In this document: piece after piece, positions 1-64,000 of the stretch | Position numbering within the stretch: position 1 is the first letter of the stretch | Layout: every line of letters begins with the position of its first letter | Assembly: GCF_902833045.1 (NCBI RefSeq) | Contig: NZ_CADFDU010000004.1 | Coordinates: 558,001 to 622,000, forward strand | DNA: 64,000 nucleotides | Direction of reading: 5' to 3' | From: Burkholderia sp. BCC0322 | GTDB lineage: Bacteria; Pseudomonadota; Gammaproteobacteria; Burkholderiales; Burkholderiaceae | The notes under the pieces: model-generated | Databases searched by the model: none | What the model saw: only the letters and a program-made list of their open reading frames with translations | Told to the model about the DNA's origin: nothing | Translations under genes and position numbers: made by a program

Positions 1-1119
1 TACCGCGCGCAACTGCAGGCCGGGCTCGCCGACACGAACCTGACGCCCGCCGTATCGCTCGGCGCGAACGGCGCCGTGTCGCGCACGCTCGATACGCACC
101 GGACGAGCCGGACGAGCGGCGTGACCGGCTCGCTCAGCTATGAAATCGACCTGTGGGGCCGGCTGGCCGCGCTGCGCGACGCCGCACGCTGGGAGGCCGA
201 CGCGACGGCCGCCGATCTCGAGGCCGCGCGGCTGTCGCTGATCGGCACGACGGCATCGCTGTACTGGCAGATCGGCTATCTGAACCGGCAGATCGCGCTC
301 GGCGACGCGAACATCGCGTATGCGGTCCGCACGCTCGCGATCGTCCGGTCGCGGCACGCGGCCGGTGCCGTGTCGGGGCTCGACCTTGCGCAGGCCGAAC
401 AGAGCCTCGCCGCGCAGCGCGCAGCGCAGACGCAACTGATCCAGCAGCGCACCGAGAACCGCCACGCCCTCGCAATCCTGTTCGACCGGCCGCCTCAGCA
501 ACGCGCGGCGGAACCGTCGGCACTGCCCGATGCGGCACCGCCGGACGTGGCGGCCGGCCTGCCGGCGAGCCTGCTCGGCCGGCGCCCCGACCTGCGCGCG
601 GCGGAATTCCGGCTGCGCGAGTCGCTCGCGCAGATCGACGCGACGCGCACGAGCTTCTACCCAACCTTCACGCTGACCGGCCAGGCCGGCACGTCGAGCA
701 CGAGCCTCGAGCGCGTGCTCGCGAATCCGGTCGGCACGCTCGGGCTCGGCCTGGCACTGCCGTTCATCCAGTGGAACACGATGCAGCTGCAGATCAAGGT
801 ATCGAAGACACAGTACGAGGAAGCCGTGGTCGGATTCCGCCAGAAGCTCTACACGGCGCTCGCGGAAGTCGAGAACGCGCTGTCGGCGCGCGTGCAGCTC
901 GAACGCGAAGCCGAACAGCGCGCGCTGTCGCTGGCCCAGGCGCAGCGCGCCGAGCGGCTTGCCGCCGCGCGCTTCGCAGCCGGCGCGACCGCCGTGCAGC
1001 CATGGCTCGACCAGCAGCGGCTGCTGCGGGACGCGCAAAGCGCCGACGCGCAAACGCGCCTGAACCGGCTCAACAACCAGATGACGCTGTACCGCGCGCT
1101 CGGCGGCGGGACGTCCTGA
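1..1119 (+). CDS. Outer membrane efflux lipoprotein, NodT/TolC type (5' partial)
   Basis: This is the outer-membrane channel of a tripartite efflux pump. The reading frame is open from base 1, so the N-terminus with signal peptide and lipobox lies outside the window. About 372 codons remain and end at TGA 1117-1119. The visible part has the long alternating helices of the two outer membrane efflux repeats, a typical LLGRRPDLRAAE turn between the halves, and a C-terminal YRALGGG tail common in NodT-type lipoproteins. The inner-membrane and periplasmic partners would be expected upstream. The family is clear; the substrate is unknown. Confidence 0.9.
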   Translation, partial: YRAQLQAGLADTNLTPAVSLGANGAVSRTLDTHRTSRTSGVTGSLSYEIDLWGRLAALRDAARWEADATAADLEAARLSLIGTTASLYWQIGYLNRQIALGDANIAYAVRTLAIVRSRHAAGAVSGLDLAQAEQSLAAQRAAQTQLIQQRTENRHALAILFDRPPQQRAAEPSALPDAAPPDVAAGLPASLLGRRPDLRAAEFRLRESLAQIDATRTSFYPTFTLTGQAGTSSTSLERVLANPVGTLGLGLALPFIQWNTMQLQIKVSKTQYEEAVVGFRQKLYTALAEVENALSARVQLEREAEQRALSLAQAQRAERLAAARFAAGATAVQPWLDQQRLLRDAQSADAQTRLNRLNNQMTLYRALGGGTS

Positions 1120-1170
1120 CCGCGGCGCGCACCGGGCCGGCCGCGCCAGCCGTACCAGCCGCGCGCGGCA

Positions 1171-2709
1171 TCATTCGCACACGGGTGCCCCGCGCCGCGC
1201 CGGTGCGAACGCCACCGCGCTCGCCGTCGCGAGCACAGCCACGCCCGCCGCGCCGTACATCATCACCCAACCGAATCCGTGCACGAGCGCCGCGTGCAGC
1301 GCCGCGCCGGTCGGGTCGGCCTGCGCGAGCGCCGGTGCGATCTCGTGCAGCGCGTCGGTTCGGCCGGATGCGATTTCCTGCGCGAGCCGGCGCAGCGCCG
1401 CGTCGCCGATCGTGCCCGCGATACCGGCCTTCAGGCTCGCGACGATTCCCGCGACCAGCACGAAGCCCATCGCCGCGATGTTCAGCGCGAGCGAGATCAT
1501 CCGCGCGCTCATGTCGATACCCGACGCCATTCCGGCACGCGAGCTCGGCACCGCACCCGTGGTGGTATTGGTCACGGGCGTGTTCGTGAGCCCGAGCCCG
1601 ATGCCGGCGATCACGCAGCCGGGCAGCATCGTGATCCAGCTTGCATGGTCGGCCGCGCTGCCGATCCGCATCAGCGCGAAACCCGCCGCGATCGTGAACA
1701 GGCCGCCCGGGATCACGACGCCCGGCCCGTAGCGCAACGCGAGCCGTTCGCCAAGCGGCGGCGCGACCAGCGTCGGCAACGTGTACGCGAGCAACGCGAG
1801 GCCGGCCGTCACGCTGTCGTAGCCGAGCGCGACCTGGAACCAGATCGGCAGGTAGATCATGAACGGCCAGAAGCTGAAGTTCATCCCCATCGAACCGAAG
1901 ATCGCGCCGGTAAACGCGCGAATCCGGAATACCGAGAAGTCGAACATCGGCCGCGCGCTGGCGCGTTCCGCGATGAAGAAGCCGACCAGCGCCAGCATGG
2001 TCGCGCCGAGCACGCCGAGGCCGGCGGCGCTGGTCAGCCCGAGTTCCGCGCTTTGCGTGATGCTGAACGCCAGGCCGAACACCGCGAGCGACAGCGTGAC
2101 GATGCCTGCCACGTCGAGCCGGCCCGCATGCGGATCGCGCGACTCCCGCACCGCGCCGCCGATCAGCACGAGCGCGATGGCCGCGAGCGGCGCATGGACG
2201 AGGAACACCCACGGCCAGCTTGCCAGCGCGACGATCGCGCCGCCGACGATCGGCCCGAAACCGAGCCCGATGCCGAACACGATCCCCCAGATCCCGAATG
2301 CGCGGCCACGCTCGCGGCCCTCGCGAAACTGGTGCGACAGCACCGCAATCTGGCAGATCAGCATCGCGCCGCCGCTGGCGCCCTGCAGCAGCCGGCCCGC
2401 GACGAGCACCGGCACGTTCGGCGCGAGCCCGCACAGCAGCGATGTCGCGCCGAACAGCGCGGTGCCGATCACGTACACGCGCTTGCGGCCGAACCGGTCG
2501 GCGAGCGCGCCGGCCGCCATCAGCACGGTCGTGCACGCGATCGTGTACGCATTCATGATCCACTGCATGCCGTTGAAATCGCCATGCAACACGTGTTCGA
2601 GCGTCGGCAGGATCACCGGCACGCTCGAGATTTCAAGGCCGAACATCAGCGACGTGAGACAGACGGCCGCGAGTGCGACCGCATTCCTGCGGGAGTCGGA
2701 TAGCGTCAT
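1171..2709 (-). CDS. MFS drug exporter, DHA2 (EmrB/QacA) family, 14 TM
   Basis: This is a proton-driven multidrug exporter of the inner membrane, about 512 aa, which is normal for the 14-TM DHA2 family. It has the MFS motif A (ADRFGRKR) after TM2 and many hydrophobic segments. The start is taken at ATG 2709 (MTLSDSRRN), because the longer upstream extension is proline- and arginine-rich and does not look like protein. It converges with the efflux lipoprotein gene (52-bp gap) and diverges from the LysR gene at 2888, which probably controls it. Confidence 0.88.
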   Translation of the reverse strand: MTLSDSRRNAVALAAVCLTSLMFGLEISSVPVILPTLEHVLHGDFNGMQWIMNAYTIACTTVLMAAGALADRFGRKRVYVIGTALFGATSLLCGLAPNVPVLVAGRLLQGASGGAMLICQIAVLSHQFREGRERGRAFGIWGIVFGIGLGFGPIVGGAIVALASWPWVFLVHAPLAAIALVLIGGAVRESRDPHAGRLDVAGIVTLSLAVFGLAFSITQSAELGLTSAAGLGVLGATMLALVGFFIAERASARPMFDFSVFRIRAFTGAIFGSMGMNFSFWPFMIYLPIWFQVALGYDSVTAGLALLAYTLPTLVAPPLGERLALRYGPGVVIPGGLFTIAAGFALMRIGSAADHASWITMLPGCVIAGIGLGLTNTPVTNTTTGAVPSSRAGMASGIDMSARMISLALNIAAMGFVLVAGIVASLKAGIAGTIGDAALRRLAQEIASGRTDALHEIAPALAQADPTGAALHAALVHGFGWVMMYGAAGVAVLATASAVAFAPARRGAPVCE

Positions 2710-2887
2710 GCGTTTTGCGCCACGGCCCGGGAACGGGCCGCGCGCCTCCAGGTGAGAAAGATTCGCCGCGTGCGGCCGGCGACGCACGCTGGGCGGGAAT
2801 CGGTACTATAGTGAGAATTGCCATCCCCATTGGCGTACGCATTTCTCCAGACTGGGGAACTGTAGGACTCAATCACCTCCCCCTCCC

Positions 2888-3817
2888 ATGACCGACAGAC
2901 TCGACGGCGTGACGACCTTCGTCCAGGTAGTGGAATCGGGCAGCTTCGCGCTCGCCGCGGAGCGGCTCGACATGACGCGCTCGGCCGTCGGCAAGGCGGT
3001 CGCGCGGCTCGAGAAGCGGCTCGGCGCGCGGCTGCTGCAGCGCACGACGCGCAGCCAGAGCCTGACCGACGACGGCCAGGCGTACTACGACCGCTGCGTG
3101 CGTGCGCTCGCGGAACTGGAAGCGGCCGAAGCCGACCTCGACTGCGGCCGCAACGAGCCGCGCGGCAAGTTGCGCCTGAGCGTGCCGCTCGCGTTCGGGC
3201 ACCACTGCGTGACGCCCATCGTGCTCGATCTCGCGCGCACCTATCCGCATTTGCGGATTGACGTGTCGATCACCGACCGTTTCGTCGATCTCGTCGAGGA
3301 AGGCATCGACCTCGCGGTGCGCATCGGCACGCTCGCGGACAGCACGAGCCTCGCGGTGCGGCGGCTCGGCACGCAGTACGGCAGCCTGGGCGCGGCGCCG
3401 TCGTATCTCGCCCGCTACGGGATGCCGAAGACACTCGACGATCTGAAAGACCACCGGACGATCGCGTATTCACGTTCGGGCGTGATTCAACCGTGGGACT
3501 TGCGCGCGCCGGACGGCTCGACGGTGCGTGTCGACATGCCGCACCAACTCAGTTTCGACGACGTGCAGGCGATTGCGGCGGCCGGCGCATCGGGGTTCGG
3601 GATCGCCTGGCTGCCGAGCTGGCTGCTCGATCACTACGTGAAGCGCGGCGAGATGACGGTCGTGCTCGACCGCTGCTTCGTCTGCGAAGGCGACATCCAC
3701 GCGATCTGGCCGAAGACGCGCTACCTGCCGCGCAAGACGCGCTGCGTGATCGACGCGCTCGCGCAGGCGATTCCGCCGATGATCGAGCGCCGGGATGAGG
3801 TCAACGAGATGAAATGA
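2888..3817 (+). CDS. LysR-family transcriptional regulator
   Basis: A 309-aa LysR-type regulator. The N-terminal winged helix-turn-helix (about residues 5-63; VVESGSFALAAERL, then RSAVGKAVARLEKRLGARL) is followed by an effector-binding domain to the C-terminus. It is divergent from the DHA2 exporter gene across a 178-bp gap that should hold both promoters and the operator. By position it probably regulates the exporter; the ligand is unknown. A GC-rich hairpin at 3820-3843 follows the stop codon. Confidence 0.88.
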   Translation: MTDRLDGVTTFVQVVESGSFALAAERLDMTRSAVGKAVARLEKRLGARLLQRTTRSQSLTDDGQAYYDRCVRALAELEAAEADLDCGRNEPRGKLRLSVPLAFGHHCVTPIVLDLARTYPHLRIDVSITDRFVDLVEEGIDLAVRIGTLADSTSLAVRRLGTQYGSLGAAPSYLARYGMPKTLDDLKDHRTIAYSRSGVIQPWDLRAPDGSTVRVDMPHQLSFDDVQAIAAAGASGFGIAWLPSWLLDHYVKRGEMTVVLDRCFVCEGDIHAIWPKTRYLPRKTRCVIDALAQAIPPMIERRDEVNEMK

Positions 3818-3819
3818 AA

Positions 3820-3843
3820 CCGACGCGCCCCGCTGCGCGTCGG
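3820..3843. terminator. Hairpin between convergent genes
   Basis: Perfect 8-bp arms CCGACGCG (3820-3827) and CGCGTCGG (3836-3843) with an 8-nt loop. It sits in the 30-bp gap between the LysR gene and the 3' end of the convergent valine operon. There is no T-tract, so intrinsic termination is only inferred from position and shape. Confidence 0.5.
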
Positions 3844-3847
3844 GCCG

Positions 3848-4987
3848 TCACGCAGCGCCGAGATCGGCCAGCGGATGCGCGAACAGCTTCCACGGCGACG
3901 TCAGGAAATGCCGCACGCGTTCGGCGCGCAGTTCGACGAGCGACGCGGGCGCCCAGCGCGGCTTGCGATCCTTGTCGACGAGATGCGCGCGCACGCCTTC
4001 GCAGAAGTCCCCTTCCTCGATCGCGCGCGCGACGATGCCCAGCTCCATCCGGAACGATTCGGCCAGCGTCATCTGGCGGCCGCGCAGCAGCGCCTCGCGT
4101 GTCACGAACAGCATCGTCGGCGAGTGGCCGGTGAGCGCTTCGAGCGTCGCCTGCAGCCATTGGCGGTGCTCGCGCGACAGCTCCTCGCGCGCAAGATCCT
4201 GCGTCAGCGTCGCGACGATCCGCTCGACGGTCGAGCGCTTGTCGAAGTGACGCACGATCCACGGCATCTGGCTGTCGAGCGCCGCGTGCGGCACGACGTT
4301 GCACGGCGGCTCGAACACCTTGCGCAGCAACGCCAGCACATCGCCTTCCCACTTGACGCTTTCGATGCGCGTCTCGAACGTGTCGAGCCATGCGGACGGC
4401 ACGCACAGATCGGCGAGCTTCGCGGTCAGCGCGTCGGCGCCCGACAGCATCGCGCCGGTCAGCCCGACGTACAGCTCGAGTTCGACCGGCATGCGCGACA
4501 GGAAATGCGTCGCGCCGACGTCGGGCACGAGGCCGATGCGCGTCTCCGGCATCGCGATCTTGCTGCGCTCGGTCGCGACGCGCAGCGCCGCGCCCTGCGC
4601 GAGGCCCATGCCGCCGCCCATCGTCACGCCGTCCATCAGCGCGACCACCGGCTTCGGGAACGTATGAATCGCGTAGTCGAGACGATATTCGTCGACGAAG
4701 AACGGCAGCCAGGTTTCGCGCTGCGCGACCATCCTGTAGAGCGCGCGCACGTCGCCACCCGCGCAGAAGCCCTTCTCGCCGGCACCGCGCAGCACGACCG
4801 CGACGATCTGGTCGTCGTCGCGGCAGCGCTCGAGGCGCGCGGCCAGCTCGCCGATCATCGCGTACGACAGCGCGTTGAGCGCGGCCGGCCGGTTCAGCGT
4901 GATCAGCGCCACGCGGTTCACCACGCGGAACAGCACCTCGGGTGCGCGCTCCGCGAACGCGTCGTGATTCGTCACCGGCGTGCTCAT
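3848..4987 (-). CDS. 3-hydroxyisobutyryl-CoA hydrolase
   Basis: A crotonase-fold enzyme of 379 aa. It should release 3-hydroxyisobutyrate from its CoA ester in valine degradation, the step before MmsB. The length and the C-terminal extension (SPWKLFAHPLADLG) fit the HibCH group better than ordinary enoyl-CoA hydratases. Oxyanion-hole and active-site regions (GFCAGGDVRALY, MGGGMGLAQ, PETRIGLVPDVG) are present. Start ATG 4987 overlaps the stop of the upstream hydratase gene by 4 bp, so the two are translationally coupled. It is the last gene of the minus-strand operon. Confidence 0.9.
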   Translation of the reverse strand: MSTPVTNHDAFAERAPEVLFRVVNRVALITLNRPAALNALSYAMIGELAARLERCRDDDQIVAVVLRGAGEKGFCAGGDVRALYRMVAQRETWLPFFVDEYRLDYAIHTFPKPVVALMDGVTMGGGMGLAQGAALRVATERSKIAMPETRIGLVPDVGATHFLSRMPVELELYVGLTGAMLSGADALTAKLADLCVPSAWLDTFETRIESVKWEGDVLALLRKVFEPPCNVVPHAALDSQMPWIVRHFDKRSTVERIVATLTQDLAREELSREHRQWLQATLEALTGHSPTMLFVTREALLRGRQMTLAESFRMELGIVARAIEEGDFCEGVRAHLVDKDRKPRWAPASLVELRAERVRHFLTSPWKLFAHPLADLGAA

Positions 4988-5778
4988 CGTTGCGACTCTC
5001 CGTCGGTGCGCCACTGCGGCGCGCGCTTGCCGAGAAACGCAGCCACGCCCTCGCGCGGATCGTTCGTATCGAACAGGTCGACGAAGCGTTCCCGCTCGAC
5101 CGCGAGCGCCGCGCCGCGCGGCACGCCGCGGCGCGCGAGGCCGATCAGCTCCTTGCTGTACGCGACCGCGTGCGGGCTCTGCCGCACGACGTTGCGCGCG
5201 AGCGCCAGCGCCGCATCGCGCGACGCGCCCGACGCCACGACGTCCTCGACGAGGCCGATCCGCAGCGCCGTGGCCGCGTCGACACGCGCGCCGGTCAGGA
5301 TGATCTTCTTCGCCCAGCCTTCGCCGACCAGCCAGGGCAGCGTCTGCGTGCCAAGGCCGCACGGCAGCAGGCCGACCGACGGCTCGGGCAGCGCCATCTG
5401 CGCATGCGTCTCCGCGATCCGCAGGTCGCACGCGAGCGCGCATTCGAGCCCGCCGCCCATCGCATAGCCGTTGATCGCCGCGATCGTCACGACGCGCGCG
5501 TCGTGCAGCGCCTCGAACGCCGCGCCGAAGCGCGACGCCATCGCGCGCGCAACCGCGCGATCGCCTTCGGCGAACGTGTTCAGGTCGGCGCCCGCGCTGA
5601 AGAACTTCGGGCCGTCACCGGTGATCACCAGCGCGCGCACGCGCGGGCTCGCATTCAGTTCGGCGACGGTGTCCTGCAGTTGCCGAAGCCCGTCGGCGGT
5701 AAAGGCGTTCGCGGGCGGACGCTTGAGCGTCGCGCACGCGATCGCGCCATCGTCGACGTAGTCCAGTTCGATCATCAC
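4984..5778 (-). CDS. Enoyl-CoA hydratase (crotonase family)
   Basis: A 264-aa crotonase. By operon position it should hydrate methacrylyl-CoA to 3-hydroxyisobutyryl-CoA in valine degradation. It shows the family signatures GDGPKFFSAGADLN and INGYAMGGGLECALACD (oxyanion hole), and the catalytic-region string PEPSVGLLPCGLG. There are two adjacent candidate ATGs (5778 and 5775); the first overlaps the mmsB stop by 4 bp. The exact acyl substrate is inferred from the neighbours. Confidence 0.88.
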   Translation of the reverse strand: MMIELDYVDDGAIACATLKRPPANAFTADGLRQLQDTVAELNASPRVRALVITGDGPKFFSAGADLNTFAEGDRAVARAMASRFGAAFEALHDARVVTIAAINGYAMGGGLECALACDLRIAETHAQMALPEPSVGLLPCGLGTQTLPWLVGEGWAKKIILTGARVDAATALRIGLVEDVVASGASRDAALALARNVVRQSPHAVAYSKELIGLARRGVPRGAALAVERERFVDLFDTNDPREGVAAFLGKRAPQWRTDGESQR

Positions 5779-6674
5779 GCGTCCTTCTTCGTTGCCGGTT
5801 GGTACAGGCGGATCACCGCCGAGAAATCGAGCTGGCCGTCGCCGCGGCTGCTCATCGTCTGGTACAGCTGCTGCGCGAGCGCGCCGAGATAGACGGGCTG
5901 GCGGGCCTGCTTCGCCGCGTCGTTCGCGAGGCCGAGATCCTTCAGCATCAGGTCGGTGCCGAAGCCGCCCGAGTAGCCGCGCGACGACGGCGCGGTATCG
6001 ATCACGCCCGGATACGGGTTGTACGTATCGGAACTCCAGCAGCGGCCCGTCGACGTGTTGACGATGCCGGCCAGCACCTTCGGGTCGATGCCGAGCGCGA
6101 CACCGAGCGACATCGCCTCCGACACGGCCGCCATCGAGATGCCGAGCACGAGGTTGTTGCAGACCTTCGCGACCTGCCCCATCCCCGTCGCGCCGCAGTG
6201 GACGATGTTCTTGCCCATGCCCGCGAGCACCGGCTTCACGCGCTCGAAATCCGCATCGCTGCCGCCGACCATGAAGGTCAGCGTGCCGGCCGCCGCGCCG
6301 CCCGTGCCACCCGACACGGGCGCATCGACGAACGCGCCGCCGTGCTCGCGCACGAGCGCGCCGAACGCCTGCGCGCTCGCCGGGTCGATCGTGCTCGAAT
6401 CGATCACGGTCGCGCCCGCGCCGAGGCCGGCGAGCACGCCGTTCTCGCCGGACAGCACCGAGCGCACGTGCGGCGCGGCCGGCAGCATCGTGATGACGAA
6501 CGTCGCACCCGATGCCGCATCGCGCGGCGACGCGGCCACCTGTGCGCCGGCGTCCTGCAGCGCGCGCAATGCGTCGGCGCTCAGGTCGAACGCGTGCACT
6601 TCGTGGCCCGCTTTCAGCAGGTTCAGCGCCATCGGCGCGCCCATGTGGCCGAGGCCAATAAAACCGATTTTCAT
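5775..6674 (-). CDS. mmsB: 3-hydroxyisobutyrate dehydrogenase
   Basis: This NAD-dependent enzyme oxidises 3-hydroxyisobutyrate to methylmalonate semialdehyde. It is 299 aa, the usual length. The N-terminal Rossmann motif GFIGLGHMGAPMA (residues 4-16), the substrate-binding string DAPVSGGTGGA and the catalytic lysine in GQVAKVCNN are all present. It lies 18 bp after mmsA, in the classical mmsA-mmsB order, and overlaps the next gene by 4 bp. Confidence 0.95.
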   Translation of the reverse strand: MKIGFIGLGHMGAPMALNLLKAGHEVHAFDLSADALRALQDAGAQVAASPRDAASGATFVITMLPAAPHVRSVLSGENGVLAGLGAGATVIDSSTIDPASAQAFGALVREHGGAFVDAPVSGGTGGAAAGTLTFMVGGSDADFERVKPVLAGMGKNIVHCGATGMGQVAKVCNNLVLGISMAAVSEAMSLGVALGIDPKVLAGIVNTSTGRCWSSDTYNPYPGVIDTAPSSRGYSGGFGTDLMLKDLGLANDAAKQARQPVYLGALAQQLYQTMSSRGDGQLDFSAVIRLYQPATKKDA

Positions 6675-6692
6675 GTTCGTGTCCTCCGCCGC

Positions 6693-8207
6693 TCAGTGCA
6701 GCCGGATCGTCGTATTCACCGGGGCGGCCGTCGTGTCGTCGTCGAACCAGCGCGCGGTGACGGTCTTGGTCTGCGTGTAGAACTGCACGACCTGCTTGCC
6801 GTACGGGCCGAGATCGCCGAGCTTCGAGCCGCGCGAACCCGTGAAGCTGAAGAACGGCACCGGCACCGGGATCGGGATGTTGATGCCGACCTGGCCGATG
6901 TCGATTTCGCTCTGGAACTTGCGCGCGGCCGCGCCGCTCTGCGTGAACAGCCCCACGCCGTTGCCGAACGGGTTCGCGTTGACGAGCGCGATCGCTTCGT
7001 CGAGCGAGTCGGCTTCCATCACGACGAGCACCGGCCCGAAGATTTCATGCGTGTAGATCGACATGTCGGTCGTCACGCCCGAGAAGATCGTCGGGCCGAC
7101 GAAGTTGCCCTGCTCGTAGCCGGGCACCTTCACGTCGCGGCCGTCGAGTTCGAGCTTCGCGCCTTCCTTCACGCCTGCGTCGATCAGCGACAGGATGCGT
7201 TCCTTCGCCGCCTTCGACACGACCGGGCCGACGTCGGTGCCGGATTCCGCGCCCGCATTCACCTTCAAGAGCTTCGCCTTGGCGACGAGATCGGGCAACC
7301 AGTCGCGCGCTTCGCCGACCAGCACCGCGACCGACGTCGCCATGCAGCGCTGCCCGGCCGCGCCGAAGCCCGCACCGACGAGCGCGTTGATCGCCTGTTC
7401 GCGGTTCGCATCGGGCAGCACGACCGCGTGGTTCTTCGCGCCCATCATCGACTGCACGCGCTTGCCGTGCGCGCTGCCGAGGTTGTACACGTGCGTGCCG
7501 ACGGCAGTCGAGCCGACGAACGAGATCGCCTTCACGAGCGGATGCGTGCAGATCGCATCGACGACTTCCTTGCCGCCGTGCACGACGTTCAGCACGCCTT
7601 TCGGTACGCCGGCCTCGATCGCGAGCTCGACGAGCTCCATCGTCGACAGCGGATCCTGTTCCGACGGCTTCAGCACGAACGTGTTGCCGCACACGATCGC
7701 CATCGGGAACATCCACAGCGGAATCATCGCGGGGAAGTTGAACGGCGTGATGCCCGCGCACACGCCGAGCGGCTGGCGCAGCGTGTAGGTATCCACACCA
7801 CCCGCGACGTTCTCCGCGAATTCGCCAAGCTGCAGCGAACCGATCGAGCAGGCGTGCTCGACCACTTCGAGGCCGCGGAAGATGTCGCCTTCGGCATCGG
7901 GAATCGTCTTGCCCTGCTCGGCCGTCAGCGTCTTCGCGATGCGCTGCTGGTTCGTGCGCACGAGATCCTGGAACTTCAGCATGATGCGCATGCGCGCGGC
8001 GATCGGCGTGTTCTTCCAGGTCGCGTACGCGGTGTGCGCGGCCTGCACGGCCGCGTCGACTTCCGCGACGGTCGCGAACGGCACGCGTGCGAGCACCTGC
8101 TGCGTCGCCGGGTTGACGATGTCACGCCACTCGTTCGTGGCGGACTCGACGAAGGCGCCGTCGATCAGCAGCTTGACCGTCGGCACGTCTTTCGAATTCG
8201 CGTTCAT
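6693..8207 (-). CDS. mmsA: Methylmalonate-semialdehyde dehydrogenase (CoA-acylating)
   Basis: This enzyme converts methylmalonate semialdehyde to propionyl-CoA, ending the valine branch. It is an aldehyde dehydrogenase fold of 504 aa with the family-specific string [15 protein letters not shown] and the catalytic cysteine in [13 protein letters not shown]. Two ATGs compete. The Shine-Dalgarno AAGGAG lies directly against the upstream ATG (8216) but 9 nt before ATG 8207, so 8207 (MNANSKD) is chosen. A 110-bp gap separates it from the ligase gene. Confidence 0.95.
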
Positions 8208-8317
8208 CGATCCCATCTCCTTGCAGGGGGCCGCGAAGCGCGATATCGCCGCGCGGCCGGTTCAATTCGGCTGCGGGCGGCCGCCGCGAGTGGCGGCGCG
8301 CGCGGCCCGCGCTCACG

Positions 8318-10024
8318 TCACTTCAGTTCGGCGGCGAAATCCTCTTCCCAGTATTCGCCGGGCATCCGTTCGCTTGCGTCGTCGCCGCGCTCGATCTCGC
8401 GGCGGCGCAGCTCGACGCGGCGGATCTTTCCCGAGATCGTCTTCGGCAGCTCCGCGAACTGCAGGCGGCGAATGCGCTTGTACGGCGCGAGCTTCTCGCG
8501 CGAGAAGCGGAAGATGTCCAGCGCGAGTTCCGGGCTTTCCTCGTAGCCCTGCCGCAGCGCGACGAAGGTCTTCGGCACCGACAGCCGGACGGGGTCGGGG
8601 CTCGGCACGACGGCCGCCTCGGCGATCGCCGGATGCTCGATCAGCACGCTCTCGAGTTCGAACGGGCTCAGCCGGTAGTCGGACGACTTGAACACGTCGT
8701 CCGCGCGGCCGATATAGACGTAGTAACCGTCGTCGCGGCGCATCGCGATGTCCGACGTGCGGTAGTGGCCGTCGCGCATCGCGTAGGCCGTCGCGTCGGG
8801 ATTGTTCGCATAGCCTGTCATCAGCCCCACCGGGCGCGTCACGTCGGCGCCGATCGGCAGCGCGACCTCGCCTTCGGTCACGGGCGCGCCGTCCGGATCG
8901 AGCAGTTCGATCCGGTAGCCGGGCAGCGGCCGGCCCATCGAGCCCGCGACGACCGGCTGGCCCGGCGAGTTGCCGATCAGGCAGGTCGTCTCGGTCTGGC
9001 CGTAGCCGTCGCGAATCGTGATACCCCACGCCTTCTTCACACGCTCGATGATCTCGGGATTCAGCGGCTCGCCCGCGCCGACGATCTCGCGCAGCTTCAC
9101 GTCGAACGACGCGAGCGGCTGCTGCACGAGCATGCGCCACACCGTCGGCGGCGCGCACAGTGTCGTCACCTGGTACTTGACGAGCGCATCGAGCACCACC
9201 TTCGGCTCGAAGCGCGCGTAGTTGAACGCGAACACGCACGCCTGCGCGTTCCACGGCGCGAAGAAGCAGCTCCACGCGTGCTTCGCCCAGCCCGGCGAGC
9301 TGATGTTCCAGTGGATGTCGCCCGGCTGCAGGCCGACCCAGTACATCGTCGACAGATGGCCGACCGGATAGGTGCGGTGCGTATGCTCGACGAGCTTCGG
9401 CTTCGACGTCGTGCCCGACGTGAAGTACAGCAGCATCGCTTCGTTCGACTGCGTGACGGCGTCGGGGTTGAATGCGGCGCTCGCCGCGTAGCCGTCGTTC
9501 ATCGGGAGCCAGCCTGCGCGCGGCGCACCGGCGACGATCCTCTGCGCGAGACCGAGATCCGGCTGTTCGAATTTCACGGTTTCGTTCTCGTCGACGATCG
9601 CGTATTTCGCGCCGCCGATCCGCACGCGGTCGCGCACGTCGTCCGGCGACAGTTGCGTGGTGGCAGGCAGCACGATCGCGCCGAGCTTCATCGCGGCGAG
9701 CATCGCGTCCCACAGCTCGACGCGGTTCGGCAGCATCAGCAGGATCCGGTCGCCGCGCACGACGCCGATCGAGCGCAGCCAGTTCGCGATCCGCGACGAA
9801 CGCTCGGACATCTGCGCGAACGAATACGGATCGCCCGTGCCGGTCGCCGCGTCGACGATCCACAGCGCGGGCTGGTCGTTGCCGCGCGCCATCGGGTCGA
9901 AGTAGTCGAGCGCCCAGTTGAACGCGTCGAGCACCGGCCACTCGAACTCGCGATACGCGGTGTCGTAGTCGGTGCGATGGCGCAGCAGAAAGTCGCGTGC
10001 GTCCAGGAATGCCTGTACCGTCAT
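8318..10024 (-). CDS. AMP-forming acyl-CoA synthetase (medium-chain type)
   Basis: A 568-aa adenylate-forming acyl-CoA ligase. The P-loop-like motif TSGTTSKPKLVEHTHR, the YGQTET motif A5 region, the GRADDVFKSSDYRLSP hinge and the C-terminal catalytic lysine in PKTISGKIRR are all visible. In this operon it could activate isobutyrate or another branched short acid; that substrate is inferred. Start ATG 10024 (MTVQAFLDA) is preferred because the upstream extension to 10132 is not protein-like. Confidence 0.88.
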   Translation of the reverse strand: MTVQAFLDARDFLLRHRTDYDTAYREFEWPVLDAFNWALDYFDPMARGNDQPALWIVDAATGTGDPYSFAQMSERSSRIANWLRSIGVVRGDRILLMLPNRVELWDAMLAAMKLGAIVLPATTQLSPDDVRDRVRIGGAKYAIVDENETVKFEQPDLGLAQRIVAGAPRAGWLPMNDGYAASAAFNPDAVTQSNEAMLLYFTSGTTSKPKLVEHTHRTYPVGHLSTMYWVGLQPGDIHWNISSPGWAKHAWSCFFAPWNAQACVFAFNYARFEPKVVLDALVKYQVTTLCAPPTVWRMLVQQPLASFDVKLREIVGAGEPLNPEIIERVKKAWGITIRDGYGQTETTCLIGNSPGQPVVAGSMGRPLPGYRIELLDPDGAPVTEGEVALPIGADVTRPVGLMTGYANNPDATAYAMRDGHYRTSDIAMRRDDGYYVYIGRADDVFKSSDYRLSPFELESVLIEHPAIAEAAVVPSPDPVRLSVPKTFVALRQGYEESPELALDIFRFSREKLAPYKRIRRLQFAELPKTISGKIRRVELRRREIERGDDASERMPGEYWEEDFAAELK

Positions 10025-10184
10025 CGTTGTCTCCAGTCTCCATGCCTCGCGGTCAACCGGCGCACACGCTGCGGCGCATGCCCGATTCCCTTGTACGCGG
10101 CGCACGGTCACGTCGTTGCGTGCCGCGTTCACCGCGCTGCCCTCGTGCCCTGCGCGATGTTTCTGTCGGCGCGACCGCCGCGGC

Positions 10185-11420
<1,236 letters not shown>

Positions 11421-11455
11421 TTACACTGAGCGTTTTTGCCATACCGGCGGCACGG

Positions 11456-12490
11456 ATGAAGCAGGAAGACAAGGGAACCGTCGCGATCAGCCTCGTCGCT
11501 TACAGCGTCGCGCTCGCAACCCGGCGCGGCGTCGCGGCCGAGCCGCTGCTCGCGCAAGCCGGCATCGCACCCGCGCTGCTCGGGCAGCCGCGCGCACGCG
11601 TGTCCGCGCAGCAATACGGCGCGCTGTGGAACGCGATCGCGCGCGCGCTCGACGACGAGTTTTTCGGGCAGGATCGCCACCCGATGCGCAGCGGCAGCTT
11701 CATCGCGATGAGCCAGGCGGCGCTGTCCGCGCGCGACGGCCTGCATGCGATGGCGCGCGCGGTGAATTTCATGCATTGCGTGCTCGACGACCTGCACGCG
11801 GAACTCGACGTGAACCCGCAGCGCGTGCGGCTGCGCTTCGTGCACCGCAACAACGGCGCGACGCCCGCGATGTTCACGTACGCGACCTATTTCATCATCG
11901 TCTACGGGCTCACCTGCTGGCTGATCGGGCGGCGCATCCCGCTGCTGCATGCGAGCTTTCGCTGCGACACGCCGCCCGCCGACCACGAATACCCGTCGAT
12001 GTTCTGTGACGACATGCGTTTCAACGAGCCCGATTCGTATGTCGATTTCGATCCCGAATTCGCGACGCTGCCGGTCGTGCAGAACGCGAAGACGCTGAAG
12101 ACGTTCCTGCGCAACGCGCCGGCGAGCTTCATCGTCAAGTACCGCAACCCGAACGCGCTCGCGCAGCGCGTGCGCGCGGTGCTGCGCGGGATGCCGCCCG
12201 CTTCCTGGCCGGGCGCGGGCGGGATGGCCGCGCGGCTGCACGTGGCCGAGGCCACGCTGCGCCGCAAGCTGCACCAGGAAGGCCACGCGTACCAGTCGAT
12301 CAAGGACACGCTGCGGCGCGATCTCGCGTTCGAGGCGCTGGCCGACCCCGCGCGCACGATCGCCGACGTCGCGGCTGCAACCGGTTTCGCGGAGCCGAGC
12401 GCGTTCTACCGCGCGTTCCGCAAATGGAGCGGGCGCAGCCCGGCCGACTATCGCGACGAAGTGCTCGCGCGGGGCGGCGGCGCGAGCTGA
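11456..12490 (+). CDS. AraC-family regulator, probable activator of the valine operon
   Basis: A 344-aa regulator with an N-terminal arabinose-binding-like domain (about 20-210) and a C-terminal pair of helix-turn-helix motifs (about 245-340; MAARLHVAEATLRRKLHQEG and IADVAAATGFAEPSAFYRAF). It diverges from the acyl-CoA dehydrogenase gene across 137 bp. In pseudomonads the mmsAB operon is controlled by an AraC-type activator (MmsR), so the position suggests the same job. That role is inferred. Confidence 0.85.
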   Translation: MKQEDKGTVAISLVAYSVALATRRGVAAEPLLAQAGIAPALLGQPRARVSAQQYGALWNAIARALDDEFFGQDRHPMRSGSFIAMSQAALSARDGLHAMARAVNFMHCVLDDLHAELDVNPQRVRLRFVHRNNGATPAMFTYATYFIIVYGLTCWLIGRRIPLLHASFRCDTPPADHEYPSMFCDDMRFNEPDSYVDFDPEFATLPVVQNAKTLKTFLRNAPASFIVKYRNPNALAQRVRAVLRGMPPASWPGAGGMAARLHVAEATLRRKLHQEGHAYQSIKDTLRRDLAFEALADPARTIADVAAATGFAEPSAFYRAFRKWSGRSPADYRDEVLARGGGAS

Positions 12491-12606
12491 AGCCGGCCGG
12501 CCGTCGTTTCGCGCTTTGTGTCGAAACCGCCTACTCTTTAAGTGTCGGGCTCACGCCCTTTCCGCCAGCCGGACGGCACGCGGCCGCGCGCCGCCCGGAC
12601 GCCTCG

Positions 12607-14169
12607 ATGCACTTTCACCGCCACGGGCCGTCGCCGGCGCCTGCCATGCCCGGCGGCCACCCACGTCACCCGCTGTCCGCGCGGGTCGCGCGCGCCGCGC
12701 TGTTCGCGGCGCTGCTCGTCGTGTGTGCCGCGGTCGCCGCGCCACCGCCCGCCGACGCGCTCGCCGCCCGCCCGGTAGTCGTGATCCCCATCAACGGCGC
12801 GATCGGGCCCGCCAGCGCCGATTTCATCGTGCGCTCGCTCGACCGCGCTGCCCGCCGGCATGCACCGCTCGCGATCCTGCAGCTCGACACGCCCGGCGGC
12901 CTCGACACGTCGATGCGGCAGATCATCAAGGCCATCCTGGGCTCGCCCGTACCGGTCGCCGCGTTCGTCGCGCCGGGCGGCGCGCGGGCCGCAAGCGCGG
13001 GCACCTATATCGTCTATGCCAGCCACTTCGCGGCGATGGCGCCCGGCACCAATCTCGGTGCGGCGTCGCCCGTGCAGTTCGGCATCGGCGGCGCCGCGCC
13101 GCCTGGCGGGAACCCTGCGGCACCGCGGGCGCCGGCCGCCACCCCGGGAGCGTCGGGGCCGTCCGATGCGGCCGCCGCGCAAGCCGCGCTGCCGACCGAT
13201 ACCCAATCGACCGAGATCCGCAAGGCGACGCAGGACGCCTCCGCCTATATCCGCGGCCTCGCGCAGTTGCGCGGGCGCAATGCCGAATGGGCCGAGCGCG
13301 CGGTGCGCGAGGCAGTGAGCCTGTCGGCGAACGAGGCGCGTGCGCAGCATGTGGTCGACCTGATCGCACAGGACCCGGCCGACCTCGCTCGCCAGCTCGA
13401 CGGCCGTAGCGCGACGACCACCGCCGGCACGGTGCGGCTCGCAACCGCGCATGCGCCGCTCGTCGTGGTCGAGCCCGACTGGCGCAGCCGCTTCCTGGCG
13501 ATCATCACCGACCCGAACGTCGCGCTGATCCTGCTGACGATCGGCATCTACGGCCTCTTCTTCGAGTTCGCGAACCCCGGCTTCGTGCTGCCGGGCGTGG
13601 TCGGCACGATCTGCCTGCTGGTCGGGCTGTTCGCGATGCAATTGCTGCCGATCAGCTATGCGGGCCTCGGCCTCGTGCTGCTCGGTCTCGGCTGCCTGGT
13701 CGCCGAGGCGTTCCTGCCGACCTTCGGCGTGCTCGGGTTCGGCGGAATCGTGTCGTTCACGATCGGCGCGCTGATGCTGATCGATACCGACGTGCCCGGC
13801 TACGGGATTCCGTGGCCCGTGATCGCGAGCCTCGCGCTCGGCGGCGGGCCGCTCGTCGCGGGCGTATCGAGCGTCGCGCTGCGCGCGCGCCGCCGCCCGG
13901 TCGTGACGGGCGCCGAGGCGATGGTCGGCAGCATCGGCGAAGTGCTCGACGATGGCCTGCTGGCCGACCAGCCGCACGGCGCGGCCGGGCCCGCACCGTC
14001 GGCCGCGGGCTGGGCGCGCGTGCACGGCGAGCGCTGGCGCGTCGCGAGCAGCGTGCCGCTCGCCGCCGGTTGCCGCGTGCGGGTCACCGGACGCCAGGGG
14101 CTGCTGCTCACCGTCGCCCCGCTGTACGACGTGCCGACGCAAGAACAACACCAGGGAGTCCCGTCATGA
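12607..14169 (+). CDS. NfeD-family membrane serine protease (ClpP-class)
   Basis: A long-form NfeD protein, 520 aa from ATG 12607 (an in-frame ATG at 12646 is an alternative). It has an N-terminal signal/anchor ([18 protein letters not shown]), a ClpP-like protease domain with the probable nucleophile Ser in [13 protein letters not shown], a low-complexity Ala/Pro insertion (about residues 160-200), 4-5 TM segments and a C-terminal OB-fold NfeD domain. Its stop overlaps the slipin start by 4 bp. NfeD proteins are known to pair with stomatin-like proteins in membrane quality control. Confidence 0.9.
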
Positions 14170-14939
14170 TCGGTTATACGTTCGGCTTCAGCAGCGTCCT
14201 GATCGTCTTCGCCGTCGCGCTGGTCGCGTCGTCGATCCGCATCTTCCGCGAGTACGAGCGCGGCGTCGTGTTCATGCTCGGCCGCTTTTGGAAAGTGAAG
14301 GGGCCGGGGCTCGTGCTGATCATCCCGATCGTCCAGCAGGCCGTGCGGATGGACCTGCGCACCGTCGTGTTCGACGTGCCGCCGCAGGACGTGATCACGC
14401 GCGACAACGTGTCGGTGAAGGTGAATGCGGTCGTGTATTTCCGCGTGGTCGATCCGGAGAAGGCGGTGATCCAGGTCGCGCGCTTCTTCGACGCGACCAG
14501 CCAGCTCTCGCAGACGACGCTGCGTTCGGTGCTCGGCAAGCACGAACTCGACGCGCTGCTCGCCGAGCGCGAGCAGCTGAATGCCGACATCCAGAAGACG
14601 CTCGACGCGCAAACGGATGCATGGGGGATCAAGGTGTCGACGGTCGAGATCAAGCACGTCGACCTGAACGAAACGATGATCCGCGCGATCGCGCGGCAGG
14701 CCGAGGCCGAGCGCGAGCGGCGCGCGAAGGTGATCCATGCGGAAGGCGAACTGCAGGCGTCGGAGAAGCTGCTGCAGGCCGCGCAAAAGCTCGCGCAGGA
14801 GCCGCAGGCGATGCAGCTGCGCTATCTGCAGACGCTGACGACGATCGCGGCGGACAAGAACTCGACGATCGTGTTTCCGCTGCCGATCGATTTGCTGGGC
14901 GCGTTGCTGGATCGGCTGGGCCCGCCGAGCGCGCGCTGA
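14166..14939 (+). CDS. Slipin / stomatin-like SPFH membrane protein
   Basis: A 257-aa SPFH/band-7 protein: one N-terminal TM segment ([20 protein letters not shown]), then the SPFH domain (about 30-190; [34 protein letters not shown]), then a coiled-coil tail rich in Ala, Glu and Arg. ATG 14166 overlaps the NfeD stop (ATGA), and the longer upstream reading frame is rejected. It likely forms the membrane scaffold partner of the NfeD protease. Confidence 0.93.
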
Positions 14940-15020
14940 GACGCGCGTTTCCCGGCCGGCGCGACGCCGCCGTCGATCCCGATGGACGCCGGGCCACGAC
15001 GGCCCGGCATCCGGCGCACG

Positions 15021-16298
15021 TCAAGCCAGCAGCTTGCGCTCGGTCTTGCCGTACTTGATCGACTTCTCGTCCGGAATCATCAGGCCCGTGTGCTCGTCGC
15101 GGCCCTGCAGCAGGAAGCGCGCATCCGGCTTGCCGATCTGCTCGGCCGCGAGCTTGCTGTCCGCGCCGATCTCGCCCTTCTTCATCCGGTTGACGATCAC
15201 GCCGGCCGCGGTGTCCTTGAAGTCGCGCAGCATCCACGCGTCGCCGTCGCTGTCGCCGAACACCAGCAGCGGGCCGTAGCCCTTCCTCGACTCGAGGACG
15301 TTGCGGATGCCCACCGTCTTGCCGGGCCCCCAGTTGAAATGCCAGCCGGCCGGATACGTGCTGGTGTACTTGCCGTCCTGCATGTCGAGGCGCAGGCCGA
15401 TCACGTTCCCGGGCGGCACGCCGTAGCCATAGTTCGGATTGCCGGCGAACACGCGCACGACATCGTCGAGCGACGCGGTGCTCACGTACACGTCGATGCC
15501 GTTCGCGCGCAGCGTGTGCATCACCGCGCGGATTTCCTCATGAATGCGGATGCCGTGGAAATGCGTGTCGGCCACCACGCCGGCCTTGCCCGGCAGCGTC
15601 TTCGGGCTTTCGTAGCGAACCTTGCGCAGCGCGTCGCCGATACCGTAGTTGTTCGACGCTTCCGCCATCGCCTGCAACTCGGCGGTCGTCATGTTCTTGT
15701 AGAAATAGATGATCCACTTGTAGCCGATCTCGAGCGGGTGCGTATCGCAGATCGCGTCGTACATGAAGTACAGCTTCGCGCGGAAATCCTTGAACTGATC
15801 GGTCTCGCGAATCTCGTCGAGGCTCTTGTCTCCGCCGAATCCCTTGTAGTTCGCGTAGAGCCAGCGATAGTCGGATTCGACGTCGGCGGCGAGGTCTTCC
15901 ATCGTCACCGGCTTGCCGTCGATCGTCGTGTAGTCCTTCATGAACGCGCCCTTCGGCACGTCCTTCCACATCACGTCGACGAATTCGTCCGGCGTCAGCT
16001 TGTACTGCAGATGGTTGATCTGGTACATCAGCAACGCCTCTTCGCAGTCGTTCATGATGCACGTGTTGTCCCAGTCGAACACCGCGTACGGGCGGCGCTT
16101 TTCGTCGTAGTGCGCACTCGCGACACCATGCCGGTCGATTACCGCCTGCAGGCGTGCGGCGTTGAACGGCGACCAGCGGCCCGGGTCCAGCGCATCCGGC
16201 GCGGTTGCGCGCTTCGCGTCGGCCGTGCCGGCCTTGAGCATCAGCGACGTCGCGGCGGTCGCCGCGGCAAGGGTGTTCATGAACTTGCGGCGTTGCAT
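15021..16298 (-). CDS. Tat-exported HAD-superfamily phosphatase
   Basis: A 425-aa periplasmic HAD hydrolase. The N-terminus MQRRKFMNTLAAATAATSL is a twin-arginine signal (RRKFM). HAD motif I is seen as DWDNT (about residues 94-98) and motif IV as VFGDSDGDAWML. A large cap region lies between them. Phosphorylcholine phosphatases have a similar size and export, but I cannot fix the substrate. A good SD (GGAGAGA) precedes ATG 16298. No neighbouring gene on the same strand suggests a pathway. Confidence 0.8.
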   Translation of the reverse strand: MQRRKFMNTLAAATAATSLMLKAGTADAKRATAPDALDPGRWSPFNAARLQAVIDRHGVASAHYDEKRRPYAVFDWDNTCIMNDCEEALLMYQINHLQYKLTPDEFVDVMWKDVPKGAFMKDYTTIDGKPVTMEDLAADVESDYRWLYANYKGFGGDKSLDEIRETDQFKDFRAKLYFMYDAICDTHPLEIGYKWIIYFYKNMTTAELQAMAEASNNYGIGDALRKVRYESPKTLPGKAGVVADTHFHGIRIHEEIRAVMHTLRANGIDVYVSTASLDDVVRVFAGNPNYGYGVPPGNVIGLRLDMQDGKYTSTYPAGWHFNWGPGKTVGIRNVLESRKGYGPLLVFGDSDGDAWMLRDFKDTAAGVIVNRMKKGEIGADSKLAAEQIGKPDARFLLQGRDEHTGLMIPDEKSIKYGKTERKLLA

Positions 16299-16913
16299 GG
16301 TCTCTCTCCGTGGAAATGTCGAATCTCGAATCGGCTGCGGTCGCTACCCCGCGCGGCGCACCGCGTGCCGGCGGCTCATCGGCGCGGCGAAGCCGGGGCG
16401 GCTTCGAACCGGGGGCGAATGATGTGACGAAATTATTTCGGCAATTTGACAACGTCACATCACGACACGACGGGGACTTGATCCGGCGCGACATGCCGGG
16501 CCGTCGCAAGGCGGTCGCACGCGCGGCCATCCGGGTCGGCGCTCGGCCCGCCTGTCCGACCACCTCCGACCGACGCCCCCGATCCATGCGCGTGCGCGCC
16601 TGCGGCCATCCGGCCAGGACCTCCGGAAACCTAGAGTCTCTCCTCCATTTCGGCCCTTCATTAGGACAAATCCTCACCCCCGGAGGCTGGCGCGCCACGC
16701 CGAACCGGCTATTATCATTACATCATTCAATGGCACATTAAATGCTGACTGAATAATTCGCACCGGGAACACCGGCGGATGCATTCCGGATCAGCACCCC
16801 GCTTTGCACCGGACCGGAGCGCGCTTTGCGTGGGACCGGCGTCAGTGCCGAAGCACCAACACCGGTCGACAAGCGCTGCCGCGCCCACTCCGGCCGACAT
16901 AGGGAGACACATC
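16299..16913. other. 615-bp intergenic region with a 10-bp inverted repeat
   Basis: There is no convincing gene here; the open frames are Arg/Pro-rich and lack ribosome binding sites. It separates divergent genes, the HAD phosphatase and the M24 peptidase, so it should contain both promoters. It is less GC-rich near 16420-16460. There, perfect arms TGATGTGACG (16420-16429) and CGTCACATCA (16453-16462) flank an AT-rich 23-bp centre, about 120 bp upstream of the phosphatase start. This may be an operator. Confidence 0.5.
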
Positions 16914-17813
16914 ATGGCCGACCACCATCCGCTGCCGGAAGTCCACCTCGACGAACTGCCGCAATTCCGCGCGGTACAGCAACTGGCGTACCGCTGCGTC
17001 GAAACGGTCGGCGCGATGCTCTACCCCGGCATCACCGAAAAGGAAGCCGCGCGCCTGCTGACCGAATGGCTGCAGGACAACGGCGTGCACGACTGGCTGC
17101 ACAAGCCGTTCGCGTGGTTCGGCGACCGCACCGCATTCGAGGGTTTCTCGGGCCTCAAGCACATGGGCGGCTTCAATCTCGCGTTCTTCCCGAGCAACCG
17201 GCAGCTCGAGACCGACATGCCGGTGATCCTCGACGTCGCGCCGGTACTCGACGGCATCGTCGCCGACGTCGGCTACGCGCACTGCCTTGGCCGCAACCCG
17301 ATCCTCGAACAGTTGCAGGACGACCTGATGGACCACCGCGACATGATCGTGCGGCTCGTGAAGGAGCGCCGGTCGATGGCCGAGGTCGCGCAGGAGGTCG
17401 ACGGGCTGTGCCGCCGCCAGGGTGTCGAGCCGCGCCACAAGGCCTATCCGTTCAAGGTGCTCGCGCATCGCGTCGCGAAGATCCACAAGCTGTCGAAGCC
17501 GCGCTTCGTCGCGCGCTTCGGGCTGAACGCGACGCGCAACCTGCTGCTGGACCAGGGCCGCGCGGCGAAACGGCAAGGCTGGTCGCCGCTGTGGTCGATC
17601 GACCGCCGCTCCGAGCATGCGCCCGTGCCGGGCCTGTGGGCGGTCGAGCCGCACCTCGGCTTCGCCGGCGTCGGCGCGAAATTCGAGGAGCTGCTCGTGA
17701 TCACCGACGACGACGCGTACTGGCTCGACGAAGACCTGCCGCACGTGCGCCGCTGGCAGCGCCGCCAGGCCGAGCGTATGCAGGCCGTCGCGACCGTGCC
17801 GGCCGCCGCCTGA
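16914..17813 (+). CDS. M24-family metallopeptidase (aminopeptidase P/prolidase-like)
   Basis: A 299-aa pita-bread-fold protein. The five metal ligands of the family can be placed as Asp107 (ILDVAP), Asp118 (VADVGY), His185 (LAHRV), Glu245 (AVEPHL) and Glu258 or Glu259 (KFEELLV), so it is probably an active dinuclear metallopeptidase. The start is ATG 16914 with SD AGGGAGA 8 nt upstream; the frame is open further 5' but without an SD. It is the first of three same-strand genes with short gaps (52 and 30 bp), probably one operon. The substrate is unknown. Confidence 0.8.
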   Translation: MADHHPLPEVHLDELPQFRAVQQLAYRCVETVGAMLYPGITEKEAARLLTEWLQDNGVHDWLHKPFAWFGDRTAFEGFSGLKHMGGFNLAFFPSNRQLETDMPVILDVAPVLDGIVADVGYAHCLGRNPILEQLQDDLMDHRDMIVRLVKERRSMAEVAQEVDGLCRRQGVEPRHKAYPFKVLAHRVAKIHKLSKPRFVARFGLNATRNLLLDQGRAAKRQGWSPLWSIDRRSEHAPVPGLWAVEPHLGFAGVGAKFEELLVITDDDAYWLDEDLPHVRRWQRRQAERMQAVATVPAAA

Positions 17814-17865
17814 CGCCCGACGCGAACGCGCCCTTCCTCCCGAATCCCTGAACGACGGACTCACG

Positions 17866-19653
17866 ATGCAGCCTCTTTCCGACGAAGCGCCGCTGGCCCT
17901 GTTCGAATCGGTTCATAGCGAAACGGCGGTCGCCTCCGGCGACCTGACGCTCGCGGTCAGGACCTGGGGCGACCCGGCCCGCTCGCCGGTCGTGCTCGTG
18001 CACGGCTATCCCGACGACAGCAGCGTCTGGCAGCACGTCGCGCCGCTGCTCGCGCGCAAGCACTACGTGATCGCGTACGACGTGCGCGGTGCGGGCCTGT
18101 CCGGCGTGCCGACGCGCACGGCCGACTACCACCTCGCGAAGCTGACCGACGACTTCGTCGCGGTGATCGACGCGCTCTGCCCCGGCCGCGCCGTGCACCT
18201 GATCGCGCACGACTGGGGCTCGATCCAGGGCTGGGAGTTCGTCACCGATTCGCGCCTGGCCGGCCGCATCGCGTCGTACACGTCGTGCTCGGGGCCGTGC
18301 CTCGATCACGTCGGCTTCTGGCTGCGCGAGCGCGTGCTGCACCCGACACCCGCGTCGCTCGCCAAGCTCGGCGGCCAGCTCGTGCGCTCGTGGTACGTGT
18401 ACCTGTTCCACCTGCCGCTCATCCCCGAACTCGGCTGGCGGCTGTGGCTCGGCCGTGCGTGGCCGCGCCTGCTGCGCCGGCTCGAGAAAACGCCCGCCGC
18501 GCCGCGCCCGACGCAGGCCGATGATGGCGCGCGCGGCGTGCGCCTCTATCGCGCGAACTTCATCCGCTGCCTGTTCGCGCCGCGCGAACGCTACGCGCAT
18601 GCGCCGGTGCAGACGATCGTGCCGCTCGGCGACAAATACGTGAGCCCCGCGCTGTCCGAGAACCTGTCGCGCTGGGTGCCGCAGTACTACCGCCGCGAGG
18701 TCGCGGCCGGCCACTGGCTGCCGCTCGCCGATCCGGCACGCTTCGCGGCTCTCGCCGGGCAACTGATCGACGCGGTCGAATCGGGCAACGAACCGCCCGC
18801 GCTCGCGAAGGCACGCCGCCGCGCAACGAGCGGCCGCTTCAGCGGCAAGGTCGCGGTGGTAACCGGCGCGGGCAGCGGCATCGGCCGCTGCGCGGCGCTC
18901 GCGTTCGCCCGCGAAGGCGCGACGATCGTTGCGTGCGACATCGACCTCGCGAGCGCCGAACGCACCGCGCTGCTGATCGGGTTGACCGGCGCGCAAGCGC
19001 ACGCGAAGCGCGTCGATGTCGGGTCCGCCGACGAAATGGAAGCGCTGGCGACGTGGGTCGGCAGCGAACTCGGCGGCGCGGACGTCGTGATCAACAACGC
19101 GGGCATCGGCATGGCCGGCGGCATCCTCGACACGAGCACGCGCCACTGGGAACGCATCCTGCACGTGAACCTGTGGGGCGTGATCCACGGCTCGCGGCTG
19201 TTCGCGCAGCAGATGGCCGCGCGCGGCACCGGCGGCCACATCGTCAACACCGCATCGGCCGCCGCGTTCGGGCCGTCGCGCGACCTGCCCGCGTATGCGA
19301 CGACGAAAGCCGCCGTGCTGATGCTCAGCGAATGCATGCGCGCGGAACTTGCGGAGCAAGGCATCGGCGTGACGGCCGTGTGCCCCGGCTTCGCGGAGAC
19401 CGGCATCATGGCGTCGACGCAATACGCGGGCGCCAATGCACAGGACGAAGCGCGGCTGCGCAAGCGCGCGACGAAGCTGTACCAGATGCGCGGCCTGAAA
19501 CCCGAAACCGTTGCGCAGGCGATGGTCGACGGCGTGCTGCGCAACCGCCCCGTCGTCGCGGTCGGCGGCGAGGCGCACGCGATGCGCTTCGTCGGCCGCT
19601 TCATGCCGTGGCTCGGCCGGATGATCGCCCGCGTCAGCATGGCATCGCATTGA
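17866..19653 (+). CDS. Fused alpha/beta-hydrolase and short-chain dehydrogenase
   Basis: A 595-aa two-domain protein. Residues about 20-305 form an alpha/beta hydrolase of the epoxide-hydrolase type, with oxyanion region HGYPDDSSVW and nucleophile elbow HDWGSIQG (Asp rather than Ser). Residues about 325-590 form an SDR with the cofactor motif TGAGSGIG, NNAG and the catalytic YATTK. This architecture resembles mycobacterial EphD. It probably acts on a hydrophobic epoxide, alcohol or ketone; the true substrate is unknown. Confidence 0.88.
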   Translation: MQPLSDEAPLALFESVHSETAVASGDLTLAVRTWGDPARSPVVLVHGYPDDSSVWQHVAPLLARKHYVIAYDVRGAGLSGVPTRTADYHLAKLTDDFVAVIDALCPGRAVHLIAHDWGSIQGWEFVTDSRLAGRIASYTSCSGPCLDHVGFWLRERVLHPTPASLAKLGGQLVRSWYVYLFHLPLIPELGWRLWLGRAWPRLLRRLEKTPAAPRPTQADDGARGVRLYRANFIRCLFAPRERYAHAPVQTIVPLGDKYVSPALSENLSRWVPQYYRREVAAGHWLPLADPARFAALAGQLIDAVESGNEPPALAKARRRATSGRFSGKVAVVTGAGSGIGRCAALAFAREGATIVACDIDLASAERTALLIGLTGAQAHAKRVDVGSADEMEALATWVGSELGGADVVINNAGIGMAGGILDTSTRHWERILHVNLWGVIHGSRLFAQQMAARGTGGHIVNTASAAAFGPSRDLPAYATTKAAVLMLSECMRAELAEQGIGVTAVCPGFAETGIMASTQYAGANAQDEARLRKRATKLYQMRGLKPETVAQAMVDGVLRNRPVVAVGGEAHAMRFVGRFMPWLGRMIARVSMASH

Positions 19654-19683
19654 CGGCGCACGACGCCGCACAGGGAGACACAG

Positions 19684-20589
19684 ATGACCGATACCGCCGA
19701 CTATCACCAGATCAAGGCCCGGCACGTGAAGTTCGACTTCAGCGACACGCCGATCACCTGGGTGCCGAACGACCCGGGCAGCACGCACATCATCAACACG
19801 CTGAACCTGCTGTTCCCGGAAGGCGAGCTGTGGTTCTGCCGCGTGTACAACAAGGCATTGCCGCTGATCACCGATGCGCGCCTGCGTGACGAGGCCGAAG
19901 GCTTCCTGCGGCAGGAAGCCGTGCATTCGCGTTCGCACGGCGGCGTGCTCAAGCACTACTACGACCGGCACGGGATCGACACGAAGCCGTTCACGCAGAA
20001 GCTCAACCGCCTCTTCACGCGCGTGCTCGGCGAACAGCCGCTCGGGCTGAAGATCGGCCACACGCGTTTCTGGCTGCGCCAGCAGCTCGCGGTGATCGCG
20101 TCGCTCGAGCATTTCTTCGGCTATCTCGGCAACTGGGTGCTCAACGCGCACGGGCTGGACGAAGGAAAGGCCGACCCGACGATGGTCGACTTGCTGCGCT
20201 GGCACGGTGCGGAGGAAGTCGAGCACCGCACGGTCGCGTTCGACATCTACCGGCACATGGGCGGCAGCTACCCGGAGCGCTGCGTGCACATGGCGTTCGT
20301 GATCCTGCTGCTGCTCTACTACATCACTACAGGCGCGAAGTTCATGTACCGGCGCGATCCGGCCGCCGGCCGCTACCCGGGTTTCGTGCTCGCGTGGTGG
20401 CAGGGTTCGCGGCGCGGGCACCTGCCGTCGTTCTGGAAGGTGATCGGCGCGGCGCTGCGCTATTTCAAGCCGAGCTACACGCCGCACCACGAGGGCTCGA
20501 CCGAACAGGCGCTCGCCTACCTCGCCCGCTCGCCGGCCGCGCAGGCGGCTGCGCACGGCGGCAACTGGGGCACGACGAAGGGCGCCTGA
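19684..20589 (+). CDS. Membrane-associated metal-dependent hydrolase (PF10118-like)
   Basis: A 301-aa protein with a His/Glu pattern typical of the PF10118 metal-dependent hydrolases: EAVHSRSHGGVLKHYY, EHFFGYLGNW and GAEEVEHRTVAFDIY. One clear TM segment (MAFVILLLLYYITTG) lies at about 201-215. It starts at ATG 19684 with SD GGGAGA. It follows the hydrolase-SDR fusion by 30 bp and is probably in the same lipid- or xenobiotic-related operon. A strong hairpin follows at 20606-20628. Confidence 0.8.
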   Translation: MTDTADYHQIKARHVKFDFSDTPITWVPNDPGSTHIINTLNLLFPEGELWFCRVYNKALPLITDARLRDEAEGFLRQEAVHSRSHGGVLKHYYDRHGIDTKPFTQKLNRLFTRVLGEQPLGLKIGHTRFWLRQQLAVIASLEHFFGYLGNWVLNAHGLDEGKADPTMVDLLRWHGAEEVEHRTVAFDIYRHMGGSYPERCVHMAFVILLLLYYITTGAKFMYRRDPAAGRYPGFVLAWWQGSRRGHLPSFWKVIGAALRYFKPSYTPHHEGSTEQALAYLARSPAAQAAAHGGNWGTTKGA

Positions 20590-20605
20590 ACGGGTTTCCT
20601 GCCGG

Positions 20606-20628
20606 TTCGGCGGGCGGCGCCCGCCGAA
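20606..20628 (+). terminator. GC-rich hairpin after the metal-dependent hydrolase gene
   Basis: Perfect 10-bp arms TTCGGCGGGC and GCCCGCCGAA around a 3-nt GGC loop, 16 bp after the stop codon. There is no T-tract, so termination efficiency is uncertain. Confidence 0.55.
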
Positions 20629-20667
20629 ATGCGTACAATCGCGGCTTCATTTCCCGGAGGTGCCGCG

Positions 20668-20955
20668 ATGGCCATGAAGAAAACCGATCTCGAAAAGAAC
20701 AAGGCGCTCAAGCTGACGCACGCGATGAAGCAGTCGAACGCCGCGCGTTTCGGCAAGGGCGCCGAAGAAGCGGTCAAGCTCGACCGCCGCGCGCAGCGCA
20801 AGCTCGACCAGGAACAGGGCCTCGTGCCGTTCGCCTGCAAGCTCAACGCCGAACTCGTCGAACAGCTCAAGGCCCGCGCGGCCACGCACCCGGAAGGGAT
20901 GACGGGCCTGCTGTCCGAGCTGCTCGTGAACGGGCTCGCGCAACGCGACGCGTGA
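20668..20955 (+). CDS. Small conserved-looking hypothetical protein (95 aa)
   Basis: The start is ATG 20668 with SD GGAGG at 20656-20660, 7 nt upstream. The protein is Lys/Arg-rich in its first 50 residues and ends in a region (LVPFACKLNAELVEQLKARA, then MTGLLSELLVNGL) that resembles a ribbon-helix-helix fold. A DNA-binding role is possible but not shown. I do not recognise the family. Codon usage matches the neighbours. Confidence 0.7.
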   Translation: MAMKKTDLEKNKALKLTHAMKQSNAARFGKGAEEAVKLDRRAQRKLDQEQGLVPFACKLNAELVEQLKARAATHPEGMTGLLSELLVNGLAQRDA

Positions 20956-20979
20956 CCGCCAAGTGTCTCGAAATTTCCG

Positions 20980-21008
20980 TTGACATTGCTGCGCTGCCAC
21001 GACACACT
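20980..21008 (+). promoter_or_regulatory. Promoter of the first DUF2917 module
   Basis: TTGACA (20980-20985), then a 17-bp spacer, then CACACT (21003-21008). The same arrangement is found exactly 688 bp downstream (TTGACA 21668-21673, CAAACT 21691-21696). The expected transcription start falls at or within 1 nt of ATG 21016, so the leader ORF could be translated leaderless. The -10 hexamer is weak. Confidence 0.6.
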
Positions 21009-21015
21009 CGTTCGC

Positions 21016-21102
21016 ATGCCTACGCTCAAGCCCGCCGCCATCGCGCATAAAAACCGAGTGAACGCCCACCCGCGGCGATCACCGGAGGCGCTTGTGCGTT
21101 AG
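21016..21102 (+). CDS. Putative 28-aa leader peptide, copy 1
   Basis: A 29-codon ORF (ATG 21016 to TAG 21100-21102), beginning MPT and ending PEALVR. It starts where the transcript should begin and stops 27 nt before the intrinsic terminator at 21129-21161. An ORF of identical length sits in the same place in the second module. Alternatively GGAGG at 21084-21088 could serve GTG 21094, giving a minimal GTG-CGT-TAG ORF. Translation is inferred, not shown; the transcript may instead be a non-coding RNA. Confidence 0.45.
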   Translation: MPTLKPAAIAHKNRVNAHPRRSPEALVR

Positions 21103-21128
21103 CATCGAGATTCAGTTGCGCATGTCAC

Positions 21129-21161
21129 AAGGCCTCGCCGGAAACGGATGAGGCCTTTTTG
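21129..21161 (+). terminator. Intrinsic terminator between leader and first DUF2917 gene
   Basis: Stem AGGCCTC (21130-21136) / GAGGCCT (21150-21156) followed by a TTTTT run, about 45 bp before the gene. Being between promoter and gene, it either attenuates the gene or ends a short RNA of about 145 nt. Confidence 0.8.
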
Positions 21162-21206
21162 TTTGCGTGCGCGTCATCCCGCCCGGCTCAACGGATGGAG
21201 ATGACG

Positions 21207-21584
21207 ATGGACCAAGCAAGCCGGCTGGTTGTCTGCCCCGATCGGTGCCGCACCGATGCGATCGCACTGCCGCGGGTCGTGATGCAATTCACGGTCGCGC
21301 CGCGCACGACGCTGACATGGTGCGCGCAAAACGACGCCGAGATCCGCGTGCACGACGCCACACTGTGGGTCACGCGGCTCGGCAGCGTCGACGATTACTG
21401 GATACGAACCGGCGACGTGCTGCGCGTGCGGCGCGGCGATCGCATCTGGATGAGCACCGACGACGACCGTCCGGCCGAAGCATCGATCACGACCGCCTAC
21501 GCGATGCGACGCGGCGCGTGGCTGGCGCATGCGCTCGCGCGAATGCGCAGCTTGCTGCGCGAGCGATGTCGAAGTCGTACGTGA
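21207..21584 (+). CDS. DUF2917 domain protein, copy 1
   Basis: A 125-aa protein. ATG 21207 is chosen over two nearby in-frame ATGs because GGAG (21197-21200) is 6 nt upstream and the paralogue aligns from the same MDQAS start. A beta-rich core (about 25-95) has strings shared with copy 2: VAPRTTLTW, LWVTR, SVDDYW and GDVLR. The function of DUF2917 is not known. It lies downstream of its own promoter, leader ORF and terminator. Confidence 0.8.
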   Translation: MDQASRLVVCPDRCRTDAIALPRVVMQFTVAPRTTLTWCAQNDAEIRVHDATLWVTRLGSVDDYWIRTGDVLRVRRGDRIWMSTDDDRPAEASITTAYAMRRGAWLAHALARMRSLLRERCRSRT

Positions 21585-21667
21585 CGAAAGCGCTGCTGCT
21601 CACTCGCTACGGATACGCAGCGGCGCGCACGTCGATGCATCGCGCTCGCCTAACTCGAAAATTATCG

Positions 21668-21696
21668 TTGACAACATCGTTCCACGCAGACAAACT
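21668..21696 (+). promoter_or_regulatory. Promoter of the second DUF2917 module
   Basis: TTGACA (21668-21673), a 17-bp spacer and CAAACT (21691-21696), offset by exactly 688 bp from the first module's promoter. The conserved string after it (CTCGTTCGCATGCCTACG) includes the leader ORF start. Confidence 0.6.
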
Positions 21697-21703
21697 CGTT
21701 CGC

Positions 21704-21790
21704 ATGCCTACGTATACGCTCATCGCCGTCGCGATTCACCGCTCGATGAACATTCGAAAGAATGGTTCACGGGAGGCGCGTGTGCGTTAG
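21704..21790 (+). CDS. Putative 28-aa leader peptide, copy 2
   Basis: A 29-codon ORF beginning MPT and ending REARVR, aligned without gaps to copy 1 (688-bp offset). The middle of the peptide differs strongly, but the frame, the length and the last codons (GTG CGT TAG after GGAGG) are kept. This suggests that either the act of translation or the RNA shape matters, rather than the peptide sequence. Confidence 0.45.
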   Translation: MPTYTLIAVAIHRSMNIRKNGSREARVR

Positions 21791-21816
21791 CAATCGAGCA
21801 GTACCGCATGTCACAC

Positions 21817-21849
21817 CAGGCCTCACCGGAAACGGATGAGGCCTTTTTG
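21817..21849 (+). terminator. Intrinsic terminator between leader and second DUF2917 gene
   Basis: Stem AGGCCTC (21818-21824) / GAGGCCT (21838-21844) followed by a T-run. It is essentially identical to the terminator of the first module and is placed the same way before the gene. Confidence 0.8.
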
Positions 21850-21893
21850 TTCTGGTGCGCGTCATCCGTCCGGCTCACTGAATGGAGAAGACG

Positions 21894-22268
21894 ATGGACC
21901 AGGCAAGCCCGCTGTTTGACCGTCCCGATCGGCGCCGCGCCGGCGCGATCGCGTTACCGACTGTCGTGATCCGTTTCGCGGTCGCGCCGCGTACGACGCT
22001 GACGTGGCGCGCGCCGCAGGACGCGGAGCTCCGCGCGCATGGCGCGGCGCTGTGGGTCACGCGCCCGCCGAGCGTCGACGACTATTGGGTGCAGCCCGGC
22101 GACGTGCTGCGCATCGCACGCGGCGAGCGCATCTGGCTCGGCACCGATGCCGGCCGGTCGGCGGAAGCGACGCTCACGACCGCATACGTGCGTCGCGGCG
22201 GGCGCTTCAGGCGCACGCTCGCGCTAGTGCAACGTTTGCTCTTCGGGGCAGGGAGAACGAGCGGATGA
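21894..22268 (+). CDS. DUF2917 domain protein, copy 2
   Basis: A 124-aa paralogue of the protein at 21207-21584, with the same MDQAS start and GGAG SD 6 nt upstream. The core is well conserved between the copies, while the last 25 residues differ. The tandem arrangement with duplicated regulatory DNA shows that it arose by local segmental duplication. The role is unknown. Confidence 0.8.
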   Translation: MDQASPLFDRPDRRRAGAIALPTVVIRFAVAPRTTLTWRAPQDAELRAHGAALWVTRPPSVDDYWVQPGDVLRIARGERIWLGTDAGRSAEATLTTAYVRRGGRFRRTLALVQRLLFGAGRTSG

Positions 22269-22361
22269 ATGACGCGCCGTCAGGCACGCGAGGCGCGGAA
22301 CGGCCGCGACCGGAAACGGACGCACCCGCGGCGTAACGCGCCGCAGGTGCGCATCGAATGA

Positions 22362-22385
22362 CGCGGCACGCCGGTGCGTGCCGCG
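22362..22385. terminator. Hairpin between convergent genes
   Basis: Perfect 9-bp arms CGCGGCACG (22362-22370) and CGTGCCGCG (22377-22385) with a 6-nt loop. It lies between the second DUF2917 gene and the convergent 92-aa gene. There is no T-tract. Confidence 0.5.
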
Positions 22386-22428
22386 CGCGATCGCGCGCCG
22401 TGCGCAGCGACGGGATGCAGCAGGTGCA

Positions 22429-22707
22429 TCAGGTGCTGGCGGCGAGACGCGGGCCCGTGCTTCGGGGAGTGGAATCGAAGTCGGGACGTTGCGCTGCCTG
22501 CGAGGTCACCCACGGATCGATGCCCTGCTTCTGCACCTCCTCGAGGAATGACACCCGTGTACGCCAGTAATCCGCTTGTAATTTCGCATCGATGACGCGC
22601 TGTTCGGCAGCGAACAGTTCCATGCGCGCCGTCACGAGCATCGACGCAGCGGTTTTTTCCGGCGTCGGGGCGTGTCGCATCGCCCACCGGCTGATCCAGT
22701 TCAACAT
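22429..22707 (-). CDS. Hypothetical protein (92 aa), helical
   Basis: Starts at ATG 22707 (MLNWISRWAMRHAP) with a strong SD CGGAGG 5-10 nt upstream. The middle (about 25-70; AASMLVTARMELFAAEQRVI) is helical with a possible short coiled coil and no membrane span. I do not recognise the family. The frame is open further upstream, but the SD fixes the start. Confidence 0.7.
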   Translation of the reverse strand: MLNWISRWAMRHAPTPEKTAASMLVTARMELFAAEQRVIDAKLQADYWRTRVSFLEEVQKQGIDPWVTSQAAQRPDFDSTPRSTGPRLAAST

Positions 22708-23491
22708 GCTGACCTCCGTGATTACGGACGAACCCGCATCGGGCAATCGCAAGCGGCCGTGCCTGCCCGAACACGCAACGGCCTTGACCGCACCTCACCG
22801 CCCGGCCTGCACGGACTGCGACTCCCCCGCGTCGGCAATTACCGGCCGGCGTGTGCATGTGCGGTGTATCTATCCTAGAAAGACTTGCCGGTTTATGCGA
22901 TGGGGTCTTGCAATCTTTTACACAGAAACCACAGTCGCCCCCGCATCACGAAATGACAGTTGCGGGTGGGACGGCTTCGGCGCAGGATAGCCCGATATCT
23001 GCAACCGCCTGGACTGACGAATGGCCGCCGCACGTCGCGGCCGGGCATCCGTACCGGCCGCGCACATGCGTTCACGCGCACGCGCCTCCCGCCCCGCGTT
23101 CGTGCATTAGGCAGGCGCTCCGTTTCAGCCGGATGTCATCCCGCTCCCGCCCCGCGCGATACGCCGCGGGTGTCGTCGTTCACGCCGTTGCGCGCGCATC
23201 GGCCGGCGTCGTTCGCGCATCCCGCTCCCGCTTCAGCCATTTCTTCCGGCTCGTTCCGCCCGAACCGGTAAAATGCGCGCCTTCGTCGCGCGGCCGGGCT
23301 GCCAGACCGTTCGCGCGCAGGCAGCCGATCGATCTTTCGGTCGTGCCCTCCAACTATATCGTCCGAGCTATCCGCGCTATTACAATCCGCCGATAGCCGG
23401 GCAATAGTGGCTGGTTACATTAAGCCGCCGCTGCCTTTACAACAATTCGGCACAACAAGCAACACGACAACCCGACCGGAGAAACGCCCTA
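22708..23491. other. 784-bp intergenic region, no gene recognised
   Basis: It separates the divergent 92-aa gene and the purine permease gene. Open frames here are short, Arg/Pro/Ala-rich and without convincing SDs, so I call none. The last 150 bp before the permease is less GC-rich and should contain its promoter. The gene has SD GGAGAAA about 10 nt before ATG 23492. I found no riboswitch I could support. Confidence 0.5.
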
Positions 23492-24793
23492 ATGGAATCC
23501 ATCAAGCGGTATTTCGGCTTCGCTGAAGCCGGCACCGACTTCCGCACCGAAATACTCGCGGGCGTCACCACGTTCCTGACGATGGCTTACATCATCTTCG
23601 TCAACCCCGCGATCCTCGGCGATGCCGGCATGCCGAAGGAATCCGTATTCGTCGCGACCTGCCTCGTCGCGGCGCTGGCGTCGATCATCATGGGGCTGTA
23701 CGCGAACTACCCGATCGCGTGCGCGCCCGGCATGGGCCTGAACGCGTATTTCGCGTACACGGTCGTCAAGGGGATGGGCTTCACGTGGCAGGCCGCGCTC
23801 GGCGCGGTGTTCATCTCCGGCTGCCTGTTCCTGCTCGTCACGCTGTTCCGCGTGCGCGAGGCGATCGTCAACGGCATTCCGAAATCGCTGCGGATCTCGA
23901 TCACCGCGGGCATCGGCCTGTTCCTCGGCATCATCTCGCTGAAGACCTCGGGCGTGATCGTCGGCAACCCGGCCACGCTCGTCACGCTGGGCGACCTGCA
24001 CAAGCACGACACGATCCTCGCGATCGTCGGCTTCTTCACGATCGTCACGCTCGACCACCTGCGCGTGCGCGGCGCAATCCTGATCGGCATCATCGGCGTC
24101 ACGATCCTGTCGTTCTTCTTCGGCGACAACCAGTTCCACGGCGTGTTCTCGGCGCCGCCGTCGATCGACGCGACGCTGTTCAAGCTCGACATCGGCGCCG
24201 CCCTGTCGACCGGCATCATCAACGTGATCCTCGTGTTCTTCCTCGTCGAGCTGTTCGACGCGACGGGCACGCTGATGGGCGTCGCGAACCGCGCGGGCCT
24301 GCTCGTCGAAGGCAAGATGAACCGCCTGAACAAGGCGCTGCTCGCCGACAGCACGGCGATCGTCGCGGGCTCGGTGCTCGGCACGTCGTCGACCACCGCG
24401 TATATCGAAAGCGCGTCGGGCGTGCAGGCCGGCGGCCGTACGGGCGTGACGGCCATCACCGTCGCGGTGCTGTTTCTCGCGTGCCTGTTCATCGCGCCGC
24501 TCGCCGGCGTCGTGCCGGCGTACGCTACGGCACCGGCGCTGCTGTACGTGTCGTGCCTGATGCTGCGCGAGATGGTCGAGGTGCCGTGGGACGATGCGAC
24601 GGAAGCCGTGCCGGCCGCGCTGACCGCGCTGCTGATGCCGTTCACGTACTCGATCGCGAACGGCGTCGCGTTCGGCTTCATCGCTTACGGCGGCCTCAAG
24701 CTGCTGACGGGCCAGGCCCGCTCGGTCAAGCCGATCGTGTGGGTCATCGCGGCCGTGTTCCTGTTCCGCTTCTTCTATCTCGGCAGCGAGTGA
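23492..24793 (+). CDS. NCS2-family purine permease (AzgA/AdeQ/GhxP-like)
   Basis: A 433-aa inner-membrane nucleobase:proton symporter with about 13 TM segments. Family strings are FGFAEAGTDFRTEILAGVTT at the N-terminus, the NPAILGDAGM region, GMGLNAYFAY (TM3), LFDATGTLMGVANRAGL and the TSSTTAYIESASG motif. These place it with adenine/guanine/hypoxanthine permeases rather than uracil permeases. It stands alone and is followed by a strong intrinsic terminator. Confidence 0.92.
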   Translation: MESIKRYFGFAEAGTDFRTEILAGVTTFLTMAYIIFVNPAILGDAGMPKESVFVATCLVAALASIIMGLYANYPIACAPGMGLNAYFAYTVVKGMGFTWQAALGAVFISGCLFLLVTLFRVREAIVNGIPKSLRISITAGIGLFLGIISLKTSGVIVGNPATLVTLGDLHKHDTILAIVGFFTIVTLDHLRVRGAILIGIIGVTILSFFFGDNQFHGVFSAPPSIDATLFKLDIGAALSTGIINVILVFFLVELFDATGTLMGVANRAGLLVEGKMNRLNKALLADSTAIVAGSVLGTSSTTAYIESASGVQAGGRTGVTAITVAVLFLACLFIAPLAGVVPAYATAPALLYVSCLMLREMVEVPWDDATEAVPAALTALLMPFTYSIANGVAFGFIAYGGLKLLTGQARSVKPIVWVIAAVFLFRFFYLGSE

Positions 24794-24821
24794 CGGCTGC
24801 GCTGCGGCGCGATGCATGCTG

Positions 24822-24854
24822 AAAAAAAACGCCACCTTCGGGTGGCGTTTTTGT
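24822..24854. terminator. Bidirectional intrinsic terminator
   Basis: AAAAAAAAC, then stem GCCACC / GGTGGC with a TTCG tetraloop (24831-24846), then GTTTTTG. The A-run and T-run on both sides fit use by both the permease gene and the convergent TPR gene. Confidence 0.92.
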
Positions 24855-24885
24855 TGTACGTGCCGTGCCGCCTGGTCCGCGCGGA

Positions 24886-26844
24886 CTACGGTGTCGCGAC
24901 GCCCTTGAGTTCCTCGTCGTACAGCCGCTGCGCCAGCGTCGGATCGAGCGTCTTGACGCGGCGATACAACTGCACCGCGTCTTCGACCCGCCCGGTGCGG
25001 CGGTAAGCGACCGCCAGGTTGGCAATGACCTGCGCGTCGTCGGGATACATGCGATTCATTTCCTCGAAAATCCCGACCGCCGCATCGGGCCGCCTGCCGC
25101 GAATCGCCGCGACGCCCATCGCCTCCCGCGCGAGCCGGTTCGCGGGATCAAGCTTCAGTGCGTGCGCGGCCGCGGTCGTCGCTTCATCGGGCTGGCCCGC
25201 CTCGTTCAGCTCGCCCGCGAGCACCACCCACCCGTCCGCCAGCGATTCGTCCAGCGCAACCGCGCGCCGGAACGATGCGACGGCCTGCACATGGTGGCCC
25301 AGCCGCGCCAGCGTCACCCCGTGCATCCGCCATGCCCTCACGTCGCCGTCGTTCAGCTTGATGGATCGGTCGAGCGCGCTCAACGCATCGACGTAGTTCG
25401 ACTGTGTCATGTACAGCGCACCGAGCCGCAACCAGTATTCGGCATTGTCCGGCGCCGCTTCAACCGCACTGTGCATCGCACTGGCCGCGTTGCCGGACTG
25501 GCCTTGCAGTGCATACGCCTGGGTGAGCGCGCCCTGAATGCGCGCGGTCGCGGCGGGATCGCCGTCCTTCTGCACCTTCAGCGCTTGCTGGTAACTGGCG
25601 ATCGCGTCCGCCAGGTGGCCGAGATCGTATTACGCACGGCCGAGTGCGTACCAAAGCCGCACATCGTCGGGAAAGGCCTTCAACCCGTCGTGCAGCACGC
25701 CGATGGTTGCCTGGGCATCCGGTTGCGTCGAAGCCAGCAGATTCCACGCATCGGCCTGGCGCGAACCGGACAGCTCACGCACGGCCCGTTCGAACAACGG
25801 TCGCGCATCGGCCTTGTCGCCGCGCCGCCAATACACGATGCCGAGATTCATCGGCAGCATCGCGTCCGACGGATCGGCACGCATGCCGGCATGAAACGCG
25901 TCGAGCGCGAGATCCATCTGCCCCTGCTCGGCATAGGTGGTGCCGAGCGCGGTCCAGCCGAATACGTACGACGGATCGATTTCGACCGAACGGCGAAAGG
26001 CGGCCAGGCTGAGCGCGCCGCGATCGGGCAGCCGGCTCATGCGATATGCATTGCCGAGGTTGTTCCACGCCCAGGCGCTTTGCGGTCGCGCGGCCGTCCA
26101 TGCACGGTCGTGGCGAATCAACCCGTCGACGTCGTTCGCCACCGCATACGCGCGCGCCTGGCTCATCCATGCGGTCGCTTCGAGCGGCAGGTCGACGGCC
26201 GGCATCCGCGCCGTCACGGTCGCAATCCATTCGACCGGCAGCACCATGTGGAGCGACGCGGCATTGTCCGCGCGGGCGCCCACCATGCCGATCAGATTGC
26301 CCTGCACGTCGTAGACACCGGCCCCCGGTTCGGGCAGGCGCGCCGATGCCGGATCCGACGATGCGAGCACACCGGAATGCATGCCGCCGTCCGCGGCCCA
26401 TCCATGGCAGCACACGCGAAGCGCAACGGGATCGCGGCGGCCGAATCGCGCACCCGCCAGATAAGCGGTCGTGCCCGATTCCGGACTTCGCGCCGTCAAC
26501 GGCACGGCAGCGACGTCGAGACCCGTCGCTTCGACGATGCAGATGTCGCGATCCTGGTTGCCCGCGACGAGACGTGCGGGAAGACGGTGGCCATCGGCCG
26601 ATGCGATGTCGAACGCCGGCCGGCCGGCGAGCCGATGACACGGCGTCGCGACGCGACCCGGCGCCACGACGATGCCCCCTGTCGTGACGTCGCCCGCGAC
26701 GATGTCGACTTCACCTGGCGCACCCTGACCGATCGCGTCGTCATCCGATCGAGCCGCCCCGCCGGCCATCGACATGCCGGCTGCGAGCAACCATGCGCCT
26801 GCCAGCAGACGGCGCGCCCTCCTCCATCCCGAACGATTCCCCAC
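24886..26844 (-). pseudogene. TPR protein with degenerate trypsin-like domain, interrupted by one in-frame stop
   Basis: One continuous reading frame of 653 codons is broken by a single TAA at complement 25630-25632. Upstream: 404 aa with a signal peptide (LLAGAWLLAAGMSMAGGA), a trypsin-like domain (about 45-195) and several TPRs. Downstream: at least 229 codons of further TPRs in the same frame. The stop falls inside a TPR (LWYALGRA, stop, YDLGHLADAIASYQQAL), at a position where CAA (Gln) would restore the repeat. The protease domain itself looks inactive: the usual GxSGG is GAGVYD, with Ala for the serine. It could be a recent mutation, a sequencing error, or two products. Confidence 0.8.
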
Positions 26845-27077
26845 GTGCGGTGCCCTCTTTTTATTGTGTCGGATTTCGAATGATTTCCTCTGCGATCCTG
26901 ATGAATCGAGACGCCGGATCGTATCGGCACGCTAGCAGCCGGCCCGGTGCGGCAGCAATCCGGTGCGGCCCGCATACGAAAATGCCGCCCGGCCCCGCCG
27001 AACGGCATCGCGTGAGGGGCATCGCCTTCGCGTGCGCAACGCTCGGCGATGCGCGCCGCAAGACGAGCGTCGTGTCA

Positions 27078-27365
27078 TCAGCGCCAGTTGGCCTCGTAGA
27101 AACGGACGTAGCCGCTGCGCAGCGTCACGCACTGCGCGCGCGTCTCCGACAGCAGGCGCCGTGCGGCCGCCTCGATACGGTCGCGATGCTGGTCGAATGC
27201 GCCGACCATGTCCTCGAAGCGCGGCGATGCCGCGCCGAAATGATCCTCCAGCGCCTCGGCGGTGATCTGACATTGGACACGCTCGCCATTGACCAACGCC
27301 GTGAACGCAAGCATCAGGTCGCGCCCCGAATACTCGGGCTTCTCGTTCGTGAAATGGATCTGCAT
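27078..27365 (-). CDS. DUF1488-family small protein (95 aa)
   Basis: A soluble 95-aa protein starting MQIHFTNEKPEYSGRD and ending YVRFYEANWR, consistent with the DUF1488 family common in beta-proteobacteria. The ATG at 27365 is preceded by a poor SD. The function is unknown. It stands alone; the flanking 230-240 bp on both sides show no further gene. Confidence 0.7.
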   Translation of the reverse strand: MQIHFTNEKPEYSGRDLMLAFTALVNGERVQCQITAEALEDHFGAASPRFEDMVGAFDQHRDRIEAAARRLLSETRAQCVTLRSGYVRFYEANWR

Positions 27366-27605
27366 GGGAGCCGCCTCGACCGGTAGAAAACGAATGACCG
27401 CGTCCGTCGTCCGCTACCGGCCGGACGAAGTGTACGCGGGCTCGCCGGCGGAGGCACGGCCCGCGGGGATAGGCGCGGACAATGCATGCCGGTTGCTTTC
27501 CACTTTAGACGGTTTCGCGCAGGAGACAAATTTTACGGCGTGCGTCGTTCCGACGCGCATTTCATCTGATCAGCGCGGCATCCGGCACCGTTTCGGAAAC
27601 CGGCG

Positions 27606-27797
27606 TCAGTGAGGATCGGTCGGCCAGACGTTGAGCGCGATTGCCGCCGTCGTGGCGCCCACCGCAATCGCGGCCGCCCCGTATCGCACCGCATCGGTCA
27701 GATCGAACAGCAGCCCGTGGATCGCCACGGCGATGCCGCCCAGCATGATGAAAGTGGCGATGGCCGCCAGCACGACCCTCAGTTCCGTCCGAACCAT
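27606..27797 (-). CDS. Small two-TM membrane protein (63 aa)
   Basis: Starts at ATG 27797 (MVRTELRVVLAAIATFIMLG) with SD GGGAGA 7 nt upstream. Two hydrophobic segments (about 7-25 and 39-56) flank a short loop; the end is NVWPTDPH. The open frame continues far upstream, but that extension is Arg/His-rich and includes the repeat array, so it is rejected. The function is unknown. Confidence 0.6.
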   Translation of the reverse strand: MVRTELRVVLAAIATFIMLGGIAVAIHGLLFDLTDAVRYGAAAIAVGATTAAIALNVWPTDPH

Positions 27798-28064
27798 GAT
27801 GCGTCTCCCGAACGGATGCATGTCGCGTCGCATGCATGTTGCAATGCGGAACACGGCGCGCGCGTGCTCCATTTCCATCATTGCAGGCGGGCATTTAAAA
27901 GCAAGGGGATTTTGTTCGCGGTCGCGCGGCGTACGCGACGCTTGTATGATGATGCGTACCCGGATGCTTGCCGTTCGCGCACCGATGGTGCGCCGCACGT
28001 GGCGACGGGAATCCGTGGGAGTGTTTCGGTGCATGTGCGTGTGCCGGGAGACGGTCAATTTCGA

Positions 28065-28306
28065 GAAGCATGGGGCCCAAGTAGACGCTGAAGCGCTCGC
28101 TGGGGCCGATTGCGGAGCATGGGGCATCGGTAAGTGCCGAAGCGCTAATTGCTGCCGACCGCGAAGCATCGGGCATCGGTAAGTGCTGAAGCGCTAATTG
28201 CTGCCGACCGCGAAGCATGGGGCATCAGTAAGCGCTGAAGCGCTAACTGCTGCCGACCGCGAAGCATGGGGCATCAGTAAGCGCTGAAGCGCTAACTGCT
28301 GCCGAC
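28065..28306. repeat. Five tandem 49-bp repeats
   Basis: Copies start at 28065, 28114, 28163, 28212 and 28261, each exactly 49 bp apart; the last is cut at about 46 bp by the gene's SD. The first copy is the most diverged, and copies 3-5 are nearly identical. Each repeat opens with GAAGCATSGGGCATC or a close variant, carries two AGCGCT-type hexamers (AGYGCTGAAGCGCT) and ends GCTGCCGAC. The 49-bp length is not a multiple of three. The array ends directly at the SD of the sigma-54 activator gene, so it lies in its promoter or 5'-UTR. Confidence 0.9.
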
Positions 28307-28318
28307 AGGAGACAAGTC

Positions 28319-30223
28319 ATGCCGCAACACTTCGTGCTGCCCGCCACCGCGGGTCGCACCGACCTGCTCGCGCAGGCACATGCGCGTTCGACCGCAGTCG
28401 GCCTGCGCGCGCACGAACGCCCGGATTTCTCGCCACTGTCGCACATCGCGCTGCGCGAACTGCTCGACACGAACCACACGCTGTTCTCGCACGCCCGCCC
28501 GGTGATGGAGAACCTCCACGCGCAAATCGCCGACACGCAAAGCCTCGTGCTGCTGACAGACGCTGACGGCGTGATCCTGCACAGCATCGGCGACGCGGAC
28601 TTCATCGAGAAAGCCAACCGCGTCGCGCTGTGTACCGGCGTCTCGTGGGCGGAAGGCGCGCGCGGCACCAACGCGATCGGCACCGCGCTCGCATCGGGCC
28701 AGGCCGTCGCGGTCCACGGCTCCGAACACTTCCTGCGCGCCAATCACATCCTCACCTGCTCGTGCGCGCCGATCTTCGACCCGTTCGGCCGCACGCTCGG
28801 CACGCTCGACGTCAGCGGCGATCCGCGCGGCTCGAGCCCGCATACGCTCGCGCTCGTGCGGATGTCCGCGCAACTGATCGAGAACCACCTGTTCGCGAAC
28901 CAGTGCTCGGAAGCCTTGCGGCTGCGCTTCCATGCGCACGAGGAATGCGTCGATTCGCTATTCGCCGGGCTCGTCGCATTCGGCCCAGACGGCGGGCTGA
29001 TCGCCGCGAACCGCAGCGCGCAATTCCAGCTCGGCGCATCGTTCGACGCACTGCAGCACCAGGCCAGCGACGCGCTGTTCGGCCTGCGCTTCGGCCAGCT
29101 CGCGCAACAGGCGGCACGTGCGCCCGGTGCGATGTTCCGCCTCACGCTGTCGACCGGCGTACGCGTACTGGCGCGCTGCGAATTCGCGGAAGCACACAAG
29201 ACCACCATCGCCGTCACGCCGCCCGCGCCCGCCGCGCGCGTGCGCACGCCGGACCCCGACGTGATCACGTTCGCGACGCTCGACACCGGCGACGCGCGCA
29301 TGGCCGCCGTGCTCGAACGTGTCGCGAAGATCCGCGGGCGCGACCTGCCGCTGCTGATCCTCGGCCAGACCGGCACCGGCAAGGAATGGCTCGCCCGCGC
29401 GCTGCACCAGGCATCGCCGCGCGCGGACGGCCCGTTCGTCGCGGTCAACTGCGCCGCGCTGCCCGATTCGCTGATCGAGGCCGAGCTGTTCGGCTACGAA
29501 GACGGCGCGTTCACCGGCGCGCGCAAGCGCGGCAGCCCCGGCAAGATCGTGCAGGCCGACGGCGGCACGCTGTTTCTCGACGAAATCGGCGACATGCCGC
29601 TCGCGCAGCAGGTCCGGCTGATGCGCGTGCTGCAGGAACGCGCGGTGGTGCCGCTCGGCGGGGCGCGCGCGGTGCCGGTCGACGTGCGCGTGGTCTGCGC
29701 GACCCATCGCGACCTGCGCGCGATGATCGCGGAAGGCACGTTCCGCGAAGACCTGTTCTACCGGATCAACGGGCTCGCGGTCACGCTGCCGGCGCTTGCC
29801 GCACGCACCGACCTGCCCGCGCTCGTCGAGCGGATTCTCGCGCGGCTCGCGCGCAGCGAACCGATGCCGCGCCGCATCGCGGCCGACGTGCTCGACGCGT
29901 TCACGCGCCATCGCTGGCCCGGCAACCTGCGCCAGATGACCAACGTGCTGCGCACGGCCGGCATGCTCGCCGAAGACGAAGCGGAAATCACGCTTGCCCA
30001 TTTGCCCGACGATTTCTGGCTCGACTGCGACGACGCACCGGCCGCGCCGGCCGCCACAATGCCGGACGCATCGGCCGGCACGCGCGAAGGAACGACGCTG
30101 CAAAGCCATCAGGCCGCGGTGATCGATGCCGTGCTCGCGCGGCACGGCGGCAACGTGTCGGCGGCCGCGCGCGAGCTCGGTCTCGCCCGCAATACCGTGT
30201 ACCGGCACCTGCGCCGGCATTGA
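28319..30223 (+). CDS. Sigma-54-dependent transcriptional activator (AcoR-like)
   Basis: A 634-aa bacterial enhancer-binding protein: N-terminal sensor with a GAF-like domain (about 75-200; [18 protein letters not shown], then [13 protein letters not shown] as in AcoR proteins), AAA+ domain (about 325-550) with Walker A GQTGTGKE, the sigma-54 contact loop GAFTGA and [11 protein letters not shown], and a C-terminal Fis-type HTH ([20 protein letters not shown]). The SD AGGAGA is 7 nt before ATG 28319. The 49-bp repeat array lies immediately upstream. The target operon is not in view, although the ferredoxin gene follows by 83 bp. Confidence 0.92.
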
Positions 30224-30228
30224 CGCCA

Positions 30229-30250
30229 GCGGCCGGCCGGCGCCGGCCGC
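30229..30250 (+). terminator. GC hairpin after the sigma-54 activator gene
   Basis: Perfect 9-bp arms GCGGCCGGC (30229-30237) and GCCGGCCGC (30242-30250) around CGGC, 5 bp after the stop. There is no T-run. Confidence 0.45.
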
Positions 30251-30306
30251 CCGCACGTTCGGGTATGCTTGGCGCGTTGTCGCCGAACCGCCGAACCGCC
30301 TCCGCC

Positions 30307-30609
30307 ATGACCGATCCGGAACACCTGCCCCTCGTGCGCATCGAGCCGCTCGGCGCGACCTTCGATGCGCCCGATTCGCTCACATTGCTCGAAGCCGCCG
30401 CGTTCGCGCACGTGTCGCTGCCGCGCTCGTGCCGCAACGGCACGTGCCGAAGCTGCCTTTGCCGGATCGTCAGCGGCAGCGTACGCTACACGATCGAATG
30501 GCCGGGGCTGAGCCGCGAGGAAAAGGCCGACGGCTATACGCTGCCGTGCGTGGCCGTCGCGACGTCGGACCTCGTGCTCGACGTGCCCGACGCGGTCATG
30601 CTCGACTAG
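30307..30609 (+). CDS. Plant-type [2Fe-2S] ferredoxin
   Basis: A 100-aa electron carrier. The four cluster ligands are seen as C-x4-C-x2-C (CRNGTCRSC, about residues 42-50) plus a later cysteine in LPCVAVATSD (about 80). The size fits a single ferredoxin domain without a reductase. It is likely a partner of an oxygenase encoded elsewhere. Confidence 0.88.
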   Translation: MTDPEHLPLVRIEPLGATFDAPDSLTLLEAAAFAHVSLPRSCRNGTCRSCLCRIVSGSVRYTIEWPGLSREEKADGYTLPCVAVATSDLVLDVPDAVMLD

Positions 30610-30661
30610 GGCCTGTTCACGCGTGCCGCCCAGCGAAAGTTGATCCTGTGTGGAGAACGTC

Positions 30662-31156
30662 ATGACCCAGCAAACCGATCGCATCGAAAAACAGGCCGTG
30701 CTCAACGCGTCGCCCGACCGTGTGTGGGAAGCCGTCAGCAATTCCGGCGAATTCGGCCAGTGGTTCGGCGTCACGTTCGACGGGCCGTTCGCGGCCGGCC
30801 AGCCGCTGTTCGGCCGCATTACGCCGACACGCGTCGACGACGACGTCGCCAAGGCGCAAGAGCCCTATGCGGGCACGGTGTTCGAAATCGTCGTCGACCG
30901 CCTCGAGCCGAAGCAGGTTTTTTCGTTTCGCTGGCACCCGTTCGCGATCGACCCGAATTTTGATTACACCTCCGAGCCGATGACGCTCGTCACGTTCGCA
31001 CTCGCCTCACAGGCCGGCGGCACGCTGCTCACGGTCACCGAAACGGGCTTCGACCAGTTGATCGAAACGCGCCGCGCGAAGGCGCGCGAGATGAACGATC
31101 AGGGTTGGGCCGCGCAGATGGCGCTGATCACGAAATACCTGGCGAAGCACGCGTAG
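30662..31156 (+). CDS. SRPBCC / AHSA1-type ligand-binding protein
   Basis: A 164-aa START-like fold protein. The N-terminal strand-helix (IEKQAVLNASPDRVWEAVSN) and the C-terminal helix (GFDQLIETRRAKAREMNDQG) are characteristic of the Hsp90-activator-like SRPBCC group. ATG 30662 is chosen because TGGAG lies 6-7 nt upstream; the earlier in-frame start has no SD. The ligand is unknown. Confidence 0.82.
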   Translation: MTQQTDRIEKQAVLNASPDRVWEAVSNSGEFGQWFGVTFDGPFAAGQPLFGRITPTRVDDDVAKAQEPYAGTVFEIVVDRLEPKQVFSFRWHPFAIDPNFDYTSEPMTLVTFALASQAGGTLLTVTETGFDQLIETRRAKAREMNDQGWAAQMALITKYLAKHA

Positions 31157-31248
31157 CGCGCCGCCACGCCGCAGGTCCGCACCGACATGCGAATCGGCGT
31201 GCGTGGCATAATCCGCTCCATCGTCGTCCACCCGCCGCCGCGCATCGC

Positions 31249-31626
31249 ATGCTGAGTCGTCGCCTCCGGAAGATCGGCAGTCTGATCGGGATGCTCGCCA
31301 TCCTGATGTCGGCGCTCGCGCCGACGATCTCGCAGGCACTGACGACGCAGCAGCGCGTCGATACGCTGCTGGCCGGCTACTGCACGGCCACGCCGGCCAC
31401 CGGCGAGCGCGCCGCCGACGCGTCGCAGAAAAGCCTGCAGGCCCACCTCCAGGCATGCGGCTATTGCAGCCTCCTGGCTCACACACCTGCACTGCCCGCG
31501 CCCGAACTGACGTTCGCGGCCAACGTGCACGTCATTCAGCACCGCGAAGCGACCCGCTTCGAAAGCCTGCGCCGCGCGCTGCCGCTCACGGCCGCGCAGC
31601 CGCGCGCCCCTCCGATCGCGTCCTGA
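31249..31626 (+). CDS. DUF2946 exported/membrane protein
   Basis: A 125-aa protein with an N-terminal hydrophobic segment (IGSLIGMLAILMSALAPTIS) and a CGYCSLL cysteine pair in the middle. DUF2946 proteins are often found beside copper-handling genes. Here it lies 258 bp before the PCu(A)C chaperone gene, which supports a metal link. The start at ATG 31249 is the first that gives a signal-like N-terminus; the upstream frame overlaps the SRPBCC gene. Confidence 0.7.
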   Translation: MLSRRLRKIGSLIGMLAILMSALAPTISQALTTQQRVDTLLAGYCTATPATGERAADASQKSLQAHLQACGYCSLLAHTPALPAPELTFAANVHVIQHREATRFESLRRALPLTAAQPRAPPIAS

Positions 31627-31790
31627 TCCGTCATCAACGCCCGTGATGCCGTCGCGCATCGCGTGGTTCGTGCACGCCCCCGGCGTGCGCGACGTGTCAC
31701 GTTTCGAAGGACGATCATGTCTCACCGTATCGCGCGCGGCGTCGTGCCGTGCGCGCGGCGCGCTGCATCCGGTTCGTACTGTCGCACCGA

Positions 31791-31810
31791 CATTCGCTCG
31801 CGGGCGAATG
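31791..31810. promoter_or_regulatory. Inverted repeat upstream of the PCu(A)C gene
   Basis: CATTCGC (31791-31797) and GCGAATG (31804-31810), perfect 7-bp arms around TCGCGG. It is 75 bp before the chaperone gene and may be an operator; no promoter hexamers were clear. Confidence 0.3.
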
Positions 31811-31884
31811 TCCGGTCGCGCACGTTCGCGCCGGCCGCATCGCCCCCCCTTACCCGCTGCTTCCATCCATAAGGAAAACCAACC

Positions 31885-32331
31885 ATGAAACGCCCGATTC
31901 CGACCGGCCTGCTGTTCGCGCTGCTGGCACTGCAAGCGCCCGCCACGTTCGCCGCGCCGGCCGTACAGGCAGAAAACTGCTGGATCCGCGCAATGCCGGC
32001 AACCGTGCCGTCGTCCGGCTACTTCACGCTGAAGAACGACGGCGACGCGCCCGTCACGCTGACGGGCCTCGACACGCCCGCGTACGGGATGGCCATGCTG
32101 CATGAAACGCAGACGAACGGCAGCACCGCGAAGATGGTTCACGTCGACGCGGTCGAAGTGCCCGCGCACGGCACGGTGACCTTCAAGCCGAAGAGCTATC
32201 ACGTGATGCTGGAACAACCGCGCGAAGCCATCGCGCCCGGCGCGAAGGTGCCGTTCCGGCTGCATTTCGCGGACGGCTCGACGGTGTCCGTGACCTGCGA
32301 CGCCAAGGCGCCCAACTACGCCGGCCAGTAA
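31885..32331 (+). CDS. PCu(A)C periplasmic copper chaperone
   Basis: A 148-aa protein with a cleavable signal peptide (LLFALLALQAPATFA-AP) and the PCu(A)C core. The copper-binding methionines and histidines are visible in GMAMLHETQ, MVHVDAVEVP and SYHVMLEQP. Such chaperones deliver Cu(I) to cytochrome c oxidase CuA/CuB assembly. SD AAGGAAAA is 8 nt upstream of ATG 31885. It is followed after 30 bp by a small membrane-protein gene. Confidence 0.9.
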   Translation: MKRPIPTGLLFALLALQAPATFAAPAVQAENCWIRAMPATVPSSGYFTLKNDGDAPVTLTGLDTPAYGMAMLHETQTNGSTAKMVHVDAVEVPAHGTVTFKPKSYHVMLEQPREAIAPGAKVPFRLHFADGSTVSVTCDAKAPNYAGQ

Positions 32332-32361
32332 CGCCACCACCCTCGATCGAAGGAGATGCAC

Positions 32362-32535
32362 ATGAAACATCGCCTGCCGCTGGCCGACCTGATCGTCCGC
32401 TACCGGACGCCGCTGAACGTCGCCGTGTTGATCGTCTGCGGGATCTGGGCCGGGTGGATCGCGTGGATGACGCGGCCCGCCGCGATCGATACGCCGCCGT
32501 CGATCCCCGCGTACTGCATGCGCGACGCGAGCTGA
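32362..32535 (+). CDS. 57-aa single-TM protein downstream of the copper chaperone
   Basis: A short gene with a perfect SD (AAGGAG, 32350-32355) 6 nt before ATG 32362. The peptide begins MKHRLPLADLIVRYRTPL, has one strong TM segment (NVAVLIVCGIWAGWIAWM, about 19-36) and ends PAYCMRDAS. The spacing suggests co-transcription with the PCu(A)C gene. I do not recognise the family; a role in copper delivery is only a guess from position. Confidence 0.65.
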   Translation: MKHRLPLADLIVRYRTPLNVAVLIVCGIWAGWIAWMTRPAAIDTPPSIPAYCMRDAS

Positions 32536-32633
32536 CGCGCACGACCGCACGGTTCCGGCGCAAGCCTGCGTCACTTATTGGCGTGGCACCATCGCTTCAT
32601 CCCGACCGCCGGAACCGCCTCCTGGAGCGCCGC

Positions 32634-33263
32634 ATGTCCATTCAGACCTGGATGCTGTTTGCCGCAGCCTATCTCGCCACGACGCTGTCGCCGGGGCCCA
32701 ACGTGCTGCTCGTCATCCGCAACACGGTGCGCTACGGCACGCGCGGCACGGCCGCGACGATCGCGGGCAACCTCGCGGCGCAAGGCGTGGTCGTGGTACT
32801 CGTCGCGCTCGGCGTCGGCGCGGTGCTGGCCGCGATGCCGCCGCTGTTCGTCGCGATGAAAGTGGTCGGCGCCGCGTACCTGATGTTCGTCGGTGTCCGG
32901 CAGCTGCGCGGCGACCGCAAGGCTGCCGCTTCACCCGGGGCGGCGGAGATCGCCGTGCCCGACCGCAGGAAACTGTTCCGCGAGGCGCTGTTCGTATCGG
33001 GCAGCAATCCGAAGACGATGATTTTCCTGTCGGCGTTCATGCCGCAGTTCATCGTGCACGACCGCCCGCTCGCGCTGCAGTTCGTCGTGATGTACGCGAC
33101 GATCGCGGGCACCGTCGTGGTCGTTCACTGCGTCTATTCGGCCGGCGTGCGCCGCTTCCATCGCGGCTTCGGCATGAGCCGCGCGGTGCGTGCGCTCAAG
33201 CGCGCCAGCGGGCTGCTGTTCGTCGGGCTCGGGATCAAGCTGCTGACCGCGCGGCAGGTTTAA
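32634..33263 (+). CDS. LysE/RhtB-family amino-acid exporter
   Basis: A 209-aa inner-membrane exporter with about six TM segments. The N-terminal family signature LATTLSPGPNVLLVIRN and the later SGSNPKTMIFLSAFMPQF are both clear. SD GGAGCG lies 6 nt before ATG 32634. It is probably an independent gene. The substrate, an amino acid or homoserine-like compound, cannot be told. Confidence 0.88.
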   Translation: MSIQTWMLFAAAYLATTLSPGPNVLLVIRNTVRYGTRGTAATIAGNLAAQGVVVVLVALGVGAVLAAMPPLFVAMKVVGAAYLMFVGVRQLRGDRKAAASPGAAEIAVPDRRKLFREALFVSGSNPKTMIFLSAFMPQFIVHDRPLALQFVVMYATIAGTVVVVHCVYSAGVRRFHRGFGMSRAVRALKRASGLLFVGLGIKLLTARQV

Positions 33264-33314
33264 CAAGCGTACGCACGTCAGTCGACGGACCGCCCGGCAG
33301 GCAGCTCATTCCCC

Positions 33315-34640
33315 TCAGACCTTCCACGCGGCCAGCGCATCCACGATCTCGTCGAACGACGGCCGGGTGTCGATGTCCTCGCTCACGCAAGCCGCCGCGA
33401 GCACTTCCAGCTCACGCACCCCGGCCCCGGTGTGCGGTGCGCAATGGGCGAGCAATTCGCCGAGCAGATGGCCGAACGCGCGAACTTCCAGCCGTTCGAG
33501 CCGGGCGCCATGCCGTAAGTCGCTCGTGTCGTAGAACGATGCCGCACCGAAGTCGCCCAGCAGCGCACCGCCCTCGCCGTCGTGCAGGATGTTGTGCGCA
33601 TACAGGTCGCCATGCATGATGCCGCGCGCGTGCAGATGGCGTGCGGCCGATGCGATGCCGTGCGCGATCCGCACGGCCTCATCCGGCTCGAATCGCGCCT
33701 CGGCCGCATACACGTCGCGCGTGCAGGTTGCAAAGCTCGGCGGCCCGGCAAGGTTCGCGAGCGCCGGATCGCCCAGTTCCATCACGAGCCCGTGCGTACC
33801 GTCCGGATGACCGCGCACCTTGCCGATCACCGGGATCACGTTCGGGTGGCGCCCGGCATGCAGGCACGCGGCCATTTCACAGTCGGGCAGACCGTCGCTC
33901 GTCACCGCGCCCTTGAACAGCTTGACCGCGACCGCTCGCGACGCATGATCGTCCGCGCGCCATTGCGCGCGGTAAATGACGCCCGACGCGCCTTCGCCCA
34001 GCTTCTGTTCGCATGAGAGCGACGCCCAGTCGACGTCCGCGACCTCCGGCCCGGCCGACGCCGCGGCGTCCGGCGCGGCGCTGAACGGATTGCCGGAGTA
34101 TGCGAGCCACGCGAGGCGCGGCAGGCGCGGCAACCAGTCGGGCAGTTGGTCCAGCCGGTTCGCCGACAGGCGCACCAGTTCGAGCGCACGGCACGCGGCC
34201 ATTTCGGCAGGCAGCGCGCGCAGCCGGTTGCCCGCGAGCATCAGCTTCTGCAATCGCGAGCAGTCGCCGATCCCGGCGGGTAGCGCGTCGATTTCGTTGT
34301 CGGTCAGGATCAGCCAGCGCAGCGCACGTGGCAGCGATCCGCGCGGCACCGTGCGGATCCGGTTCGCCTTGAAGCCGATCATGTCGAGTTGAGCGCACGC
34401 GCTGAGCACGTCGGGGAAGGCGGTGAAGCGGTTGCCGGACGCGAACAGGATGCGCAGGCGATGCAGCCGCGGCAAGTCGTCCGGCAGCGCGGCGAGTGCG
34501 TTACCGGACAGGTCGAGCACTTCGAGCGTGTCGGCCAGATCGAAAATCTCGCGCGGAAACTCGGTCAGCCCGCACGCGAGCTTGAGTTGCCGGGCGCCCG
34601 ACAGTTGTCCGGCCTGCAGTTGTTCGAGGGTGGTGGTCAC
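33315..34640 (-). CDS. Leucine-rich-repeat protein kinase
   Basis: A 441-aa protein starting at GTG 34640 (an upstream in-frame GTG at 34715 is possible). Residues about 10-200 hold seven or so LRRs (LEVLDLSGNALAALPDDLPR, LQKLMLAGNRLRALPAEMA). Residues about 215-440 form a Hanks-type kinase: G-loop GEGASGVIY, VAVKLF (Lys), catalytic HGDLYAHNIL (HGD in place of HRD) and GDFGAA (DFG). It is the reverse of plant LRR receptor kinases in having no TM segment. It is probably an active cytoplasmic Ser/Thr kinase, and its partner is unknown. Confidence 0.88.
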   Translation of the reverse strand: MTTTLEQLQAGQLSGARQLKLACGLTEFPREIFDLADTLEVLDLSGNALAALPDDLPRLHRLRILFASGNRFTAFPDVLSACAQLDMIGFKANRIRTVPRGSLPRALRWLILTDNEIDALPAGIGDCSRLQKLMLAGNRLRALPAEMAACRALELVRLSANRLDQLPDWLPRLPRLAWLAYSGNPFSAAPDAAASAGPEVADVDWASLSCEQKLGEGASGVIYRAQWRADDHASRAVAVKLFKGAVTSDGLPDCEMAACLHAGRHPNVIPVIGKVRGHPDGTHGLVMELGDPALANLAGPPSFATCTRDVYAAEARFEPDEAVRIAHGIASAARHLHARGIMHGDLYAHNILHDGEGGALLGDFGAASFYDTSDLRHGARLERLEVRAFGHLLGELLAHCAPHTGAGVRELEVLAAACVSEDIDTRPSFDEIVDALAAWKV

Positions 34641-34737
34641 GGGGAGAAAGCGGATGGCAGTAGCGATGGTCGTCGGACCGATCGCCCGAATTCTACCGGG
34701 ATCGCTTTCGCGCACACCGCAACCCTGTCATACCCCC

Positions 34738-34766
34738 TTCACAAACGCGCAATGTGGCGCTAGAAT
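34738..34766 (+). promoter_or_regulatory. Promoter of tRNA-Leu
   Basis: TTCACA (34738-34743), a 17-bp spacer and TAGAAT (34761-34766), giving a start near 34773, about 14 nt before the mature tRNA. It is a good match to the sigma-70 consensus. Confidence 0.8.
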
Positions 34767-34786
34767 TGCGCCCCTTGCAGTGCAGT

Positions 34787-34871
34787 GCCGACGTGGTGAA
34801 ATTGGTAGACACGCTATCTTGAGGGGGTAGTGGCGAAAGCTGTGCGAGTTCGAGTCTCGCCGTCGGCACCA
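34787..34871 (+). tRNA. tRNA-Leu, anticodon GAG
   Basis: An 85-nt class II tRNA. Acceptor stem GCCGACG / CGTCGGC, then A and encoded CCA. Anticodon stem CTATC / GGTAG with loop TTGAGGG (anticodon GAG, reading CUY codons), a long variable arm, and T-loop GTTCGAGTC. No disrupted copy or att-like duplication of its 3' end is seen nearby. Confidence 0.97.
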
Positions 34872-34902
34872 GATGCGGTTTCTCCGCGTTTCCAGCATTT
34901 TC

Positions 34903-34939
34903 AAAAACCCGCGACAGCGCATGGCCTCGCGGGTTTTTT
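34903..34939 (+). terminator. Intrinsic terminator of tRNA-Leu
   Basis: AAAAACCCGCGA (34903-34914) pairs with TCGCGGGTTTTTT (34927-34939), with a 12-nt loop and a T-run. It lies 31 bp after the tRNA. Confidence 0.92.
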
Positions 34940-35040
34940 GTTTTTATCGCGTTCGACGACACGATGCCGATGCAAGCCCGGCGCGCACCGGGAGATTCAA
35001 GCGCGGGACGGATCCGCCGCAAGCATCTCGGCGCACCCCG

Positions 35041-35913
35041 CTAGGCCAGCAACAGAAAATTGCGAACGACCGCCGACGGCTCGTCGCATCGCGACGCAAT
35101 GGCCAGCCTTGCACGAAGCGCATTACCGGCGAACGGCCGATAGACGACACCGGCAACCTGCACCTGCGTAATCGCCTTCGGCACGACAGACACGCCGAGC
35201 CCGGCAGCGACCAGCGTCACCGCGGACGCGATTTGCGGTGCGGGTTGCGCCATCCGCGGCTCGAATCCGGCGGCGTTGCATGCGGCGACGATGTCGTCGA
35301 ACAGCGCGCTGCCGGCTTCCCGCGGCACCTGCACGAACGACTCGTCGGCCAGCTCGGCCAGATCGATGCGCCGACGCCGCGCCAGCCGGTGCGCCACGGG
35401 CAGCGCGACGAACATCGGTTCCTCGTCCCAGTCCGACACCCGCAACGTCGCGGCGGCACGGCGTTCCGGCCGCACGATCGCGACGTCCAGATGCCCGGCG
35501 TCCAGCGCCTCCAGCAGGACGCGCGACGTCGCCTCCTGCAACGTCAGCTCGGCCTCCGGAAACGCCTCCCTGAAGCGGCGGATCAGATCCGACACTTTCG
35601 AATTGAACGCCGCCGTCCCGGTGAAGCCCACCCGCAGATGCCCGGTTTCCCCGCGTGCGGCCCGCCTGGCCGCCCGCGCCGCCCGCTCGGCATCGTCGAG
35701 CACGCGGCGCGCCTCTTCCGCGAAGACCTCGCCCGCCAGCGTCAGCTCGGCACCGCGCGCGGTCCGCTTGAACAGTTCCACGCCGAGTTCGCTCTCGAGC
35801 GCCTTGATCTGCTGGCTCAACGGCGGTTGCCCGATGCCGAGCGTCTCGGCAGCCTTGGTGAAATTCGACGTGGCCGCCACGGCCAGAAAGTATCGGAGAT
35901 GTCGGAGTTCCAT
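35041..35913 (-). CDS. LysR-family transcriptional regulator
   Basis: A 290-aa regulator with an N-terminal HTH (about 1-60; MELRHLRYFLAVAATSNFTK and PPLSQQIKALESELGVELF) and a BenM/CatR-like effector domain. It is divergent from an MFS exporter gene across 139 bp containing AT-rich stretches (35960-36005) where LysR sites would be expected. It probably controls the exporter; the ligand is unknown. Confidence 0.88.
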   Translation of the reverse strand: MELRHLRYFLAVAATSNFTKAAETLGIGQPPLSQQIKALESELGVELFKRTARGAELTLAGEVFAEEARRVLDDAERAARAARRAARGETGHLRVGFTGTAAFNSKVSDLIRRFREAFPEAELTLQEATSRVLLEALDAGHLDVAIVRPERRAAATLRVSDWDEEPMFVALPVAHRLARRRRIDLAELADESFVQVPREAGSALFDDIVAACNAAGFEPRMAQPAPQIASAVTLVAAGLGVSVVPKAITQVQVAGVVYRPFAGNALRARLAIASRCDEPSAVVRNFLLLA

Positions 35914-36052
35914 TCGCCAGGTGACCTCACGGTGAGCCGGACCGGCTCTTCAGCCAGTGGTAAAACATATCGCTACGGTTTCTTTCATATATTGGACATA
36001 TACATGACGGTGCGCAAGAATTCAGGCATTCCGTCGCACATCGAGTGCACCC

Positions 36053-37294
36053 ATGTCCTCCGCTTCGATTTCCCGATCCACGCCCGGCACGCAGAACGCC
36101 GCATCCGACGCGCTGCCTGCAGGCGTGTCCCCGCGCTCGGCCGCGTACAAGCGCATCGCGCTGGCGCTTTTCCTTGCCGGTTTTTCCACCTTCTCGCTGC
36201 TGTACTGCGTCCAGCCGCTGCTTCCCGCGTTCGCACGGGAGTTCCGGCTGGGCGCCGCATCGAGTTCGCTCTCGCTGTCGCTGTCGACCGGGATGCTGGC
36301 GGTCTCCATCCTGTGCGCCGGCGCATTGTCCGAACGCGTCGGACGACGCGGGCTGATGTTCGCGTCGATGACGCTGGCCGCGCTGTTCAATGTGCTCGCC
36401 GCGCTGTCGCCCAACTGGAACCTGCTGCTGGTCTGGCGTGCGCTCGAAGGGTTCGCGCTGGGCGGCGTCCCGGCGGTCGCGATGGCCTATCTCGCGGAAG
36501 AAATCGCGTCCGAGGGGCTCGGTTTCTCGATGGGGCTCTATGTCGGCGGGACCGCGTTCGGCGGCATGATCGGTCGGATCGGCATGAGCGCGCTGGAAGA
36601 ACATTTCTCGTGGCGGACGGCGATGCTGACGATCGGCGTCATCGATCTCGTCGCGGCCGTTGCCTTCGTGATGCTGCTGCCGCAATCGCGGCGCTTCGTG
36701 AAGCGCACCGATCTGACGCTGCGTCATCATCTTCGGCTGTGGAACGCGCAACTGCATCATGCCCGGCTTCCGTTCGTGTTCGCGATCGGCTTCCTGGTGA
36801 TGGGCGCGTTCGTGACGATCTACAACTACGCGGGGTTCCGGCTCACGGCGGCCCCTTTCAACCTGAGCTCGACCGAGTGCGGCCTGATCTTCGGCGCCTA
36901 CCTGTTCGGGATGATGTCGTCATCGAGCGCCGGTGCGCTCGCCGATCGTCTCGGGCGCGCACCGGTGCTTGTCGGCGGCATTCTCGTATTCGCGGCGGGC
37001 CTCGCGCTGACGCTGTCGCACTCGCTCGCTGCGATCGTCGTCGGCATCGTGCTCGTCACGATCGGCTTCTTCGTCGCCCATGCGGTGGCGAGCGGCTGGG
37101 TCGGCTACCTCGCGGGATCCGCGAAGGGGCACGCTGCCTCGCTGTACCTGCTCGCGTACTATCTCGGATCGAGCGTGCTCGGCTCGGTCGGCGGGTCGTT
37201 CTGGCAGCACGGCGCGTGGGCAAGCGTCGCCGCGTATGTCGCGGTGTTGCTCGTCCTCGGACTGATGGCTGCGCGGCGATTGGCCCGCGCGTAA
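36053..37294 (+). CDS. MFS transporter, DHA1 family (YnfM-like)
   Basis: A 413-aa, 12-TM exporter. MFS motif A appears as GALSERVGRRGLM, and the repeat in the second half as GALADRLGRAPVL. The N-terminal 30 residues are Ser/Ala-rich before TM1. It resembles YnfM-type putative arabinose or drug exporters. It is divergent from the LysR gene at 35041-35913 and followed by an intrinsic terminator. Confidence 0.87.
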   Translation: MSSASISRSTPGTQNAASDALPAGVSPRSAAYKRIALALFLAGFSTFSLLYCVQPLLPAFAREFRLGAASSSLSLSLSTGMLAVSILCAGALSERVGRRGLMFASMTLAALFNVLAALSPNWNLLLVWRALEGFALGGVPAVAMAYLAEEIASEGLGFSMGLYVGGTAFGGMIGRIGMSALEEHFSWRTAMLTIGVIDLVAAVAFVMLLPQSRRFVKRTDLTLRHHLRLWNAQLHHARLPFVFAIGFLVMGAFVTIYNYAGFRLTAAPFNLSSTECGLIFGAYLFGMMSSSSAGALADRLGRAPVLVGGILVFAAGLALTLSHSLAAIVVGIVLVTIGFFVAHAVASGWVGYLAGSAKGHAASLYLLAYYLGSSVLGSVGGSFWQHGAWASVAAYVAVLLVLGLMAARRLARA

Positions 37295-37297
37295 CGG

Positions 37298-37320
37298 ACG
37301 CGGCGGGCACCCCGCGTTTT
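37298..37320 (+). terminator. Intrinsic terminator after the DHA1 exporter gene
   Basis: ACGCGG (37298-37303) pairs with CCGCGT (37312-37317), followed by TTT. It separates the exporter gene from the convergent fptX. Confidence 0.7.
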
Positions 37321-37452
37321 CCGGTCAATCGCCGCCGGATTCGAGCACGTTCCGCGTAAGCACGACCGACGGAATCGTCGGCTTGAGCATCGTGCGGCGC
37401 GTCTGCGCATTCGCCCTTCTCCGGCCGAGCGCGAGCGAATGCATGACGACGA

Positions 37453-38700
37453 TCACGATGCCAGCACATCCTCCCCCTTCACCGCATACGCCGCCTCCCG
37501 CCGCCGCAACCGCAGCGCGATCAACGCGGCCAGCACCGCCAGCGCCACACCGGCCAGAAACCCGCCCGTATAACCGACCTTCGCGGTGAGCGACAGGATC
37601 GTCGACGACGCGATCAGCTCGCCGAGATCGCGCGTGCTCTGCACGGCCGTCACGTCGGTGCCGGCCTGGTCGCTGCCGCCCGCGAAGCGCATGCCGGCCG
37701 TCATGATCGACACCGACGTGATGCCGGTCGCCAGCGAACCGAGTACCGTGCACAGCCATGCCCACGACGGCGACACCGGCAGCCACCCGCTCGCCTGAGC
37801 GAACCACAGCAGCGCGGCCGCGCCCGCACAGCTCACGCCGGCCGTAAACGCACGCCACAACCCGAGCCACCGGACGAGCCACGCGCCGCCGCCGCAACCG
37901 AGCACGACCGTCACGATGCCGCCGGCCATCCCGAGCTTCCCGATCGCGTCGAGCGACCAGCCCGCGTCGTTGAGAAACAGCTTCGACAGGCCGAAGCCCG
38001 ATACGGCCGTCATCGCCGACAGCAGCGCGAGCGACAGCAGCGACCACGAACGCGGCCGCTTCGCGAAGCGCACGAGGCTTGCGTTGTGTTCGGCGTGCAC
38101 GCGTGCGCGATCCGCATCGCGCGGCAGCACCCACAGTACGCACGCAAGGCTCGCGAGCGGCACGGCGGCCAGCGCGAGAAACGCGGCGCGCTGCCCGAAC
38201 AGGCCGATCAGCGTCAACGTGCCGGCGCCGCCGCCGAAGAAGCCGATCATCACGCCCGCGATCTGGATCGCGTTGATCTTCGCGAGCGTGTCGCCGCGGA
38301 AGTGCTCGGCGGCCATCCCGTCGTTCGCGATGTCCTGCGTCGCGCTCGCGAGCGACGCGACGGCCAGCAGGCCGACCGCCCAGCCGGCCGTCGCGACCGT
38401 CATGCCGATCTGCGCGAGGCTGCCGAGGCACAGCACGACGAGCGCCTGCATCGGCAGCATCCAACTGCGCCGCCGGCCGATGCGCGGCGACCAGCGGTTG
38501 TCGACGACGGGCGCCCACAGGAATTTCACGACCCATGGCAAACCGACGAGCGGCAGGAACGCCAGTGCGTGAAGCGGCGCGCCGTCGTGGCGCAGCAGGG
38601 TCGGCATCGCATCCATCGCAATGCCGATCGGGATTCCCTGTGACAGGTAAAGCAGCGTGATCGTGATGACCAGGCGGCGATGTTCGAGCAGATCGCGCAT
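37453..38700 (-). CDS. fptX: Ferric-pyochelin inner-membrane permease FptX (RhtX/FptX family)
   Basis: A 415-aa MFS-like permease that moves ferric pyochelin from periplasm to cytoplasm as a single protein. The N-terminus (LVITITLLYLSQGIPIGIAM) and the VGLPWVVKFLWAPVVDNRW region are typical of RhtX/FptX and AmpG-related permeases. ATG 38700 is chosen because CTGGAGAC lies 5-8 nt upstream; an in-frame ATG at 38718 is possible. It is the last gene of the fptA-DUF3649-PepSY-fptX operon. Confidence 0.9.
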   Translation of the reverse strand: MRDLLEHRRLVITITLLYLSQGIPIGIAMDAMPTLLRHDGAPLHALAFLPLVGLPWVVKFLWAPVVDNRWSPRIGRRRSWMLPMQALVVLCLGSLAQIGMTVATAGWAVGLLAVASLASATQDIANDGMAAEHFRGDTLAKINAIQIAGVMIGFFGGGAGTLTLIGLFGQRAAFLALAAVPLASLACVLWVLPRDADRARVHAEHNASLVRFAKRPRSWSLLSLALLSAMTAVSGFGLSKLFLNDAGWSLDAIGKLGMAGGIVTVVLGCGGGAWLVRWLGLWRAFTAGVSCAGAAALLWFAQASGWLPVSPSWAWLCTVLGSLATGITSVSIMTAGMRFAGGSDQAGTDVTAVQSTRDLGELIASSTILSLTAKVGYTGGFLAGVALAVLAALIALRLRRREAAYAVKGEDVLAS

Positions 38701-38722
38701 CGAAGTCTCCAGTTGCATGACA

Positions 38723-40234
38723 TTAAAAAGGTTCGACGCCGGCCGGCACGCGCGCGGCACGTATCGCGTCGCGGCGCGGACGACGCGCGGCACGCAACAG
38801 CAATGCGCCGAACGCGACGAGTGCTGCGTCGATCGGCCAGTACACGGGTTCGCCCGTGCCGAGCAGTGCGATCGCGCAGTGCGTCACGCCGGCCAGCCCG
38901 TACGCGGCGCCGGCCGCACGCATCAGCCTGCGCAGCCATGCCGCGCGATCGGCCACACCGGCCGCAAGCACGACCGCGCCGCCCCACACGGCCCAGAACA
39001 GCATCGCGAGCACATGGTCGACGTGCACGCCATCGGGTAACGCGCGCCCCGCGAACAGCAGCACGCCGCCCGCGAGCACGAGCCCGCCGCATGTGCCGAC
39101 GGCGATCGCGGCCAGCCCGTTCGCGGCGCGATCCTGCTGCGCCCGCCGCCGCTCGATCCACAGATGCAGCCCCGTCGCGCACAGCGCGCACGCGGCGAGC
39201 CCCATCAGGAAATGCACGACGCGCAGCACGCCGCCCATCGCCCCCACCCAGCCGTATTGCGCGAAATGCAGCGGCTGCACCGCGATGAACGTACGCAGCC
39301 AGAAGCCGCGGCCGCGCGACGTGGCATCCGCGAGCCATTGCCCGTCCGCCGCGCGATACAGGTGACGCTCGAACACCGCCGTACTCGGCAGGCCGGCGGT
39401 CGTACCGGCAATCTCGACGCGCGCGTTCGCGTCGCCCCAGCCATGCAGCACGACCGCTTCGGGTCGGAAATCCGCGATGCGCGCCGCGTCGCGCCGCAGC
39501 AGCGCATCGAGATCGGGCGGGCGTTGCCACGCATCGCCGGCCGCGGCGGGCGGCGGCCCGCCGAGCAGTTCGGCGAACACGCGCTGCGGCTGCCCCGGAT
39601 AAGCGACGCCCGCGAGCGATACCGTGCCGAGCGCGCCGAGCCCCGACAACGCGCCCGTGAACGCGAACAACACGAGCCACGGGGAGCCCCACAGGCCGAT
39701 CCACGCGTGCAGGTCGAACAGCGCGGCGCGCAGCCCTTTACCGCGCCGGATACGCGCCGCGTCAGGCCAGCGCCGGTGATGCACGACCAGGCCCGCAACG
39801 ATGAGCACGAGCAGCACGATGCCCCACAGGCTCACGAAGATGCGCCCGAGAAAGCCCGCGAACAGCGTCTTGTGCAGCGTGACGAGCAACGCCGCGCGTG
39901 CGCCGTCGGCCACCCGCTCGCCCGTCGCCGGGTCGAGCGCCAGCGTGCACGCCTGGCGCGCGTCGCAGAAGCGGATCGCCGGATCGTCCGGTTGCGGCAG
40001 CACAATGTGCGCATCGCGCAACGAAACGCCGAGCGCCGCGGCACGCGCGACGAGCGCATCGAGCGGCAGCAAGGGCCGCGCGACGGCGATCGACGCTGGC
40101 CGCCACCAGCCCTGCATCGAATCGGTCGCGAGACTCCAGGTACCGCTGAACAGCACGACGAACAGCACCACGCCGAACAGCGCACCGGCGCCGCGGTGCA
40201 GCGCGCGCCAGCGCGAACGCGACGAAGCATCCAT
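38723..40234 (-). CDS. PepSY-associated TM protein of the pyochelin uptake operon
   Basis: A 503-aa membrane protein: TM1 (GAGALFGVVLFVVLFSGTWS), a periplasmic PepSY-like region, further TMs with conserved histidines (VTLHKTLFAGFLGRIFVSLWG, DLHAWIGLWGSPWLVL, VQPLHFAQYG) and a C-terminal TM bundle. Such proteins accompany siderophore receptors and are thought to reduce iron or release it from the siderophore. It starts 1 bp after the DUF3649 gene stop, so the two are coupled. Confidence 0.85.
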   Translation of the reverse strand: MDASSRSRWRALHRGAGALFGVVLFVVLFSGTWSLATDSMQGWWRPASIAVARPLLPLDALVARAAALGVSLRDAHIVLPQPDDPAIRFCDARQACTLALDPATGERVADGARAALLVTLHKTLFAGFLGRIFVSLWGIVLLVLIVAGLVVHHRRWPDAARIRRGKGLRAALFDLHAWIGLWGSPWLVLFAFTGALSGLGALGTVSLAGVAYPGQPQRVFAELLGGPPPAAAGDAWQRPPDLDALLRRDAARIADFRPEAVVLHGWGDANARVEIAGTTAGLPSTAVFERHLYRAADGQWLADATSRGRGFWLRTFIAVQPLHFAQYGWVGAMGGVLRVVHFLMGLAACALCATGLHLWIERRRAQQDRAANGLAAIAVGTCGGLVLAGGVLLFAGRALPDGVHVDHVLAMLFWAVWGGAVVLAAGVADRAAWLRRLMRAAGAAYGLAGVTHCAIALLGTGEPVYWPIDAALVAFGALLLRAARRPRRDAIRAARVPAGVEPF

Positions 40235-40235
40235 G

Positions 40236-40499
40236 TCAGCGCCCTCCCCAGAGCATCGCGCAGGGCACGAGCACCGCGAGCCATGCCCCCGCACGCCACG
40301 CAGCCTGCCGCTGCCCGGGCGCGACAAGCACCCACAGCAGCGCGGCGACGCCCGTGGCAAGCGACAGCAGCACGGCCGCGTAGAGCCGGTTCAATCCGTC
40401 GGCCGGGTAATGACGGGCCAGCGTGACCGCCAGCGCGACCGAGCCCGGCAGCACGCCGCCGATCGCGAGCGCCGCCCGCGTACCCCAGCCGCCCGCCAT
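40236..40499 (-). CDS. DUF3649-type small membrane protein
   Basis: An 87-aa protein with three hydrophobic segments (LAIGGVLPGSVALAVTL, LYAAVLLSLATGVAALLWVL, AWLAVLVPCAMLW). ATG 40499 overlaps the fptA stop by 1 nt (TGATG), so it is a real translationally coupled gene and not an extension of the long antisense frame. Proteins of this kind sit between TonB receptors and PepSY proteins in iron-uptake operons. The function is unknown. Confidence 0.8.
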   Translation of the reverse strand: MAGGWGTRAALAIGGVLPGSVALAVTLARHYPADGLNRLYAAVLLSLATGVAALLWVLVAPGQRQAAWRAGAWLAVLVPCAMLWGGR

Positions 40500-42724
40500 C
40501 AGAACTGCCCGCGCACGGTCAGCATCACGTTGCGCGGTTCCCCGTAACGGTTGTTCCAGCCCGGGTTGCTCAGGCTCAGGTAGTACTTGCGGTCGAACAG
40601 GTTGTTGACGTTGACCGCCGCGCTCCAGTGCTTGTCGTAGCGGTAGCCGAGCCGCACGCTCGCGAGCGCGTAGCCGCCCTGGCTCATCGTGACGCCGTTC
40701 GCCTGCGCCGAGTAATTGCTCTGCACCTGCAAGCCGCCGCCGATGCTCCAGCGCCGCTCCTGCCACGGCAGGTCGTAGTTGGTCCACAGCCGGAACAGGT
40801 GGCGCGGGTTCAGCAGCGGCGCGAACGACGAGCCCGCGTTCGCGAGGTTGTCCGCATAGCGCATCGTGTCGTACGTGTAGCTCGCCCACACGCTCCACCA
40901 CGGCGTGATGCGGCCGTTCGCCTCGAACTCGAAGCCCTGGCTGCGCACGCTGCCGCCGTTCACGTAGTAGCAGTTCGGCCCCGCGCACGGATGCGCGAGA
41001 TCGACCTGCGGGTTGTTGTCGAGATCGATGCGGAACGCCGCGAGCGACACGTTGAGCTTGCCGCCCGCCAGTTCGCCCTTCACGCCCGTCTCGTAGGTGC
41101 GCCCCTTCACCGGCGTCAGGATGCCGCCGCCCCACATCGACTTGGTTTGCGGCTGGAACACTTCCGCATAGCTTGCGTACCACGACCAGTCGCGCGCGAA
41201 ATCCCAGATCAGCCCGCCGTACGGCGTGAACTGGTGGCCGGTGTTGTAGTGCGCGCCGAGGCTGTCCTGGTTCCACCAGCTCACGCGGCCGCCGAGCACG
41301 AGCGTGACGGGTTCGGCGAGCTTGATGCGGCCGAGCCCGTACACGCCCTTCTGCGAAATGTCGTTCTGCTGCGACTGCTGGTACGGGCCAACGTCCGGCT
41401 CGGGCACGCTGCTCGGGTTCCAGCGGTACACGTTCACCGGCGTGCCGACCACGTTGCCCAGGAGTTGCGCCGACATCTGCCCGCTGCTGCTGTTCGCGTA
41501 GGTCATGCCGAACAACAGGTCGTGCGTGAGCCCGAACGCGTGCACCGGGCCCTGCACGTTCGCATCGAGGCTGCGGCTGTAGCTGCTGAACTGGTACGCG
41601 CCGCCCGTCAGCGCGCCGCCCGCGCCGGTCGCCGGGTTGATCGCGCCGTACGAGCCCGCGTATTTCAGGTCCGAGCGCACGCTCTGGTATTCGCCGCTGA
41701 CCTTCGCCTTCCAGCCGGCGCCGAGCTTCTGCTCGACCGATGCGAACGCGCGCGTCGTGTCCCAGTCGAAGTGGCCCCACGCGGTGTCGAGGAACGTCGA
41801 GCGCGACAGGCCGAGGCTCGACCCGTCGCGCGCCATCGGCACGCCGGACATGTCGGGCACCGATCGGGTCGTCTGGTATTGCGCGCCGAACGTGAGCAGC
41901 GTGTCGCGCGTCACGTCGACTTCCGTGATGCCGTAGATCGACCGCGTGTCCTGCTTGGCGTGGTCGTAGAAGAAATGGCGATCCTCGTACGCGGCGACGA
42001 GCCGGCTGCGCACGGTGCCGGCCGCATTGAGCGGCCCGCCGATGTCCGCTTCCGCGCGATAGCGGTCCCAGCTGCCGACGCTCACGCTCGCGTTCGCGGA
42101 AAACTGGTACTGCGGCCGCTTGCGCACGAGGTTGACCGTCGCGGCCGGGTTGCCCGAGCCGTGCAGCAGGCCGTTCGCGCCGCGCAGGATTTCCACGCGC
42201 TCGTACACGGAGATGTCCTGCGGCGCGCTCGCCATGTCGCCGATCACCACCGGCACGCCGTCGAATTCGAACGAATCGACCTTGAAGCCGCGCACGAAAT
42301 ACGCGGTGGTGAGCAGCACGTAAGGCTGCACCGTCACGCCCGCCGACTGCTGCATCACTTCGTCGAGCGAGTACAGGTTCTGCTGGTCGATCCGCTCGCG
42401 CGTCGTCACGCTGACCGACTGCGGAATCTCCCTCAGCGCAAGCGGCATCTTGCCGACCGTCGCGACCGACGGATCGTCGGCCACGCCGCGCGACGCGTTC
42501 ACCGAAATCGCCTTCAGCTCGCCCGCGGCGGGCTTCACGGCGGTCGTTTCCTCCTTCCGGACTTCCGCGCCGGCCGCCGGCGCCGCATCCGCGAACGCCG
42601 CCGCCGGATGCGCGGCGATCAGCAGGCCCAGATACAGCGACGAACGCCAGCGCCCTCGCCCCAAACGGGCAACGCGCGCACCCTTCGTCCTTGATCTCCC
42701 AGGTTCCAGCACCTCGTACCGCAT
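40499..42724 (-). CDS. fptA: Ferric-pyochelin TonB-dependent outer membrane receptor
   Basis: A 741-aa receptor: signal peptide (about 26-46; [21 protein letters not shown]), TonB box region, plug domain (about 70-220; [49 protein letters not shown]) and a 22-strand barrel ending in LTVRGQF with terminal Phe. Assignment to pyochelin rests on position beside the pch genes. A Fur-like box at 42741-42759 is only 16 bp before the start, with 21-bp-spaced direct repeats further upstream. Confidence 0.93.
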
Positions 42725-42740
42725 TCACGCCCCCGTATTT

Positions 42741-42759
42741 GATAATCATTCTCATTATC
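42741..42759 (-). promoter_or_regulatory. Fur box of fptA
   Basis: GATAATCATTCTCATTATC. Read on the minus strand it matches 17 of 19 bases of the classical GATAATGATAATCATTATC. A -10-like GATTAT (42747-42742) lies inside it, so Fur with iron would block the promoter. Confidence 0.9.
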
Positions 42760-42775
42760 AAATAGAACCGGCGGG

Positions 42776-42808
42776 CGCTTTTTCGATCGAGGGGCTTTTC
42801 CTATCGAT
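42776..42808 (-). promoter_or_regulatory. Candidate PchR operator of fptA
   Basis: On the minus strand, ATCGATAGGAAA (42808-42797) and ATCGAAAAAGCG (42787-42776), offset by exactly 21 bp. The second half-site ends 28 bp before the -10-like hexamer inside the Fur box. The same layout occurs at pchD and pchE. Confidence 0.6.
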
Positions 42809-42837
42809 CCCGGGCATGCCGGATCGCATTGTTCACG

Positions 42838-44616
42838 TCAGTGTTCGGATTCGGCCGGCCGCGCTTGCGCGTCCACGTCCGCGTCCGCTTCGGCGGCCGA
42901 TGGCTTGTCGGGCGGCCGTCCGGCGCGGGCGAACGTCGCGTACCAGGTATCGGTCTCGACCAGTTGCGCGTGCGTGCCGGTCGCCCGCACCCGGCCCGCG
43001 TCGAGCACGACGATCGTGTCGGCGGCGGCCGCGAGCGCCGGCTGGTGCGTGACGACGATGCGCGTGCGCTGCCCGCGCAGCGCGACGAGGCTGTCGCGTA
43101 CGCGCCGCGCACTCAGTTCGTCGAGGCTCGCGGTCGGCTCGTCGAACATCAGCACCGGCGCACGCGCCAGCAGCGCGCGCGCGAGGCACGCACGCTGGCG
43201 CTGCCCGCCCGACAGCAACTGGCCGCCCGGCCCCACGTCGGACTCGAGCCCGCCCGGCAAGCGCTCGGCGTCGCGCAGCAGGCCGACCGCGTCGAGCGCG
43301 GCGCGCAGTTCGGCGTCGGTCGCATCCGGGCGGCCCATCCGCACATTCCACGCGAGGCTGCCGCGGAACAGCCCGTTGTCCTGGAACACGAGGTTGCGCG
43401 TCGCGGCGAGCGTCGCCTCGCTCAGGTGCCGCACATCGGAGCGGCCGAGCAGCACGCGCCCGGCACCCGGATCGTCGAGCCGTGCAAGCAGGCCCAGCAG
43501 CGTGCTCTTGCCGGCGCCCGTCGGGCCGACGATCGCGACGAAGCCGCCCGCCGGGCAATGCAGGTCGACGCCGTCGAGCAGCGTTGCGCCGCTGGCCGAC
43601 CGGTAGCCGACGCGCACCGCGTCGACGCTCGCATCGTGTACCGGCGTACCGCGCTCCGGGCTGTCGAAACGCGGCGCATGCAGTACCGCGAGCACGGTGT
43701 CGAGCGCGCGCCAGCCGCCGCGCAGCGCCTGGTCGAGCTGGGTGAGCTGCGCGAGCGGCTCGATGAAGCGAACGAGCAGCACGAGCACCGCCACGGCCGT
43801 CGCGGCATCGAGCCGGCCGGTCGAGACGGCCCACGCGCCGCCCACCAGCATCGCGACGAACACGCCCTGCACCGCGCCCGCGAAACCGAGCTCGATCGGC
43901 AGCGAGCGTCGCATCAGTGCACGGGTGCGGCGATGCTGCTCGTCGAACGCGTGCTGCAGCGCCGCGCGCGCGTCACCTTCCCGGCCCGCGAAGCGCAACA
44001 GCCCCTGATGCGCGGCAAAGGTCTGAAGCTGCACGGCCATCTCGCGATCGCCGGACGCGCGGGCCTGTTCGAAAGCGAGCGTCCGCGTCCCGCCGCGTTC
44101 GAGCAGCGCGAACAACAACACGGCGGCTGCCGCGAGGCACAGCGCGATGCGCCAGTCGATCCACACGAGCCCCGCGACGACCGCGAGCGGCGTCACGACC
44201 GCGCCGATCAGCGGCCCGAGCAGGTGCGCCGGCATCCCCATCGCCTGCATGACCGGCCCGCGCAGCAGCCCGGCCGGATGACTGTCGCGCACCGTCTGCC
44301 ACGACGCGATGCGCGGCAGGTGCCGCACGAGGCGTTCGACGAGACCGGCCGCGAGCGCGCCGCCCGCGCGATAGCCGCCGCGCTGCGCGACGTACAGCAC
44401 GAAGGCGTGGCACAGGGTCAGCGCGCCGAGCGCGATCGTCCAGTGCAGCACGGCCGCAGGCACGCCGGCGAACCATGCGCGGATCAACGGCACGAGCAGC
44501 AACCCGCAGGCGCCGTCGAGCAACGCGGCGGCCACCGCCCAGCCGACCCCGCGCCACAGCGCGCGGCGGGTTTCGGAGGGCAGGCACTGCAAACGTTTGA
44601 GCGTCTTCGTCATCAT
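42838..44616 (-). CDS. pchI: ABC transporter half (permease-ATPase fusion) of the pyochelin locus
   Basis: A 592-aa protein: N-terminal six-TM ABC exporter domain (about 20-310) and C-terminal ATPase with Walker A GPTGAGKST, signature LSGGQRQRACLARA, Walker B VLMFDEPTASLD and H-loop VTHQPA. In Pseudomonas aeruginosa pchHI follow pchG. They resemble yersiniabactin YbtP/YbtQ, so import or handling of the siderophore is possible despite the exporter fold. ATG 44616 overlaps the pchH stop by 4 bp. It probably forms a heterodimer with PchH. Confidence 0.9.
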   Translation of the reverse strand: MMTKTLKRLQCLPSETRRALWRGVGWAVAAALLDGACGLLLVPLIRAWFAGVPAAVLHWTIALGALTLCHAFVLYVAQRGGYRAGGALAAGLVERLVRHLPRIASWQTVRDSHPAGLLRGPVMQAMGMPAHLLGPLIGAVVTPLAVVAGLVWIDWRIALCLAAAAVLLFALLERGGTRTLAFEQARASGDREMAVQLQTFAAHQGLLRFAGREGDARAALQHAFDEQHRRTRALMRRSLPIELGFAGAVQGVFVAMLVGGAWAVSTGRLDAATAVAVLVLLVRFIEPLAQLTQLDQALRGGWRALDTVLAVLHAPRFDSPERGTPVHDASVDAVRVGYRSASGATLLDGVDLHCPAGGFVAIVGPTGAGKSTLLGLLARLDDPGAGRVLLGRSDVRHLSEATLAATRNLVFQDNGLFRGSLAWNVRMGRPDATDAELRAALDAVGLLRDAERLPGGLESDVGPGGQLLSGGQRQRACLARALLARAPVLMFDEPTASLDELSARRVRDSLVALRGQRTRIVVTHQPALAAAADTIVVLDAGRVRATGTHAQLVETDTWYATFARAGRPPDKPSAAEADADVDAQARPAESEH

Positions 44617-46334
44617 GCGGCCTCCCCGCCAGCGGCACCGCGTTCGCGCCATAGCCGCGCATACAACCCGCCCGAGGCCAGCAGCGCCGCATGCGTGCCG
44701 CGCTCGACGATGCGGCCGCGATCCATCACGAGAATCTGGTCCGCATGCCGGATCGCGTCGAGATCATGGCTGACGATCACGCGCGTGCGCGCGTCGCCGC
44801 GCAGCGCATTGCGCAACGCACGCCCGGTTTGCGGATCGAGCGCCGAGGCCGGTTCGTCGAGCAGCAGCAACGGCGCCGGCGACAACCACGCGCGCGCGAT
44901 CGCAAGGCGCTGCAGTTCGCCGCCGGACAGCCGCACGTCGCGCCCGCACACGCAATCGTAGCCGCCCGGCAACGCGTCGATGCGTTCGTCGAGGCAGGCC
45001 GCGCGCGCGGCCGCGCAAATCGCGTCGCGATCGGCATCCGGCCGGTAAAGCGCAATGTTCGCGGCGATCGACACGTCGAGCGCGGCGGCCTGCTGGAACA
45101 CCATCGCCACCTGTTCGCGCCGCGTATCCGACGCGAGCAGCCGCAGGTCGGCGCCGCCGAGCCCCACCGTGCCGTGGTCCGGATCCATGAAACGGGCGAG
45201 CAGCATCAGCAGCGTGCTCTTGCCCGCGCCCGACGGCCCGACGATCGCGGTGGTCGTGCCTGCCGCGATCGTCGCATCGATGCCGCGCAGGATCGACGTA
45301 CCGTCGATGTCGACACGCACACCGCGCAGCTCGATCGACGCGTCGCGCGGCACCTGTGCGGTGCCATCGGCCGGCTCGGGCAGGCCCGGCTGGGCGAGCA
45401 ACGCATCAAGGCGTGCAGCGGCCGCTCGCGCTTCGCGCAATGCGTCGGCGCCGTGGCCGAGCGCGCGCACCGGCGCGGCGACCGCCCAGATCAGCAGCGC
45501 GAACGCGCACAGTTCACCGACCGGCAAGCGGCCTGCCGTCAGCCCCATCGCGCCGAGCATGACCCACGCGAGCAGGAACGGCGTGCCGAGCAGCACCTGC
45601 GTGCATGCACCGGGCCCGCCGACACGGCCGACCCACGCCGAAAACGCCTGTTCGAAGCGCCCGGTCGACTCCAGCGCGGCCGCTTCGATGCCGGCGCCCG
45701 GGTACTGCCGCACGAGCGCCGGGTTCTGCGCGAGCTGTGCGTAGTCGCCCATCAGCCCTTCGAGCGCCGCGTTGCGCGCCGCGACGGCCGGTGCGAACCG
45801 CGCCGAGCGCATCCAGCGAAACAGTGCGACACCCACGACGAGCGGCACGAGCGCGAACGCGAGCAGCGCGGGATTCAGGTAAAGCAGGCACGCGAGCGCC
45901 GCGCACGGCACGACGATCAGCTGCGTGACGTCGGCCGGCGCATGCGCGACGAGCTGGTGCAGCGCACGCACGTCCTGGTCGACGTGACGCGCGACGCGAT
46001 CGCTGCCCACACGGGCGAACCAGCCGAGCGGCAAGCGTTGCAGATGATCGGCGAGGCGCCTGCGCAAGCGATCGGCGAGATCGGCGTCGACACGGTGCGT
46101 CAGGTGCAGCGCGACCGTCTGCCCGCCCAGCCAGCCCACGCCGGCCACCACGGCCGCGACGAGCCAGCCGCGCGCCGATGCGTCGAGCTGCGCCGCCGCA
46201 CGCCACGCGTCGGCGACCCGGCCGAGCGCGAGCCACGGCACGAGCGATGCGACACCCGCCAGCGCCTGCAGCACGACCGCCGCCACGAGCGGCACCGCGA
46301 ACGGCCGCAACATCGACAGCAACGGCCCCTTCAT
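44613..46334 (-). CDS. pchH: ABC transporter half (permease-ATPase fusion) of the pyochelin locus
   Basis: A 573-aa partner of PchI with the same architecture: TM domain (about 8-300), Walker A GPSGAGKST, Q-loop MVFQQAAALDVSI, signature LSGGELQRLAIARA, Walker B LLLLDEPASALD and H-loop VSHDLDAI. Its start overlaps the pchG stop by 4 bp. The true ATG 46334 (MKGPLLSMLRP) lies well inside a much longer open frame that continues antisense into pchG. Confidence 0.9.
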   Translation of the reverse strand: MKGPLLSMLRPFAVPLVAAVVLQALAGVASLVPWLALGRVADAWRAAAQLDASARGWLVAAVVAGVGWLGGQTVALHLTHRVDADLADRLRRRLADHLQRLPLGWFARVGSDRVARHVDQDVRALHQLVAHAPADVTQLIVVPCAALACLLYLNPALLAFALVPLVVGVALFRWMRSARFAPAVAARNAALEGLMGDYAQLAQNPALVRQYPGAGIEAAALESTGRFEQAFSAWVGRVGGPGACTQVLLGTPFLLAWVMLGAMGLTAGRLPVGELCAFALLIWAVAAPVRALGHGADALREARAAAARLDALLAQPGLPEPADGTAQVPRDASIELRGVRVDIDGTSILRGIDATIAAGTTTAIVGPSGAGKSTLLMLLARFMDPDHGTVGLGGADLRLLASDTRREQVAMVFQQAAALDVSIAANIALYRPDADRDAICAAARAACLDERIDALPGGYDCVCGRDVRLSGGELQRLAIARAWLSPAPLLLLDEPASALDPQTGRALRNALRGDARTRVIVSHDLDAIRHADQILVMDRGRIVERGTHAALLASGGLYARLWRERGAAGGEAA

Positions 46335-47383
46335 GCGGCACGCTCCAGCAGCATGCCGAGCGTGGCCGCGCACGCGTCGCCCGGCGGCGGCTCCGGAAAA
46401 CCGAGCTGCATCGTCAGTTGCTGCCAGACGCGCGTCACGTCGATGCAGCGCTGGTTGCACGCCTGCAGCCCTTCGCCCGACACGAGCCGATCGACCGCGC
46501 GCACGGCCGCCTGCGGCCAGCCGCGCGTATGAATCGCGCCCCACGTGTCGCGCGCATCGTCGCAAATCTGGATGCTCGGCATGTCGCTGCCCGCCGCGTC
46601 GCCGAAGATCGGGAACAGCCCGTGTTCGTCGATCTCCGGTTCGCGCAGCGCCGGCGCCCACCACAGCGGGCCATGCGGCGACGCGAGCGTCCACGTGCCG
46701 GCATCCGTCGTCAGCGTGATGCCGAACAGCATGCTCATCCGGCCGTCGTCGGCCGCCGCCATCTCGTTGTGCACGCGCAGCGAGACCGGCGTTTCGGCCA
46801 GCACCATCGCGCATTCGCGCATCGACGACAGGGCCGGCCCGATCGGTTCGACCGACCACGGGCCCACGCCCTGCAGCGCGGCCGCGAGCACGTCGAGCGC
46901 CGCGAAACTGGCCTGCACCGAACACACGACATCCGCATGCACCGGCGCACTCGTCTCGCGCAGCCGCCGCGCGACGGCGATGAAGCGGGAGACAACCGGC
47001 AGGTTCGGATAGAAGCTGTTGAGCAGGCAGCGGCGGCCATGACGCGACGCGGTGCGCAGCACGCGATCCCATTCGTCCGGCAGCAGCGGATGCTCGATCA
47101 CGACATCGATCCCGCGTTCGAGGAGCCGGCACGCGAGCGCGGCCCCGTCGGCGCCGCGCGCCGCGCCACCGACCGCGACGCACGCCACGCGCACGTCGTC
47201 GGGCAGCGCTTCCGGACGGTCGAATACAGGCGCGCCGACGCGCGCGGCCAGCGCGGCGGTGCGCGCACTGCCTTGCCCCAGGATGCCCGCGACGCAATAC
47301 GCATCGGACGCGGCGATGCCCGCCGCATAAAACTGGCCGAAGCGGGAGCCGGCCACGACGACCGGCAGCAGATGGACCTTCAT
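46331..47383 (-). CDS. pchG: Pyochelin thiazolinyl imide reductase
   Basis: A 350-aa NADPH-dependent enzyme that reduces the second thiazoline to a thiazolidine while the chain is on PchF. The Rossmann N-terminus (MKVHLLPVVVAGSRFGQFY) and the conserved HPLLPDEWD and NSFYPNLP regions match the Irp3/PchG family. It overlaps pchF and pchH by 4 bp at each end, so it is fully coupled in the operon. Confidence 0.93.
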   Translation of the reverse strand: MKVHLLPVVVAGSRFGQFYAAGIAASDAYCVAGILGQGSARTAALAARVGAPVFDRPEALPDDVRVACVAVGGAARGADGAALACRLLERGIDVVIEHPLLPDEWDRVLRTASRHGRRCLLNSFYPNLPVVSRFIAVARRLRETSAPVHADVVCSVQASFAALDVLAAALQGVGPWSVEPIGPALSSMRECAMVLAETPVSLRVHNEMAAADDGRMSMLFGITLTTDAGTWTLASPHGPLWWAPALREPEIDEHGLFPIFGDAAGSDMPSIQICDDARDTWGAIHTRGWPQAAVRAVDRLVSGEGLQACNQRCIDVTRVWQQLTMQLGFPEPPPGDACAATLGMLLERAA

Positions 47384-50300
47384 TGCGCCTCCTTCAGGCG
47401 GGTGTCGACGAACGCGCCGTTCAGGCAGTCGAAATGACCGCCGGGAATATCGACGGGCGTGATGCCGCCGAGCGCCTGCGCCGTCCAGTATTCGGTGAGC
47501 GCCGCGCGCTGCTGCGGAATCAGCGGGTTGCAGCGCTCCGGCACGAACAGCCGCAGCGCACCCACGTAGGGCGCGTCGCCGGCCCAGTGGCTCGCCTGCA
47601 CCGAATGCATGAAGAGCCGGTACAGCCGTTCGCGTTCGTCGAGCAGCGGATGCGCGAGCTCGTCCTGCATCGACAATCCGGCGGCCGCGCGCAGCACGCG
47701 GCGGCGCAATGCATCGAGCGGCTCGCAGCGATCGCCGAAAATCTCCAGCTGCGCCTGCAGGCTGCCGGGCGCGAGACGCGCGGGGTCGGCCTTCAATGCG
47801 TCGGCAAGCGCGTCGGCCAGCACATACGTTTCCGGAAACCCGAGCGCGTCGAGCGGCAGCCCGAGCGTCGCCGCGAAGTTGAACAGCACGAGCCGCTCGT
47901 CTTCGATCAGGTACGGAATCCGGTAGCTCGACACGATGTCGAGCGTGCGCACTTCAACGCCAAGCTGCACCAGCGACTTCGCCATTTCGAGCGCGACCAG
48001 CCCGCCCGAGCAGTAGCCGAGCACGTCGACCTCGCGCACGCCGGTGCGCCACAACGCATCGGCATAACGCCGGCCGAGCGTCGCGTTCAGGTGGCGCGCC
48101 GGCACATCGAGATAGTCCTGCGCGTCGCGCACCGCGAAGCCGAGCACCGGGCCGAGCCGCGCGAGCGCCGGCATGACCGGACGATACGCATGCACGGTGC
48201 CGAGCCCTTCGTGCACGATGACGCGCGGCACGCCGTCGCCCGGCGCCAGCGGAATCGGGCGTACGCCGGCGCGCACGCGGGGCGCAGGCGCGTGGATCAC
48301 CGCCGATGCGCGAGTCGTGCGCGGGACGGCCGGTGACGATGCGCCCGCCTGCCGCTCGCCCGCATCGCGCAGGCATTGCGCGAACGCAGCCGGCGTCGGT
48401 TGCGCGAGCACCCAGCGCAGCAGCCGGTCGAACGGATGCGCTTGCGCAAGCGGTTCCTCGCCACGCAGCCTCGACACGAGCTGCGCGATCAGCAGCGAAT
48501 CGCCGCCCGCGGCGAAGAAGTCCTGATCCGGCGTGACGTCGCGCGTATCGAGCACGGCTTCCCACAAGCCGATCAGCCGCGCCAGCAGCGGATCGGCGGC
48601 AGTCTGCGCGCAGGCCGGTCGAGCGGCCGCCGGCTCCGGCTCGCGGATGTCGGCGATGCCGGCCAGCGTACGGCGGTCGATCTTGCCGTTCGCGGTCACG
48701 GGCAGACGGTCGAGCACACGCAATTGCGACGGCACCATGTAGCCCGGCACGCGCTCGGCGACGAACGCCAGCAGCGCATCCGGCGCGATGCGCGCCGCGC
48801 CGCGCTTCACGTGCGCGAGCAGGATGTCGTAACCGAGCACGTCGAGCGGCGTGCCGGGTGCCACGCAACCCAGCGCACGATCGCCCCCATCCGACTGCAA
48901 CCATTCGAGCCACTGCGCACGCGGCACGAACAACCGCGCCGACTCGGCGCGCGCGTCGCTCGGCGTTTCCATCATCAGCCCCTGGCTGACGCTGATCTCC
49001 GGATGCTCGGTCGTCAGTTCCTGAATCACCCACCACGCATCGGCCGCCGACAACGCACGCAGCCCGGCGACCAGCGCGACCGTGTCGCGCGCGTTGTTCA
49101 GCGCGCCGGAGCTGATCATCACGTCGATCGAGTGCGGCGCGATGCCCTGCGCGTCGAGCGGCGCATTCATGTCGAATCGCTCGAACCGCATCCACGGATA
49201 CGCGGCGAAGCGCTCGCGCGCCGCCGCGAGGAAATAGCTCGACACGTCGCTGAACAGGTAGTCGATCCGTGCGCCCGCTTCGACCAGCGGCGCGAGCGCG
49301 TCGACGATCGTCCGCGTCGCCGCAGCCGTTCCCGCGCCGATCTCGAGGATTCGCCATGGCCGCTGCGGCTCGCATGCGACGATCGCGCGGACGGCCTGTG
49401 CCATCCCGTTGTGCAGTGCGTGCGCATGTTCGCCGTCGCTGTACATCGCATCGGCGATATGCGATGCGCCTTCCGGGAACATCAGGCCGGCAGGCGACAC
49501 GCTGCCGTCCACCTGCACGTCGATGCATCCCGCGCTGTCGCGGAAGTAGTCGACGAGGACGGCGGGCCACAGATCGGGCGACGCCTCCTTCGCAAACGCG
49601 TCCCAGCATGCGTGCGCATCGGCGAGGCCGGCATCGGGCCGCAGACGCCAGCCGCCTGCTTCGGCATCCGCATGCAGCACGCCGTGCCTGTCGAGCATCG
49701 CGAGCCAGTGGCGCAGCAGATGCTGCCGCGCCGCCGGCACGCGCAACCGTTCGCACAACGTCGCAAAATCCGTCGCGGCATCCTCGGTCAGCGCCCCCGC
49801 CGGCACGATCCACGCGGCCAGCGACGCAACGCAGGCCGCCTCGAGCTGGGCGACCGACCGCGCCACGTCCGCATGCGCGGGCCAGCGCGCGGTGTCGAAC
49901 GCCGTGCGCACGTGCTTCGCGATCTCGTGCAGCGCGTCGTCGTGCGCCAACGTCGACGGCTCGGCACCGTGCAGCGACGCGAAGCTCGCGAGCCTGCGCT
50001 CCGCGCCTTCGCCGAGCACGATCGTCGCGGCCGCGCCGACGAGCGGATGCGCGGTCAGCGCCGCATCGATCTCGGCCAGCTCGATCCGATAACCGCGGAT
50101 CTTCACCTGATCGTCCTGCCGCCCAAGGAATTCGAGCGAACCGTCAGCGCGCACGCGGCCAAGATCGCCGGTGCGATAAAGCCTGCGCCCGTCGCGATGA
50201 AGAATGAAGCGTTCGGCCGTTCGCACGGGATCGTTCGCGTAACCCGTGGCAAGCCCCACACCGCCGATATGAATCTCGCCGCGCACGCCGGGCGGGCACG

Positions 50301-52854
50301 GCCGGCCGAGTGCGTCGAGCACTTCCATCGTCTGCCCGGTCAGCGCGCGGCCGTATGGAATGCTGGCAAGCTGCGTGTCCGCCGGACAAATCGGATGCTC
50401 GATCGACCAGATCGATGCCTCGGTCGCGCCACCCAGGCTGAACAGCGCGCTGTCGGGCCAGCGCCGCCACCAGCGCGTGGGCAGCGTCACCGGAATCCAG
50501 TCGCCCGACCACAGCACGCGGCGCGGGCCGGGCACGTCGAGCGCCGGTTCGCCGTCGAGGTAGTCGATCAGCATCTGCCCTTGCGCGGGCACCGAGTTCC
50601 ACAGCGTCACGCGATGGCGCACGATCAGCTCGGCCCAGTGCGACGGATCGTTGCCGCGCGCCGGATCGGGCAGCACGACGCACGCGCCGCGCGCGGTCGC
50701 GCCGAAGAAGTCGTAGACGGACAGGTCGAAGCTCAGTTCGGCAAGGCCGAGCACCACGTCGCCGTCGCCGACTCGATGGCGCGCGCTGATGTCGGCAAGC
50801 GTGTTGCACACGGCCGCGTGGCTCAGCATCACGCCCTTCGGCTCGCCGGTGGAACCCGACGTATAGATCACATACGCGAGCGCGTCGCCGTCGATATCGC
50901 ACGCAGCGCGCGGCGGCCATTGCGGATCGGCCGGCAACGCATCGATATCGATGCGCACGCAACCATCATGTTCGAAGTCGAGCGCCTGCACGCTGACGAC
51001 CGCACGCACCCGGGCATTGCGCAGGATCGCCTGTTGCCGCAGCGCCGGCTGGCGGCAGTCGACCGGTACGTACGCGGCCCCCGCCTGGACGATCCCGAGC
51101 ACGGCCGCGAGCTGGTTCGCACACTTCGGCATCAGCACGGCAACGGTGTCGCCCGGGCCGGCGCCGGCCTGTTCGAGCGCGGATCGCAGCGCCGCAGCGT
51201 GTTGCGCGACGTCGCGATACGTGCGCGCGCCCTGCGCATCGATCACCACCGGCGCATCGGGCGTACGCAACGCCTGCGCGGCGAAGCCGGCCGCGATATG
51301 CGTATCCGCATCCGGGTGGACATCGGCAACGGGTGCGTCGCACGGCAGCACGATGTCGCCCGCGCGCGACCACCATTCGGCATCGGCGGCGAGCCGGCCC
51401 AGCAGCGCGACATACGCATCGAACATCGCCGCGGGCATTCCGTCCGGAAACAGTTCGTCGCGCACGTCCCAGCCGATTTCCAGTCCGCCGAACTGGTCGG
51501 TCACCTGGCAGTCGAGCCAGACCTGCGGCGTCTGACTGATCATGTAGCGCGGCGGCTCGGCGCGAGACGGGTGCTCGCCGAGCAGGCGGCCCACACTGCC
51601 GATGCCGCTCGTGAACACCACCGGCATCAGCGCCGCATCCTTGCCGCGCCGCCGCGCGAGTTCGCGCATCACGTCGACGCCGGTAAACGCGCGATGGTCG
51701 AGATCGTCGAACATCCGCGCGCCGATCGTGCGGGCGCGCTCGACGAAATCGCGCCCTTGCGTCGCATCGACCGCGAGCAGGCTCAGTGCGGTGAAATCGC
51801 CGAGCACCGCGTCGATGCGCGGATGCACGGGCGGACGGTTCAGCACCGTCAGGTTCAGGCAGAACGCGGGCGACTGGCTCCAGCGGCCGACGACCTCGGC
51901 GAACGCGGCCAGCGCGACACTTGCCGCGCTCAGCCCGAAGCGGCTCGCGTGGCCGCTCAGCGCGCCCCATTGCGCACGATCGAGCCGCGCATGCCGGTGC
52001 GTGAAACGCGGCCGCGCGTCGGCACGCCTCGCAGGCACCACCGGCAGATCGGGGCGCGCCGGCAGATCGTCGATGCGCGCCAGCCACCACGCCTTGTCGC
52101 GCGCCTGATCGGCGCGCGTGCCGGCATGGGCTTGATTGACGACATAGTCACGGAACGTCGCGTCGAGCGGCGCGGGCTGCCATTGCGGATCGTCGTAACG
52201 GCGCCGCCATTCGGCGAGCAGCAATTGCAGGCTCGCGTAATCGATCAGCGTGAAATCGACGGACAGGTGCAGCACCGCGCCATCCGGCCCGAGGCTCACT
52301 TCCGGCTGCAGCACCGGCCAGCGATCGAGCGCGTGCACCGCATGGTCGAGGCGCCCGCGCACGCTGCCTACATGCGCGTCGAATGCGTTCGCATCGGCAT
52401 CGCGCAGGTCGTGCACCGTGAGCGGCTGCCACGGCACGTCGGGCAGCACGCGCTGCCATGCGTTGTCCTCGACGATCGCGCGCAGCATCGGATGCCGCAC
52501 GACGCACGCATTCCACGCCGCCTCGAAGCGCACGCAGTCGAGATTCGCGGGCTCGCCGTATTCGACGTACAGATGGCACGCATTGCCGCCGAACTCGAAC
52601 GATTCGTGCCGGCCGAGCACGTACGCGGCCTGCACCGGCGTCAGCGCGAACCGCTCGTGCCGGCGCGCCGGATCGCTGCGCCACGCGCCGTCCTGCAGGA
52701 AGCGGACGAACGCGTCGCGTTCGGCCTTGATGCGCGCGGCCAGCTCCGCATCGAGTGCGCCGGCCGGCGCGCGATAGCGCAACTGGCCGCCGTCGTCGCA
52801 CCATAGTTCGATCTGGCGTTCGCGGCAAAGATCGAGCACGTCATCGAAGCTCAC
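47380..52854 (-). CDS. pchF: Pyochelin synthetase PchF (NRPS module: Cy-A-MT-PCP-TE)
   Basis: A 1824-aa megasynthase that adds and cyclises the second cysteine, N-methylates it and releases pyochelin. In order: a TubC-like N-terminal docking domain (1-55; RERQIELWCDDGGQLRYRAP), Cy domain (about 70-490; DFTLIDYAS motif), A domain (A3 YTSGSTGEPKG near 665), embedded methyltransferase (EIGAGTAAATR near 1170), PCP (GGDSLL, Ser1453) and thioesterase. The TE nucleophile motif reads GYCSGG, with Cys1615 in place of the usual Ser. It overlaps pchE and pchG by 4 bp. Confidence 0.96.
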   Translation of the reverse strand: MSFDDVLDLCRERQIELWCDDGGQLRYRAPAGALDAELAARIKAERDAFVRFLQDGAWRSDPARRHERFALTPVQAAYVLGRHESFEFGGNACHLYVEYGEPANLDCVRFEAAWNACVVRHPMLRAIVEDNAWQRVLPDVPWQPLTVHDLRDADANAFDAHVGSVRGRLDHAVHALDRWPVLQPEVSLGPDGAVLHLSVDFTLIDYASLQLLLAEWRRRYDDPQWQPAPLDATFRDYVVNQAHAGTRADQARDKAWWLARIDDLPARPDLPVVPARRADARPRFTHRHARLDRAQWGALSGHASRFGLSAASVALAAFAEVVGRWSQSPAFCLNLTVLNRPPVHPRIDAVLGDFTALSLLAVDATQGRDFVERARTIGARMFDDLDHRAFTGVDVMRELARRRGKDAALMPVVFTSGIGSVGRLLGEHPSRAEPPRYMISQTPQVWLDCQVTDQFGGLEIGWDVRDELFPDGMPAAMFDAYVALLGRLAADAEWWSRAGDIVLPCDAPVADVHPDADTHIAAGFAAQALRTPDAPVVIDAQGARTYRDVAQHAAALRSALEQAGAGPGDTVAVLMPKCANQLAAVLGIVQAGAAYVPVDCRQPALRQQAILRNARVRAVVSVQALDFEHDGCVRIDIDALPADPQWPPRAACDIDGDALAYVIYTSGSTGEPKGVMLSHAAVCNTLADISARHRVGDGDVVLGLAELSFDLSVYDFFGATARGACVVLPDPARGNDPSHWAELIVRHRVTLWNSVPAQGQMLIDYLDGEPALDVPGPRRVLWSGDWIPVTLPTRWWRRWPDSALFSLGGATEASIWSIEHPICPADTQLASIPYGRALTGQTMEVLDALGRPCPPGVRGEIHIGGVGLATGYANDPVRTAERFILHRDGRRLYRTGDLGRVRADGSLEFLGRQDDQVKIRGYRIELAEIDAALTAHPLVGAAATIVLGEGAERRLASFASLHGAEPSTLAHDDALHEIAKHVRTAFDTARWPAHADVARSVAQLEAACVASLAAWIVPAGALTEDAATDFATLCERLRVPAARQHLLRHWLAMLDRHGVLHADAEAGGWRLRPDAGLADAHACWDAFAKEASPDLWPAVLVDYFRDSAGCIDVQVDGSVSPAGLMFPEGASHIADAMYSDGEHAHALHNGMAQAVRAIVACEPQRPWRILEIGAGTAAATRTIVDALAPLVEAGARIDYLFSDVSSYFLAAARERFAAYPWMRFERFDMNAPLDAQGIAPHSIDVMISSGALNNARDTVALVAGLRALSAADAWWVIQELTTEHPEISVSQGLMMETPSDARAESARLFVPRAQWLEWLQSDGGDRALGCVAPGTPLDVLGYDILLAHVKRGAARIAPDALLAFVAERVPGYMVPSQLRVLDRLPVTANGKIDRRTLAGIADIREPEPAAARPACAQTAADPLLARLIGLWEAVLDTRDVTPDQDFFAAGGDSLLIAQLVSRLRGEEPLAQAHPFDRLLRWVLAQPTPAAFAQCLRDAGERQAGASSPAVPRTTRASAVIHAPAPRVRAGVRPIPLAPGDGVPRVIVHEGLGTVHAYRPVMPALARLGPVLGFAVRDAQDYLDVPARHLNATLGRRYADALWRTGVREVDVLGYCSGGLVALEMAKSLVQLGVEVRTLDIVSSYRIPYLIEDERLVLFNFAATLGLPLDALGFPETYVLADALADALKADPARLAPGSLQAQLEIFGDRCEPLDALRRRVLRAAAGLSMQDELAHPLLDERERLYRLFMHSVQASHWAGDAPYVGALRLFVPERCNPLIPQQRAALTEYWTAQALGGITPVDIPGGHFDCLNGAFVDTRLKEAQ

Positions 52855-55800
52855 AGCACGCCCTCCTCGATCGCGGCGACCGGTGTGCCGCCCTCGGCCT
52901 TCGACGCAGGCACCGCCGATGCTGCCTCGTCAAGCTGCGCGGCGAGACCCGCGAGCGTCGGCTGCCGGTAGAACGCAGCCATCCCGACCCGCACGCCGAG
53001 CCGCTCGCGCAGCTGCGCGAGCAGGCGCGTCGCGAGCAGGCTGTCGCCGCCGAGCGCGAAGAACGTCGCGTCGCGCGCGTTCGCCGGGCGGCCAAGCGCG
53101 TGCTCCCAACACGCGAGCAGCGTCGCCTGCCGTTCGTCGGCCGGCACGAACGCATCGTGGGCGGCCGGCGCATCGCCGAGCGCTCGCGCAAGCGCGTCGC
53201 CTACCGCCCGTCGATCGATCTTGCCGTTCGCGTTGAGCGGCCAGCGCGCGATGCACCACAGCGCATCGGGACGCATCGCGTCGGGCAGCCGGTCGCGCAA
53301 CCAGTCGGCCAGCGCCGCTTGCGGAGCCGCCTCGCCGACACGGCGTGCGTCGATGCACGCAAAGGCAGTCGAGCGCCAACTCCGGGAATCGTCCAGCGCA
53401 AAGCCGCACGCGTGCGCCGCCGACGCCAGCGCATCGTGCGCGAACGGCCGCGGCAGCGACGCATCGCCCGTCACCCCCGCGACGAGCTCACGCAGCGGCG
53501 AATCGCGCAGCACGTCGGCGAGCAGCAAGTGGCCATGCTGCGCCAGCAACGCCGCTGCGATCCGGAACGTGTCGCGCGGATCGTCACGCAGGTGGGCCGC
53601 CGCGAAGCTGATCACGCAATCGAACCGGCCGAGATGGCGCGCGGGCAGCAGGCCGTCCTGCATCGCCTGCAGCGTCGGCGTCGTGTGTACGAAGTACGCC
53701 TGCGCGTTGTGCAGCAGGCCTGGCGACGCGTCGAACAGCGTCACGTCGAAGCGCGGATCGTCAAGCACGCCGAGCCCCGCATCGAACCATTGCCCGGCAC
53801 GCGCGTCGAGCACCGCGACCCGCACCGGTTCGGTGTGCGCGGCGGCCAGGGCCTGCAGCGCATCGCCAAACTGGCGCAGCGCGCGTGCGCCATCCGGCAG
53901 GCGCGCCGCGAACGCGAGCGGCGCGATCCGCGGATCGAGCGGCACACGCCGCGCGGCGCCTTCAGGGTCGGCGGCGAGCACGCGCAGCGAGCCGGTCAGG
54001 TCGTCGAGATCGGCGGCATGCCAGCCGAGCAGATCGAGCGCGCCGTCGATCGAAATCGCTACGTCATCCTTTGCATGCCCATGCGCGCGCAGCGACGGCG
54101 GCCAGCCCGTATCGCCGTCGACCAGCCGATCGGCGACCGCGCGCGCGACGGCTACTTCCGCGTGCACGGTATCGGCCAGGTCCGCTTCCACGAGCGCGGG
54201 CGACGACGGCGTGGCATCCGCTGCGCGATCGGCCGGCACGAACGCAGCCGCGATACGCGCGGCTTCGCCGCCAACGACGCTTGCGCACGCACCGTCGATC
54301 AGCGGATGCGCGGCCAGCGCCGCCTCGATCTCGCCCAGTTCGATCCGGTGCCCGCGCACCTTCACCTGGCGATCCTCGCGCCCCAGGAATTCGAGCGTGC
54401 CGTCGGGCCAGTAGCGGCCACGGTCGCCCGTGCGATACCAACGGCCCGACGCCTGCTGCACGAAACGCTGCGCGGTCAGCTCGGGATCATTCCGGTAGCC
54501 GCGCGCGAGGCTGTCGCCGCCAATCAGCAGTTCGCCCGGCACATAATCCGGCACATCGCGGCCATCGGCGTCGACGACACGATAGGCCTGCCCCGGCAAC
54601 GGCCGGCCATACGGAATCGAACGCCAGTGCGGCGGCACGTCGCGCACCGTCTGCACGTTCGACCAGATGCCGGCCTCGGTCGCACCGCCGAGCGCATGGA
54701 AAGCGCAGGCGTCGCCGCACCGTTCGCGCAGACGCGCCGGCAGGTCGAGCGCGATCCAGTCGCCCGACAGCAGCGCCGCGCGCACGCTGCGGCACGCGTC
54801 GGCCGCAGCGGGCACCGCCAGCACCATTTCCAGCAGCGCGGGCGCCGAATTCCACAGCGTCACGCGATGCTGCGCGATCAGCTCGATCCAGCGCACCGCG
54901 TCGCGCGCGTCATCCTGGGTCGGCAGTACCAGCTCGGCGCCCGCGCCGAGCACGCCGAACAGGTCGTACACCGACAGGTCGAAATCGAGCGCCGAGACCG
55001 CGAGCAACCGGTCTTGCGCATGCACGCCGAGCAGGGCATCGATCGCATCGATCGTGTTGAGCGCCGCGGCGTGCGTCATCTCGACACCCTTCGGCACGCC
55101 CGTCGAGCCGGACGTGTAGATCACGTAAGCGGTGGCCTGCGGCGCCACCGCGAGCGGCGCGGCCAGCGGTTCGTGCCGCATCAGCGCCGCGATGCCGAAA
55201 TGCGGCAGCGGCGCATCGGCGAGCGTCGCGTCGCCGATCGCGGCCTTGACACCGGCCGCACGCTCGATCAGCGCCTTGCGCGCGGGTGGCTGAGCGATAT
55301 CGAGCGGCACGTAGCACGCGCCGGCGGCCAGCACGCCGAACACCGCGGCCACCTGTGCGGGCCCGCGCGGCAGACTGATCTCGACGGCATCGCCGCGACC
55401 GATGCCGGCCGCCCGCAGGCCACCCGCGATCGCCAGCGCCTGCGCAGCCAGTTCGCCGCGCGTCACCACCTGCTCGCCGCAGCGCAATGCGACGGCCTCC
55501 GGCTCGCGCGCGGCCGATGCGAAGAAGTCCGCATGCAGCGTGCGCGGCCGCGCGGATGCAGGCACTGCGTTGAGCGCATCGCGCACGCGCCGCTGCGCGG
55601 ACGGCAGCTCGACTGCGATCGGCAGCCGCCAGTCGCGATCGCACAGCGCCTGCACGAGCGCGACATACGCGCCGAACATCGCATCGATCATGCCGTCGGG
55701 AAACAGGCCGTCGACGCTGTCCCACGCGAGCAGCGCGCCATCGGGCACGCGATAGAGCTGATGGTCGAGCCATACCTGCGGCGTCTGCGAAATCATGTCG

Positions 55801-57254
55801 TGCAGATCGCCGAACACGCGCGCGAACGCGTCGGGCACGAACGGCGCGTCGCCGAGATTGCACGAGAACACGACGGGCGCTGCGCGCGGCGCGCCCTGCC
55901 GGCGCGCATCGCGCAGCACTTCGAGCGCCGGATAGGCTGCCTGTGCGATCGCGCCGTGCAGTCGCTGCTGGAGCGCGCGCACCGTGTCGGCCGCGCTCGC
56001 GTCGGCGCGCATGTCGCATTCGACGAGCAGCAGCGTCGTGAAATCGGCGATCACGCGGCCGAGGTCGGGCGCATCGCCGTGCCGGTCGAACAGCGGTACG
56101 TTGAGCAGGAACGCCTGCCGGCCGCTCCAGCGCGCGAGCACCGCGGCGAACGCCGCGCCGAACACCGACGACAGCGTGACGCCATGCTGCGCGGCCCGCG
56201 CCTGCAGGCGCGCGAGTTCGGCCGTGCTCAGCGTATGCGCGACGCGGCTGAAACGCGGCGCACGGATCGTTTCCGGCGCACAGGCAAGCGGCAATGCCGG
56301 CCCTTCGGGCAACGCGGCAAGCCGCGCATGCCAGGCATCGCGCGCCGCGGCCCGCGCTTCGCGCGTATCGGCCGCGCGACGCGCGAGCCAGGCCGGGAAC
56401 CACGTCGACGGCGCATCGGGCAACGCCGATGGCTCGGCATACGCGGCGCCGATCTCCTGCATCAGCAGCCGCACGCTGTCCACGTCGGCCGCGAGCAGGT
56501 CGACGCTCAGCCACACGCGATCCTCGCCGCCGGGCATCTGCACGAGCCCCATCATGAAGACCTGCGCGTGCTCGACGTCGAGACATTCGTGCGACCGGCG
56601 CGCGCGAAGCGACTCCCATTCGGCTTGCGCATCGGCGGCCATCTTGTCGCGCCAGTCCGCATGCGCGAACACCGGCGCGTCCGGCGCCGCGACGATCTGC
56701 TGGCGGCCACCGCTGAAGCGCGCGCGCAGCATCGGATGGCGCGCACGCACAAGTTGGCACGCCGCATCGAGACGAACGGGATCGATCGCGCGGCTGCGAA
56801 ACTCGAGGAACGCGTGACAGCTCACGCCGCCGAGCACTTCTTCGTCACTGCGGCCAAGCCAGTACGCCTGCTGGACCGCGGACAAGTCGAACGGCGCATG
56901 CACGTCGACCTCGGCAGCCTCGGCCGCCCCGACGTCGGGCATCGCGGGCGCGACGCGCGGCGCATTCGCGAGCAGCTCGGCCCACGCGCCGAGCGTCGGC
57001 GTGCGCGCGAGCGCATCGAACGTCAGCGCGTAACCGAGGCGATTCACGCGCGTCTGCAGATACATCAGCCGGATCGAATCGAGGCCGCAGCTCAGCAGGT
57101 CCTCGTCATCGTCGAGCGACGCGATTTCGTCGACGGGTTCGTCGAGCAGCTCGGCGATCATCGCGACGAGCTGCGAGCGAAAGGCTATGGGAGAAAAACG
57201 GGAAGGATCGGAATGATCGATGCTGGAATCGACAGCGGTCTGGCTCATGGGCAC
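52851..57254 (-). CDS. pchE: Dihydroaeruginoate synthetase PchE (NRPS: ArCP-Cy-A-E-PCP)
   Basis: A 1467-aa synthetase that couples salicylate to L-cysteine and forms the first thiazoline. In order: aryl carrier domain (GLDSIR, Ser60), Cy domain (about 115-560; DLLAADVDS near 256), A domain (A3 YTSGSTGVPKG near 712; GREDRQVKVRGHRIELGE), an embedded MT-like domain (about 1070-1330), which in PchE acts as the epimerase, and a C-terminal PCP (GGDSLL, Ser1405). The promoter lies in the 117-bp gap after pchR, with a Fur-like palindrome and 21-bp direct repeats. Confidence 0.96.
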   Translation of the reverse strand: MPMSQTAVDSSIDHSDPSRFSPIAFRSQLVAMIAELLDEPVDEIASLDDDEDLLSCGLDSIRLMYLQTRVNRLGYALTFDALARTPTLGAWAELLANAPRVAPAMPDVGAAEAAEVDVHAPFDLSAVQQAYWLGRSDEEVLGGVSCHAFLEFRSRAIDPVRLDAACQLVRARHPMLRARFSGGRQQIVAAPDAPVFAHADWRDKMAADAQAEWESLRARRSHECLDVEHAQVFMMGLVQMPGGEDRVWLSVDLLAADVDSVRLLMQEIGAAYAEPSALPDAPSTWFPAWLARRAADTREARAAARDAWHARLAALPEGPALPLACAPETIRAPRFSRVAHTLSTAELARLQARAAQHGVTLSSVFGAAFAAVLARWSGRQAFLLNVPLFDRHGDAPDLGRVIADFTTLLLVECDMRADASAADTVRALQQRLHGAIAQAAYPALEVLRDARRQGAPRAAPVVFSCNLGDAPFVPDAFARVFGDLHDMISQTPQVWLDHQLYRVPDGALLAWDSVDGLFPDGMIDAMFGAYVALVQALCDRDWRLPIAVELPSAQRRVRDALNAVPASARPRTLHADFFASAAREPEAVALRCGEQVVTRGELAAQALAIAGGLRAAGIGRGDAVEISLPRGPAQVAAVFGVLAAGACYVPLDIAQPPARKALIERAAGVKAAIGDATLADAPLPHFGIAALMRHEPLAAPLAVAPQATAYVIYTSGSTGVPKGVEMTHAAALNTIDAIDALLGVHAQDRLLAVSALDFDLSVYDLFGVLGAGAELVLPTQDDARDAVRWIELIAQHRVTLWNSAPALLEMVLAVPAAADACRSVRAALLSGDWIALDLPARLRERCGDACAFHALGGATEAGIWSNVQTVRDVPPHWRSIPYGRPLPGQAYRVVDADGRDVPDYVPGELLIGGDSLARGYRNDPELTAQRFVQQASGRWYRTGDRGRYWPDGTLEFLGREDRQVKVRGHRIELGEIEAALAAHPLIDGACASVVGGEAARIAAAFVPADRAADATPSSPALVEADLADTVHAEVAVARAVADRLVDGDTGWPPSLRAHGHAKDDVAISIDGALDLLGWHAADLDDLTGSLRVLAADPEGAARRVPLDPRIAPLAFAARLPDGARALRQFGDALQALAAAHTEPVRVAVLDARAGQWFDAGLGVLDDPRFDVTLFDASPGLLHNAQAYFVHTTPTLQAMQDGLLPARHLGRFDCVISFAAAHLRDDPRDTFRIAAALLAQHGHLLLADVLRDSPLRELVAGVTGDASLPRPFAHDALASAAHACGFALDDSRSWRSTAFACIDARRVGEAAPQAALADWLRDRLPDAMRPDALWCIARWPLNANGKIDRRAVGDALARALGDAPAAHDAFVPADERQATLLACWEHALGRPANARDATFFALGGDSLLATRLLAQLRERLGVRVGMAAFYRQPTLAGLAAQLDEAASAVPASKAEGGTPVAAIEEGVL

Positions 57255-57302
57255 GCCTTGTATGGGTCGTTCGATGGCGGATCCGCGCGGCGGCGGCCAC
57301 CC

Positions 57303-57327
57303 GTGAATGAGAATCTATCTCATTCAC
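57303..57327 (-). promoter_or_regulatory. Fur-like palindrome in the pchE promoter
   Basis: Perfect 10-bp arms GTGAATGAGA (57303-57312) and TCTCATTCAC (57318-57327) around a 5-bp centre. The core TGAGAATCTATCTCA matches 10 of 14 defined positions of the 7-1-7 Fur motif. A -10-like TAGATT (57317-57312, minus strand) lies inside. Confidence 0.75.
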
Positions 57328-57344
57328 TCCCATGAGCCCGGTCG

Positions 57345-57377
57345 ATTGCTTTAGGCTGCCGGTCAGTTGTTTTAGAT
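57345..57377 (-). promoter_or_regulatory. Candidate PchR operator of pchE
   Basis: On the minus strand, ATCTAAAACAAC (57377-57366) and GCCTAAAGCAAT (57356-57345), offset by exactly 21 bp. The similarity extends to the whole 21-bp units (57340-57360 and 57361-57381). The upstream half-site overlaps the last codons of pchR. The downstream one ends 27 bp before the -10-like TAGATT. Confidence 0.65.
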
Positions 57378-58313
57378 TGCCGCGCGCGCCGTCCCGACGT
57401 CGTCGATCGCGTTCGAAGACGCACGAATATCGCTCGGCGAAATGCCGTAGCGCTTGCGGAACGCGATCGAGAAATGCGCGGGGCTGTAGCCCACGCGATA
57501 CGCCACGGTCGACACGTTCGCGTCCTCCGCGCACAGCATCGCGTGCGCGGTCCGCAGCCGGTATTCCTGCAGGTACGCATACACGCTCGTGCCGAACACC
57601 TTGCGGAAGCCGGCCGTCAGCTTGCGCGAATTCATCCCCACCCGGCCCGCGAGCGCGTCGAGCGTCGGCGGCTGCTGGAGCTCGCGCGTCAGGATGTCGC
57701 TCGCCGCATACACGCGCTCGACATCCGACGACGTGACGCGCACGTCGGCCGGCGCGAACTGCCGCTGCGTCGCCAGCAGTTGCGCGCTCAGCGCGGTCAG
57801 CTCGAACGCCTTGGCCTTCAGGAAGTACTCGCGCACCGCCCCCTCGAACGGGCAGGTCGCGATCTGCACCGCGAGCGCCTGCAGCGCCTTCGACGCCGGG
57901 CAGCTGACGATGCGCGGATCGCCGCCCGCCGGCGCGAGCATCTTCTCCGGCAACAGGCTCAGGTTGCGGTCGAGCGCGTCGAGGCCGAGCTGCACGATCG
58001 TGTAGCGCAGCGGCGTGTCGCGGTCGTAGATCTGGTGCGTCGTGAATTCGCCATCGTTGGCGATCACGCACAGCCCCGGCCCCTTGATGCATTGCTCGGG
58101 CTGGCCCGGCACACGGCAGCGCAACTGGCCGCTCTGCACGAGCACGAGCTTCAGCCCTTTTTCGAGCGGCTCCTCGTACCAGTCGCGGCTGTCCGAGCAC
58201 AGCGTGCCGCTCATGAGTTTCATGCCCGCGTCGATGTGCACCACGCCCGGATGATTGCCGGGCACGAGCACCGGCGGGTGACGTCGTGACGATGCGAAGG
58301 AGGTCGAGCTCAT
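57372..58313 (-). CDS. pchR: AraC-family pyochelin regulator PchR
   Basis: A 313-aa regulator that activates pch and fpt genes when bound to ferric pyochelin. The N-terminal domain binds the ligand; the C-terminal AraC domain (about 215-305) has two HTH motifs (LDALAGRVGMNSRKLTAGFR and VAYRVGYSPAHFSIAFRKRY). Start ATG 58313 (MSSTSFASSR) is chosen over the longer frame, which runs into the promoter region; its SD is weak. It is divergent from pchD and upstream of pchE. Confidence 0.93.
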   Translation of the reverse strand: MSSTSFASSRRHPPVLVPGNHPGVVHIDAGMKLMSGTLCSDSRDWYEEPLEKGLKLVLVQSGQLRCRVPGQPEQCIKGPGLCVIANDGEFTTHQIYDRDTPLRYTIVQLGLDALDRNLSLLPEKMLAPAGGDPRIVSCPASKALQALAVQIATCPFEGAVREYFLKAKAFELTALSAQLLATQRQFAPADVRVTSSDVERVYAASDILTRELQQPPTLDALAGRVGMNSRKLTAGFRKVFGTSVYAYLQEYRLRTAHAMLCAEDANVSTVAYRVGYSPAHFSIAFRKRYGISPSDIRASSNAIDDVGTARAAI

Positions 58314-58415
58314 CGGAGGTCCGTTGGTTAGGCGGCACGCGCGGCCCGGCGCGCGCCGGCGGCAACCGGCCGATTGTCCGGCCGGGCCGGGCGGGCGCCG
58401 CGCGACAGGCGCCCG

Positions 58416-58448
58416 ATCGAATGAAATTGCCGCGATATCGAAAGAAAC
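58416..58448 (+). promoter_or_regulatory. Candidate PchR operator of pchDCBA
   Basis: ATCGAATGAAAT (58416-58427) and ATCGAAAGAAAC (58437-58448), offset by exactly 21 bp. The second ends 27 bp before GATAAT (58476-58481), the -10-like hexamer inside the Fur-like box. It lies 103-135 bp upstream of the divergent pchR start, so binding could also repress pchR. Confidence 0.65.
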
Positions 58449-58471
58449 GACGCTATCGCGGCACTTGTTAC

Positions 58472-58492
58472 AAATGATAATACCTCTCATTT
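58472..58492. promoter_or_regulatory. Fur box between pchR and pchD
   Basis: Arms AAATGA (58472-58477) and TCATTT (58487-58492). The core TGATAATACCTCTCA matches 11 of 14 defined positions of the 7-1-7 Fur motif. It covers the likely pchD -10 and can serve both divergent promoters. Confidence 0.8.
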
Positions 58493-58530
58493 ACATTTGT
58501 TGACAACTTGCCGGAACCCAAGGTCCGCCC

Positions 58531-60183
58531 ATGCAACCCTCCCTTCCCTCCGTGGCACCGGCCCTCCCGGCCGACGCGCCCGACTGGCCCGACGACTTCG
58601 CGCGCCGCTATCGCGACGCCGGCTATTGGCAAGAGACGACTTTCTTCGATGCGCTCGACGCGCAAGCGCAGCGCGATCCCGATGCGCTCGCCATCGTCGA
58701 CGGCGCCTGCCGGCTCAGCTACCGCGACCTGCTCACGCGCATCCGCCGGCTTGCGGGCGGCCTCGCGCGTCTCGGCCTGGCGCGCGGCGACGCGGTCGTC
58801 GTCCACCTGCCGAACGGCGCGCGCTTCATCGAGACGTGCTTCGCGCTGTTCCAGCTCGGCGTACGGCCGGTGCTCGCCCTGCCCGCTCACCGGCACTACG
58901 AGATCGGCGCGTTCTGCCGCTTCGCCGGCGCGCGTGCGTACCTGGGCGCCGCACGACTCGGCGAGTTCGACTGCCGGCCGCTCGCGGCCGCGTTGCAGGC
59001 CGACTGCCCGGCGCTCGAGCACATCGTGATGGCCGGCGACGATCACGCGTTCACCCCATTCGACGCGCTGTACGACGCGCCGCCGCTGCGCGAATGCGCG
59101 GCACGCGCCGACGACATCGCGTGCTTCCAGCTGTCCGGCGGCACGACCGGTACGCCGAAGCTGATCCCGCGCCGCCATCGCGAATACCTGTACAACGTGC
59201 GCGCGTGCAGCGCCGCGAGCGGCTTCGACGCCGGCACCGTGTATCTCGCCGCGCTGCCGATGGCGCACAACTTCACGCTGTGCTGCCCCGGCACGATCGG
59301 CGCGCTGCTCGCGGGCGGCCGCGTGGTCACGACCGGGCGGCCCGAGCCCGAACAGAGCTTCGCGCTGATCGCGCAGGAGCGCGTCACGCATACCGCGCTC
59401 GTGCCGCCGCTCGCGCTGCTGTGGCTCGACGAACAGCCGCAACGGCAGGCGGACCTGTCGAGCCTGCGCGTGCTGCAGGTCGGCGGCGCCCGCTTGATGG
59501 ACCACGCGGCCGCGCGCGTGACGCCCGTGCTCGGCTGCCGGCTGCAGCAGGTGTTCGGCATGGCCGAAGGGCTCATCTGCTGCACGCGGCTCGACGATTC
59601 GCCCGAACGGATCGCGCAGACCCAGGGCCGCCCGGTGTCGGACGGCGACGAAGTGCGCATCGTCGACGATGCCGGCGAACCGGTCGCGCCCGGTGAAATC
59701 GGTGAACTGCAGGTGCGCGGCCCGTACACGATACGCGGCTACTACCGGCTCGCCGAGCACAACGCGACCGCGTTCACCGCCGACGGCTTCTATCGCAGCG
59801 GCGACCGTGTGCGGCGCACCGCGGACGGCGATCTCGTCGTCGAAGGCCGTGACAAGGACCAGATCAATCGCGGCGGCGAGAAGGTCTCCGCCGAGGAAGT
59901 GGAGAACCTGTTGCTCGCGCATCCGCAGGTGCACGACGCGGCGGTGGTCGCGATGCCCGACCCACTGCTCGGCGAGCGCACCTGCGCGTTCGTCGTCGCC
60001 CGCGCACCCGCGCCGTCCAGGCTGGTGCTGAAACGCCACCTGCGCGACTGCGGGCTCGCGGCGTTCAAGATTCCCGATCGCATTGAGTTCATGCCGCGCT
60101 TCCCGGAAACGGGCATCGGCAAGACCAGCAAGAAATCGCTGCGCGACCTGCTGCGCCGCCAGTTGGAGGCGGCGGCCGCATGA
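58531..60183 (+). CDS. pchD: Salicylate-AMP ligase
   Basis: A 550-aa stand-alone adenylation enzyme that activates salicylate and loads the PchE aryl carrier domain. Family features are the N-terminal WPDDFARRYRDAGYW, A3 SGGTTGTPKLIPRRH (near residue 200), the FGMAEGLICCTRLDD region and the hinge GRDKDQINRGGEKVS. A late lysine in TGIGKTSKKSLR provides catalysis. It is the first gene of pchDCBA, and its stop overlaps the pchC start by 4 bp. Confidence 0.95.
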   Translation: MQPSLPSVAPALPADAPDWPDDFARRYRDAGYWQETTFFDALDAQAQRDPDALAIVDGACRLSYRDLLTRIRRLAGGLARLGLARGDAVVVHLPNGARFIETCFALFQLGVRPVLALPAHRHYEIGAFCRFAGARAYLGAARLGEFDCRPLAAALQADCPALEHIVMAGDDHAFTPFDALYDAPPLRECAARADDIACFQLSGGTTGTPKLIPRRHREYLYNVRACSAASGFDAGTVYLAALPMAHNFTLCCPGTIGALLAGGRVVTTGRPEPEQSFALIAQERVTHTALVPPLALLWLDEQPQRQADLSSLRVLQVGGARLMDHAAARVTPVLGCRLQQVFGMAEGLICCTRLDDSPERIAQTQGRPVSDGDEVRIVDDAGEPVAPGEIGELQVRGPYTIRGYYRLAEHNATAFTADGFYRSGDRVRRTADGDLVVEGRDKDQINRGGEKVSAEEVENLLLAHPQVHDAAVVAMPDPLLGERTCAFVVARAPAPSRLVLKRHLRDCGLAAFKIPDRIEFMPRFPETGIGKTSKKSLRDLLRRQLEAAAA

Positions 60184-60953
60184 GCGCACGACCGACCGAT
60201 TCGAACTGGATCCGCGAACTGCGCCTGTCGCCGTGCCCGCGCGCGCAGCTCGTCTGCTTCCCGCACGCGGGCGGCACCGCGAATTTCTTTCGCGGCTGGC
60301 GTCGCGCGCTGCCGTGGGACGTCGACCTGCTCGCGCTGCAGTATCCGGGCCGCGAGGAACGCTTCGGCGAGCCGTGCCTGACGACGATCGACGCACTCGC
60401 CGGCCCCGCCGCCGACGCGCTGCAACGCTATGCCCACGCGCCGCTCGTGCTGTTCGGGCACAGCCTCGGCGCGGCGCTCGCCTACGAGGTGGCGGTGCGG
60501 CTCGAGGCGCGCGGCGCGGCGCCGCTTTACCTGGCCGTGTCCGCGCTGCCGCCGCCGCACCGTCAGCGCCTGTCGGATCTGCACCTGCAATCCGACGAAG
60601 CGCTCGTGGCCGATGTCGCGCGGCTGTCCGGCGAGCACGCCGCGCTGCTCGCCGATCCGGAGATGCGCGCGATCTACCTGCCGATGATCCGCAGCGACTA
60701 CCGCGCGATCGAGACGTATCGCCGCGACCGGCCGCCGCGGATCGACACGCCGCTCGGCGTGATGCTGCCGCTCGCCGATTCCGAGCTCGACAACGACGAA
60801 GCGCACGCGTGGCAGGACGTCGCGTCGCGCCCGATCCGCATCGAGACGTTCAGCGGCGACCACTTCTACCTGCGCCACCAATACCCGGCGGTGATCGCGC
60901 ATCTGGTCGAACGAATCGGCCAATCCCTTCGTTACGGAAAGGAGCACACATGA
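60180..60953 (+). CDS. pchC: Type II (editing) thioesterase
   Basis: A 257-aa alpha/beta-hydrolase that clears misloaded groups from PchE/PchF carrier domains. The family N-terminal string VCFPHAGGTANFFRGW, the nucleophile elbow GHSLG (Ser95) and the catalytic His in GDHFYLRHQ are all visible. It overlaps pchD and pchB by 4 bp at each end. Confidence 0.95.
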   Translation: MSARPTDSNWIRELRLSPCPRAQLVCFPHAGGTANFFRGWRRALPWDVDLLALQYPGREERFGEPCLTTIDALAGPAADALQRYAHAPLVLFGHSLGAALAYEVAVRLEARGAAPLYLAVSALPPPHRQRLSDLHLQSDEALVADVARLSGEHAALLADPEMRAIYLPMIRSDYRAIETYRRDRPPRIDTPLGVMLPLADSELDNDEAHAWQDVASRPIRIETFSGDHFYLRHQYPAVIAHLVERIGQSLRYGKEHT

Positions 60954-61255
60954 AGAAACCGGACGCCTGCACGGGGCTACCCGACATTCGCGAAGCCATC
61001 GATCGCCTGGACGCCGACATCATCGAAGCGCTCGGCCGACGCATGCAGTACGTGAAGGCTGCGTCGCGCTTCAAGCCCGACGAAGCGAGCATCGCCGCGC
61101 CGGAACGGGTGGCCGCGATGCTGCCCGACCGGCGCCGCTGGGCCGAGCAGGCCGGCCTCGACGCCGACTACGTCGAGACGCTGTTCTCGGGCCTGATCGC
61201 GTGGTACATCGCGCAGCAAACGCACTATTGGCGGCAACAACGGGGGCTCGCATGA
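60950..61255 (+). CDS. pchB: Isochorismate pyruvate lyase
   Basis: A 101-aa AroQ-fold enzyme that splits isochorismate into salicylate and pyruvate. The start MKKPDACTGLPDIREAIDRL and the helix with YVKAASRFK, carrying the catalytic-loop lysine, are typical. SD AAGGAG is 5 nt before ATG 60950. It overlaps pchC and pchA by 4 bp each. The reading frame is open much further upstream, but only this start gives the family length. Confidence 0.95.
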   Translation: MKKPDACTGLPDIREAIDRLDADIIEALGRRMQYVKAASRFKPDEASIAAPERVAAMLPDRRRWAEQAGLDADYVETLFSGLIAWYIAQQTHYWRQQRGLA

Positions 61256-62691
61256 ACGCCGGCCTCCCGCTGCTGCACGACACGTTCGCCCGTGCGGCGC
61301 GCCGCGCCGCCGACACCGGCACGCCGACGCTCGCGTCGGTGTCGGTGCCGCTGCGCCCGCTCGACTTCTTCGACCTGATCGCCGCGTGGGACGACGGCGC
61401 CACGCCGTGGTTCTTCCTCGAAGCCGGCGATACGTCCGTCACGCTGTTCGGCTGGGATTGCGCGCTCGAACTGAGCGCCACCGGCGACACGCGCTTCGCG
61501 CAGATCGATGCGCGCTGGCGCACGCTCGTTCGCGATGCGGTGACGGCCGGCCCGCAACCGCCGCGCCTCGTCGGCGGCTTCCGGTTCGATCCGCGCGGCG
61601 CGCGCAGCGCGCACTGGGCGCCGTTTCCCGACGCCGGCATGACGGTGGCGAAGCTGCTGATCGTGCGCGAAGGCGATACCCACTGGGCCGTCTGCCAGCA
61701 CGTGGTCGCCGCGCACGACGATCCTGCCGCGCTCGCGCATGCGTGCCTCACGCGCATCGAGTCGCTCGGCACGCTCGCCGCCACCCATGACGACGATGCC
61801 CCGCACCTGCTGCACACGCAGGCGTTGCAGGCCAGCGAATGGCAGCACGAAGTCCGGCGCGCGGTGGACGCGATCCACGGCGGCGCGTTCGGCAAGGTCG
61901 TGCTCGCGCGCGACGTGCTCGAACAATACGCGCGGCCCGTTGCCGTCGCGCCGCTGCTGCGCCGGCTGCGCAAGCGCGACGCGCATGCGCACCTGTTCGC
62001 GGTCCGCCGCGAGGCGGCCTGCTTCGTCGGCGCCACGCCGGAACGGCTCGCGCATGTCGCGGCCGGCGACGTGCGCACGCATGCGCTGGCCGGGACGATC
62101 CGGCGCGGCGCCACGCCCGACGACGATCGCGCGCTCGGCGCGGCCCTGATGGGTTCCGCCAAGGAGCGGCTCGAACACGCGCTCGTCGTCGACGCGATCC
62201 GCGCCGCGCTCACGCCGCTGTCACGCGCGCTCGACGTGCCCGAGCAGCCGTCGCTGCACCGGTTGCCGAGGCTGCAGCACCTGAGCACGCCGATCCGCGC
62301 GACGCTGAAGGCGGATGCGACGCTGCTGCAGGTCGTCGCGGCGCTGCATCCGACGCCGGCGGTGGCCGGCCATCCGCGCGCCGCGGCGCTCGACCACATC
62401 CGTGCGCACGAAGGCTTCGATCGCGGCTGGTATGCGGCGCCCGTCGGCTGGATCGACGCGCACGGCAACGGCGACTTCATCGTCGCGCTACGTTCGGCGC
62501 TGGTCGACGGGGGCGCCTGCCGGTTGTTCGCGGGCTGCGGCATCGTCGCCGATTCCGAGCCGGTCAACGAATATCAGGAAACCGAACTCAAGTTGTCGGG
62601 CATGCAGGCGGCGATCCGCGTGCGCGATGCGACGGCGGATGCCAATGCCGGTGACTCGGCCAAGGTGTCGGCCTCGTCGACGCTCGCGTGA
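61252..62691 (+). CDS. pchA: Isochorismate synthase
   Basis: A 479-aa chorismate-binding enzyme that makes isochorismate for PchB. The C-terminal catalytic half (about 200-460) shows HGGAFGKVVLARDV, FVGATPERLAHV, the KERLEHALVVDAIR region and LHPTPAVAGHPR, plus the final SEPVNEYQETELKL. ATG 61252 overlaps the pchB stop by 4 bp. It is the last gene of pchDCBA; only 25 bp separate it from the convergent dgdR. Confidence 0.95.
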   Translation: MNAGLPLLHDTFARAARRAADTGTPTLASVSVPLRPLDFFDLIAAWDDGATPWFFLEAGDTSVTLFGWDCALELSATGDTRFAQIDARWRTLVRDAVTAGPQPPRLVGGFRFDPRGARSAHWAPFPDAGMTVAKLLIVREGDTHWAVCQHVVAAHDDPAALAHACLTRIESLGTLAATHDDDAPHLLHTQALQASEWQHEVRRAVDAIHGGAFGKVVLARDVLEQYARPVAVAPLLRRLRKRDAHAHLFAVRREAACFVGATPERLAHVAAGDVRTHALAGTIRRGATPDDDRALGAALMGSAKERLEHALVVDAIRAALTPLSRALDVPEQPSLHRLPRLQHLSTPIRATLKADATLLQVVAALHPTPAVAGHPRAAALDHIRAHEGFDRGWYAAPVGWIDAHGNGDFIVALRSALVDGGACRLFAGCGIVADSEPVNEYQETELKLSGMQAAIRVRDATADANAGDSAKVSASSTLA

Positions 62692-62716
62692 TGCTTCGGC
62701 GCGACGGCCGCGCGCA

Positions 62717-63574
62717 TCACAACAGCGGCAGCGTGAGCCGGATATGCTCGGCGAACGCCGCCGTCAGATGCGACGGCCGCTTGCGATCGAACTTCAGCGC
62801 AATGCCCACCGCCGGCAACGGCGGCAAGCGCGGATCGCCGGTGACGATCGCCAGGTCGGCCGGCACCGCCGTCTGCGTCATCACCGCGAACGCCTGCCCC
62901 GAACGCACCAGCGCGACCAGCCCCGCGAGACTGCTGCTCGCATACGCGACGCGGTAGTCGCGGCCGGCCCGATCCAGCGCCTCGCAGGCCGCGATGTGAT
63001 CGAGCGTGTCGCGATCGGACAGCGCCAGCGGCAACGGATCGAAATGCGCGGGTTCGAGCCCCGGATAGCCGATCCAGACCAGTTGCTCGCGACGAATGAT
63101 GTCGTCGTTCGCGCCGTCGTCCGGCAATGAAATCATCGCCAGGTCGACTGCGCGTTTCTCCAGCTGTTCCATCAGACGCGGCGTCGGCCCGCATACGACT
63201 TCGACGATCGCCTGTGGATGCTGGCTCGAAAACTGCCGCAGCAGCGCAGGCAGCCAGGCCTGCGCGTAATCGTCCGGGCAGCCGAAGCGGATCGTCCCCG
63301 ACAGCCCCGTGCCGCACAGGTCGGCCATCGCCTCGTCGTGCAGCCGCAGGATGCGGTGCGCATGCACGAGCAGCCGCTCGCCCGGATGGGTCAGCACCAC
63401 GCCGCGCCCGGTGCGCTGAAACAGCGGCTGGTCGACGATCTCCTCGAGCCGCTTCATCTGCTGGCTGAGCGCGGACTGGGTCCGGCCGACACGCGCGGCC
63501 GCGCGACTGAGCGCGCGCACCTCGGCGATCACGACGAACGAGCGCAGCAGGTCGATTTCGAGCGAAAGCGCCAA
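62717..63574 (-). CDS. dgdR: LysR-family regulator DgdR
   Basis: A 285-aa LysR regulator with an N-terminal HTH (SRAAARVGRTQSALSQQMKR) and an effector domain. A TTG start at 63574 (MALSLEID) is chosen because AAGGAG lies 8 nt upstream; an in-frame ATG at 63601 has no SD. It is divergent from dgdA. In the known Burkholderia cepacia pair, DgdR represses dgdA until a 2-methylalanine-type substrate is present. The gene name rests on this arrangement and on the neighbouring product. Confidence 0.88.
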   Translation of the reverse strand: MALSLEIDLLRSFVVIAEVRALSRAAARVGRTQSALSQQMKRLEEIVDQPLFQRTGRGVVLTHPGERLLVHAHRILRLHDEAMADLCGTGLSGTIRFGCPDDYAQAWLPALLRQFSSQHPQAIVEVVCGPTPRLMEQLEKRAVDLAMISLPDDGANDDIIRREQLVWIGYPGLEPAHFDPLPLALSDRDTLDHIAACEALDRAGRDYRVAYASSSLAGLVALVRSGQAFAVMTQTAVPADLAIVTGDPRLPPLPAVGIALKFDRKRPSHLTAAFAEHIRLTLPLL

Positions 63575-63603
63575 GGTATCAGCTCCTTTTCTACCTTGCA
63601 TAA

Positions 63604-64000
<397 letters not shown>

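Follow-up and report, generated by a model that had tools for sequence, protein, structure and literature searches.

In the 64,000-nucleotide stretch of Burkholderia DNA analysed here (the window), two half-sites in the same orientation and 21 bp apart stand upstream of each of the pchD, pchE and fptA operons, and we consider this direct repeat very probably to be the operator of the AraC-type regulator PchR, of the same kind as the Pseudomonas PchR box. The original prediction had proposed such an operator at these three promoters, and the proposal is supported at the level of sequence by a 21-bp offset that emerges without any motif and by co-occurrence with PchR. It is regarded as very likely because flanks of PchR-type genes repeat themselves at offset 21 and because profile matches are confined to genomes with a strong PchR and one further genome, G058. 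The position and spacing of the repeat, its conservation, its co-occurrence with PchR and its recurrent offset to a −10-like hexamer are established.

The pyochelin locus in the window comprises fptA, two ABC transporter genes, a thiazolinyl reductase gene, the synthetase genes pchF and pchE, and pchR, from which the pchD operon diverges (Table 1; gene names at the locus were assigned from family and position). The genome is of a Burkholderia cepacia complex-like type, and G001, the closest of the genomes compared, has 31% of sampled 31-letter words in common with it. PchR carries an AraC-type helix-turn-helix domain (PF12833, PF00165), which places it among AraC-family regulators, and is 66% identical to its relative in P. 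aeruginosa PA7 over residues 17-313. Across 25 relatives, identity to the window PchR is 51-82% in the DNA-binding domain and 21-62% in the sensor domain, values that a variable sensor combined with a constant operator would fit. A search of solved structures turned up no PchR, and its nine matches are to the end of the protein that holds the DNA-binding domain.

Table 1. Genes and predicted regulatory features at the pyochelin locus, in window coordinates.
Feature	Position	Strand	Remarks
pchR	57372..58313	-	AraC-family regulator, 313 aa; Pfam HTH_18 PF12833 (4.4e-21) and HTH_AraC PF00165 (1.8e-10)
pchD	58531..60183	+	aryl-AMP ligase; best family TIGR02275, 693 bits, below the cut-off of 723.55; named by family and position
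pchE	52851..57254	-	non-ribosomal peptide synthetase; named by family and position
fptA	40499..42724	-	TonB-dependent siderophore receptor; TIGR01783, 462 bits; named by family and position
pchD promoter, predicted PchR box	58415..58456	+	42-bp profile span; half-sites 58416-58427 and 58437-58448; top match in window
pchE promoter, predicted PchR box	57337..57378	-	half-sites 57377-57366 and 57356-57345
fptA promoter, predicted PchR box	42768..42809	-	half-sites 42808-42797 and 42787-42776
pchD −10-like hexamer GATAAT	58476..58481	+	27 bp past second half-site
pchE −10-like hexamer TAGATT	57312..57317	-	27 bp past second half-site; equal offset recurs in other genera
fptA −10-like hexamer GATTAT	42742..42747	-	28 bp past second half-site
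pchD Fur-like palindrome	58472..58492	+	covers −10; best 19-mer 13/19; invariant in 14 close relatives
pchE Fur-like palindrome	57304..57326	-	covers −10; best 19-mer 13/19
fptA Fur box	42738..42762	-	17/19 to the 19-bp Fur consensus

All six 12-bp half-sites read at the positions and on the strands originally given for them, and the pairing at 21 bp is exact in each of the three promoters. Together they form direct repeats in a single orientation, as expected for the two half-sites of an AraC-family regulator, and their location upstream of the pchD, pchE and fptA operons is that of PchR boxes. The TAA stop codon of pchR (57374-57372) sits inside the distal half-site of the pchE box. Scanning the 64 kb with a 42-bp weight matrix made from 40 non-Burkholderia boxes only returned the three promoter boxes as its three best sites (34.9, 24.4 and 20.0, the fourth scoring 7.3), and the highest score in 100 dinucleotide shuffles was 15.0. 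The scan is partly circular, since the non-Burkholderia boxes had been chosen with a Burkholderia half-site matrix. Cleaner than the scan are the motif-free offset test, the profile search of PA7 and the plasmid loci with unused sites.

We scanned titled genome records for PchR relatives with patterns in the two recognition helices and obtained 78 loci, a sample that is biased toward regulators expected to share an operator because it was detected in this way. Flanks of 500 bp were taken from 61 of the 78 loci (122 flanks), after Burkholderia loci and eight matches that were weak or cut had been set aside. With a half-site matrix derived from Burkholderia only, 53 of these 122 flanks were over the cut at a spacing of 21, versus between 2 and 14 flanks at any one of the 20 other spacings compared (within 13 to 33). 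Self-matching of 12-bp segments without any motif, in 50 flanks from 25 non-Burkholderia loci that were hand-picked as representatives of the 61, gave a mean of 8.06 at offset 21 versus 7.15 in shuffles (z = 6.6), with an identity of at least 9/12 in 16 of the 50 flanks; the runner-up among the 36 offsets was offset 36 (z = 3.7; 11 of 50 flanks).

The box set comprised 46 boxes, 6 of Burkholderia and 40 of other origin, selected by eye from the 122 flanks, of which 85 were over the score cut and 37 had no pair over it; near-duplicates and rows that did not resemble ATCGAAAG were removed, and 29 of the 46 boxes were used for the profile. Their pooled consensus is nATCGAAAGAAAAAGTCCCGC followed by AATCGAAAGCCnnnnnCnTnG. 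In each half, every one of the 46 boxes has the C of the ATC and the first A of the AAA, and 44 and 42 of them in the two halves have the G of the AAAG; this constancy is overstated because the boxes were chosen by resemblance. The halves are unequal, the distal one being conserved over about 20 bp (ATCGAAAGAAAnAGtCnCGC) and the proximal one mainly over ATCGAAAG.

Two plasmid loci, the sites of which were outside the training set of the matrix, also carry the box. The Azospirillum lipoferum plasmid regulator has boxes on both flanks (44.1 and 33.3 versus −1.1 for the next site), and the Methylobacterium aquaticum plasmid locus has a single one (27.9, next −1.7). A convincing box was not found at loci L114, L130, L133, L134 and L136, no score exceeded 8.3 at the weaker PchR relatives L133, L134, L136, L137 and L138, and none was seen at a regulator of P. 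nitroreducens that has no siderophore genes beside it.

Within the genus, a strong PchR is present in 16 of 65 genomes, at 95-99% identity in 15 of them and at 66% in the more distant G028. Extending the search to 369 genomes across the class added no PchR to that of G001 at E ≤ 1e-35. An alignment across Burkholderia genomes, the check suggested with the original prediction, came out as it required, with half-sites and Fur boxes kept while neighbouring sequence varies. Among 14 close relatives, the variable columns of the first and second half-sites amount to 8% and 8% at pchD, 0% and 8% at pchE, and 0% and 33% at fptA, and 45-63% of columns vary in the upstream flanks of the same promoters. 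The proximal half of fptA is the least conserved one. G028 agrees with the window at 75-92% of half-site positions and at 70-80% of those in the Fur boxes, compared with 41-45% in the upstream flanks. Counting against a selective conservation of the half-sites, the spacer of pchE (78%) and the stretch to its Fur box (67%) are also rather well kept in G028.

A profile search of the 65 genus genomes yielded 34 matches at E ≤ 0.01, all of them at promoters on the pchD side (16), of fptA (16) or of pchE (2). These matches come from 17 genomes, namely all 16 with a strong PchR plus G058, so that the box is accompanied by a strong PchR in 16 of 17 genomes. The pchD-side box occurs at this threshold in each of the 16 strong-PchR genomes (in G002, which lacks pchD, it is a remnant) and the fptA box in 15 of them and in G058. 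The pchE boxes match the profile weakly, in 2 of 16 genomes at E ≤ 0.01 and in 14 of 16 at E ≤ 0.3. G058 is 82% complete in about 1100 contigs, one of which carries fptA with its box; a strong PchR was not found there. No box at E ≤ 0.01 was found in the other 48 genomes (best 0.0107), for which absence is established for strong PchR rather than for every pyochelin gene.

The original prediction also held that the Burkholderia operator differs in form from the Pseudomonas box, and this is contradicted by the same 21-bp repeat in PA7, P. protegens and other Pseudomonas promoters; for P. aeruginosa the comparison is with predicted sites of strain PA7. Across the 6.6 Mb of this strain the profile matches at E ≤ 1 in three places only, pchD, pchE and fptA, and the fptA site was outside the profile training set. 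P. mangiferae likewise has exactly three profile matches, at the promoters of the same genes. The P. aeruginosa PchR box has its three operons in common with the window, and the 21-bp repeat is the only class of match in PA7 at E ≤ 1. The P. aeruginosa box of Michel et al. (2005) is reportedly 32 bp long, a length that would fit two half-sites at 21 bp with a second half of 11 bp. Our literature search found no description of a Burkholderia PchR operator.

The gaps between the end of the second half-site and the −10-like hexamers are as originally claimed (Table 1). Nevertheless, fptA has a competing hexamer, GATAAT at 42759-42754, which is nearer to TATAAT and lies 16 bp past the half-site, so the original prediction had picked the hexamer that fits the spacing. 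Other genera favour the chosen spacing in general. We looked for NANNNT hexamers with at least 4/6 matches to TATAAT downstream of 40 of 47 boxes (one PA7 fptA site having been added and seven near-duplicates dropped), and these hexamers peak at offsets 19-20, which equal the 27-28 bp given above. Such a hexamer occurs at offset 19 in 12 promoters and at offset 20 in 7, making 19 of 40 with none counted twice (13 of 34 once Burkholderia is excluded); no other offset exceeds 6, and the next best neighbouring pair, apart from 19-20, reaches 7. In the other 21 of the 40 promoters these offsets lack such a hexamer, which is a point against our preferred explanation, and in Pseudomonas pchD promoters the hexamers are mostly at offsets 22-24. 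The pchD hexamer of the window is thus about 3-5 bp closer to the box than in most Pseudomonas pchD promoters. In 17 of 47 boxes, columns 40-42 read TTG, which would belong to a −35 hexamer placed 17 bp ahead of a −10 at offset 20. This TTG is missing from the window promoters, none of which has a recognisable −35, and all three should therefore depend on an activator.

That the −10-like hexamers lie inside Fur-like boxes was borne out at all three promoters, the match to the Fur consensus being strong for fptA and weaker for pchD and pchE. The fixed register that had been proposed holds in part: the distance to the −10 is recurrent, but the distance to the Fur box is not fixed, a constant spacing from the second half-site to the centre of the Fur palindrome being ruled out by values of 45, 41 and 37 bp.

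Chance does not explain the three repeats. A fortuitous similarity of A-rich stretches beside Fur boxes, selected post hoc, might be suspected from the small number of promoters (three), the loose consensus and the choice of the fptA −10 from two candidates, but this is exceedingly improbable given the spacing found with the Burkholderia matrix, the genus and Pseudomonas profile searches, the motif-free test and the unused plasmid sites, with which the partly circular scan of the 64 kb agrees. The half-sites might instead act as UP elements or as phased A-tracts, binding the alpha subunit of RNA polymerase or bending the DNA without a specific regulator, since they are A-rich and, with the downstream hexamer taken as the −10, would begin near −73 and −52. 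This we judge very improbable, because the C of the ATC and the G of the AAAG are nearly invariant in the chosen boxes (even if overstated by their choice), because the profile follows PchR (16/16 genomes versus 1/49, the latter being the fragmented G058 with fptA) and because the exact 21-bp spacing emerges without a motif.

It is also very improbable that the repeat is bound by a different AraC-type regulator while PchR uses another element. Many of the genomes do hold weaker AraC-type matches, and one report gives a ChIP-seq motif for P. aeruginosa PchR, C/TGGC/TGCTG/TGCGG, that is unlike the 21-bp repeat and conflicts with it (PMC6610081). Nevertheless, boxes adjoin the PchR-type gene itself across classes, including the unused sites of Azospirillum and Methylobacterium, and a strong PchR is likewise missing from the 48 genus genomes in which no box reaches E ≤ 0.01. 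As a promoter-specific element the ChIP-seq motif was rejected, since the window holds 258 occurrences of it at up to 2 mismatches and it does not single out these promoters. The passage of an HT-SELEX atlas that names PchR holds no motif letters (PMC8041468). For these operons in P. aeruginosa, excerpts of the literature describe activation by PchR with ferric pyochelin and repression by Fur (PMC8477383, PMC9774294, PMC10281387).

If the repeat is the PchR operator, a PchR dimer carrying ferric pyochelin would bind it head to tail on one face of the helix, with the distal subunit reading about 20 bp (ATCGAAAG plus the GtCnCGC stretch) and the proximal subunit reading ATCGAAAG. At araI1-araI2, AraC binds a head-to-tail direct repeat of 21 bp, the proximal half of which adjoins the −35 region. 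The repeats described here are alike in the first respect and may be so in the second: on the −10 assignment above, the proximal PchR subunit would end at the −35 position. Unlike araI1-araI2, they have different half-site letters, a ferric siderophore as the presumed effector and a Fur-like box over the −10. The promoter geometry further suggests activator dependence, with the proximal subunit in contact with the −35 region. With ample iron, Fur-Fe would occupy the −10 and veto transcription, so that activation by PchR and the veto by Fur together would leave the promoter active only at low iron with ferric pyochelin imported.

The site is found again next to related regulators of distant bacteria, so it appears to be a common switch and not a peculiarity of Burkholderia. 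We consider it fairly probable that an operator grammar of ATCGAAAG (A-rich, GtCnCGC) at 21 bp, often 27-28 bp before a −10, is common to PchR-like siderophore regulators of alpha-, beta- and gammaproteobacteria, the sensors having been swapped or having drifted apart to suit different siderophores, with hardly any change in the operator and the promoter geometry. If so, regulons could be read from sequence, including those of orphan siderophore clusters. The breadth of the common operator and promoter register may be what is new here. For Burkholderia, the result is a transferable, predicted model of the PchR operator that predicts a regulon of three operons and corrects the notion of a distinct Burkholderia box; it extends to uncharacterised relatives such as the regulator in a siderophore-like cluster on the Azospirillum lipoferum plasmid.

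YbtA, which activates the yersiniabactin siderophore system, is likewise of the AraC type; it too has repeated binding sequences, and a Fur site lies close to the promoter (PMC5634559, PMC11225919). Among the plasmid matches listed, one Klebsiella gene whose product is 39% identical to PchR is labelled YbtA-like.

At L058, the pyochelin locus of another Burkholderia genome (G002), pchR, fptA and the predicted pchD-side PchR box are all retained, no match to PchD is present at the locus and the match to PchE is short and confined to the start of the protein, so that the locus looks like one reduced to receptor and regulator. The half-sites of its fptA promoter are 92-100% identical to those of the window, and in its pchE remnant the putative Fur palindrome is altered, sharing 83% identity with that of the window.

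In the pchE box, the pchR stop codon (TAA, 57372-57374) forms part of the distal half-site. In G028, a divergent Burkholderia relative, a base corresponding to this stop is changed and pchR terminates earlier.

Predicted 21-bp boxes are also found beyond Burkholderia. A PchR-like regulator of the alphaproteobacterium Azospirillum lipoferum has a strong box on each flank, with AMP-ligase/synthetase genes on one side and a TonB-receptor gene on the other. The additional Morganella box precedes a TonB-receptor-like gene and is accompanied by a Fur-like box. Second boxes similar to this one occur in three Proteus loci (L119, L120 and L127).

Predicted boxes in Morganella and Azospirillum
Locus	Position	Strand	Remark
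L124 (Morganella)	14373	+	extra box, ~3.5 kb from regulator gene
L064 (Azospirillum lipoferum 4B plasmid AZO_p2)	4563	-	strong
L064 (Azospirillum lipoferum 4B plasmid AZO_p2)	5992	+	strong

The PchR ChIP-seq motif given in PMC6610081 is GC-rich and dissimilar to the box at the pyochelin promoters.
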